Shown: piece by piece, positions 1-35,866 of the stretch
How the letters are laid out: every line of letters begins with the position of its first letter
Numbering within the stretch: the stretch's first letter is position 1
Assembly (NCBI GenBank): GCA_018238205.1
Contig: JABCTV010000014.1
Coordinates: 1-35,866 of the forward strand
Reading direction: 5' to 3'
DNA length: 35,866 bases
From: Candidatus Thorarchaeota archaeon
GTDB taxonomy: Archaea > Asgardarchaeota > Thorarchaeia > Thorarchaeales > Thorarchaeaceae
Position numbers and translations under genes: made by a program
The notes under the pieces: generated by a model
The model's input: only the letters and a program-made list of their open reading frames with translations
Told to the model about the DNA's origin: nothing
Databases searched by the model: none

Positions 1-1
1 G

Positions 2-439
2 AGAAGCTCCGACGTAACTAAACCAGTTCTATCACAGCTTCCTCGCATCCTCTCGTTACTCGAAACTTTGCGTGGGTCTAAAGGTGTGCCTCGTGAAGTA
101 TATCTTGATAGTACAGAAGGTATCGCAGTTTATCTTCCTACTGGGATGAAAATTTCTGAACTCCCTAATGACCCTAAGAAGACGGTACAATTATTGATGA
201 CCATTGTTGAGGATTCATTAGAGCACCTCTTCTCCACAATGACCGAAGTGGAAGTTTGGTTTTGGAAAGCCGCTAGAAAGAAAGGATTCAGTCCTGAGAT
301 AGTCGAGAAGATGGGCAACAAGGAACCTCACTTTGATTCTTCCGAATTGATGTGGCGCTATCAGCGAATCCTTCGCAAGTATTTCTCATTGCGATTTACA
401 ATTGTACGGAGTGAAGATCTTCTACGAGTGGAGGAGTGA
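2..439 (+). CDS. Unknown protein, 5'-truncated by window edge
   Basis: The reading frame is open from base 2 to the TGA at 437-439, so the visible 145 codons are probably the C-terminal part of a longer protein. A TTG at 68 could serve as an internal start but has no convincing ribosome-binding site. The visible part is mixed alpha/beta and charged, with no membrane segment, and I recognise no family motif. A helical stretch with several Trp and Arg residues ends in an acidic tail (RVEE). The stop lies 4 bases before the GTG of the XPD-like helicase gene, and the GGAGG for that gene is inside this one, so the two are probably co-transcribed and perhaps translationally coupled. The function is not known to me. 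Confidence 0.6.
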   Translation, partial: RSSDVTKPVLSQLPRILSLLETLRGSKGVPREVYLDSTEGIAVYLPTGMKISELPNDPKKTVQLLMTIVEDSLEHLFSTMTEVEVWFWKAARKKGFSPEIVEKMGNKEPHFDSSELMWRYQRILRKYFSLRFTIVRSEDLLRVEE

Positions 440-443
440 ATGA

Positions 444-2396
444 GTGAGCACAGCCTCAAACGCGTTAGCATACTTTCCCTATACTCCTAGGTTACATCAG
501 GAAAAGGCGGTCAATCTAGCAGTTGAAGCATTCTCATCAAAGACGGTGGGTTTGCTAAGTGCAGACTGCGGGATCGGCAAGACCATCGCAGTTTTGTCTG
601 GCTATCTTGCATCTCGCGCAAATGACACTTCATCTCGATTGTTTGCTTTAACGCGAACCCACTCACAGTCCAAGGTCTTTGAGTCGGAGCTAGAAGTCTT
701 ACGCAGTGTTGACTCAAACCTGGCTGCTACAACTATGGTGAGCCGAGTTCACGTTTGCCCTATCAGGCATGAGATGGAATCCCTTAGTTCAACCGGATTC
801 ATGCGAGCCTGTGCGGGAATGATTCGAACTGGCCAATGTAACCATTACTGGAATTTGTATAAGAAAGGCTCATCCGAGGGAGGAAGAGTAACTATTCGTG
901 AAGAGGCTCATAGAGAAATTGAAGACCTACTCGATAGTGGAGTGGTCACAAGGGAGAGAGCAGAAGAACGTGCAGAGGAATTGGGGTATTGTCCTTATGA
1001 GATTATGAAACTCTGCGCCAAAAAAAGTCGAGTCATTATTGGTCCTTACAGCTACATCTTCCAGCCAAGAGTTAGAGAGGCTCTGTTGGGTTCAATGGGA
1101 ATTCCACTCCACGATGTTGACCTTTTGATTGATGAGGCTCACAATTTATCGAGTCATGTACTCGACGCAGAGACCTCTAAACTGAGTAATGACGACCTCC
1201 GATGGCTTCGCGAGAATAGTCAACTTGTTGTTCGAGAAACTGGAATGAAGTGGATCCGAGAAGCGATAGACTTCCTGTGGGAAACAATGATGCTGCACTT
1301 GGACTCCATGAATAACAAGGGTGAGCGTGTCCTTGACAAATGGGATGTAGCTCCCCGATTTCTCAAAGAAGGAGACCTCGATCTTCTGCACGATGCAGGG
1401 CGTCCCGGAATGAAGGACCCTGAAAATGCTAGTCTTGCAGAAACCCCTCTAGACCGTTTGATAGAGTTTCTTTATACTGCACAGAAAGCATCAAGAAGCG
1501 ATGGCTGGCATGTTACGATTCAAATCAAAAAATCCTGGCAAGAGGAGGGGCCTAAGTCAACATCATCACTCATGATTCAACCCTTGAACGCAGCAGGTCT
1601 CACAGCACCGATTCTCAGGGGTGCTCGTTCTGCTGTTTTGATGTCAGGCACTCTACGACCACTTGATCACTATGCCCGCCTGCTAGGAGTTCCAGGTGCT
1701 CTATCTGAAGATCTCTCGAGTCCTTATCCCCGAGGAACTCGTCTTGTCATGATCGACAAGAGAATAAATACGCGCTATAAGATGAGAAGTCCGGAACTTT
1801 GGAGAGAACTTGCAAGTCGTATCTCCTCTGTATTGAGTTCGATGCCTGCAAACAAGAGTGCTCTGATTGCGTTTCCCAGCTACAAGATGATGGCTGAAAT
1901 AATGAGTTACTCAATTGATACAGGATTTCGGGAAACTATAGTTGAAACCCGAGGGGCTCAACTCGATGATGTTGCAGAAGCTCTTACTACTGGACCTCAT
2001 GCAATGTTCTGTGTTTTTGGGGGGAAATTCTCAGAAGGAATTGATCTGGTTAAAGATGGGTCCAGTATGATTGACTTGATTATTGGTGTTGGAATTCCAT
2101 TCAGCCCACCGACATCATATCAACGTGCGCTTCAAGATTGGTACAACTCAAAGTTCGGACTGGATTCTGGATATTATTATTCTTCAGTTGTCCCTTCAAT
2201 TCGACAGGTTGCACAACTAGTTGGCCGTCTTAGAAGGTCTCCAAGCGATTCTGGTGTTGTTGTACTTCTTGACAATAGATTCCTGAAACACATGCTTGTC
2301 TTTGGTGACGAGATTGTATCAGACGTCTGGCTCTATGAAGACGTTTCAGAAATCAGAGAAGCTATTACACAATTCAATGAAATGAGGGTGGGATAA
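444..2396 (+). CDS. xpd: XPD/Rad3-family 5'-3' DNA helicase with Fe-S domain
   Basis: This is an ATP-dependent SF2 helicase of the XPD/Rad3/DinG group, which translocates 5' to 3' on single-stranded DNA. Seen in the 650 residues: a Q-motif-like YTPRLHQ (13-19), Walker A ADCGIGKT (40-47), and DEAH (about 230-233). FGGKFSEGIDL precedes motif VI, QLVGRLRR (about 591-598). Four cysteines (105, 123, 132, 183) sit between motifs I and II, the placement of the 4Fe-4S cluster ligands in XPD. The length matches archaeal XPD. The GTG start at 444 has GGAGG about 10 bases upstream. An ATG at 440 is in another frame. It is the first complete gene of the plus-strand series and precedes a membrane protein by 5 bases. 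Whether it is the cell's only XPD or a system-specific paralogue cannot be told from the window. Confidence 0.93.
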   Translation: MSTASNALAYFPYTPRLHQEKAVNLAVEAFSSKTVGLLSADCGIGKTIAVLSGYLASRANDTSSRLFALTRTHSQSKVFESELEVLRSVDSNLAATTMVSRVHVCPIRHEMESLSSTGFMRACAGMIRTGQCNHYWNLYKKGSSEGGRVTIREEAHREIEDLLDSGVVTRERAEERAEELGYCPYEIMKLCAKKSRVIIGPYSYIFQPRVREALLGSMGIPLHDVDLLIDEAHNLSSHVLDAETSKLSNDDLRWLRENSQLVVRETGMKWIREAIDFLWETMMLHLDSMNNKGERVLDKWDVAPRFLKEGDLDLLHDAGRPGMKDPENASLAETPLDRLIEFLYTAQKASRSDGWHVTIQIKKSWQEEGPKSTSSLMIQPLNAAGLTAPILRGARSAVLMSGTLRPLDHYARLLGVPGALSEDLSSPYPRGTRLVMIDKRINTRYKMRSPELWRELASRISSVLSSMPANKSALIAFPSYKMMAEIMSYSIDTGFRETIVETRGAQLDDVAEALTTGPHAMFCVFGGKFSEGIDLVKDGSSMIDLIIGVGIPFSPPTSYQRALQDWYNSKFGLDSGYYYSSVVPSIRQVAQLVGRLRRSPSDSGVVVLLDNRFLKHMLVFGDEIVSDVWLYEDVSEIREAITQFNEMRVG

Positions 2397-2401
2397 ATCA
2401 A

Positions 2402-3004
2402 ATGAAACTACACGATATACCTGAGCTAAAATGGATGACCCTCACAGTCTTTCTATCTGTTCTATTAATCAAGTTCTATTATGCGCCAACTGACATACTT
2501 GGTTTGGTTATCTCCGGAGCTGCAGTTGGTATCTTTATTGTAGTTTTATCATTGCTACTGACAAATGTTCCAAAACCTGATGTGTTCTGGGACAAGGAAC
2601 GAAGTTTAGCCGCCATTCTACGCCCTTGGACTATTGAGGTTAGCTCTGCAAGGCTTCTATCGAGTGTCCCTATCGGAATCGATCTGAGTCATTCTGGACA
2701 GAAGGTTCTACAATCCATGTACACTCGATTTTCGGATAAAGCTGGCGGCACTCTTGTATTCTTCATTACACGACCCAAAGGAAATCAATCGACAAAGATT
2801 GGCTTTCTTGTCCGTCGAAGAGGTTTGAGGCTCTGGAATGGAATGCTAATGGTTGACCGTTTAGCCAAGAAACTTGCAGTTGATACCCTGATTCTTGAGA
2901 GGTCAATGAGAGCATCTTATCCACACTTACCAGTAGAGGTTGCAAAATTCGAAGATATACTGAAAGTAACTACAGGAGGTTTAGAAACCCATGCAATCGC
3001 ATGA
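2402..3004 (+). CDS. Unknown protein with two N-terminal membrane segments
   Basis: This 200-residue protein has two predicted membrane helices close to the N-terminus (about 11-28 and 32-55). A soluble domain of about 140 residues follows, in a beta-rich then alpha pattern, so the domain is probably cytoplasmic and membrane-tethered. I recognise no family. The ATG lies 5 bases after the XPD stop, and the 3' end overlaps the next gene by 14 bases, which argues for co-translation. The two-helix N-terminal layout resembles that of the HerA-like protein two genes on, and the two could be partners in one membrane complex; that is inference from position only. Confidence 0.8.
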   Translation: MKLHDIPELKWMTLTVFLSVLLIKFYYAPTDILGLVISGAAVGIFIVVLSLLLTNVPKPDVFWDKERSLAAILRPWTIEVSSARLLSSVPIGIDLSHSGQKVLQSMYTRFSDKAGGTLVFFITRPKGNQSTKIGFLVRRRGLRLWNGMLMVDRLAKKLAVDTLILERSMRASYPHLPVEVAKFEDILKVTTGGLETHAIA

Positions 3005-3284
3005 ACCGCGTTCTGGTGTGGAAATTCCTGATGGTGTAAAGGAAGAAGACATCATGAGGTTTCTTGCAATCGGTCACGGTTACAAATGGACCGTTCTTAC
3101 TCGGAAACCTCTCTTGGTAGCACACGGTTCACCAACAATTGGTGACATGCCAGAGCTACTATTGACTGGGTCAAAGCCGATGGTTGTTTCTGGCGGCGAT
3201 ATCATTTACGTTGAAAGGATTCGTAATGTCCTCGAGATGCTACTTCGTCAATCTCACAGGGTTCAATTCACAAAGGAGGACTAG
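2991..3284 (+). CDS. Small unknown soluble protein
   Basis: This is a 97-residue protein without signal peptide or membrane helix. The central part alternates short beta strands and turns (LLVAHGSPTIGD, KPMVVSGGDIIYVERI) and then a helix, as in a small alpha/beta domain. I do not recognise a family. The ATG is inside the end of the preceding gene (14-base overlap), and the stop is 2 bases before the ATG of the HerA-like gene, whose GGAGG lies in this gene's last codons. The tight packing suggests a subunit or accessory factor for the neighbouring membrane proteins. Confidence 0.7.
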   Translation: MQSHEPRSGVEIPDGVKEEDIMRFLAIGHGYKWTVLTRKPLLVAHGSPTIGDMPELLLTGSKPMVVSGGDIIYVERIRNVLEMLLRQSHRVQFTKED

Positions 3285-3286
3285 AA

Positions 3287-5641
3287 ATGTCTAAAGGTAA
3301 TATTCTAGGCACTAGACCAGAAACTGATCCATTCGAAGAATCCCCCGGGTCACATTTTTCTGTTACATCCAATGTCGAGTTAAAATGGGACAATAGGAAA
3401 CAACGCATACCTCTTGCTCTTCCATTATTCTTGATGACCATCAGTATAGCATTTGGATTCTACTATCCTATCCTCCTGCTAATCTCTGGAATATTGGCAC
3501 TACTTAGGATTTTGATAGTTCCCAGTCTTCGGTCCGGATTTGAAAGACGCTCATTAGAGAGTAGTCCGTGGAAGCAAGTTCAGCTTACAGACACATCATG
3601 TTCATTGTCAGATGATGGTAAGCATGTTAGATGCAAGACTCCCACTGGCACACGTAGTCTAGTTAACCTGACTCTTACTGATGCGAGGTCTCTCCTGATA
3701 GGTGATGTCAGCTCCTTCGTTCGAGCTGTTGATGATGTTGACGGTTTTTGCTTAACAGTAACCATGCGACCTGAGAAGATACAGCGAGCTCTTGATCAAG
3801 AACGTATTCCGGACGGCATGGAGAAATATTTCAATTACTTGACAGAAGGAGAGTTGGATGCATACGTTCTCCGGCGGGGAGGTATCTGGGTAACTCACGT
3901 AAATGCAGTTGGTCATGTTAAAGATGAAGCAGGTGTAAATAATTTCGATTCTGCAGTTCGTGCATCAATTCCAATGGAGAAATGGAAACGAGCAAAAGCC
4001 AGGAATCTACAATCTAGGATTGATCAACTGGATGTAGATGGTCAGTGGGCTTGGTTCTTTGCCGCAGGTGAAGAGCTCTCAGAATGGCTTGTGCAACTCA
4101 AGTCTGAGTTAGCTTCTGAAGTAGGGAGTAATATCCCCGGTCAATTTCTTGCTCCTATCCGAGGTAGACCAAGTGATTATAGATTAGGAGTCACAATCAA
4201 TCCTGATACACTACAAACAGGTCCAATAGCAGGAATTGCCCATTCAGAGTTGGAAACTGGCTTGTTGCTCTGTGGTGGTACTTCAAGTTCGCGAACAAGG
4301 GTACTTGCCCTATTAACATCAGAACTTCGCCGTTCAGGAAAACGGGTTATCATTGTTACAAACAATCCCGATTCAATAGGACTAACGCGACTCTCTGAAA
4401 GTGCAGTTCATCTTGAACTTGGGCGAGACCTAGTGTTGAACCCAGTTGATGCAGAAGGTATCCATCGAAGTGAATTCGTTCCTCTCATCATGTCCTCACT
4501 TGAAGCAGTAGCTGCAGCAGACCTTAGAGGTGCCGCTGATTTAGAAGCTGCTATTGGTCGTGCAGTCACTTTAGGTAATGCGACTCTTGCTGATGTCCAC
4601 ATACCCACTGGTCTTGTCGATGATGCTCTATCAGGTCCAATGGATGCACAGAAGCCTCCAGAGCAGCTTCCATCCAAGAAGTCAATGACTGGTTTTGAAG
4701 CAGTAAGGTCTCTGTACGAGGGATCCGCAGCGAAAGCATTCTACGGGACACAATCTGTTCCTACTTCTCGACTCGTTGAACCGGACCTTTGTGTTGTGAA
4801 GATCGCCATGGGGTCGACTTCTCTTGAACACTTTGCATGGAATCTCATCAGCATCAAGATTGCTGGACTTCGACCAGATCCCAACCTAGTGGTCATTCTT
4901 GACGGTGCCGAAAATATGCGAGTAAGGAATCGAAGATACATGAAGCACGATTCCTTTACTGAGCGGGTCCTCAAGAGACTGAAGAAACGAGGACCACTTG
5001 TTGTAGCTCTTGAACATCCAGTTGACTTTGCCCCAGGTGCGCTTGCTGTTCTTGAATCATGTATATCCCTTAGATTAAGAGAATCTGTGGACATTAAGAT
5101 CGCAGCTGACGTACTTGGTCTTAACGTAATTACAACAGGTATGCACACAAAAGCTAGGATTTCACCACGAGAGTCATCGTACTTGCGAATAATGGGTGAT
5201 GATACCGCGCTCATTGTACACGATGGAACTGAAACCTGTCAGCCAATTAGACTCGACCCTGCCCTAGACCTTAGTCCCGATTTTGTTGCGAGTGAAGAAA
5301 CACGTAGGGTCACATCTCTGACTGATTCTGGTTCACCTGATAATGAGGGGTCACTATTAGACAGAGTTTCTGCTGGAAGTACAAATCTTGCTATTAGAGT
5401 TTTGAAATTACTAGAACGTTATGAGCCTCTAACTGAGGAAGCCGTTCGTCGTTTCATTGCTTCTAGTGGATCAGACAATGACCCTGATGTTGAAGCAGTA
5501 CTAGCCCGCCTGGAACACGCAAGCATGATTCTGAAAGGTCATGAAACTCATAGTGGGGTTTCATACACTAATTATAGAATAACGATGAAGGGTAGCATGG
5601 CACTGAGACAGACCGAAGGAATGGAGGGCGCTACTGTATGA
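3287..5641 (+). CDS. Membrane-anchored HerA/VirB4-like protein with degenerate P-loop
   Basis: The 784-residue protein has two N-terminal membrane helices (about 38-56 and 57-78), a middle domain, a RecA/FtsK-HerA-type core (about 320-640) and a C-terminal winged-helix-like domain (about 690-775). The core keeps the family layout: a strand and P-loop position reading GGTSSSRT (about 330-337), then VIIVTNNPD, a LVLNPVDAEG segment as in HerA/VirB4 proteins, and a Walker B position reading VVILDGAEN (about 536-544). The P-loop Lys is replaced by Arg with no GKT/S, and the acidic residue after the Walker B Asp is Gly, so ATP hydrolysis looks impaired or lost. The next gene overlaps by ATGA. Membrane-anchored HerA/VirB4 ATPases include conjugation motors and crenarchaeal CedB (DNA import). 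The assignment rests on motif order, not on a profile search. Confidence 0.6.
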   Translation: MSKGNILGTRPETDPFEESPGSHFSVTSNVELKWDNRKQRIPLALPLFLMTISIAFGFYYPILLLISGILALLRILIVPSLRSGFERRSLESSPWKQVQLTDTSCSLSDDGKHVRCKTPTGTRSLVNLTLTDARSLLIGDVSSFVRAVDDVDGFCLTVTMRPEKIQRALDQERIPDGMEKYFNYLTEGELDAYVLRRGGIWVTHVNAVGHVKDEAGVNNFDSAVRASIPMEKWKRAKARNLQSRIDQLDVDGQWAWFFAAGEELSEWLVQLKSELASEVGSNIPGQFLAPIRGRPSDYRLGVTINPDTLQTGPIAGIAHSELETGLLLCGGTSSSRTRVLALLTSELRRSGKRVIIVTNNPDSIGLTRLSESAVHLELGRDLVLNPVDAEGIHRSEFVPLIMSSLEAVAAADLRGAADLEAAIGRAVTLGNATLADVHIPTGLVDDALSGPMDAQKPPEQLPSKKSMTGFEAVRSLYEGSAAKAFYGTQSVPTSRLVEPDLCVVKIAMGSTSLEHFAWNLISIKIAGLRPDPNLVVILDGAENMRVRNRRYMKHDSFTERVLKRLKKRGPLVVALEHPVDFAPGALAVLESCISLRLRESVDIKIAADVLGLNVITTGMHTKARISPRESSYLRIMGDDTALIVHDGTETCQPIRLDPALDLSPDFVASEETRRVTSLTDSGSPDNEGSLLDRVSAGSTNLAIRVLKLLERYEPLTEEAVRRFIASSGSDNDPDVEAVLARLEHASMILKGHETHSGVSYTNYRITMKGSMALRQTEGMEGATV

Positions 5642-7836
5642 GTACGGTCTCAGATGATGTATCATCTCAAGTGACCAAATTACTCAACCAAGCTGGGATG
5701 AGACCTCGTGGAGTTCAGAGCGATTCTATCTCCAAGGGGCTCCTCGAAGGTGAGAATATCATGGTGTCCTCACCTACAGGCTCTGGAAAAACTTTGGTTG
5801 GAGAGATGGCACTTCTAAGAGCTGTTACTTGTGGTAAGAAAGGTCTCTTTCTCGTTCCACTTAGAGCCCTAGCGGTTCAGGTCTTCAAGACGATGAAAGA
5901 ACGCTATGAACATCTTGGCGTCATGATTGGACTGAGCACAGGAGATTTTCAGGGTACAGGTGAAGAGTTAGCAGAGTTCGACATAGTAGTGACTACGTAC
6001 GAGCGAGCAGATTCACTTCTGCGTAGACGGAGTAGTTGGCTCTCTGACCTTGGCTCCATTGTTGTTGATGAGATTCAGACGATGTCTGAAATAGGAAGAG
6101 GAGCACGACTTGAGAGTCTAATAATCAGGCTGAAGAACTCAATTGAAGATTTGCAGATTGTTGCTCTCTCAGCAACCACCGGAGACCCTGACGAGGTTGC
6201 AGAGTGGCTAGGATGTCAGCTTGTGGTATCTGAAGAGCGACCTGTTCCCTTAGTTCACAAAGTAGTGACAACCAACAATAGAAATCAAAGCCTCAGGAAA
6301 CTAGTCATGACCACAGTGCAAGGGAATGGTCAAGCTATTGTATTCCATCGAACAAGACGAGAAGCCGAGGCTCAAGCAAAGCGATTGTCTGAGGATGTTG
6401 GAAGGCAGTTCACTTCTGAGGAGAAGAAGAACCTGGATCAAGACCTGGGGTCGGTTGAAAATTGGGATGTTACATTATCACCAGAACTAAGGTCTCTATT
6501 GCACAACGGAATCGCATTTCATCATGCAGGACTTGGCTACAACGAGCGAAGATTGGTTGAACGCCTATTTGGAAAAGGCGATGTTAAAGTCATATGCGCA
6601 ACAACGACCCTTGCAGCAGGTATGGATCTTCCAGCTCGGACTGTGATTCTTTCAAGCTTCAAATCTCCAGCAGACTACAGACGACTCCTCTCTGCAAATA
6701 CCGTCCATCAAATGTTGGGAAGGGCAGGGAGACCGAGTCATGATAAGATTGGCTTTGGCGTGATTTTGGCTGGGAGCACGGGTGAAACTGAGGAAGCAAA
6801 GCGCAGATACTTTGATGTCATTGTTGATGATAATAACGGGAAGGAGACCCTAATTCCCAAGTATGACCGCATCAATAGTACACTTGGCCAAGCAGGTTCA
6901 CTTTCCGAACAGCTTCTTGTTGTTCTAGATATGCTAGGTGCTGCAACCATTGAAGAAATTGAGAATGGAATAATGGGTGATTCATTCTTGGTTCACTGTG
7001 CAATAAGAGACTCAGGAGCACCAATGAGAGTGCTACAACTTGGAGAGATCTCTGCTAAGATAGTGCTAGAGCGACACGCACTTCCCGAAACTATCCAGTC
7101 TGCACGTAAGAGCGTGTTAGGCAAGACCATTCTGCGTGAGAAGAATGAAACCGTAATCGGTGGCATTGTCATAAGTTATGATGGTGGTCAATTCACATGT
7201 CGATTTTCTGCTAGATTGTCAACTAGTGGTACAGTTGAGGGACCAATGTGTTCGTGCGGAACTCCTGTCAATGAAAATGGAATTCTCTGTCATCATCTTG
7301 TAACTCTAGGTATGGCTGCAGCCGCTGAGCTTGGGAGTATGGCTGATTATGTGATTCCATTATCACTATCCGAGTCAAGTCCACTCGGTCTGCTCATTCG
7401 CTTAAGATTAGTTGAGGGTGCAAATGATGGGGAATTTAAGCCAACCAAACTGGGTCGGGCAGCGAATCGATTATACTTGAGTATTCCAACAGTAAGAGAG
7501 ATTCTTGCGATGCTGCCTAATACTGAGAGTAGTACAAGCTTACTCTGGCTATTACGACATGTAATCTCTATCGAAACTGGAACAACAGTCGACGAATCTT
7601 TTGACAATTTGTTAGGTTCTCTAATTACTACTGACATTTCACTACAGGATCTTGCTGCTCAGTTTGGTCTGAGTATTGGTGACGTCTACGGATTGCTAGA
7701 TACATCAAGGTGGCTTTTACACTCTATCTCGGTACTAGCAGAATTGGGAGGATTGGCAAGAGCCTTTGAACTATCACAAGGTCTTGCTGAGGCATTGGAT
7801 AATAGATTAGGGCGCAAGAACGAGGAGGATGACTAA
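5638..7836 (+). CDS. Hel308/Ski2-like SF2 helicase with SWIM zinc finger
   Basis: This is an ATP-dependent SF2 nucleic-acid helicase of 732 residues. Visible motifs are Walker A SSPTGSGKT (44-52), motif Ia LVPLRALA, motif II DEIQ (144-147), and motif III LSATT (about 175). Motif V is ATTTLAAGMDLPAR and motif VI QMLGRAGRP (about 358-366). Hel308 proteins normally have DEIH or DEVH, so DEIQ is a variation. After the helicase core comes a SWIM-type zinc finger: C538-x-C540, then C551-x-H553 (CSC...CHH), a fold known to bind DNA or protein. A helical C-terminal region without Cys follows. Its ATG overlaps the stop of the HerA-like gene (ATGA), and a GAGGAGG near its end serves the next gene. It probably unwinds or remodels DNA together with the XPD-like enzyme and the FEN1-like nuclease of the same series. 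Confidence 0.9.
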   Translation: MSTVSDDVSSQVTKLLNQAGMRPRGVQSDSISKGLLEGENIMVSSPTGSGKTLVGEMALLRAVTCGKKGLFLVPLRALAVQVFKTMKERYEHLGVMIGLSTGDFQGTGEELAEFDIVVTTYERADSLLRRRSSWLSDLGSIVVDEIQTMSEIGRGARLESLIIRLKNSIEDLQIVALSATTGDPDEVAEWLGCQLVVSEERPVPLVHKVVTTNNRNQSLRKLVMTTVQGNGQAIVFHRTRREAEAQAKRLSEDVGRQFTSEEKKNLDQDLGSVENWDVTLSPELRSLLHNGIAFHHAGLGYNERRLVERLFGKGDVKVICATTTLAAGMDLPARTVILSSFKSPADYRRLLSANTVHQMLGRAGRPSHDKIGFGVILAGSTGETEEAKRRYFDVIVDDNNGKETLIPKYDRINSTLGQAGSLSEQLLVVLDMLGAATIEEIENGIMGDSFLVHCAIRDSGAPMRVLQLGEISAKIVLERHALPETIQSARKSVLGKTILREKNETVIGGIVISYDGGQFTCRFSARLSTSGTVEGPMCSCGTPVNENGILCHHLVTLGMAAAAELGSMADYVIPLSLSESSPLGLLIRLRLVEGANDGEFKPTKLGRAANRLYLSIPTVREILAMLPNTESSTSLLWLLRHVISIETGTTVDESFDNLLGSLITTDISLQDLAAQFGLSIGDVYGLLDTSRWLLHSISVLAELGGLARAFELSQGLAEALDNRLGRKNEEDD

Positions 7837-7838
7837 CA

Positions 7839-9494
7839 TTGGAGTCTGAAACGATCAATAAAATCAAAGAAGACAAGGAAATCAAGAATGAAACCACAGA
7901 AGAAAAAGAAGACTATGATATTGAAACTGCTCTAAAGCTGACTGAACACTTTACAAGTAAGTATCCAAATGGACTTACACTAGGAGTAAGACTGGATGCT
8001 GTTCCAGGAACAAAAGGTGTTCACGTCGATATCGTTTTTGTTCTTGATCTACGGAAGGCTGAATTTGGAAAAGGAGGTCTCGCCATGCGTGCAGCAGTGC
8101 TGGAAACCGTAAACAGGGACCTTGAGAGAATTCTCAGTGATGTAGGTTTAGCTGGTTTCCTTCGTGAGCAGAGTGTGCTAACACCATTTGGGCGTGTGCG
8201 GCTTCCACTCATGCGCGGAATGAAAAATGACTCTCTTTCATTGATGCACGAAACACGTACTGTTTATGTCATCACAGAGAGTGCAAAGCCTTCAGCAGAC
8301 CTTACATGGCTAACTGAAACAGGTAGAATTGTTACAGCAGATCAATTTGCGCTTATACGACAGAGCGATGCAAGATCAAAACTCCCTGATTTGAAGAAGA
8401 GTGTAGAAGGTAGTAAGTGGAATCTTTTAGAAACAGGGATATCAAGAGGTTGGTTCGGAGTGCTGTCATTGCTAGCTCTTGCAATTGGTCTCTCATCACT
8501 CATCGCGGTCATTCTCGCAGGTTCTGGTTCTATGTTGATTCCCGTTATTGCAAGTGCCGCTGCAGGTGCAGTAGGTGGGTGGCTCTTGAGTTCATCCCGT
8601 AATTCAATCTCATCATTTGTCGAAACCTTAAGCAGAGAACAAGAGCAGCTGAGAACAGTTGGTGATTCCTCAAGAATCACAAAATCAATCGAGGAGAACG
8701 AAGAGAAACTTCAACTCATTGGTCATGTGAATTTTGTAATATCTCCACTAGTCGCTGAAGCCGCAGCGGCAATGAAGAATAGCAATCTCGAAAAAACTGT
8801 TAACATTTCATGTACTGTTCTTGACGAGTGCGTAAGACTATCTCCTGCTGAGGCCAGCTCAAAATCTCTTTTGATGGGTGACAGTGGACTTCGCAAATTT
8901 ATAGGCCTCTTTGAATACTTAGGCGGTAATGTCGAAGAGGAGAAGCTCGCACTGGGTTATGTTGGGCTCACTGGGCACTTACTTCGCCCTATCAACTTTG
9001 GTGAAGCGGTATCTCATCTGACTGAACTTGTCAATTCTCTCTACAACATTGGAGCGCTTAGACCCGACATCAAAGAAGGTATTGACGACCATCTAAACTT
9101 CGGCTCAATGAAGGAAACTGAGGAAGCGTTTGCTAAGGAATTGGCAAAAGAGCCGGATCTCAGATTTGATGTTCCCAGTGAGAATCCAACGTCAGCTGAA
9201 GTAGATGATGAAGAGGAAGGAATGCTTTCGCCTGCGGAAAATACGGAGGAACAATCTGATCAATTGAAAGAACTCACCGAAGAGATTCGTGTTTCTTCAT
9301 TAGAAGAAGAAACTCCCGCACCTCCTGTCGAAGAGGTAGTTGATGATTCCCTCGACGACATAGTACCTGGTTCCGTCATTGCTGAAGGGTGTGAGAAGAA
9401 GAAAAAGAAAAAGAAATTGAAACCCAGGGATGTAGAAGAGTTACCTGTTTACGAAGGATATGATCATCCCCAGGGGGAAAGTGCTGGTGTCTAG
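7839..9494 (+). CDS. Unknown two-TM protein with acidic linker and basic tail
   Basis: The 551-residue protein starts at TTG 7839, supported by GAGGAGGA 9 bases upstream. The N-terminus is strongly charged (Lys/Glu-rich), followed by an alpha/beta domain (about 25-195) and a hydrophobic pair of membrane helices (about 205-255, with an Ala/Gly-rich turn). A helical domain (about 265-435), a long Glu/Asp-rich disordered linker (about 440-520) and a run of seven Lys with one Leu near the C-terminus (KKKKKKKLK) follow. The layout is that of an anchor or scaffold. The acidic linker and lysine cluster could contact DNA-binding partners or DNA, but that is inference. The end overlaps the start of the RecA-fold gene by 35 bases. 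I recognise no family. Confidence 0.78.
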   Translation: MESETINKIKEDKEIKNETTEEKEDYDIETALKLTEHFTSKYPNGLTLGVRLDAVPGTKGVHVDIVFVLDLRKAEFGKGGLAMRAAVLETVNRDLERILSDVGLAGFLREQSVLTPFGRVRLPLMRGMKNDSLSLMHETRTVYVITESAKPSADLTWLTETGRIVTADQFALIRQSDARSKLPDLKKSVEGSKWNLLETGISRGWFGVLSLLALAIGLSSLIAVILAGSGSMLIPVIASAAAGAVGGWLLSSSRNSISSFVETLSREQEQLRTVGDSSRITKSIEENEEKLQLIGHVNFVISPLVAEAAAAMKNSNLEKTVNISCTVLDECVRLSPAEASSKSLLMGDSGLRKFIGLFEYLGGNVEEEKLALGYVGLTGHLLRPINFGEAVSHLTELVNSLYNIGALRPDIKEGIDDHLNFGSMKETEEAFAKELAKEPDLRFDVPSENPTSAEVDDEEEGMLSPAENTEEQSDQLKELTEEIRVSSLEEETPAPPVEEVVDDSLDDIVPGSVIAEGCEKKKKKKKLKPRDVEELPVYEGYDHPQGESAGV

Positions 9495-10152
9495 AAGTTC
9501 CTTGATGACCTCTTTAGGTCTAAGAGGCCTCATACATCTGTGGGGAAGTGCTGGTGCTGGTAAGACGCTACTTGCATGTGCACTTGCTGGTGATGCTTCG
9601 AAGCATGGTAGAGTTGAATGGATTAACACTGATGGGAAAAAGAGCTTTGTAAGTTATCTCAAGAGAAACATTGACTCCTCTGGAGGAGAAGTGGAAAATG
9701 TCACAATCACAATGACTGATGACCAGTCTGAGCTACTAGAACTGATTCGAACACTTCCAGATTCAAACCTTCCATCTTTGATAGTGATTGATCCGATTAC
9801 TAGAGTCTTGGACCTTGCCCGTGACGACCCAACTCTTTGGGGTCAAGAGATTGTTGAAGATGTACTTCCTACTCTTGCAGGAATCGTGAGTTCGAATGAC
9901 TTGGACATTGTGATTACCAGTGAGAGTAGAATGTTGGGCGATTCTGGTAATCGTGCTGTCCATCATAACACCATTGCAAAATGGATAGATCACGACCTCT
10001 GTCTCAATAGGGATATGTCAGGGTCTCTTACACATATAGTTCGAAAGATAGAGGATACTGAACAAGAAACCGCACAACTAAGGGTGGATGATACGGGAGC
10101 CCTCACGATTATTCCTAGTGTCTTCCATTCTCGAGTTTCTGAAGGAGTTTGA
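9460..10152 (+). CDS. RecA-fold ATPase (RadB/KaiC-like)
   Basis: This compact single-domain RecA/Rad51-superfamily ATPase has 230 residues, close to RadB length and shorter than RadA. Walker A is GSAGAGKT (29-36) and Walker B LIVIDPIT (about 106-113). The strand-loop VEWINTDGK (about 50-58) matches the RadB/KaiC pattern after the P-loop helix. There is no N-terminal helix-hairpin-helix domain as in RadA. RadB-type proteins modulate recombinase or Holliday-junction enzymes, and a similar role is likely here. The start is not certain: ATG 9460 lies 35 bases inside the preceding gene with only a close GAAGGA before it, and ATG 9505 is possible. A second RecA-fold protein without a P-loop is encoded two genes later. 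Confidence 0.85.
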   Translation: MIIPRGKVLVSRSSLMTSLGLRGLIHLWGSAGAGKTLLACALAGDASKHGRVEWINTDGKKSFVSYLKRNIDSSGGEVENVTITMTDDQSELLELIRTLPDSNLPSLIVIDPITRVLDLARDDPTLWGQEIVEDVLPTLAGIVSSNDLDIVITSESRMLGDSGNRAVHHNTIAKWIDHDLCLNRDMSGSLTHIVRKIEDTEQETAQLRVDDTGALTIIPSVFHSRVSEGV

Positions 10153-10156
10153 TTTC

Positions 10157-11107
10157 ATGCTTGGGAAAGGAATAATGAAGTTAGTTGGATATGCAGTTAC
10201 TGGAGCCATAGCATTGATTGTGGGTGCTGAGTTACTTGCTTCAGTTGTATCTATTGTTTTAGCTTTCAGACTTGGAAATTTCTCTCCTCTACTTGTGGTC
10301 ATTGTTCTGACAGTGGTCCTACTACTTATTGTCAATCGAGTATCAGAGGACTCTCCAACTAGACTAATCCTCAATGTCTTTGGTTATGCAGCTATCAGCT
10401 ATCTGGTAGTGGTTGCATTTGTCATTGTGCTACCGTACGGACTGATTTTTGCTGGAATTGCAGCAGGCACAACAGCAGGGATTTGTTCTTTCATTAAGGA
10501 CCCCGGTTCACTCAACACTCAATTTACACAATTCATCTCACAGATGCAAACTGCGGGTTCATTGAATGGAATCCGACAGAGAGTTGTTGCGGTTGGTGAA
10601 GGAGAGTCATTCAAACTGAACTCATTTCACAATATACTGCTTATTGAGAAGGGGGGAAGAGAAAAGATAATTCAAATGATGCGTGACCGTCCCCTTTTAC
10701 CAGTTTCACTGACTTGTTATGTTGATTGTGATGTGCTCTTCATTTCTGCAAAGTTTGACCAGATAATCAACTTGATCACTAATCTTGGGATTGAAATAAG
10801 AAATACATCTCCACTCCTTGCTGAAGCCATTCAGATGATTCCAATAATTGACTCACAGAATGGATTGAAAATGGACACCTATCGTCTAGCACGAGATGAG
10901 AAATCAATCACTGAGTTGCTCTCCCTTGCACCAACAAGAATGACGGTATTTCCAACAATATCCGGTTTAGTTGTTTTAATTCCAGATATGGATGCTCCGG
11001 GATTACTAGTTGAACAATTGGAGCAAGGTACGGAGGCTGATGTATTATTGCACCGAAATTATTCTTTGCTTGAGGAGGTAGAGAAACCCGTTGAGACTGC
11101 CGCTTGA
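10157..11107 (+). CDS. Unknown four-TM membrane protein
   Basis: I chose ATG 10157 because GAAGGAG lies 10 bases upstream. An ATG at 10088 in the same frame would overlap the RecA-fold gene by 65 bases. From 10157 the protein has 316 residues: four N-terminal membrane helices (about 8-35, 42-60, 71-92, 93-110) followed by a soluble alpha/beta domain of about 200 residues. That domain has an internal pattern of two similar strand-rich halves (near LPVSLTCYVDCDVLFISAKFD and MTVFPTISGLVVLIPDMDA). No family recognised. It lies between two RecA-fold genes, and its last codons contain the GAGGAGG for the next gene, so it probably anchors or regulates one of them at the membrane. Confidence 0.78.
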   Translation: MLGKGIMKLVGYAVTGAIALIVGAELLASVVSIVLAFRLGNFSPLLVVIVLTVVLLLIVNRVSEDSPTRLILNVFGYAAISYLVVVAFVIVLPYGLIFAGIAAGTTAGICSFIKDPGSLNTQFTQFISQMQTAGSLNGIRQRVVAVGEGESFKLNSFHNILLIEKGGREKIIQMMRDRPLLPVSLTCYVDCDVLFISAKFDQIINLITNLGIEIRNTSPLLAEAIQMIPIIDSQNGLKMDTYRLARDEKSITELLSLAPTRMTVFPTISGLVVLIPDMDAPGLLVEQLEQGTEADVLLHRNYSLLEEVEKPVETAA

Positions 11108-11810
11108 ATCTATAGATACAATCACTGAACCCCAAATTCGTTTACGCCCGAGAATCTTGAACAATACGATTGGTGAGTTGTTCGTACCTCAGCAGATCAG
11201 TCTATTTCATGGTTCGGAGAGAGCACCATTGAGCATTCTAGCTCATACTGTCATTGTATCCGCGGCTAAGATGAGAACCGCGTCTTGCGTCTTTCTTGAT
11301 TCAGGAACTAATTACAGTACACCTCTCGTAAAATCCCTTTGTCAATCAAATGCCGAATCATCCCAGGTGTTAGAGAAGATTGTTGTAGCACAGGTCTTAG
11401 GCCTTGCTGATGTTGTTGAGAAAATTGAGATGATTCATAACTTCGGAGAGGTCTCAATTGTAGTCCTTGACAATCTAACTGGAGCCCTCAATCTAACAGG
11501 AGCTCCGGGAACTAAGGGTCGTCAAAGAAATCTGTTTGGAGCGCTCGACAAAATTAGAAGAGTGATAAATGAACTTGATACTCATGTTATGATTACAGAT
11601 CACTCCTCCCGAAATTGGACCTCAGAGCAGCCCATCCCAATTGGTGGCAATGTTCTATCTCATGCAGTGGATAGTGTTGTTCAAGTTGATCGACTCCGTC
11701 AAGGCGATGATGTTGTAAGAATTTTAGTGGAACGTTGTGCTCTTCCATCAACGCCGCCTGGCGTAATTGTAAAGATTGGAGCAAAAGGAATTCGTAGCAT
11801 AAGGTGCTGA
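11091..11810 (+). CDS. RecA-fold protein lacking a P-loop (RadB-like pseudo-ATPase)
   Basis: The protein has 239 residues from TTG 11091, with GAGGAGG about 11 bases upstream and a 17-base overlap with the preceding gene. The fold pattern follows RadB/Rad51. A strand leads to LFHGSERAPLSILAH where the GxxxxGK[TS] loop should be; Gly, Lys and Thr are gone. CVFLDSGTN follows at the post-P-loop strand, Walker B-like VVLDNLT (about 123-129) is kept, and HVMITDHSSRN and VDSVVQVDRLRQGDDVVRILVERC match the later RecA-core strands of RadB. ATP hydrolysis by this subunit is unlikely. By analogy with Rad51 paralogue pairs, it could dimerise with the intact ATPase encoded at 9460; this is inference. It is followed directly by the FEN1-like nuclease. 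Confidence 0.75.
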   Translation: MRLPLESIDTITEPQIRLRPRILNNTIGELFVPQQISLFHGSERAPLSILAHTVIVSAAKMRTASCVFLDSGTNYSTPLVKSLCQSNAESSQVLEKIVVAQVLGLADVVEKIEMIHNFGEVSIVVLDNLTGALNLTGAPGTKGRQRNLFGALDKIRRVINELDTHVMITDHSSRNWTSEQPIPIGGNVLSHAVDSVVQVDRLRQGDDVVRILVERCALPSTPPGVIVKIGAKGIRSIRC

Positions 11811-11816
11811 TTGATT

Positions 11817-12812
11817 ATGGGTGTGAAGAATTGGGGAGATGATATCATTCCGTGGCAGTGGAAATCTTCCTCAGAGATAGCACCTGGAACAATAGCTATT
11901 GATGTCCCCAATTATCTTTCTCGTCGAATCTCAGTAATCCGCCAAAACCCCGGACAGGAAGGTCGGCTACCCCTTACACATGTCGGGCTCTTCGTCAGTC
12001 TTGTCAAGGTCACTCTAAGCAATCATGTCCTGCCTGTGTTTGTTTTTGATGGTCCTCCAGAAACCATGAAACGAAAACCAAACCCTGGCCTAGTTCAAAA
12101 AGCCTCTGAGCTTTACAAACAATTCCAGATAGACAGAGACCCCTATGATGAAGATCTTGCTACAGTATTATGGAAGAGTCCTGCTCTTCGGGCTTACTTT
12201 GCTGCAGAGCATATGAGAGACCTAGGCAGAATAGTTGGGGTTCCTGTACTTACCTCTCCATCAGAAGCTGAAATGTTTGCTGCTGTATTATGTAGAGATG
12301 GAGTTGTTAAAACCGTGGTTTCTAATGATTCAGATGCACTTCTATTTGGTAGCCCTCATGTAACAAAACAAATGCAGTTGTCCAACAACAAGATTCTGAG
12401 AGCAACCTTGAGTGATTTCGAGAATCATCTTCAGTTAGACCTTGAGCATCTAAGAGACCTCGCAATAGTTTGTGGATGTGACTTTCATAAAGAGGGTGTT
12501 AAAGGAATAGGCCCCCGTCGTGGTTCCGTGCTCCTGCAAAAACATGGAGGTCTCGAAGGTTTGCTTAAGGCAAGAGGATTTCTACCCGGTGAGCGTGACG
12601 AGTATATCGAGGCCAGAGAAGTATTTGACGAACCCTCCTATATGTCTGCAGATAAGATGGAGTTCAAGTTGAAGCCACCATTGATTCCCAAAGTTCTTCG
12701 ATCTCTTGAAACGGTTATGCCCGCAGAACGAGCTGAAATAACTACTCAGAAACTGACCAATCTATGGCGTTCTTTTGGAAATCGTCAATCAACTCTTGAA
12801 CAATGGCTCTAG
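11817..12812 (+). CDS. FEN1/XPG-family flap endonuclease with PCNA-binding box
   Basis: This structure-specific nuclease cuts 5' flaps in replication and repair. All catalytic acids of FEN1 have counterparts: IDVPN (first Asp), FDGPPE, PSEAEM (two Glu), SNDSDALLFG (two Asp) and CDFHKEGVKGIGP (last Asp, then the helix-hairpin-helix). The C-terminus is QSTLEQWL, a classic PIP box for the PCNA clamp. I chose ATG 11817 because FEN1 begins Met-Gly and the Gly sits in the active site; a TTG at 11811 would add two residues. The length, 331 residues, is usual for archaeal FEN1. The region after the first beta strand differs from ordinary FEN1 (NWGDDIIPWQWK), so this may be either the housekeeping enzyme or a paralogue. 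It ends the plus-strand series and converges on the minus-strand gene 1 base away. Confidence 0.93.
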   Translation: MGVKNWGDDIIPWQWKSSSEIAPGTIAIDVPNYLSRRISVIRQNPGQEGRLPLTHVGLFVSLVKVTLSNHVLPVFVFDGPPETMKRKPNPGLVQKASELYKQFQIDRDPYDEDLATVLWKSPALRAYFAAEHMRDLGRIVGVPVLTSPSEAEMFAAVLCRDGVVKTVVSNDSDALLFGSPHVTKQMQLSNNKILRATLSDFENHLQLDLEHLRDLAIVCGCDFHKEGVKGIGPRRGSVLLQKHGGLEGLLKARGFLPGERDEYIEAREVFDEPSYMSADKMEFKLKPPLIPKVLRSLETVMPAERAEITTQKLTNLWRSFGNRQSTLEQWL

Positions 12813-12813
12813 G

Positions 12814-14784
12814 TCAAATTGTCCTTTTCCATGGATCTATCCACTTTCTGGACTTTGGTTTTCTTAGCTTGTGTAGGGTTGCAATTTTGTAAGTATTAGT
12901 TGAACGCAATCTGGCAGTGAAATAATGGTCCGAAAATTCACCTATCTTATCTTTAAGATCACCAGCTACATAATCGCTATTCTTCAAGGGGACCCGAATG
13001 TGTGCAAGAACATCATTGGAATCACCAATGCGAATGCGTGCAAAAGATTGTGATTCTATGATATGGTCAACAAACCTATCTCTGGATCTTCTGTCACTAC
13101 AGTTCGCGTAAGCAATTAATCCATCCGGTAAACTACAGAACTCGAGTGCAGGTAAATATAACAATCTCACTACTTGACTATCTAACATTTCTCGTAGCAT
13201 TCTATTGGCCGTTTGATTGGGATAGTTTACTCGTTCGAGAATGAATTTTCTCTGACTTCGGGGTCCATTCAAACCCCATAGAAGGCCTATAATTTCAAGT
13301 TGTCTTGTTGTGAGTGAGAATGGTTCATTATCATCAGAAATTGTTGATCGCTGAATTAGAAGACTATCCTTTTGTTTTTCTCTAGGTACCTCTTGCTGAG
13401 TATTAGAAAGCCAATCCCTACTTTCCAAGTCAAAGTGATTTAGATTCAATGATACAATTTCATCTTCGACAACAGCTTCATAGGAGCCTTTTCTGAATTG
13501 ACGAGGATTAGGTCCTTGCGATGTATTAGGTTCCACATGTATTGTACAACCTCGAATTTCCTTCTCAGTCAAGATCATTCTCTCAACAAGTCCCTCCGAG
13601 AGAACTCCTGGCCGCTGACGCGGTGTGAAAATATATCGATAGCGTAATCCTAGTTTTCTGAGCGTTGGGATAAAGCATTCATTCAGGAGAGGCTCGATTC
13701 GATGCATTTCATAATAGGCAATTCTTGTACCTTGAAAATCAGAAACTTGATTGAAATCATCTAATGTAGGATGTCCTGGGTCTTCAACTGATGAAAGATT
13801 TATGCATAATTTTCGAATCGGATCATATCTAAGAATATTGAGTTCGCCGCGTATCAAGCGCAATAATGGTTCATGAGCTTCTGCTGTTGGACCATCTGAT
13901 CTTAGGGCAAGTGTATCCCAATTTGTTACCGCTGTGCTATGAACATTAATTTTAGTTTGCAACGTTGCGCTGTATCCCAACAGATCTGCAATGATTTCTT
14001 TGACCTCTTTCCTGAGGTCACTCTTTTGCGTTTTCATATCTGAACTCTTTGTTACAGATACCAATCTTATCCAGTCGTTTATCTTTCTGGATAATGGGTC
14101 TTGAGGAGGTAAGAAACCATCAATTGTTGGGTCTTTCCCAAGTGCATCACTGATATTTTTGTCTGCTTCTTGCATACTCTCCTGGATACTGTCTTTATTT
14201 GCCTCTTTTGACATTGATTCGTAGATTGATTTCATTGCATCAATCTTGACTTCTTTGAGCTTTAGTTTCCAGATTGTTAGTAGCCATGGAATTTTTTGTC
14301 GTACTGCATTGGAGATGATGTATAGATACAGAAGTGCTGCAGAAAGCGCATCCAATCCAATTGGCACAATATCCCATCGTGTTTCCTTTGGAATTCGTTC
14401 GAGAACAATTCTACTAAATGCATAACAAAATGATTCGACTTCGCTTGCTGGCAAATCTCTGGGGAGGAGTGACTTGATTTGTTCTTCTAGACTATCACCG
14501 CTGGGTTGAACTTTTCTCATTCTGCTTGTTATTTCATCCATCACTCTTTCATAGCTCAAACTCCGATTGAGCATATCCGGTGATACAGCAGCTTTTGGAA
14601 CCGGTTTCAAATCATATGTCTTCTCAAATAGTGATTTATCAAGAGGACTCGTTTCGCTTTTCCAAGAAGATGATTCAACAATAAGGCGTTTCAGAATATG
14701 GATATCATGAGTCCTTCTGTTTCCTTTAAGCCACTCTGTTACTGTAATCATGTCTGACTCGTTCTTCTCTTTCTTCTTTGCCAT
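12814..14784 (-). CDS. Large wHTH protein with Lrp-like C-terminal domain (paralogue of 24301 gene)
   Basis: From ATG (complement of 14782-14784) the protein has 656 residues; a GTG two codons upstream is also possible. The N-terminus is Lys/Glu-rich. A long middle part of helices and mixed strands has no motif I know. Near the C-terminus there is a helix-turn-helix region (TTRQLEIIGLLWGLNG ... NQTANRMLREMLDSQVVRLLYLPAL). A beta-alpha-beta-beta-alpha-beta segment follows (DGLIAYANCSDRRSRDRFV ... VLAHIRVP), resembling the Lrp/AsnC ligand-sensing domain. The last 160 residues align by eye with the last 160 of the minus-strand gene at 24301. A transcription-regulatory or sensing role is plausible but not shown. 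It is divergent from the small gene at 14870 and convergent with the FEN1 gene. Confidence 0.75.
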   Translation of the reverse strand: MAKKKEKNESDMITVTEWLKGNRRTHDIHILKRLIVESSSWKSETSPLDKSLFEKTYDLKPVPKAAVSPDMLNRSLSYERVMDEITSRMRKVQPSGDSLEEQIKSLLPRDLPASEVESFCYAFSRIVLERIPKETRWDIVPIGLDALSAALLYLYIISNAVRQKIPWLLTIWKLKLKEVKIDAMKSIYESMSKEANKDSIQESMQEADKNISDALGKDPTIDGFLPPQDPLSRKINDWIRLVSVTKSSDMKTQKSDLRKEVKEIIADLLGYSATLQTKINVHSTAVTNWDTLALRSDGPTAEAHEPLLRLIRGELNILRYDPIRKLCINLSSVEDPGHPTLDDFNQVSDFQGTRIAYYEMHRIEPLLNECFIPTLRKLGLRYRYIFTPRQRPGVLSEGLVERMILTEKEIRGCTIHVEPNTSQGPNPRQFRKGSYEAVVEDEIVSLNLNHFDLESRDWLSNTQQEVPREKQKDSLLIQRSTISDDNEPFSLTTRQLEIIGLLWGLNGPRSQRKFILERVNYPNQTANRMLREMLDSQVVRLLYLPALEFCSLPDGLIAYANCSDRRSRDRFVDHIIESQSFARIRIGDSNDVLAHIRVPLKNSDYVAGDLKDKIGEFSDHYFTARLRSTNTYKIATLHKLRKPKSRKWIDPWKRTI

Positions 14785-14869
14785 CTTCACAACTCAGTAT
14801 TCATACTTCTACTTATCATTATAGGCTCATCAAATAGGAGCTTATTAGTGTCATCCAATACTCATTATT
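14785..14869. promoter_or_regulatory. Divergent promoter region
   Basis: This 85-base gap separates two genes reading away from each other. On the minus strand, TATAATG (complement of about 14816-14822) lies about 35 bases before the ATG at 14784. On the plus strand, an A/T-rich CTTATTAG (14840-14847) is about 26 bases before ATG 14870, which would give a leaderless transcript. Neither gene has a Shine-Dalgarno sequence here, consistent with leaderless starts. No clear operator palindrome is visible. Confidence 0.45.
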
Positions 14870-15430
14870 ATGAAGCCGAATCAGCTGACCCTAGTTTCTC
14901 TAGACATTAAGCCTGATAGCATAACCATGCCGCTTAATGATACACTAACAGAGAGCTTATGGGACACTGTGAAAAATAACTCTCTGAACATCATACTCAG
15001 AGAACCTTCTTTGCTAGAACTTGCTTCACGTAAAGATCCTGGTGTAATCGCTTATTGTGATAATTTGTTGCGTGCAGAAGATCAGGAATCATGGTTCACT
15101 GCGCTGAAAGCTTTGGAAACCCTAGACACATACGACTCTGCCCAACGGCTTCTAGTTCTCTGTGGAACCTCAAGCACTGGCGATAGAAAAATAGTACTCA
15201 ATGTCCTTGCTCGGGTGCTCAGCTCTTCTCAGCGTGAAGGTTTCCGCAGGCTCATCCGCTCTATTGTTGGTCCTGGTGAATTGGATGTGACAAACTGGAC
15301 TACAACTGCACTTCGCGTTCTTGAGGTTGTCTGTGCTGAAAAAGGAATCCAAGTTGTCGATACTGCTGGTCTTCCCCTCTCAAATCTTGAGCAATATCTT
15401 CAGACATCTATTTTCTCTGGATCAAAATAG
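14870..15430 (+). CDS. Small helical protein of unknown function
   Basis: The 186-residue protein has no signal peptide or membrane segment. Residues about 60-170 form a series of short amphipathic helices (ESWFTALKALETLDTYDSAQRLLVLCG, RKIVLNVLARVLSS, REGFRRLIRSIVG, TTALRVLEVVCAEKG) in a spacing like HEAT/ARM-type helical repeats, which usually bind proteins. I cannot name a family. The ATG at 14870 is preceded by an A/T-rich promoter and no ribosome-binding site. It stands alone between the large minus-strand wHTH gene and the membrane-protein gene; the 241 bases after it contain only a short T run near 15434. Confidence 0.65.
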   Translation: MKPNQLTLVSLDIKPDSITMPLNDTLTESLWDTVKNNSLNIILREPSLLELASRKDPGVIAYCDNLLRAEDQESWFTALKALETLDTYDSAQRLLVLCGTSSTGDRKIVLNVLARVLSSSQREGFRRLIRSIVGPGELDVTNWTTTALRVLEVVCAEKGIQVVDTAGLPLSNLEQYLQTSIFSGSK

Positions 15431-15671
15431 CAGTTTTTCTTCATTGGATGAGTCATATCCTGCAAAGTGCTACCAAGACATACCCCAGAAGTCAAACATG
15501 GGCGATTATTGAAAAAAATAGAGCCCTCATAAATCTTGTTTGGCGTTTTCACTATCTAAAAAATGAGTACTCTTCATGACTGGCTCGCATGTTGAACTTC
15601 TTACTTCTTCGGCAGAGTTACTAATCTTCTGTACACAATACAACGTGAGAAAACAATGAACTTGATGCTCT

Positions 15672-16313
15672 ATGTCCGAAACCCAAAGCGGGTCATGCAA
15701 AGGAGGTCTGGCATTGCAATATGATATAGGATCAATGCTCGTTCTTAACTTGGTATTTTCAGTGAAGGTCGCGCCAGCTGTTGTATTCACGGCTACTTTG
15801 ATACGTTCATTGATATTATTATCAGGGAATAAGCGAGTGTTTAGAGCCTGGACAAGAAATGCGTTGCTATCGGCAGTTAGCATCATATTCTTCCCAGGTT
15901 CGATAGTCAATACTGCTGTCAGATATGCTGTCTGCTCGCTGTTCAGAATTGACCTGAAAGGTGTTGCCGCCGGGAGTACGTACGCAGAACTAAATCTATT
16001 CCTGAAAGTGGATTCTCCTCCCAGGGTAGTAGTATTAATTTCTGCTCTGTTTGTTAGCACTATTGCATCTGTGTTCATTGGATTCTCTCTTCTTTTCCTT
16101 CCTGTCGTGCTTCTTGCAAATGCGCCAGTTTACTTACTATGCTGGTATCTCTCTCTTGCAGTACTCTTCAATAGTTCACTGAAAGGAGGGGATGTTTCTC
16201 TTCTTGGAGCCGCATTGCAAAAGCATCAAGGGAAAGGACTAGCAGAACTAGTTCTTGCACTATCAGTCTTGATAGTATTCTATAGCTTCGTCGGCGTGGG
16301 GGTCGGGGTATGA
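15672..16313 (+). CDS. Small multi-TM membrane protein, unknown
   Basis: The 213-residue protein is dominated by hydrophobic segments: about 21-46, 60-85, 116-150 (probably two helices) and 190-212, joined by short basic loops such as GNKRVFRAWTRN. The frame was chosen over the overlapping minus-strand frame (15527-16078) because only this one gives a regular membrane-protein pattern with positively charged loops. No transporter motif is visible. The start at 15672 has no ribosome-binding site, and other starts upstream in the frame are not obvious. It precedes the giant surface-protein gene by 169 bases and could serve its export or anchoring, which is only a positional guess. Confidence 0.55.
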   Translation: MSETQSGSCKGGLALQYDIGSMLVLNLVFSVKVAPAVVFTATLIRSLILLSGNKRVFRAWTRNALLSAVSIIFFPGSIVNTAVRYAVCSLFRIDLKGVAAGSTYAELNLFLKVDSPPRVVVLISALFVSTIASVFIGFSLLFLPVVLLANAPVYLLCWYLSLAVLFNSSLKGGDVSLLGAALQKHQGKGLAELVLALSVLIVFYSFVGVGVGV

Positions 16314-16482
16314 GAATACATCGAGGAGAGCTAGCATACTTGTCCAGGGTCGACTCTCGTTTTATTTTACATCCATCCGCACGCGATAAGATTTCTTTTC
16401 TTCTCAGTTCCCACATCAACTTATCGCAGAATAGTCGGCCCGATGGACACCCTACTATGAAAAACGGAGGCGCTATCACCGC

Positions 16483-19400
16483 ATGAAACGCATTGCTCTA
16501 TCTCTACTCTTGGTCTGCATGATATTTGCTAGTATCCAATTCACAGCTGCTCCTGTTGAGCTGGGGCTGAATGATATTGATGTTCAAAATGATCTGAAAG
16601 ACCTCGGAACTACTTCAGCAGATACTGGAGTGACGGTCTCCAATAATCCTTACATTGTGCTGGAGCTTGTTGGAGGAGATATCTCCAATCATGGTACTGA
16701 CTGGTCTACACTGCTGAATTCTATGGGCATACCAAATTCCGTGCTACAAACTAGTGATGTTCTTGCTGACCCCTCACTGTTACACGATGTCCCTGCTGTG
16801 ATCATTGATGGCAGTCTTGGTTCATCCAGTGGGAATGCCGTTTCACAGAACATAGTGGATATTCTGATTCAAGAAGACATCACTCTGATACTTACCGGAC
16901 GTTCGGCTTGGTTGCTTCATCGGCTATCAGCCCGAAGTCCACCCTCTCAGACCGCTTCTGTTGCGACAATCTTGACTACCGAGTCTGGATATGCAGGAGC
17001 GGTCTTCCTATCACAACCAGTTCCTTTGACAATTGGTTCAACACTAAGTAATGAAGCTGGTCTAATCCTTCCAGTTGATACTGTTCAGACTGAGATGTCC
17101 CGGCTGGTCAATCTGACAGGAAGTTCAATTTCCACCACGGCCCCATTACGATACGATTCTTGGCCGCTAGATGTCTTTCTGTTTGCATATGAAGACCCTA
17201 CTCTTCTCACTTCAACAGGTGAAGGTCTCTTAGAGAACACGGTGGCTTATTGTAATGCAGTTAGAGAAACTGCAACTACAACTAATCTGGCCACCTTTCA
17301 AGCGTCGGAAGGAGAACTACTCGCAGGCGGTTTCAGTTATGACCATGCACCTCTCATTGTATCGGTTTACTATGCAGTTCACACAGCTTCAGACCTTCTC
17401 GAAGGAACTGCTTGGACGAATTGGATTGTAGACAATACACCTCTAGTTCGTGATATTCTTAATGACCTCATGATTGACTACGGTTCCGAAACTGGTTTCA
17501 TGACTTCGGCCGCTGATGGAATCGTCAGTTGTCAAAGTACCGCACAAGGACTCTGGGTTCTGACGACCATGGGTTTCTCTGCTGAGTTTCCAGAAAGTGA
17601 AATTGTCCAATATCTCAGTTCACGACAAGAAGTAGCAGGCGGGTTTGATAATTATATTACAACAACCTACTATGTCACTGAGGCTCTGGCTGTTTCAGGT
17701 CAACTAGGTGAGATATCCACATATGATCTTGAGCTATTTTTGAGATCTCTTGTTATTGATGGTTCAAAAACAGGTGACCCCGATCTTTGGGGTTCAATCG
17801 GCTCAAATCCGACCAGCATCTCTCCACGGACAAACTATGCTTCAGAGTATCTAAGGTCTCTTGCGTTCATAGGATTGGCGCATCCTGATCCAGCAAAGCT
17901 GACAAGTTGGATATTGACACGAACTGCAAATGGGGATGGGTCTTTTAGAAACACAAATGGTCCAGATGAAGAGATTGTAACAGGGACAGCGTCAGCATTG
18001 GCAACCATGCAGCATCTTGGAACCCTCAGCGCTGAGAATAAAACTGCAGGTCTCGCTTGGTTCTCCAATAACCAACTTGGATCTGGCGGTTTTGGGATGA
18101 AACCTGCTACAGATGATCTTGTTGCAAAAACTAGAGAGACCTCAAGGGTGGCTCTCTGTCTTGAATCTCTTGGAGAGACCTCAGGCGGGATTGCATCTGG
18201 AATCACAATCTTCATTGACTCAATTACAACTAGCGTTGGATTCGAAGCAATGGACATTCTTCCATCACTCATGTGGACCAGCTGGCTTCTAGAATCTAGC
18301 CGCTTAGTACATGCACCGCTGGTCGACCTGAACCTTGCAGCTGACTATCTTAACGGGTTTGACAGTCTGAACGTCTATCCCTTTTGGTCAAATCTAACAA
18401 CCGTGAGTGCATCTGAGTATGGGTTCAATCAGTACCGGACAAAGAGTGTCTGGACCCAATACTTTGGGACTAGTGTAGTAAATGCACTTGGGATAAATTT
18501 TGACTCGACTATGATTTCTGGTATCACACTCTATCTATCTCAGAGCCAATACATGACTGGACATTATCGTCCAACCTCTATCATGGGAACTGCCCATATG
18601 CAGTATTCAGTGGCTGCTGTAGAGACCTTGTTCTTACTTGATGAGCTGGCCACAATTCCTTATCGAGCAGCCCTAGAGACCGCTATCCTTTCCGAGTACA
18701 GCTCGGGAAGTTGGGATACAGCAGGATGGACCCTTGAACCATTTGCTGGTTTCCAAGAGGCCATCGATTTTCTATCAACTCGCGCAGCTATTAGACTTGG
18801 AATTGTTACTCCAACAATGGCATCTGAGATTACCGCTTCAATTGAATCTCGTATTCAATACACAGACCTCACGGCACTGAGCATGGATGTAGCTACACTC
18901 TCTCTTCTCCATGCATCAGATTCTTCCGTCAATCTTGATTCTGTAGATACTTCCACAGTTCTCAGTGCTTTGAGGTCATCACACTTCAGTGATGGCTGGT
19001 TCAATAATAGTGTACTCTGGCAACCTGTTTTTACTCAAAGTGTTCTCAAGATGGTTTCAATTCTTGGACTCCGATGTGAACTCTTTGATACTCCTGGTCT
19101 TGGTCTGAGTGCAAGCGCAAGTGCGAACACCGAGCTTGGTTCAACCCTTGATATCTCAGTAAGTATCTCTTCTTCAGAACCAAGTCATACTGTTATTGTG
19201 AATGCATTCGGTGAAACTACGCTCTTTACAAATGTCGCCAATTCAGATTCTCTCTCGCTACCTGTTCCGTCAAGTCTAGAAACCTTAGGTTCATGGACCG
19301 TTTTTATCATGGTACAAGATTGGGGTTCATCTCGTGCATATGACACACTCACTGTGCAGGTTGAAGGAACTCTTGAAGGCTCTCTTGATATTGAAACACC

Positions 19401-22400
19401 AGTTGTGAAGATGGGTGAAAATATCAATGGCACGATTTCTTGGACACTTGCAGGAGATGGTGATGCTGGTGTCGGTCATATCACTATTCGTCTTGGTGAT
19501 CCTCCAACATATCAGCAATACAGTTACGATGAAACCTCTCCATTCTGGTTCTCGATCCCGAGTACAGACTTTGATGCAGGGGACTACAATCTTACGGTTA
19601 CAATTGACGTACCAGATTGTTCTCAATTAATTCTCAGAGATCAAGTAACGATTGCAGAACCGAATCCAACTTATCTTACGACGGTATCAGAAACCGATGG
19701 TCTTGTGGGCAATGAGTTATTTGTAAGCTGGTCTTTGCATCATCAAGAAAATGATTCATTGATTGCCAATCAAGAGGTTTCACTAATAATCCGAGATGAC
19801 TTTGACACAATTGTCTATTCCACTCTTCTCATTTCAGATTCTAGCATCGAATTTTTCTCTTGGACTCCTATGGCAAGAGGTGATTTTACCTATACTCTGA
19901 CTTTTGATGGAAATGGTTCTCTGGATGGAAGTCAAACTCAGGGAATGATTCACGTATACGAGCACACTGTGATTACTTGGATTGGAACTGGCACTCTAGA
20001 CCAATACTCAACAGTTACACTAACAGTGCAACTTACAACTCAAGATTCAGAGGTATTGAGTGGGCAGAGTCTACATGTCACTATCACATCCCCATCTTTG
20101 GTGAATATTGTTGATACGATACTCGTCACCAATTCAACAGGTCATGCATCTGTTACAATTACGCTTACTGAGAATGGGAACTACAATGTCCAATGTGATT
20201 TCTCTGGTGTGAGTTTTCTTCTCAGCTCATCTGAATCTGATGTAGTGACTTCATGGTCTTCAAGCCAATTAGAAATTGGTGGGGTAATTGTTGAGGAAAC
20301 CATAGGTGGGCCTCGAACACTGTGGGCTCAATTGAAAGACTTGATTTCAAATCCCGTTTCAGGTCAATCGATTACTCTTCGTGTTATCCTTCTTCCATCT
20401 ACTGTGCTAATGGAACAGACACTTACAACAAACTCTAGCGGTTTTGTTTCGATGCAATGGAGTGCAAGTAGTGCAGGTTCTTTTAGATTTGAAGCTGACT
20501 ACGGTGGTTCTCTTTCACGAGGGTCAGCTTCTGAAGCATTTGATTTTGATGTACTAATTCCTGTGACTCTCTCAATAAGTTACAATCCATCTCCAGAGGT
20601 TAGCGTTCCAGGTTGGATTCAGGTGGTAGCAGTTGACCATCTATCAAATCCAATATCAGGTCTCACTGTAACGATATCTGTTGAACGACCCGGTGGTGGC
20701 GTTGATTACACAAATATTTCCACAACTTCTGGTGGTATTGCTGTATTCACATGGACTCCATCTACACGAGGAATCAATGATATCATTGTTACTTCCGTGC
20801 AACAATCCTGGTACTATGCAGGTTACTCAAGTCTTGGAGTAGGTGTCTGTGAAACTCCCATTATTTCGATTGATTTTCCTTCAGATCTTGTTGCTCCTAC
20901 GACTGATTCAATTCAGATTACATTGATTGGGAGTGATGTAAGTCCAGTCAGTGGTGCAACAGTTCACACTATAGTTTCACTCGATGGTTCTATAATCTAT
21001 GACGCAGATGATGTCACCAGTGCTGCGGGATTAATCACCCTCACTCTTGACTTTGGAACTCCTGGTCAATTAGAGATTCAGGTCCAAGTTTCTGCGCAAG
21101 AATGGCTCCTTGAAACCTCAGAAAACAAGAATGGAATAGTTACTGCTGCTACAACACTTACAGTTACGATTCCTGGTTTACCTGTTGAACAGGGTTCAAC
21201 TGTAGGAGTTCTTGTAACGCTACTAGACTTTAGTGGTTCTCCTCTGGTCGGAGCCACAATCGACATTTCAGTAACCTGGAGCAATGGAACCGTTCTGAAT
21301 ACATACTCTCGAACTGCTGACAGCTCAGGGCAATGTACTCTTGCTCAACCCTTCAACTATGTTGGAGATTTTATCATCAGTGCAACCTATGCTGGCTATG
21401 GTTACAATTCTTCTGCAAGTGACACGGTAGCACAGAGAGTTTACACTACTCCAAACATCCAATTGTACCACAATCCTAGTTGTATTGTTGGAAACCCTCT
21501 TGAGTTCCAAGTAGCTTATCTTGATTCGCTTGAAAATTACATCATTGGACGTACCATTCATTTTAGTATTCAACAAGATGGAGTTCAGGTATTTGATGCA
21601 CAAGTACCCTCAATAAATGGACTAGCAATAATCACATGGTATCCTTCTCAGGGCGGTCTTGCTGACATCACTGTTCTCCATGTAGGAGACATTTTGTTCC
21701 TTACCAATTCAACATCCTCGACAAGCTCAGTCCTTGAGCTCGTAGATGGAACACTCTGGATAACTCCTGCACAGATTGATTTGTTTGGCTCGACTACGCT
21801 GGTCTACAATCTGACCACGACTCTCCCACAGGCTGGAGTGACAATACATTTCGAAGTGCTTGGAATGGATTTGGTTCCGTTATGGTCTGCAAATGTATTA
21901 ACAAACTCGTCAGGAATGGCTAGTGTGGTGTATACTGCAGATGATTCTCATGGAGTCCTCATTGTCAATGTGGGCCCTGTGGCCGAGGAATTTCTGATTG
22001 GTGGCGAAGTTCAAGATCAACTGATTGTGATGACACACAGTAGTGTTTCTGTTTCACTAGTTCCCTATCCTCCCGCAGTTGACACTTTGATTAACATTAC
22101 CTTCTTGGTGATTGATGATCTAGGTGGAGTTGTAGATGGCATCTCCATCACCGTGACAGTCTATGATCCATATGGTGAACAAATCAAACTTGGAATGTGG
22201 ACAAACTCGATCACGGTTTCAGTAGTGGAGGGTCTTGCAATTGTCGAGTTCACACCTGAAATGGTGGGTCTCTATACAGTCGCCTTCACGTCTACTGGCT
22301 CGGTTTCAGTGCATAGCTTCACTGACTCAACCATCCATACAATCTATTCAACAACAGAACTGGTACTATCACTATCAACTCTCGATCTTGAAGTCGGAGA

Positions 22401-24297
22401 TACACTGGACATATTTGCTCAGCTATTGGATCATGATGGAAACCCTATGGTCGGGCGAAACGTGACCCTCGAACTGGATGGCCCCGGAGCAAGCTCGATG
22501 GGTCCTGTTGAATTAATAACAAATGCAAATGGCTTTGTTACTTGGATAGTTGAAATTGTAGAAGAGGGGTCATGGTTTCTTGATGCTTCTTTTGAGGGTC
22601 TCGGAGTCTATCTCCCTTCCGGAGCTTTTGAAGAGGTCAATGTGAAATACGGGACAGTCGTTCAACTTGAGCTTCTCAATCCTGATGACGTGATAGCTGG
22701 AGTAACTGATGCATCTTTCTCTATTCTCCTAGAAGACACTGGCGGTACTCCCATGGAAGGATTCACGGTTCACTACGAGGCACACCATCAAGTCTTTGGA
22801 CTCATCATTGAAGGAAACTTAATTCAGTCTGGAACTGAGCCGATAATCCTGAATATCACTTTAGCTAACATGGGCAATATCACTTTCATAGTATCTTTTG
22901 GTGGTACAAGTCACTATCATGCATCTAATGCAGCGCTACAATTTTGGGTACGAGGAACCACTGATGTGGTCACATCAATTCCAACATCCATAGACCGTTC
23001 TTCTGAGGACGGATTTACGCTATTCATCAAAGATGAGGTTTCTGAACCTATTCCGTTTGCTGAACTCGATTTTATAATTGAGCTCACAGGTCCTCTGGGG
23101 GTCGTGACCCTGACCAGTCGATTACAGTGGAATCAGTCCTCGGTGGATTTGTTCATCAACTCTCTTCCTGTTGGTCATTACACTCTATCTGTTATTGTTG
23201 CTTCAAGCATTGAACGACTAGGTTGCAACATTCTTATTGACTTCACAATCACAAGTATCACTACGCTTGAGATTGGCGATGAGGATTTCTCAGGGATTAT
23301 CTATACTCTACACTCTCTGACTTTCTTCCTTAATGACTCTTTGATGGAAGCGATTGATGGTGCTGACGTCTGGCTGAGTATCTACGATTCTCTAGATCGT
23401 GAGATATATGGACATCCTCTCAGCACTCGAACTCTTCTCACTTCTACCATTCTGGGTACCGAGGTCTCTTGGACGCCATCTCTTACCGGCGAATATCGTA
23501 TTCTCATTGATTTCATAGGCAATGAATTCTACAATCAGTCATCCCTTGAGATTGTGGTCCTTGTTCGTCATCTTAGTTCAGTATCCCTTGAGGCTCCGGA
23601 GCTTTCAGAATTCGGCGAGATCATTCCTCTCACTGGAACACTTGAAGGAGCTATTGGAGGGATGAGTGGCAAGACCGTAAATATCACAGTCTTCACTGAT
23701 GGCGTCATACAACTGGAAGAGACCCTTGTTACTGGTAGTCGTGGAGTGATTAGCTATAATCTTGTAGGTCTCTTGGCAGGTACTCACACGGTCCGAATTA
23801 CATTCGAAGGGTCCGACTCGCAGGCTCCTTGTTCTAACCAATTTGTCCTTGAGATTGCACCGATTATTGTCATTGCAATTTCCAACGACCATAGTTTCTT
23901 TGTCAGCCGTAACAACACTCTGAGCGTTTCGGTCAGTGTGCTCGGAACTCGCGCTGATTGGATTGGGTCATTAGATGCAATACTGTTTAGTCCTGGAAAT
24001 GAGGACAGTGGTTCCTGGAGCTTCGAGATAGACTCTTACTCTATCTTGGACATTAACTTTCTACCATTGGTTGAAGGGACCTATTCTCTCAATATTACAG
24101 TGGTCGGTCTCCCTGTTGCCGTTGAACGCACATATCCCTTAGCGATTGCTGTAGTACGTGAGTCATTGCAGATCGAGCTGGATGCAGCCAATACATCTCT
24201 ATTAGGAGGGTTTGGAATCTTGTCTGTGGTCGGAGTAATCATGAGAAAGAAGATGAAGGGTGTTGTTGGCTCAATGCCAGGAGAATGGACCGGTTAA
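16483..24297 (+). CDS. Giant cell-surface protein: alpha/alpha toroid plus Ig-like repeats
   Basis: The 2604-residue protein starts at ATG 16483 with CGGAGGCG about 10 bases upstream. A signal peptide (MKRIALSLLLVCMIFASIQF..., cleavage near 23-24) and a C-terminal membrane helix with a basic stop-transfer (about 2572-2590, then RKKMKG) place it outside the cell. After an alpha/beta segment (about 55-130), residues about 270-860 carry prenyltransferase/squalene-cyclase-like repeats (GGFSYDHAP, GGFDNYITT, GDGSFRNTN, GSGGFGMKP), an alpha/alpha toroid. From about 870 to 2560 there are roughly 14-16 repeats of about 100 residues with an Ig or macroglobulin-like pattern (TNSSG-x-ASVT ... G-x-Y-x-V ... 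F-x-G). Toroid plus such domains recalls alpha-2-macroglobulins, but domain order is reversed and no GCGEQ thioester is seen. Likely roles are adhesion or S-layer-associated structure. Numerous NxS/T sites suggest glycosylation. Confidence 0.9.
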   Translation: MKRIALSLLLVCMIFASIQFTAAPVELGLNDIDVQNDLKDLGTTSADTGVTVSNNPYIVLELVGGDISNHGTDWSTLLNSMGIPNSVLQTSDVLADPSLLHDVPAVIIDGSLGSSSGNAVSQNIVDILIQEDITLILTGRSAWLLHRLSARSPPSQTASVATILTTESGYAGAVFLSQPVPLTIGSTLSNEAGLILPVDTVQTEMSRLVNLTGSSISTTAPLRYDSWPLDVFLFAYEDPTLLTSTGEGLLENTVAYCNAVRETATTTNLATFQASEGELLAGGFSYDHAPLIVSVYYAVHTASDLLEGTAWTNWIVDNTPLVRDILNDLMIDYGSETGFMTSAADGIVSCQSTAQGLWVLTTMGFSAEFPESEIVQYLSSRQEVAGGFDNYITTTYYVTEALAVSGQLGEISTYDLELFLRSLVIDGSKTGDPDLWGSIGSNPTSISPRTNYASEYLRSLAFIGLAHPDPAKLTSWILTRTANGDGSFRNTNGPDEEIVTGTASALATMQHLGTLSAENKTAGLAWFSNNQLGSGGFGMKPATDDLVAKTRETSRVALCLESLGETSGGIASGITIFIDSITTSVGFEAMDILPSLMWTSWLLESSRLVHAPLVDLNLAADYLNGFDSLNVYPFWSNLTTVSASEYGFNQYRTKSVWTQYFGTSVVNALGINFDSTMISGITLYLSQSQYMTGHYRPTSIMGTAHMQYSVAAVETLFLLDELATIPYRAALETAILSEYSSGSWDTAGWTLEPFAGFQEAIDFLSTRAAIRLGIVTPTMASEITASIESRIQYTDLTALSMDVATLSLLHASDSSVNLDSVDTSTVLSALRSSHFSDGWFNNSVLWQPVFTQSVLKMVSILGLRCELFDTPGLGLSASASANTELGSTLDISVSISSSEPSHTVIVNAFGETTLFTNVANSDSLSLPVPSSLETLGSWTVFIMVQDWGSSRAYDTLTVQVEGTLEGSLDIETPVVKMGENINGTISWTLAGDGDAGVGHITIRLGDPPTYQQYSYDETSPFWFSIPSTDFDAGDYNLTVTIDVPDCSQLILRDQVTIAEPNPTYLTTVSETDGLVGNELFVSWSLHHQENDSLIANQEVSLIIRDDFDTIVYSTLLISDSSIEFFSWTPMARGDFTYTLTFDGNGSLDGSQTQGMIHVYEHTVITWIGTGTLDQYSTVTLTVQLTTQDSEVLSGQSLHVTITSPSLVNIVDTILVTNSTGHASVTITLTENGNYNVQCDFSGVSFLLSSSESDVVTSWSSSQLEIGGVIVEETIGGPRTLWAQLKDLISNPVSGQSITLRVILLPSTVLMEQTLTTNSSGFVSMQWSASSAGSFRFEADYGGSLSRGSASEAFDFDVLIPVTLSISYNPSPEVSVPGWIQVVAVDHLSNPISGLTVTISVERPGGGVDYTNISTTSGGIAVFTWTPSTRGINDIIVTSVQQSWYYAGYSSLGVGVCETPIISIDFPSDLVAPTTDSIQITLIGSDVSPVSGATVHTIVSLDGSIIYDADDVTSAAGLITLTLDFGTPGQLEIQVQVSAQEWLLETSENKNGIVTAATTLTVTIPGLPVEQGSTVGVLVTLLDFSGSPLVGATIDISVTWSNGTVLNTYSRTADSSGQCTLAQPFNYVGDFIISATYAGYGYNSSASDTVAQRVYTTPNIQLYHNPSCIVGNPLEFQVAYLDSLENYIIGRTIHFSIQQDGVQVFDAQVPSINGLAIITWYPSQGGLADITVLHVGDILFLTNSTSSTSSVLELVDGTLWITPAQIDLFGSTTLVYNLTTTLPQAGVTIHFEVLGMDLVPLWSANVLTNSSGMASVVYTADDSHGVLIVNVGPVAEEFLIGGEVQDQLIVMTHSSVSVSLVPYPPAVDTLINITFLVIDDLGGVVDGISITVTVYDPYGEQIKLGMWTNSITVSVVEGLAIVEFTPEMVGLYTVAFTSTGSVSVHSFTDSTIHTIYSTTELVLSLSTLDLEVGDTLDIFAQLLDHDGNPMVGRNVTLELDGPGASSMGPVELITNANGFVTWIVEIVEEGSWFLDASFEGLGVYLPSGAFEEVNVKYGTVVQLELLNPDDVIAGVTDASFSILLEDTGGTPMEGFTVHYEAHHQVFGLIIEGNLIQSGTEPIILNITLANMGNITFIVSFGGTSHYHASNAALQFWVRGTTDVVTSIPTSIDRSSEDGFTLFIKDEVSEPIPFAELDFIIELTGPLGVVTLTSRLQWNQSSVDLFINSLPVGHYTLSVIVASSIERLGCNILIDFTITSITTLEIGDEDFSGIIYTLHSLTFFLNDSLMEAIDGADVWLSIYDSLDREIYGHPLSTRTLLTSTILGTEVSWTPSLTGEYRILIDFIGNEFYNQSSLEIVVLVRHLSSVSLEAPELSEFGEIIPLTGTLEGAIGGMSGKTVNITVFTDGVIQLEETLVTGSRGVISYNLVGLLAGTHTVRITFEGSDSQAPCSNQFVLEIAPIIVIAISNDHSFFVSRNNTLSVSVSVLGTRADWIGSLDAILFSPGNEDSGSWSFEIDSYSILDINFLPLVEGTYSLNITVVGLPVAVERTYPLAIAVVRESLQIELDAANTSLLGGFGILSVVGVIMRKKMKGVVGSMPGEWTG

Positions 24298-24300
24298 GTG

Positions 24301-26268
24301 CTATGATCTGATTTGACTTAGAAATCCAGATATATCATCATCCCACGTTCCATCCGGTTTGAGAAGTCTTTTGTAGAGGTTATGTGTATACGCTGCAAAT
24401 GCATTCACACGGTAGATCTTGATATCCATTTCATGTTCCTTGGCTCTTTTTGGTAATTGTGTTGAGATATCATAAACCGAATCCTCTGGCAATCTGGATA
24501 TAATATAGCTTTGTTCTCCTTCTCCAGTAATCCTTGCAGTCGTGCTTGGTGCATGCTTTAGCAGCGACCTAGTCAGGGATTGTATCTTTTGTGATGGCCC
24601 ATTACAAACAAAGCATATTGACGCAAGATCTCCAATAGGTAAATAGTACTGGAGACGGATAATATTGCAGCTTGTTAGTTTAGCAAGTATTTCTCTTAGT
24701 CGTTCTGTGTTCATTTCTAGAAATTCATCATACTCTCCCAGTTCTAATGAATGCATATACAATCCCCATGTAATTAGACCTAATACTTTGGCTTCATCCA
24801 TACTTGGTGTGAATATTTTTTCTAAAGGTTTCACTTGGAACTCCCGATCAAGTTGTTTCAGGCTTCTCTGACCTTCCACTGATTTCAAGATTCGTGTTGT
24901 ATTAACTTTCCATTTTTGCTTAGAATCAATGAAAAGATTGTAGTTCATATTGCTAGCAGACCATGATACTTCTGAGATATTTGTTCTTAATCTCCGAATT
25001 CGTTCTACAGCTGAAGGTGGCATCACCATTACCTGAATATATGGTGGTTTCTCTGTTGGATTTCCTAATCTGGCTGTCCATGCTAAATGTCTATGAGGCC
25101 ATCTATGAGCTCCTCCAATATAGATTAAAGTTCTGAGACCCATATTCTGATTCTGAACATGACCTCTAATCTGAAGTGCATTTTGAATCATGGCAAATCT
25201 GTTAATCCATGCTTCTTGTGACAAGGTAGCATCATATTTTGAAATTGGAAGACCTGATAGGATTTCTTGGTTTTGATTAAGTTTAGTTACTGTTTGAAGG
25301 ATACGACTACGTCTGTCTGGAAACATACTGGTAAGTTTATACCATGCAATATCCCATGGATTATTTTCTATTGCTGTGGTTGCAGGTTGGAGCGCAACAG
25401 GAAGAATCCCTCTATCTGCCATTATAAAAACTCGAACGTATTGAGGGGGTGTATCACCTTCAATTAAGCATTGAATGTGATCAAAGATTAAACAGTGAAG
25501 AAGTGGTGTTGACCTATATTTCGTGCTTATCTCCAATGGATCTTCATCAGGAATTTTAATACGGATGACTAATGATAAGAATGTCATCAGTTCATCTCTG
25601 ATATGACTTGGAAATGATTTAGGAACCAACTGATCCATTGTATCTCTCATCGTTTTACCAATCTTCAGATTTGGTACTGTGATACCCTCTACCAGTGTTG
25701 CAAATTCATTCCATTTTGGTGCAGGTGAATCGAGTATACTTCCTATGAGTGAATTTCGATTTTCATAATCTAATTCTTCATTCAGTTTCTTGTATGCGTC
25801 CCAATCTCTGTCCATATGTAGAATAACTATCTCATATGGATTCACTTTTTGTACATTTAGTAGATTATGATTTTCCAAATCAAATATCAATAGTAGATAC
25901 TTTTCACTATCAACTATGGGGTGTGTGACAAATAATGCGTCACTACCAGAATCCGATAATCTATTTATCCATCCACCACTACTTGCAGGATACATCTCAT
26001 TCATCGGAATTTCAGTAGCAGTGTATCTTCTAATAGTAAAATTAGAACTAAAAAGAATTTTTTCATCGGTTGAAATTGGAATTGCTTCTGATGCTTTTCG
26101 GATTGAAAATGATACACCATCTCGGGAATCTGCATCATCAAGAATTTCACCATTATCTAGAGTGATTTTTGGTCCCTCAATTGAATATGAAAGAATACCA
26201 CTCTCTACCAAACCTGATGGGAAATAAACAGTAACTAACATTTCCATTGAATCTGCATCCAATTCCAT
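24301..26268 (-). CDS. Large wHTH/Lrp-like protein, paralogue of the 12814 gene
   Basis: From the ATG complementary to 26266-26268 the protein has 655 residues and starts MELDADSMEM. An in-frame ATG at 26349 would add 27 residues rich in Tyr, Leu and Thr. I prefer the shorter form because a TATA box lies about 35 bases before it. The N-terminal part is beta-rich. The C-terminal 160 residues (LREILAKLTSCNIIRLQYYLPI, then an Lrp-like alpha/beta segment with SYIISRLPEDSVYDIS, ending KPDGTWDDD) align by eye with the end of the 12814 gene. Both therefore belong to one family of large winged-helix proteins. A role in regulation is likely from the fold only. It converges on the giant surface-protein gene with a 3-base gap, so one terminator region must serve both. 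Confidence 0.75.
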   Translation of the reverse strand: MELDADSMEMLVTVYFPSGLVESGILSYSIEGPKITLDNGEILDDADSRDGVSFSIRKASEAIPISTDEKILFSSNFTIRRYTATEIPMNEMYPASSGGWINRLSDSGSDALFVTHPIVDSEKYLLLIFDLENHNLLNVQKVNPYEIVILHMDRDWDAYKKLNEELDYENRNSLIGSILDSPAPKWNEFATLVEGITVPNLKIGKTMRDTMDQLVPKSFPSHIRDELMTFLSLVIRIKIPDEDPLEISTKYRSTPLLHCLIFDHIQCLIEGDTPPQYVRVFIMADRGILPVALQPATTAIENNPWDIAWYKLTSMFPDRRSRILQTVTKLNQNQEILSGLPISKYDATLSQEAWINRFAMIQNALQIRGHVQNQNMGLRTLIYIGGAHRWPHRHLAWTARLGNPTEKPPYIQVMVMPPSAVERIRRLRTNISEVSWSASNMNYNLFIDSKQKWKVNTTRILKSVEGQRSLKQLDREFQVKPLEKIFTPSMDEAKVLGLITWGLYMHSLELGEYDEFLEMNTERLREILAKLTSCNIIRLQYYLPIGDLASICFVCNGPSQKIQSLTRSLLKHAPSTTARITGEGEQSYIISRLPEDSVYDISTQLPKRAKEHEMDIKIYRVNAFAAYTHNLYKRLLKPDGTWDDDISGFLSQIRS

Positions 26269-26298
26269 TATTCGTAAGATACGTAACGAAATTGGGCT

Positions 26299-26309
26299 AT
26301 ATGTATAAT
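26299..26309 (-). promoter_or_regulatory. TATA box for the 24301 gene
   Basis: On the minus strand the bases read CATTATACATA. The centre is about 26304, and archaeal transcription normally begins about 25 bases downstream, here near 26278. That is some 10 bases before the ATG at 26268, fitting a nearly leaderless mRNA and supporting the shorter start. Confidence 0.45.
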
Positions 26310-26404
26310 GTGTTAGTTGTAGAATGGTGTACAACTTATAGAAAAACAATATTGTGTGAGGTGGAAGCTTACTAGAAGATTCACATCCTCACTGATTCTA
26401 TTTC

Positions 26405-26542
26405 TCACCATGGAGCAGAAAATTGTGTTTGAGCGGTTAGCTTAATCATCCAAGGTTCTGTTGGGGGCTTTGTTGGAGGAGCTTCTCGATTGATCCATGG
26501 TTCTGTTGGAGGTTTAGTAGGTGGGAGTTCGTGTCGTTTCAT
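26405..26542 (-). CDS. 45-residue Pro-rich peptide with duplicated motif
   Basis: This minus-strand ORF starts at ATG (complement of 26540-26542) and stops at TGA (26405-26407), giving 45 residues. It contains two copies of PPTKPPTEPW (residues 7-16 and 22-31), separated by INREA, then a short Thr/Gln/Phe tail. Comparing the two ten-codon copies, six bases differ and every difference is synonymous, which is strong evidence that the peptide is translated and selected. It has no signal peptide and no Cys. Proline-rich repeats of this kind usually serve as docking motifs or short linear ligands; the partner is unknown. It sits between the large wHTH gene and the tRNA, with no ribosome-binding site and only a weak TATTTTGG before it. 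Confidence 0.6.
   Translation of the reverse strand: MKRHELPPTKPPTEPWINREAPPTKPPTEPWMIKLTAQTQFSAPW
26448..26530. repeat. Two imperfect 38-bp direct repeats, 45-bp period
   Basis: Copy 1 is 26448-26485 and copy 2 is 26493-26530; 29 of 38 bases agree. Each begins ATCCA(A/T)GGTTCTGTTGG. The period is a multiple of three, and the repeats encode the duplicated Pro-rich motif of the 45-residue ORF. The other bases between 26350 and 26725 are A/T-rich, and I see no further gene there. Confidence 0.8.
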
Positions 26543-26725
26543 TGTTATTACCAAAATACAATGCAAATACAAGTCGAATTTCCACGCGCAAAATCAGGTG
26601 CTAGATATTGCTTAAAATCAAGTCTCAAGTGAGCATTTTTCCTCAATATTTTATAGTGAAAGTTGGCGAGTATATAACTACGAATAATCTTAGATACGGT
26701 CTATTCAAAATATGAAAAGGAAAAG

Positions 26726-26833
26726 TGGTGCGCTCGGCGGGATTTGAACCCGCGCCGGATCCGATCTACGGTTCCGAGGGATTAACCCCCGCACAATGGC
26801 AGGGATCCATCATAGCCCCTAGACAACGAGCGC
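26726..26833 (-). tRNA. tRNA-Gly(GCC) with 33-nt intron, CCA encoded
   Basis: Read on the minus strand, the acceptor stem is GCGCTCG/CGAGCGC with discriminator A and encoded CCA (26726-26728). The D-arm starts GTCT and the T-arm is GCGGG TTCAAAT CCCGC. The anticodon stem GATCC/GGATC closes a loop C-T-GCC-A...C, giving anticodon GCC (Gly). Between positions 37 and 38 there are 33 extra bases. They form a canonical splicing site: a 4-bp central helix CUGC/GUAG, three-base bulges CA^U and AU^C, and an inner helix CGGGGG/CCCTCG. Removing them gives a 71-nt body plus ACCA. Splicing would be by the archaeal tRNA endonuclease. Confidence 0.93.
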
Positions 26834-26890
26834 TGTAGAACTGAGCGCGTTGGTGAGTGTTAAAAAGTTTGTCAAAGGCTCAGTAGGTTT

Positions 26891-27388
26891 TCACTTTCTG
26901 TCCAAAAGCAAATCGATAGGAGCGGCCATCATGACCTCATCACGGTAATTATTCTCATGTTTGAGTCCATTTTTCAGCTTACCAAACTGACGAAAACCAA
27001 TTCTTTCATACGCAGCAATGGCAATCTCATTATCTGCTTCAGCACTTATCTGTATAATTTCCACGCCTCTTGATGCGAAATGCTCAGCAATTCTCATCAT
27101 CATCTGACGTGCAACACCACGACCTCTGTAATTCTCTCCGACAACAACTTGGACCATCTCAATACGATGTCGAATCCCAAACCATTTCATTCGTACCCCT
27201 GTGCAGACTCCAACGGTGTCACCATCCGATACAGCACAGACACTGAAGACCTCATCAGGACCTGGCTTCAAGAGTTCCTCCCTCTGACTACGAATTACTT
27301 CTTCTGGAACTCCTTCGAAAAGATGTTTAGCAATTGATTTTGCACGAGCCTTCTTGTACGCTTCGACTGCAATCTCATGACTCGACAT
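26891..27388 (-). CDS. GNAT-family N-acetyltransferase
   Basis: The 165-residue protein is the usual length of a single GNAT domain. The acetyl-CoA binding motif A is VVVGENYRGRGVARQMM (about 78-94), with the R-G-x-G-x-A loop. It is followed by a helix, the strand VEIIQISAEADNEIAIAAYERIGF (N-x-x-A-x-x-x-Y-x-x-x-GF, the typical motif B), and a C-terminal strand. The enzyme transfers an acetyl group from acetyl-CoA to an amine; the substrate (protein N-terminus, small molecule or other) cannot be read from the sequence. The ATG is the complement of 27386-27388. A TATA-like ATATATTG lies about 45 bases upstream. It faces away from pyrE across 123 bases. Confidence 0.9.
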   Translation of the reverse strand: MSSHEIAVEAYKKARAKSIAKHLFEGVPEEVIRSQREELLKPGPDEVFSVCAVSDGDTVGVCTGVRMKWFGIRHRIEMVQVVVGENYRGRGVARQMMMRIAEHFASRGVEIIQISAEADNEIAIAAYERIGFRQFGKLKNGLKHENNYRDEVMMAAPIDLLLDRK

Positions 27389-27511
27389 ATTTCATCATTT
27401 CTCCCTTCATTGTTGCAACATTCTAACATGCAATATATCTGTTCTCGCAACATGAATTTTTGGCGATAAAGTGTTAAGGAAGATTGTTTTTTCTTATATT
27501 GAGTAGAGCAG

Positions 27512-28216
27512 ATGACCAAACTAGAAGATCTCAAGAAGAACATCATGCAAGATGTGTATGAGAAAAGGATGATTCTTACATCGGTTCGTGATAGACCTGA
27601 GGGTTGGACTCTTCACTCTGGTTTATGGAGTCCGTTCTACATCCAACTCAGAGTTCTAAGTTCATTTCCTGAAACCCTGAAATTGGTAGGGAATGCATTA
27701 TCTATCTTGATTAAAGAAGAAGCACCTTCAGTGAATAGACTAGTTGGCATAGCCTTTGCTGGCATCCCAATTGCTACCGCTGTTTCACTTGAGTCAGGTA
27801 TCCCCGCATGTCACACTCGCAAGATCCTTGGTGTGAGAACCGAGCAAGAACTCTATGACGCCATTGGGAAATATGGTCAACATTCATTGATGGAAGGTGA
27901 GGTGCAAGATGGGGATGTTCTCTGCCTTGTGGATGATCTTGTGACAGGAATGGAGAGCAAATTAGTGGGACGTGCTCAGGTATTGGCGGAGCTCAAAAAA
28001 CGAGAAATCTCTGATGTAACCGTTGATGACATCGCAGTTATTATCGACCGTCAGCAGGGTGCACAAGAACGGGCAAAAGACTTGAACATCCGATTACACT
28101 CATTGATTGACTTAGTGAATGAAGGACTGCCTTTGATTCAGGACTCGATGTCTGAAGAAGAATACCAAATCGTATCAAACTATCTTCAAGACCCCCTCAG
28201 CATCAAAAAACCATAG
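27512..28216 (+). CDS. pyrE: Orotate phosphoribosyltransferase-like protein
   Basis: The enzyme joins orotate and PRPP to orotidine 5'-phosphate in pyrimidine synthesis. The 234 residues include HSGLWSPFYIQLRVLSS (the substrate-loop strand, as in KLSSG-type OPRTs), IAFAGIPIATAVS, and a flexible-loop remnant IGKYGQHSLMEG. The PRPP-binding motif is VLCLVDDLVTGMESK (about 144-158; usual form VxxxDDVxTxGxS). The Gly after Thr is kept and the later helix fits the family. The loop Lys residues typical of bacterial OPRT are only partly recognisable, so another type I phosphoribosyltransferase, or a regulatory relative such as PyrE-like proteins, remains possible. Single gene with its own promoter. 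The bases after it contain a weak GGTTA/TAACC hairpin. Confidence 0.8.
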   Translation: MTKLEDLKKNIMQDVYEKRMILTSVRDRPEGWTLHSGLWSPFYIQLRVLSSFPETLKLVGNALSILIKEEAPSVNRLVGIAFAGIPIATAVSLESGIPACHTRKILGVRTEQELYDAIGKYGQHSLMEGEVQDGDVLCLVDDLVTGMESKLVGRAQVLAELKKREISDVTVDDIAVIIDRQQGAQERAKDLNIRLHSLIDLVNEGLPLIQDSMSEEEYQIVSNYLQDPLSIKKP

Positions 28217-28278
28217 GTTAGCAAAATTAACCACCATAGAAACTAATTTCTTTACTAATCTCATATTCATAGACTCCC

Positions 28279-28731
28279 ATGAGCCCAAAAAATCCCCTCG
28301 AAACCCTGCTGAATCTTGCTCTTTCTATGTCTACTCGTCACTATGAATACTATGATGAAACTGCAGGTAGTGTAGAAACACCGCAAGTTAAGGCTCTGCT
28401 TCGTGTACTGGCTGATACCGAACGTGATCTGATAATCGAAATCAGGGATATGATGGCTACCGGAGTTCTCGATGAGATTGAAGAAATGGGCAGAGTAGAA
28501 GTTGGCGATGATCCCCCAGATGACACACCCTTCGCTCCTGACCGAAATGATACCGACCCACGAATTTTTGTTTGTAACAAAGCTCTTGAGCAGGAGGTCA
28601 AGGGATACACTTTCTACCTTTCTATTTCTGCAAGGGCAAAATCTGAGCTTGTGAGTCGTGTCTTCGAGTATCTTGCATTTATCAAATCTGAGCAGATCGA
28701 GAGAATTCGAAAGGTCTGCGAATCGTTCTGA
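28279..28731 (+). CDS. Rubrerythrin/ferritin-fold protein, degenerate metal site (copy 1)
   Basis: This 150-residue, all-helical protein is built of two similar halves. The first is ALSMSTRHYEYYDETAGSV ... ALLRVLADTERDL (about 12-55) and the second ALEQEVKGYTFYLSI ... YLAFIKSEQIERI (about 98-145). The halves follow the helix pairs of rubrerythrin (E-x-x-x-x-x-Y ... L-A-x-x-E-x-x-H), but the His of both ExxH motifs is absent and the first helix lacks the usual Glu. Normal di-iron binding is therefore doubtful. A 25-residue acidic, Pro-containing linker joins the halves. The next gene, 58 bases on, is a paralogue, so this is a tandem duplication. A sensory, structural or protein-binding role is possible; none is shown. 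Confidence 0.7.
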   Translation: MSPKNPLETLLNLALSMSTRHYEYYDETAGSVETPQVKALLRVLADTERDLIIEIRDMMATGVLDEIEEMGRVEVGDDPPDDTPFAPDRNDTDPRIFVCNKALEQEVKGYTFYLSISARAKSELVSRVFEYLAFIKSEQIERIRKVCESF

Positions 28732-28789
28732 ATATCTTTGATTAATGATAGAAAGCTCTTTCTTCAAACAAGTATAGTATTTCAATGCG

Positions 28790-29263
28790 ATGACAGAGAG
28801 GAGTTCAGTACAGAGTATGCTGAAGGTTGCTTTAACCACTTCAGCGAATCACTACGATTTCTATCTGAAGGCAGCTAATGCAGTTGAAACTACTCAAGTG
28901 AAAGCTCTCCTCATGGTTCTTGCTGATACCGAAGGCGAACTCATGGAACGAATCAGGCTCATGATGACCACTGGAATTCTTGATCAGATCGAAGAGGTTG
29001 CTAGTGAGTCCTTTTCAACTGCTGAACCAAACCCAACTCCTTTTGGAATGGATAGAACACCTTTTGCTGTATCAAATCCTGATACTGATCCGAGGCTTTT
29101 TGCGTGCAATCGGGCTCTGGAGATGGAATTCAAAGGATTCAGCTTCTTTAGCTCAATTTCCTCTCGTGCCAAGTCCGAACTGATGAAACGGTTGTACGAA
29201 TATTTTGCCCATATTAAAGCAGAGCAAATTGAGAAGATACGCAAAGTGTGCGAAACCTTCTGA
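28790..29263 (+). CDS. Rubrerythrin/ferritin-fold protein, degenerate metal site (copy 2)
   Basis: The 157-residue protein is clearly homologous to the preceding one over its whole length: VETTQVKALLMVLADTEGEL, a middle linker, then CNRALEMEFKGFSFFSSISSRAKSELMKRLYEYFAHIKAEQIEKIRKVCETF. The linker is longer, with a Pro/Asn-rich insertion (PNPTPFGMDRTPF). As in copy 1 the rubrerythrin ExxH histidines are missing. Both copies keep the phrase (S/D)TDPR(I/L)F(V/A)CN in the loop before the third helix and end RKVCE(S/T)F. That conservation suggests the Cys residues and loop matter more than an iron site. The protein may form a heteromer with copy 1. Confidence 0.7.
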   Translation: MTERSSVQSMLKVALTTSANHYDFYLKAANAVETTQVKALLMVLADTEGELMERIRLMMTTGILDQIEEVASESFSTAEPNPTPFGMDRTPFAVSNPDTDPRLFACNRALEMEFKGFSFFSSISSRAKSELMKRLYEYFAHIKAEQIEKIRKVCETF

Positions 29264-29366
29264 TATTGCATTTTTCTTCAGAATTAGTTCAATCATAGGA
29301 ATTTAGAACACGTGTTCCAATGATTTTAATTAATCAAATAACGAATTAAAAAAATGATTAGAAATG

Positions 29367-29375
29367 TTTATATAC
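29367..29375 (+). promoter_or_regulatory. TATA box upstream of structured leader
   Basis: TTTATATAC with a purine-rich GAAATG before it is a good archaeal BRE/TATA match. Transcription would start about 26 bases downstream, near 29397. This leaves a leader of about 80 bases before ATG 29480, unusual in a region where other genes look leaderless. Confidence 0.6.
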
Positions 29376-29399
29376 ATTTGATGTAATGCATACAGTAGT

Positions 29400-29479
29400 G
29401 GCCCGGGAGGCCGCAAACAGCGGAAACCCCGAAAATCTCCATTGGAAACGAAGGGGGTGGGGGGTTCCGAAGCAGCGAG
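29400..29479 (+). ncRNA. GC-rich structured 5' leader, possible cis-regulatory RNA
   Basis: This 80-base stretch is far richer in G and C than its surroundings. It can fold several ways: GGCC (29400-29403) with GGCC (29409-29412) around CGGGA; CCGC (29411-29414) with GCGG (29420-29423) around AAACA; and a longer stem of CGGAA-CCCC (29421-29430) with GGGG-TTCCG (29461-29469). The first two share bases, and the second and third compete, so alternative states are possible. It does not match any riboswitch consensus I know. The G runs at 29453-29464 could include the ribosome-binding site, which would then be hidden in the stem. It directly precedes the gene at 29480. Confidence 0.5.
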
Positions 29480-29830
29480 ATGAAAATCATGAACAACGAA
29501 CAGAATGCATTTACACCCCCTGTAAAGCTAGATAGCTACTCAGATTTCAAGGGTCTTGCAAACGAGGCTGCAATCGTGGTCTATAGCCCAGAGTACTATC
29601 AGGGCCCCTTTACAGACGAACCTAAGCGGTTACGCAGATTCACTTTGACTGCTGTAGGCGTTAAGAGAAACAATGTAGTATTGACCTTCAAGTATATCCT
29701 TGATGATGTCCGTGATATTGATAGAGTTGCATCTGAGATGATCATGGACCTGGAGGATCAGGGAAATCTAGTCCGTGGCTCCGTTGAAACTTCTCGACCA
29801 ATGGGCGAATTACTTGCTACGTGGCCCTGA
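29480..29830 (+). CDS. Small unknown protein behind structured leader
   Basis: The 116-residue soluble protein starts with a short polar segment. An alpha/beta body follows: AAIVVYSPEYYQGPF, a strand-rich FTLTAVGVKRNNVVLTFKYILDD, then a helix DIDRVASEMIMDLEDQ and a last strand GNLVRGSVETSRP. There is no Cys and no membrane segment. ATG 29480 and an in-frame ATG three codons later (29489) are both possible. No family recognised. The structured leader suggests it is regulated after transcription initiation, perhaps by a ligand or by temperature. Confidence 0.65.
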   Translation: MKIMNNEQNAFTPPVKLDSYSDFKGLANEAAIVVYSPEYYQGPFTDEPKRLRRFTLTAVGVKRNNVVLTFKYILDDVRDIDRVASEMIMDLEDQGNLVRGSVETSRPMGELLATWP

Positions 29831-29901
29831 GCACTTTTCAGAATTCATCCAATTGGCGCTTACTACTCTGAATATTACCATCTCGCATCTACCGATACTT
29901 C

Positions 29902-29912
29902 TTTTTATGTAA
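29902..29912 (+). promoter_or_regulatory. TATA box for the 29937 gene
   Basis: TTTTTATGTAA is centred near 29907; a start 26 bases on would be at about 29933, within a few bases of GTG 29937, consistent with a leaderless transcript. A second A/T-rich stretch, AATTATAACT (29918-29927), is too close to be the TATA box if the GTG is used. Confidence 0.4.
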
Positions 29913-29936
29913 GTGTCAATTATAACTTGAAGAACA

Positions 29937-30461
29937 GTGACCGACCCAGAACCAGCTGAAGAAATAGTACCTCGCATTCTAAAGCAGTACTCAGAACGTC
30001 CTAGAGGATGGCATATTATGAACACTCCAAGAGGAGAGGTTCTTGTCCTCAGTTCTGATTCTGCATTTCAGCTGAAACTGATTCCACTAAATCCCCGAGA
30101 GTTTACTGGGGCTGGTGTTGAACTTCCCGAATCCAATGATATTGTTGATTCTATTAGAACATCTCCAGAGTTTGGCCTTCGTCCTCTAAGTGAGGTTGAT
30201 CTCCAAGGGATTGCCAATTCAATGAGTGGTGGAGATGAGAGTGCCCGACAAGAGGTTGGTGAGATTTTGAGTCGAACACCGCTCTCCCTTGAGGACCTGT
30301 CTACCAATGAGAGTTCTCATATTCTTCGTGGTCCAGTGTTATCCCGACCTGACCTTGGTTCTCTAAGCCCTGAGATTTTGAAGATGCAAATGGCTCTAGA
30401 CCGGAGTGCGAATAAGACATTCAGAAAACGCTATCCAATGCGTGCAGGTATGTATGGCTAG
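29937..30461 (+). CDS. Unknown soluble protein
   Basis: The 174-residue protein starts at GTG 29937. The first 60 residues look like a small alpha/beta domain (RGWHIMNTPRGEVLVLSSDSAFQLKLIPL); the middle is helical and acidic with many Ser, and the C-terminus is basic (NKTFRKRYPMRAGMYG). There is no membrane segment and no Cys. I recognise no family. It precedes the longin-like gene by about 46 bases and follows the gene at 29480 by 106; both gaps contain promoter-like A/T tracts, so it is probably a separate unit. Confidence 0.65.
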   Translation: MTDPEPAEEIVPRILKQYSERPRGWHIMNTPRGEVLVLSSDSAFQLKLIPLNPREFTGAGVELPESNDIVDSIRTSPEFGLRPLSEVDLQGIANSMSGGDESARQEVGEILSRTPLSLEDLSTNESSHILRGPVLSRPDLGSLSPEILKMQMALDRSANKTFRKRYPMRAGMYG

Positions 30462-30507
30462 ACTATAACTTCATTAGTTTCAATTACAGCTCTCTCGATT
30501 GAACCTG

Positions 30508-30999
30508 ATGATACGCAACTTGATTATAATTGACAAGGACGGCCGCGCGCTCTTGAGTGCGAATTTTGGTGAGTGTCATTCAATTGGCAAAGACAATGAT
30601 TTGGTCAGTGGTTTCATCAGCGCAATCTATAGTTTTTCAAAAATGTTCGAAGCTGAATCTGTAGATGAGATTCAGATGGGTAAACTTTCGTTCATTTTAA
30701 TGTCTAAAGGAAACCTAGTATTTGCACTTTCTGCAGATGATGAGGACATAACTCCACACAAAGTGACCCTGGTTTCTATCATCGACCTGTTTGAGGAGCT
30801 CTATGACTATTATTCAATGAGCGTAGAATCTGATATTGATACGACTATATTTCAGGAATTTCCAAAGTTCCTTGTTGATCAAGATATCTTGAAGCCAAAT
30901 TGTGGAAAATATACAGAATGTGAAGGTTGCCCAAATAGTGAGAAGACACTTCCTCTACGGGAATTGACTGAAGGATTTGGGTCCCATCATAAAATCTAA
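30508..30999 (+). CDS. Longin/roadblock-like small protein with Cys tail
   Basis: From ATG 30508 the protein has 163 residues; a TTG at 30499 would add three. Residues about 1-95 follow the longin/roadblock pattern of strands, helix and strands: MIRNLIIIDKDGRALLSANFG, a helix DLVSGFISAIYSFSKMFEA, then MGKLSFILMSKGNLVFALSADDED. Such domains act in small-GTPase regulation and vesicle-like trafficking in eukaryotes and are abundant in Asgard archaea. The C-terminus adds CGKYTECEGCPNSE (C-x5-C-x2-C), which could bind a metal with a fourth ligand from elsewhere. A T-rich run (31013-31018) after the stop fits an archaeal terminator. I see no GTPase gene in the window to pair with it. Confidence 0.7.
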   Translation: MIRNLIIIDKDGRALLSANFGECHSIGKDNDLVSGFISAIYSFSKMFEAESVDEIQMGKLSFILMSKGNLVFALSADDEDITPHKVTLVSIIDLFEELYDYYSMSVESDIDTTIFQEFPKFLVDQDILKPNCGKYTECEGCPNSEKTLPLRELTEGFGSHHKI

Positions 31000-31099
31000 C
31001 CAATTACGCTCCTTTTTTCTCCATAAATCAGAAACTCTGCTTTTCATAGAGTTTATAGAGATTAGATACTAACGATAATACCATAGCGGAGGTAGCTGT

Positions 31100-32590
31100 T
31101 TGAAGAAAAGCGCGACCATAGTTTTAGTTGCATTAATTGCAACAGCGATAATTATACCACAGGCATTGGCTGCAACAAGTCAGGGTTTATTTTACCGAAT
31201 GGAAGATGGTGATCGTTTCTATTTCACATTAGATATGAATGATGAAGGAGATACCTTACCGACAGAAATCATCTATATCGAGATAGAGAATGCCAGTAAA
31301 CCAATACCCGATCCCCTTACACACTTGGGTGACCTCGATTACTTGGATGTAGCTATCAATTTTGAGAACGATTCAAGTCTTGGTTTCTTAGTACTCATAT
31401 TTCTCTTTGTACCACAACTTGAATATCCTGTTGGAAACTGGGCATTAATCGATAGTCTGGCAGTAACCGATCTTGAGGGAATGATGTTTACTGAAGCACG
31501 AAACATTTCGATAACCAATGGTAACGATTACTGGGGTTACTCGTATAAGACCAATAGCTCGAGTGATACTGAAATTACAATTTGGATAGATTACTCAAAG
31601 TTTGATGGAATGTTGTGGAGCTACAATGTTGAATATCTGAATACCACAACCCATGAACTGATTTCGCAGTGGGATATTAGCAGGTTCTCCTATCATAACT
31701 TGAAATGGGGATTCGATGATGGGGATAGATTCGATTTTCATTTAGTCATGACCGGAGATGATTTTGGATTCAGTAACGTGGATGAGGATTTCTACATCGA
31801 AGTTGCTGAGGAAGGTCTATCTATCATTCCATATGCAGTGACCGAATGGGATGACATTCCATTCATTGGTGGTCAACTATACTGGGCAAATGACACTCCG
31901 TCATATGACCCATTTCTCTCACATTCGTGGAGAATCGCGGTGCCTGTTGGAAATTGGTCGCTGCTTGATGATTTCATTGACGACCTGACTTCCGTAGATA
32001 CTGTAACTGTTGATGATGCAGATCCCTGGTTCTGGGGATACTCATGGGAAGACCTAGACGGAGATATTCTTATGGAAATCCACACTGATTATCTCAAAGT
32101 AGATGGATTTTTAGCTCGTCATACAGCCTCATTTACAAATACCACGAGCTCTGAGGTTGTTGGAACCATCTCAGTTGAGCGACTGAATCTTGAACGATAC
32201 ACAGATCGCACAGCACCAACAATTAACCATCCCGATGATTTGGAGTTCGTTGAAGGCACTGAAAATCAGAATATTACTTGGATTCCTACTGATGGCAATC
32301 CAACCACTTACGAGATAACAGTGAATGGTACTGTTGTGGATTCCGGTTCTTGGACTTCTGGTGATGCTATAGTTTTGGATTTGGATGACTTTACAGTTGG
32401 TGAATATAACTGTACTATTACGGTCTATGACATTGCAGACAACTCTGTCATGGATCTAGTTGTGGTTACTGTAACCGCTACAGGTGGAGGAATTCCAGAC
32501 ATAATCATGGATAATCTTCAATACATTGCAATAGGTGTAGGTGCAGTAGTTCTCATCGGAGTAGTCGTATTCATGCGAAGAAGATCATAG
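31100..32590 (+). CDS. Secreted, membrane-anchored surface protein with duplicated domain
   Basis: The TTG start at 31100 is backed by CGGAGG 7-12 bases upstream and by the signal peptide it yields (KKSATIVLVALIATAIIIPQALA, cleavage about 24-25). The 496 residues contain two similar domains (about 28-200 and 205-370). Each opens with DGDRF(Y/D)F and contains PVGNW(A/S)L and WGYS(Y/W). An Ig/fibronectin-like domain (about 375-465) and a C-terminal membrane helix with RRRS (about 472-496) follow. Many NxS/T sites suggest glycosylation. It is probably an extracellular structural or binding protein, of a different family from the giant protein at 16483 but with the same anchoring plan. A hairpin terminator follows. 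Confidence 0.85.
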   Translation: MKKSATIVLVALIATAIIIPQALAATSQGLFYRMEDGDRFYFTLDMNDEGDTLPTEIIYIEIENASKPIPDPLTHLGDLDYLDVAINFENDSSLGFLVLIFLFVPQLEYPVGNWALIDSLAVTDLEGMMFTEARNISITNGNDYWGYSYKTNSSSDTEITIWIDYSKFDGMLWSYNVEYLNTTTHELISQWDISRFSYHNLKWGFDDGDRFDFHLVMTGDDFGFSNVDEDFYIEVAEEGLSIIPYAVTEWDDIPFIGGQLYWANDTPSYDPFLSHSWRIAVPVGNWSLLDDFIDDLTSVDTVTVDDADPWFWGYSWEDLDGDILMEIHTDYLKVDGFLARHTASFTNTTSSEVVGTISVERLNLERYTDRTAPTINHPDDLEFVEGTENQNITWIPTDGNPTTYEITVNGTVVDSGSWTSGDAIVLDLDDFTVGEYNCTITVYDIADNSVMDLVVVTVTATGGGIPDIIMDNLQYIAIGVGAVVLIGVVVFMRRRS

Positions 32591-32595
32591 TCTAA

Positions 32596-32636
32596 GGAAA
32601 ATGGGTGTGAAATCACTCATTTCCTCTTTCTTTTTC
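32596..32636 (+). terminator. Hairpin plus T-rich terminator
   Basis: An inverted repeat, GGAAAATGGGTG and CACTCATTTCC around TGAAAT (32596-32624), pairs over about ten bases with one bulged A and one mismatch. It is followed by CTCTTTCTTTTTC (to 32636). It ends the surface-protein transcript five bases after its stop codon. Confidence 0.6.
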
Positions 32637-32716
32637 TGCAATATAATTCACTTGTAGAATTTGCTAGGAATCCTTTTTCATTAGGCTTAACCTGAATATA
32701 GATAGGAGTCCTGTGA

Positions 32717-33580
32717 ATGAGTACGGATAACCGTAAGTCAATAGTGATACTTGCTCTTTTACCAGTCGTTGGGCTAGTCTTCAGTCTTGTCTATGCATTC
32801 GGGTTTTCTGACTGGGACAATGTTACACCACTATTTGGACTGCCAGCACCCTATAGGTTCTTACTCGTCGCATTTGCAATACCCATGATTGGTAGTATTG
32901 TAACAGCTATTCTAATGCCTAGAATAGTAGCCCCCTTGTTCCTTCGCATGAAGGGTAAATTTATGCCAAAATACAAGAACGCTTACGTGAACATCAAACC
33001 AAATCCCTTTCAATTACGACGATGGTTGAGTCGTGCTTTACTAACAGCCCTTCTCATACTTGGCCTAATTTCTATCTTAGTCAATGTAATTGATCCACAT
33101 ATGTTCATGAATCCTGAACAATATATCATGTTTCAGGAGGAGATTGGCTTTCCCCAGCTTGCTCCTCCAGTTACTATTTCTCTTGCAGGATTCATCGCAC
33201 CATTGGCCTTCGGTCTATGGGCTGTATCATGGGCAATGGAGGATGCTGGACTAATGCATTATAATCTTCCAGAATCCGATGACGAGCGTCTATACGAAAT
33301 CGAACCAGTGTATCGAAGATATAGCAGTTATCTGAAAGGGTATGCGGGACTTGCATCTATAATTTTCATGAGCTGGACATTAAGTTTACTCTGGGTAGCA
33401 AACATGGATTTCGAGGCTGTTATCTTCACGCTTCTAATGCCAGTATTCTCAATTATACAAACAATACCCGGATATTTCGTGTACGCACGATTGCGCACAT
33501 CTTTCCTCACATCAAAACTCTCTGAGATCAATAGAATTTCCAAATCAGACCTGATAAAACCAGGTGAATCAACATCCTAA
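32717..33580 (+). CDS. Multi-TM membrane protein, unknown
   Basis: This 287-residue protein has about six to seven membrane helices: roughly 8-28, 45-75, 105-128, 152-175, 210-230 and 235-258. Between the second and third lies a basic loop (KGKFMPKYKNAYVNIKPNPFQLRR), and the C-terminus is a cytoplasmic Ser/Lys-rich tail. No transporter or enzyme motif is visible to me. ATG 32717 has TAGGAGTCC about 9 bases upstream. It follows the surface protein's terminator, so it is probably transcribed on its own, and it is the last gene before the probable integrated element. Confidence 0.7.
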   Translation: MSTDNRKSIVILALLPVVGLVFSLVYAFGFSDWDNVTPLFGLPAPYRFLLVAFAIPMIGSIVTAILMPRIVAPLFLRMKGKFMPKYKNAYVNIKPNPFQLRRWLSRALLTALLILGLISILVNVIDPHMFMNPEQYIMFQEEIGFPQLAPPVTISLAGFIAPLAFGLWAVSWAMEDAGLMHYNLPESDDERLYEIEPVYRRYSSYLKGYAGLASIIFMSWTLSLLWVANMDFEAVIFTLLMPVFSIIQTIPGYFVYARLRTSFLTSKLSEINRISKSDLIKPGESTS

Positions 33581-33614
33581 GTCACATTATCTGGAATATT
33601 AAAACAGAAATCGA

Positions 33615-33636
33615 TGGTGGGTCGGACGTGATTCGA
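33615..33636 (-). repeat. Displaced tRNA 3'-end copy, probable attachment site
   Basis: On the minus strand these 22 bases read as the 3' end of a tRNA: part of a T-loop (TCGAAT), a T-stem half CACGT, acceptor half CCGACCC, discriminator A and CCA. Beyond it the matching 5' half of the T-stem is absent, so no complete tRNA exists. Bases 33614-33628 match 35850-35864, the end of the tRNA at the window edge, in 14 of 15 positions and the same orientation. A partial 3' tRNA copy at a distance, in the same direction, is the hallmark of site-specific integration into a tRNA gene. Confidence 0.65.
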
Positions 33637-33692
33637 TATTATCCTGTTATCTAACAGAGTTTATTCTTAGGAAAATGGTGCATCATATGATT

Positions 33693-34466
33693 TCACATGT
33701 AGGGTCGATAATCTCGTCGCTTTCCAATCCAGTCACCTATGAACGCTCCGATAACTACAGATGGAATCGTAAGAAGGGGCATTCCTATCCACCAGGGAAT
33801 TGATCGAATGAATGGGGCAAAGAGGAAAACCGAGGGGACTATCAAGCCCCAGAATCCTATACCACAAGCTCCAAGCATAATAAACACTGCTCTCCACATT
33901 TTCTTGGTAGCTACTTTGCGTAAATAGTAACTCATTGCGTACATTGGGATGCCAACTGCTACACCTAGGAAGAGCTGTACGGGTGGCATTATTCCAAGGT
34001 CAATCATTGCGATGTAGATGATAATCATTGTAGCAAAAGAAACGGCTCCCACAGAAAGCCAGAAACTCCTAATGCTTCGTTTCCACCACTGAGGTTTCTG
34101 AGGACCGATTGGCCAAATCTTCTTCAACAAATTGTCAACATTTGATATTCTGCACACTGGATTTGTTTCGACAGAAACCTCTATGATCTTCGCACCACAG
34201 GCGAAGTCATCATTCTGTAACAGTGTTGTCAGATTGGCTACTGCCTGGGCTTTATCGAGTAAACCACCATTTACTCCCTCAACGGAATCGACAACACAAG
34301 ATTCAAGCAACGTCATAGTCATTCCAAATGGTCCTTCAATAAGCCCACAAGCCTCAACGGAATCCCACAGTTGTTCCGCAATGTGACTGTATCGGGTCCC
34401 TTCCCAAGGTTGAGCAGTCCACTTATTGACCATCTCGTACAGGGTCTGCGTAGTTATTCGATCCAT
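33693..34466 (-). CDS. Four-TM protein with helical N-terminal domain (copy 1)
   Basis: The 257-residue protein has an N-terminal helical domain of about 125 residues (TLYEMVNKWTAQPWEGTRYSHIAEQLW ... NPVCRISNVDNLLKK), then four membrane helices (about 133-155, 160-180, 190-215, 222-245), ending IGKRRDYRPYM. It is a full-length paralogue of the next gene upstream in the operon. The pair shares QTLYEMVN, RYSHIAEQLW, GP-G and a terminal GKRR-Y-PYM. I recognise no known family. Its place inside a tRNA-bounded segment suggests an accessory function such as host interaction, superinfection exclusion or toxin-like membrane activity, but nothing in the sequence shows which. Confidence 0.7.
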   Translation of the reverse strand: MDRITTQTLYEMVNKWTAQPWEGTRYSHIAEQLWDSVEACGLIEGPFGMTMTLLESCVVDSVEGVNGGLLDKAQAVANLTTLLQNDDFACGAKIIEVSVETNPVCRISNVDNLLKKIWPIGPQKPQWWKRSIRSFWLSVGAVSFATMIIIYIAMIDLGIMPPVQLFLGVAVGIPMYAMSYYLRKVATKKMWRAVFIMLGACGIGFWGLIVPSVFLFAPFIRSIPWWIGMPLLTIPSVVIGAFIGDWIGKRRDYRPYM

Positions 34467-34480
34467 TTTGCTTCACCGAT

Positions 34481-35266
34481 TTACAACATGTAGGGCATGT
34501 AGTTCCGTCTCTTTCCATGGCGATCACCGAGGATGCCACCTATCACTATACAAGATCCAAGAACAATCCAAGATACGAGTCCGGCGAAAATGCGGTATGA
34601 GATGTCGGGTGAGGGGAGAAAGACAGAGTTAAAAAATGGCACCAAGAAGACTCCATACAGAATAAAACCACCCATTGCAAAGATGCATGCGTGTCCCACG
34701 ATCCAAATTGCTCTCATGAGTCTAGGGGGATTAAACTTGTAGAGGTAGTGTAGCAAGATACCAGACACACTGGTGATGACAAGCCAAGACAGTAGTCGAC
34801 TGGGTTCCCACAATTGCAGACCGATCATCACGATATATAACCCAAGAGCTGTCACAAGGGACACAACCATTGCGATTTTACCGCGACGAGTCCATCTAAG
34901 AGGCTCTCTGGATTGACTCTGCTGTAGCAGACGGTCAATGTTTGGTATTCTGCATACGGGATTTGCTTCGACACAGACCTCTATGACCCTAGCACTAATG
35001 ATAAAGTCGTCATTCTCTAAGAGTTTCTTCAGACCATCTATTGCTTGTATTTCTGTAAATTGACCTGCTTGTAATGCATCGAAGGAGTCAACGATACATG
35101 ACTCAAGCAGTGTTACGGACACGCCATATGGTCCATCCATGAGACCAGAAGCATCAATAGAGTTCCACAATTGCTCCGCAATGTGACTGTATCGGATCCC
35201 ATCCCAAGGTTGAACGGTCCAATCATTGACCATCTCGTACAGGGTTTGTGTATCTATGTGATCCAT
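34481..35266 (-). CDS. Four-TM protein with helical N-terminal domain (copy 2)
   Basis: The 261-residue protein is the tandem paralogue of the 33693 gene. The first 115 residues are very similar at protein and DNA level (start codon through RYSHIAEQLW), whereas the membrane part is more diverged, with four helices and the shared end GDRHGKRRNYMPYML. The ATG lies 13 bases inside the end of the HTH gene, so translation is probably coupled. Conservation concentrated in the soluble N-terminal domain suggests that this part carries the shared interaction and that the membrane part has diversified. Confidence 0.7.
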   Translation of the reverse strand: MDHIDTQTLYEMVNDWTVQPWDGIRYSHIAEQLWNSIDASGLMDGPYGVSVTLLESCIVDSFDALQAGQFTEIQAIDGLKKLLENDDFIISARVIEVCVEANPVCRIPNIDRLLQQSQSREPLRWTRRGKIAMVVSLVTALGLYIVMIGLQLWEPSRLLSWLVITSVSGILLHYLYKFNPPRLMRAIWIVGHACIFAMGGFILYGVFLVPFFNSVFLPSPDISYRIFAGLVSWIVLGSCIVIGGILGDRHGKRRNYMPYML

Positions 35267-35724
35267 TTCAGACGCCTCATAAGTTCGATGAAGATCTCCT
35301 CTACTGCATCAGTGGCTGGTAGGTTCTTCGGTAATGGGAGTCCCCATTCAGCAGCAAGAGTGTGGAGTATCTTTTCACAGACTGACTTCTCACTACAATT
35401 CTCACAATCTCCTTCATGACTAAACCATACCTGGGTTCCCAGAGTAAGTGAGTATACAATGTATGTTTTTGATTTATTTGCAGGACTATGGCCTACAGCA
35501 AATCCATACCTGGGACTGATATGCTGAATACTAATTCGATTAGTCGAAGCAGTGTACAATAGAATTTTCTCTATCCTTTCTTCGGCAATCCGTTGAGCTT
35601 TGCTTACTAATGCACGTGACACGTCCAATTCTCGAGCGATTACTGACGGAGGAATCTCTAGTCGTCTTCTCTGCCAAATGAACTCCTGTTGTTTCGTTGG
35701 GAATTTGAAATGAAGGGATTTCAT
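35254..35724 (-). CDS. Helix-turn-helix regulator with Cys cluster
   Basis: From ATG 35724 the protein has 156 residues; a GTG at 35733 would add three. The N-terminus carries a helix-turn-helix (FPTKQQEFIWQRRRLEIPPSVIARELDVSRALVSKAQRIA, about 8-47 in this numbering), similar in layout to the archaeal Tfx and sigma-4-type HTH. Next is a beta-rich region (YGFAVGHSPANKSKTYIVYSL) and a C-x2-C-x5-C cluster (GDCENCSEKSVCEKIL) that could bind metal or sense redox state. The promoter overlaps an 18-bp palindrome, so it probably represses its own operon. It heads the operon with the two four-TM proteins. Confidence 0.75.
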   Translation of the reverse strand: MKSLHFKFPTKQQEFIWQRRRLEIPPSVIARELDVSRALVSKAQRIAEERIEKILLYTASTNRISIQHISPRYGFAVGHSPANKSKTYIVYSLTLGTQVWFSHEGDCENCSEKSVCEKILHTLAAEWGLPLPKNLPATDAVEEIFIELMRRLKWIT

Positions 35725-35739
35725 TAACAGCACACACTC

Positions 35740-35764
35740 TTATTAATTAACCAAATTTGGTTAA
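35740..35764 (-). promoter_or_regulatory. Promoter with perfect 18-bp palindromic operator
   Basis: TTAACCAAATTTGGTTAA (35747-35764) is a perfect palindrome. On the minus strand it runs into TTAATTAATAAG (35739-35750), an A/T-rich TATA-like element centred about 20-25 bases before ATG 35724, as in leaderless promoters. Overlap of palindrome and TATA is the usual arrangement for archaeal repression, where the bound repressor blocks TBP/TFB. The adjacent HTH protein is the obvious candidate to bind it. Confidence 0.65.
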
Positions 35765-35850
35765 CAATAACCGCTTTCATTTTTAAATCCTTTGTTCATT
35801 TGCTTGAATAAGGAAAGGTCTTAATTATTGAAAAATTGCAAAAGAAAACA

Positions 35851-35866
35851 TGGTGGGCCGGACGAG
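35851..35866 (-). tRNA. tRNA 3' end, cut by the window edge
   Basis: On the minus strand the last 16 bases read CTCGT CCGGCCC A CCA: half a T-stem, an acceptor strand, discriminator A and encoded CCA as in tRNA-Gly of this window. The 5' partner would begin GGGCCGG. The body lies outside the window, so the amino acid is not determined. Its 3' end is copied at 33615-33636. Confidence 0.7.

Follow-up and report, generated by a model that had tools for sequence, protein, structure and literature searches.

A co-inherited unit of recombination-enzyme paralogues and predicted membrane proteins in Asgard archaea

Eukaryotes have their closest archaeal kin in the Asgard group, and how these archaea exchange and recombine DNA is, to our knowledge, not known. 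What, then, is encoded by a tightly packed Thorarchaeota locus in which genes for helicases, RecA-fold proteins and a flap nuclease are interleaved with those for predicted membrane proteins? The window (the whole of contig C215, 35,866 nucleotides from a Candidatus Thorarchaeota archaeon) begins with eleven plus-strand open reading frames that fill positions 2-12812, the spacing between adjacent genes ranging from a gap of 6 bases to an overlap of 35 (Table 1). Curated Pfam or NCBIfam families were found for only five of the eleven (B, F, H, J and K), and A gave no Pfam match at all. For I and K the table gives the likely starts; their longest open reading frames begin at 10088 and 11811, respectively.

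Table 1 Genes of the unit and its downstream companions, with coordinates in the window
Gene	Predicted product	Coordinates	Strand	Basis or remark
A	3′ part of a ~205-aa protein, fold unassigned	2..439	+	Conserved in 21 family loci
B	XPD/Rad3-type helicase, second copy	444..2396	+	Pfam DEAD_2/Helicase_C_2, NCBIfam
C	Two-TM protein with cytosolic domain	2402..3004	+	Hydropathy, hhalign
D	~97-aa protein	2991..3284	+	dN/dS 0.19
E	Pseudo-HerA: TM hairpin, HerA-fold domain without P-loop, winged-helix-like C terminus	3287..5641	+	
F	Hel308-like helicase with SWIM zinc finger, second copy	5638..7836	+	Pfam, NCBIfam
G	Protein with central TM hairpin	7839..9494	+	Hydropathy
H	RadB-like RecA-fold ATPase, Walker A intact	9460..10152	+	
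I	Four N-terminal TM segments and cytosolic domain	10157..11107	+	Hydropathy
J	RadA/Rad51-like protein, Walker A lost, Walker B Asp kept	11091..11810	+	
K	FEN1-like flap nuclease (XPG/FEN1), second copy	11817..12812	+	Pfam, NCBIfam
N	~200-aa protein, about five predicted TM segments	15672..16313	+	Downstream companion
O	2604-aa predicted surface protein	16483..24297	+	Downstream companion

A preliminary description, made from the letters alone, had read the locus as a one-direction gene series with small gaps and overlaps, as it indeed is, and its identification of XPD, a SWIM helicase and FEN1 was confirmed by both Pfam and NCBIfam. Its pairing of one active with one inactive RecA-fold protein also held, H having an SGKT-type Walker A in every relative, as in an active RecA-fold type to judge by its sequence, and J having lost this motif. 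The three further membrane proteins that it proposed (C, G and I) have predicted transmembrane (TM) segments in all relatives, as does E, on hydropathy only. The gene set that it listed was real but incomplete: the contig begins within gene A, so that a gene for a RadA-type recombinase (RadA2) and a Zn-ribbon gene (ZnR) fall outside the window and were missed. Both lie on contig C122 of the same genome, which also carries the 5′ part of A, and in relatives the upstream order runs from a GH3-like gene on the opposite strand through Y, Z, RadA2, a Zn-ribbon/winged-helix-like gene and A to XPD and onward.

Neighbourhood comparison, named in the preliminary description as its own refutation test, found that the genes stay together. 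Across the loci of this Thorarchaeota family, whichever genes a locus carries run uninterrupted in one identical order, without exception (25 of 25), so that the series is not a chance one; all thirteen genes (RadA2-ZnR-A-XPD-C-D-E-F-G-H-I-J-FEN1) are found in 13 loci. The stretch from RadA2 to FEN1 is one co-inherited functional unit. Gene overlaps and conserved order suggest that it is also co-transcribed, and dN/dS values of 0.04-0.19 place B-E and G-K under purifying selection.

The unit is apparently absent from 20 of 47 family genomes (all genomes compared were metagenome-assembled genomes, MAGs). Part of this apparent absence is due to contig breaks, and G009, G023 and G036 hold parts of the unit; we do not, therefore, propose a large patchy absence across the family, and clean absence was demonstrated in G006 alone. 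In that genome L_658, whose usual place is next after FEN1, lies ~15 bases beyond Z, no RadA2 or SWIM helicase was found, and RadA, Hel308, FEN1 and XPD are each present in single copy, from which we infer that the 13-gene block was gained or lost as one. Two further variants were seen: RadA2 is missing from G034, and G036 has an F-K stretch in a different genomic context, with N and O not nearby.

Which enzymes travel in this block? Its RadA2, XPD, F and FEN1 are, by sequence comparison, divergent second copies. Canonical RadA is present elsewhere in all genomes tested, canonical FEN1 and XPD in the tested genomes (the G048 FEN1 scoring below cut-off), and a canonical Hel308, separate from F, in Thorarchaeota genomes. 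The unit’s versions score far under the equivalog cut-offs (126 bits for K, compared with 352 bits required for FEN1), which marks K and RadA2 as paralogues. In the FEN1 tree, one branch (support 96/99) parts the copies linked to the operon, which come from six Asgard families, from the canonical ones; the RadA2 tree gave a similar separation (93/90), to which long-branch warnings apply. Across the same genome pairs, identity is 47-69% for RadA2 and 82-88% for canonical RadA1. Catalytic residues are conserved in XPD, FEN1, H and RadA2: XPD keeps Walker A, DEAH and all four Fe-S cysteines, RadA2 has an HhH N-domain and a RecA core with both Walker A and B, and K retains its catalytic acids and a PCNA-binding-like C-terminal tail that is degenerate in a few relatives. 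The SWIM motif of F is invariant as CxC...CxH, and the final A of the longer form CxC..CxHxxA is only partly kept, being present in 11 of 19 family sequences. An origin in mobile elements was considered and is not supported: for F, viral contigs and plasmids gave generic helicase cores only and no full-length relative.

Such a set of cytosolic enzymes, all of which fit recombination and flap processing, with a FEN1 that keeps its PCNA-like tail, could be a membrane-tethered centre for recombinational repair or fork restart on the cell’s own chromosome, the surface proteins described below being chance or mechanical neighbours. We consider this unlikely, as canonical copies of each enzyme are already present and the divergence of RadA2, far beyond that of RadA1, is unlike that of a housekeeping factor.

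How might these enzymes be held at the membrane? The preliminary description had listed a membrane-anchored HerA/VirB4-like protein in the series, and for E the fold was borne out while the motor was not. E aligned with canonical Asgard HerA over 333 columns (hhalign 98.1%, E 7e-14), and a Lokiarchaea-like homologue of E scores with the Pfam HerA/DUF87 model. E homologues were read from about a dozen Asgard families and none has a Walker A (GxxxxGK[ST]), most of them having GG....R in its place; with the P-loop lost in every relative, E cannot be a DNA pump, and this role was ruled out. The TM hairpin of E is at its N terminus (hydropathy), and its N-terminal region is weakly related to the cytosolic domain of C (hhalign 80%, E 1e-5); AlphaFold models from three sequences each reached a pLDDT of 31 for E and 40 for C. 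Neither I (four TM) nor N (five TM) has a Pfam relative, and I has no PDB relative either. An active TM-HerA of 1,250-1,310 aa is encoded elsewhere in the genomes (L148/L150); it is the best single-sequence match of E and a candidate power source. HerA and NurA together form an end-resection complex, of which E shares the HerA core fold, but E is membrane-bound and P-loop-less, and Pfam and NCBIfam revealed no NurA among the unit genes, which have a FEN1-type nuclease instead.

The nearest functional parallel remains the one that the preliminary description had named, Ced, which with Ted makes up the DNA-import systems of Sulfolobales and Thermoproteales; their motor is described as powering import (PMC9905601, PMC11868833), and DNA imported by Ced serves recombinational repair (PMC11868833). 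The unit resembles Ced/Ted in having a membrane HerA/VirB4-type protein, a polytopic membrane protein, two-TM proteins and a link to homologous recombination. It differs in that E, without a P-loop, is not an active ATPase of the VirB4/CedB type, and in that a dedicated RadA, XPD, SWIM helicase and FEN1, like a counterpart of O, are lacking from Ced. The unit might, then, be a domesticated conjugation or type IV secretion (T4SS) remnant of Ced/Ted-like kind, with a VirB4/HerA motor that is inactive or paired with the active paralogue TM-HerA. C (TM and N domain) and E (TM, N domain and HerA-like domain) do parallel CedB and CedD (PMC11868833), and the active TM-HerA is E’s best single-sequence match, but we judge this explanation improbable: the P-loop is absent from every relative of E, no VirB4 match was found among solved structures, and neither a pilin nor a VirB6-like protein was recognised in the unit.

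Downstream of the unit, past L_658 and often M, lie N and O. O has a signal peptide, an alpha/alpha toroid, many Ig-like domains and, in most relatives, a C-terminal TM segment; no thioester motif (C.EQ) was found in it. It is present in every unit-bearing genome that keeps the locus with enough flank (13 loci, together with the window, L110 and L111), N being missed in one such locus (L199). As L_658 stands in opposite orientation between the unit and N-O, the latter is a companion block and not part of the same transcript. G006 keeps Z, L_658, M and an R-like gene and has neither the RadA2-FEN1 block nor N and O, so that both blocks are absent together, a clean absence observed in this one MAG. 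Downstream, the system probably reaches as far as N and O.

Ectodomain proteins accompany the cluster in other families as well. In family f6 (L045), a 1,081-aa ectodomain protein with toroid, Ig and TM parts heads the run H-5TM-F-TM-TM-EN-EC, homology of its toroid to that of O being only 60% probable; in the f11 loci (L046, L088, L089 and L096), an M28-fold ectodomain protein lies between RadA2 and E, and in L044 an M28 protein adjoins E. These independent arrangements suggest an outward-facing system. A centre for repair of the cell’s own chromosome would be in keeping with the separation of N-O from the unit by L_658, but it would not account for the joint disappearance of O and N with the unit in G006, or for ectodomain proteins within the cluster in other families.

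An outward-facing system could also be one of defence at the membrane, in which O or its counterparts would sense virus entry, the helicases and the FEN1-like nuclease would destroy incoming DNA, and the pseudo-HerA would be a scaffold. Fast divergence, clean loss as one unit and the CRISPR-like array that adjoins one of the clusters (L048) speak for such a system, and F scores as Hachiman-like and B as DinG-like; these scores are, however, of the generic helicase type, and the PADLOC anti-phage models gave, besides them, one weak ATPase score and no system-specific match in the unit. Destruction needs no strand-exchange protein with two paralogues, FEN1 takes off flaps and does not degrade genomes, and the chromosomal position of the unit is near-fixed across the family, not that of an island. 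We therefore regard defence as quite improbable.

Is the unit particular to this one family? Among Asgard genomes outside it, 55 have both E-type and F-type genes, 14 and 8 have one of the two and 104 have neither, a co-occurrence (table compiled by hand from hit lists) with a Fisher p of 2e-24 when shared ancestry is ignored. In 36 of these genomes E and F lie within 25 kb of each other. The clusters of other families combine RadA2, FEN1, ZnR, RecA-like and XPD genes with small TM proteins in different orders. A RadA2-TM fusion in Lokiarchaea (hhalign 93%) is not claimed, because the alignment is at least partly on the HhH domain and the sequences read show no obvious RecA core.

The preliminary reading of a co-inherited series of DNA-processing and membrane genes thus stands, and had missed the second-copy status of the enzymes, the link to N and O and the Asgard-wide distribution. 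Its further claim, that no such operon is described, agrees with our search: no description of the unit was found in the literature covered, which was largely open-access, and as far as searched the unit matches no described system, its enzyme families being known and their assembly new.

We regard it as probable that the products form a membrane-bound recombination unit. The reading of its role that we favour, though its probability falls a little short of even, is an envelope-anchored machine dedicated to homologous recombination and used, most likely, to acquire DNA or exchange it; that DNA uptake is its purpose is possible, with the balance somewhat against it. C, E, G, I and N would make up a platform or channel in the membrane, where E would serve as a ring or scaffold that does not hydrolyse ATP, or would work alongside an active motor encoded elsewhere. 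O would act extracellularly, in contact with a partner cell or in DNA capture. RadA2 would coat single strands reaching the platform and form filaments on them, its mediators being H, J and F, the SWIM protein; XPD (5'-3') and F (3'-5') would remodel duplexes, with polarities taken from their families, and FEN1, recruited by PCNA, would trim flaps as the strand joins the chromosome.

Several observations sit uneasily with a DNA-exchange machine. The unit has no powered translocase, the P-loop of E being lost everywhere; no pilin or VirB6-like protein was recognised; G036 has F-K without N-O nearby, and G034 lacks RadA2; and N-O is separated by the opposite-facing L_658, its double absence with the unit coming from one MAG. 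Bacterial natural transformation relies on ComEC, ComFA and RecA. The unit would likewise couple membrane uptake to recombinase loading, but ComEC was found in none of 12 Asgard genomes. A likeness for the mediators, in co-encoding, is the eukaryotic Shu complex (SWS1-SWSAP1), in which the SWIM protein SWS1 acts with Rad51 paralogue mediators (PMC6316741): the unit co-encodes a SWIM-finger protein, Rad51-family paralogues and a recombinase, but its SWIM domain lies within a Hel308-like helicase, and membrane proteins and a nuclease are added.

Three features meet at this locus. A SWIM protein is naturally paired with Rad51-type paralogues, recalling the Shu complex; a whole HerA-fold family has lost its ATP-binding loop and is nonetheless strongly selected; and four core enzymes of recombination and repair are duplicated in a conserved unit that links them to the membrane and, it appears, to the cell surface. 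At its widest, and at a strength that we would call rather unlikely, the reading is of a new Asgard-wide apparatus for genetic exchange, with a giant surface protein or ectodomain receptor and a membrane platform, built on a pseudo-HerA ring, that would pass DNA straight to a private recombination set (RadA2 and the Rad51-type paralogues, the SWIM helicase, XPD and FEN1) for sex-like exchange of DNA. If the favoured reading is true, the unit would be a concrete, testable candidate for the way in which Asgard archaea exchange and recombine DNA.

The RadA2 of the window's genome (G000), encoded on contig C122 (L180), shares 78% identity with RadA2 of G002 (L031) and 59% with that of G013 (L023). 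The XPD of the window gives the opposite ranking, being 88% identical to G013 XPD and 57% identical to G002 XPD. These opposed identities would reflect either a swap of the RadA2 allele or a chimeric assembly. The unit was also present without RadA2, in a single-contig genome (G034:C1, L039) in which its Zn-ribbon gene is truncated and adjoins an ABC transporter. Immediately upstream of another cluster, RadA2–E–FEN1 in L048 (G039:C5), lies a CRISPR-like array (L048:29-1290) with 17 near-identical repeats at a spacing of ~76.

The companion block N–O, encoding a predicted membrane protein and a predicted surface protein, is flanked on both sides by genes for proteins of ~660-680 aa (see table). 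In relatives, related proteins of ~650 aa were found repeatedly around the same locus.

Genes flanking the N–O block in the window
Product	Position	Strand	Place
~660-680-aa protein	12814-14790	opposite to N–O	one flank
~660-680-aa protein	24301-26349	opposite to N–O	other flank

Neighbouring genes of E, the membrane pseudo-HerA, were noted in several other Asgard families. In f16 (L094) and f5 (L050), E is followed by the gene of a TM protein whose C-terminal domain is thioredoxin-like and which in L094 also carries a HEPN domain. NifH-like/nitrogenase-like genes directly adjoin E in f6 (L045) and f12 (L092). Three conserved genes adjoin E in the Lokiarchaea-like f2 (L083-L121). One of them encodes a protein of 605-796 aa that carries a TM hairpin, to which L119 adds an HhH domain at the N terminus.

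Among single sequences, E was matched best by a HerA-family protein of 1,250-1,310 aa (L148, L150; G000:C89:73335) that has TM segments at its N terminus and retains its P-loop; this protein is possibly an active partner or the ancestor of E.

Follow-up and report, generated by a model that had tools for sequence, protein, structure and literature searches.

The micro-ORF at positions 26405 to 26542 (minus strand) of the window, the stretch of 35,866 nucleotides of thorarchaeal DNA analysed as a whole, encodes a 45-aa member of a micropeptide family of Thorarchaeota. Members of this family are 11–60 aa long, carry one to four copies of a motif and end in EPW or in a Pro-aromatic sequence. Judged from their sequences, the EPW micropeptides are genuine genes and form an undescribed family. 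We put at about one in two the probability that they are ligands of the neighbouring Lrp-like proteins, whose activity would be switched by binding. In the source genome the EPW-type micropeptide genes number at least five or six, namely the A1 gene at 26405–26542, an unlinked A1 copy and the A2, B, C and C2 genes. Each reads as a translation unit of small size, made up of a Shine–Dalgarno-like site, 11–60 codons and, for the A type, usually a hairpin at the 3′ end. The family appears to be a genome-wide class of genes of 11–60 aa, under selection in an Asgard group and overlooked because the ORFs are too short, in line with the suggestion of the earlier note that the gene in the window is easily missed.

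The micropeptide of the window (MKRHELPPTKPPTEPWINREAPPTKPPTEPWMIKLTAQTQFSAPW) begins at an ATG and ends at a TGA stop codon. It contains PPTKPPTEPW twice, at 26495–26524 (copy 1, residues 7–16) and at 26450–26479 (copy 2, residues 22–31; both on the minus strand), and direct reading confirmed the earlier statement that the two ten-codon copies in 45 residues differ at six bases, all of them synonymous. The 30-nt copies can be aligned with each other, and the linker between them shows no alignment. A Shine–Dalgarno-like GGTAAT (26547–26552, minus strand) lies 5–10 nt 5′ of the ATG, and the sequence around the start, GGTAATAA(A)CAATG, was unchanged in four aligned relatives. On the 3′ side of the stop codon, a terminator-like hairpin (26356–26392, minus strand) with the stem GTGAGG...CCTCAC is followed by a T-rich stretch, and the folding energy at this locus was −13.0 kcal/mol (z −2.1). 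The region 5′ of the micro-ORF (26543–26720, minus strand), a candidate promoter or operator, is conserved with the A1 loci of genomes G005 and G009 and with an unlinked locus (G009:C189), with which it has the block ...TTTGCGxGTxxAAxTTCxGAxATG...GGTAATAACAATG in common. Just upstream of the micro-ORF, a tRNA gene of 105 nt (26729–26833, minus strand) was matched by Rfam (44.7 bits) and missed by ARAGORN, suggesting that it probably contains an intron.

The six-of-six synonymous figure is by itself biased, since the repeat was picked because its peptides were identical, and independent evidence was therefore sought. A protein search of 59 relatives revealed open small ORFs in the same genus (in G004, in G005 and twice in G009), and a second copy in the source genome (G000:C49), truncated where its contig ends, was also open. 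The stops or frameshifts in close relatives that had been named beforehand as a refutation were found in none of these ORFs. A DNA pattern of two EPW codon triplets 18–48 nt apart, blind to the remaining sequence, gave small ORFs in further genomes whose cores were identical within a gene and different between genes, such as TPQEPPVEPW, DPKSPPNEPW, VPTGRPPEPW, DPTDKHPEPW, NPGEIPHPEPW, VPDLPTEPW (three copies), FPADPPNEPW (three copies) and DPFDPYNPEPW. Matches of this pattern in G012, G036, G040 and G054 were not small ORFs with repeated cores and were rejected as chance. Looking for the motif in small ORFs of related genomes, as the earlier note had proposed, recovered the EPW family in Thorarchaeota. 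Among 17 multi-copy genes, the intragenic repeats differed by 75 synonymous and one non-synonymous base changes; together with the open homologues, this bears out the earlier claim of a real gene whose peptide has been held constant. Variation was likewise highest at the third codon position, both among orthologues of the B micro-ORF (0.41 vs 0.20) and among the C2 peptide genes (0.56 vs 0.20 and 0.12, the last value being that of position 2).

Shine–Dalgarno-like sites were present at 27 of 51 starts of A-type and unlinked micro-ORFs, compared to 12% of all ATGs, and GGAGAG precedes most of the C peptides. Most A-type micro-ORFs, the unlinked ones included, have a hairpin on their 3′ side, in many cases together with a T-run (mean hairpin z −2.6 against mononucleotide shuffles at the 51 A-type and unlinked loci), and by their sequence features the A-type micro-ORFs look like small transcription units. 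In the 47 genomes that belong to the GTDB family of the source genome, the pattern ATG...P(x)EPW-stop gave 61 matches vs 12 for the reversed control, and a second count gave 30 vs 15, with many unlinked ORFs of 12–13 codons. These ORFs fall mostly into two conserved loci, B and C. In 181 other Asgard genomes, the EPW-stop pattern occurred at about background level. The organisms bearing micropeptides are Candidatus Thorarchaeota, with one record labelled Lokiarchaeota, and open homologues span about a dozen genera. Pfam and NCBIfam contained no family for the micropeptides searched. In one genome (G220), the micro-ORF MIPLWLPPEEPW lies upstream of an EF-1-alpha-like gene (C288, L264) and the micro-ORF MISSNAYPGSRPDEPW lies on another contig (C150, L263), both ending at a stop codon and both with no A, B or C neighbour.

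The likely ATG of the next gene in the window lies 136 nt after the stop codon of the micro-ORF, at 26268, and this gene encodes a protein of 655 aa (24301–26268, minus strand), designated family A, whose C-terminal half appears to comprise tandem winged-helix and Lrp/RAM-like modules. Of the 47 genomes in this GTDB family, 43 have a family A gene, whereas the 181 other genomes of the phylum have none. By hand count, a micro-ORF with a Pro-aromatic end lies upstream of A at 46 of the 59 loci that have upstream sequence, and no recognizable micropeptide was seen at 13 divergent A members. An automatic test for EPW upstream of A was positive at 29 of 50 loci on the sense strand, and the antisense and further-upstream controls gave none. 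The A1 micro-ORFs precede the A gene by 100–290 nt and are read from the same strand as this gene, a terminator-like hairpin separating the two, and many A-linked micro-ORFs are tiny (MIPDISPSVPEPW, MKPGEPSCPEPW, MNGPVKPPHEPW and MTKTNNMPSSGGDGPW, each ending at a stop codon).

The 655-aa protein had no match in Pfam or NCBIfam, and a search of PDB sequences gave no useful result. Its structure was predicted with a pLDDT of 88.9, and a Foldseek search with this model gave the tandem Lrp-fold protein NirDL as the best match (E 2.5e-6; TM-score 0.42–0.44 on the target), with the Lrp-type protein ST1022 next and weaker; no RRNPP structure was among the 50 best matches listed. An AsnC-type winged helix in A was thus indicated by the fold match of the model to NirDL and, more weakly, to Lrp ST1022, none being detected by sequence. 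The tandem Lrp fold is also that of an enzyme, NirDL, and A may for this reason be something other than a transcription regulator. A search of viral contigs revealed no relative of A, and the idea of a virus-borne cassette was not supported by this test.

At the B locus, the peptide MxxPPxNPxEPW, followed directly by a stop codon, is located 166–231 nt from a divergent gene of about 558 aa with an AsnC-type HTH. It was present, in divergent orientation, at 11 of 11 close B members, and none was recognizable at distant members. The genes downstream of the B micro-ORF vary between loci. The B protein matched PF13404 and PF13412 (2e-7 each) above the cut-off, the matched models being AsnC-type, HTH_24 and similar HTH only, and its score against NCBIfam AhbA was 13.2 bits (cut-off 140). 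PADLOC matched the HTH region of B proteins to the CRISPR-associated CasR/Csa3 models (5e-9), probably through the winged helix only, and assignment of B to defence was dropped, the match being at the level of the HTH. At the C locus, an 11–14-mer preceded by a Shine–Dalgarno site and ending in PEPW, PTPW, EPF or similar is divergent from an HTH gene of about 369 aa, whose product gave weak HTH matches only. This peptide was found in 30 of the 32 genomes with enough sequence. Most C loci also encode a second peptide, C2, of 33–52 aa with the end PPCEDPxPF, for which NCBIfam gave no match; MRTLYESMTKNRAALELLSIGVVRGISTVVQPPCEDPSPF, followed by a stop codon, is that of L220–L249 and others. Some of the C loci read also contained a protein of about 85 aa, an MFS transporter and, downstream, an endonuclease III-like gene.

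Comparison by hhalign joined A with B (E 7e-8) and B with C (E 1e-9) and gave no significant match between A and C, so that A and C are joined only via B. An alpha-beta RAM module after the helix was suggested in A by the Foldseek matches (NirDL, Lrp) and in B and C by profile similarity alone. By these sequence comparisons and the model, A, B and C appear to be three related families whose large members contain winged-helix/Lrp-like modules in tandem. One exception beyond the GTDB family agrees with the pattern of the C loci: G044, a member of another family, encodes MAPRIPPKPEPW, ending at a stop codon, divergent to a wHTH gene, and G120 has a related gene together with MNPYRSDAWPY-stop.

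The cores of the micropeptides differ between species and are mostly shared within a genome. Solo copies were found by motif patterns and not by core sequence, and the linked and unlinked A-type cores were the same or nearly the same in protein, with 36 synonymous and three non-synonymous changes summed over the closest copy pairs of eight genome comparisons and two G226 copies, for which the A gene is cut off. At least the unlinked peptides of G005:C348 and G220 did not match a linked core. A fairly recent duplication may account for some of the solo copies, the G000:C49 core being identical even at the DNA level. For cores that are the same in protein and silently diverged at separate loci of one genome, recent duplication is hard to invoke, and so is a cis-acting leader. 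In G021, G227, G224 and G029, solo copies persist while the A gene is elsewhere. In one genus a solo copy occupies the gatE–PGK locus, a site that in another genus carries both the peptide and the A gene (L025), so that the peptides outlive linkage. Identity of cores within a genome and difference between species point to a trans-acting peptide with a common, species-specific partner, rather than a cis leader alone.

Under the ligand reading, each micro-ORF would yield a trans-acting product whose species-specific core ends in Glu-Pro-Trp or another Pro-aromatic sequence. The likely partner is the large protein encoded next to it, with its predicted winged-helix/Lrp-like (RAM-fold) modules in tandem; the core would bind this protein and thereby switch its activity, be it ligand-controlled DNA binding or an enzyme activity. 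Extra motif copies and unlinked genes would raise the dose or valency of the ligand. Processing, export or cell-to-cell signalling of the peptide may also take place; no secretion signal is evident in the micropeptides, and the only transporter repeatedly nearby is the MFS gene of the C loci. The earlier note had read the motif as docking-type, and it does look like something that a partner reads. Its proposal of a small regulator is supported in part, as it agrees with the location beside Lrp-like winged-helix proteins. Its other proposal, that the duplicated motif bridges two copies of a partner, did not hold as a general mode: many homologues, among them the majority of those linked to A2, B and C, carry the motif only once (same-genome examples are MIPDISPSVPEPW, MFSPPKNPPEPW and MQPGQDSPVPEPW), others have three or four, and two copies are therefore not essential.

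The best-placed alternative, to which we give roughly half the weight of the ligand reading or a little less, is that the micropeptide is a stable intracellular subunit or docking partner, that is, a constitutive short linear motif bound by the Lrp-like or a third protein as scaffold or inhibitor and not as a switchable signal. Of the readings considered, this comes nearest to that of the earlier note. The lack of an export leader, the strictly conserved short Pro-rich motif with its Trp and the multiple copies in A1 are all consistent with this, and if each genome had one partner, the identity of cores at unlinked loci would be accounted for. However, the cores change fast between species and the A1, A2, B and C core types differ, as specificity codes would, and the copy number of one to four is not conserved among homologues while the motif persists.

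Rather unlikely is a cis-acting leader, in which the Pro-rich EPW codons stall ribosomes and the hairpin after the stop acts as an attenuator of the downstream gene. PP motifs can slow translation, and the same-strand position of the A1 micro-ORF upstream of A, with a terminator-like hairpin between them, suits such a leader. At the C loci a small hairpin separates the 12-mer from the gene that follows, 10–50 nt after the 12-mer stop and just before the GGAGG of that gene; the hairpin stem differs between genomes (GCGG/CCGC, ATGCAG/CTGCAT). However, at the B and C loci micro-ORF and regulator gene are transcribed divergently, so that the one cannot be the 5′ leader of the other, and what lies downstream of B is variable. 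Unlinked copies, which also have hairpins, keep identical cores through synonymous-only change, EPW need not sit at the stop (EPWNR, EPWLF and repeats occur), and a leader would not need two to four identical copies.

A RiPP-like precursor, with the EPW core modified by a neighbour, possibly by the Lrp-fold protein as an enzyme like NirDL, is improbable. Repeated identical cores in one precursor, the leader-plus-core look of some A1 and C2 peptides and the fact that the nearest structure is an enzyme fit this idea, but no conserved radical SAM, ATP-grasp, YcaO or peptidase gene was recognized in the A, B and C loci read, and many ORFs of 11–13 codons have no room for a leader. A chance ORF or a recent repeat without function, which the short length might suggest, is refuted at the sequence level by the open homologues in about a dozen genera, the Shine–Dalgarno-like sites, the conserved locus and the 75:1 and 36:3 synonymous bias.

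The nearest functional analogue of the proposed ligand system is the leaderless communication peptide (LCP)/RopB pair of Firmicutes (PMC10518010), in which an ultra-small ORF missed by annotation lies beside an HTH regulator gene and encodes a leaderless peptide with a species-specific code (LCP/SIP–RopB; PMC10518010). The thorarchaeal micro-ORFs are likewise ultra-small, leaderless and unannotated, adjoin an HTH-type regulator-like gene and have species-specific codes. In contrast, their candidate receptor is Lrp/AsnC-like and not an RRNPPA TPR protein, and because of this fold they cannot be placed in the LCP/RRNPPA group; the predicted peptides are archaeal, acidic/Pro-rich with EPW, 11–60 aa long and sometimes with two to four motif copies. 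RRNPP systems can have several orthogonal pairs per genome, the small ORF often being divergent from the receptor gene. In SHP/Rgg and other RRNPP pairs, the genes for propeptide and intracellular receptor are adjacent (PMC10075063). The thorarchaeal loci resemble them in gene adjacency, in several pairs per genome and in the divergent small ORF, but no RRNPP/TPR homology and no hydrophobic secretion segment were found. Leaders of the TrpL/TnaC type resemble the A loci in that a gene is preceded by a tiny ORF and a hairpin, whereas the B, C and solo copies are divergent or unlinked and the motif is identical between unlinked genes.

The A protein, as modelled, resembles Lrp/AsnC (FFRP) proteins and the siroheme decarboxylases NirDL/AhbAB in its winged helix and putative RAM-type fold and NirDL in the tandem arrangement, but the A and B proteins, at 550–680 aa, have long N-terminal parts. 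To our knowledge, the ligands of Lrp proteins are amino acids or small metabolites and not encoded peptides. A literature search on Asgard small proteins and quorum sensing, archaeal peptide pheromones and Thorarchaeota Lrp revealed no description of this system. Asgard archaea are the archaea closest to eukaryotes. Should the Lrp-like proteins indeed have the micropeptides as ligands, we know of no earlier description of an encoded-peptide/receptor system from Asgard archaea, nor of another Lrp/AsnC-fold protein that reads a gene-encoded peptide. A bolder and more tentative extension is that Thorarchaeota possess multi-channel peptide signalling, in which every leaderless Pro-aromatic micropeptide would be read by a separate tandem Lrp-fold receptor; the codes would be species-specific and the origin of the system unrelated to bacterial RRNPP, and the C channel would be older than the family, since a related regulator and similar peptides occur in a second Asgard family.

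Two further features of the A loci were observed. The sequence GxAHRWPHxH is near-invariant in the A alignment (residues 385–394 of the window protein, in the first Lrp-like module) and apparently absent from B and C; it may bind a ligand or a metal. A gene at 16483–24297, which converges with the A gene, encodes a surface-type protein of 2604 aa with Big_1/Ig-like repeats, a prenyltransferase-like alpha-alpha toroid and a C-terminal hydrophobic segment. Genes of this type are also paired with A1 genes in G005, G009, G010 and G020, and the protein may belong to the functional neighbourhood of A.
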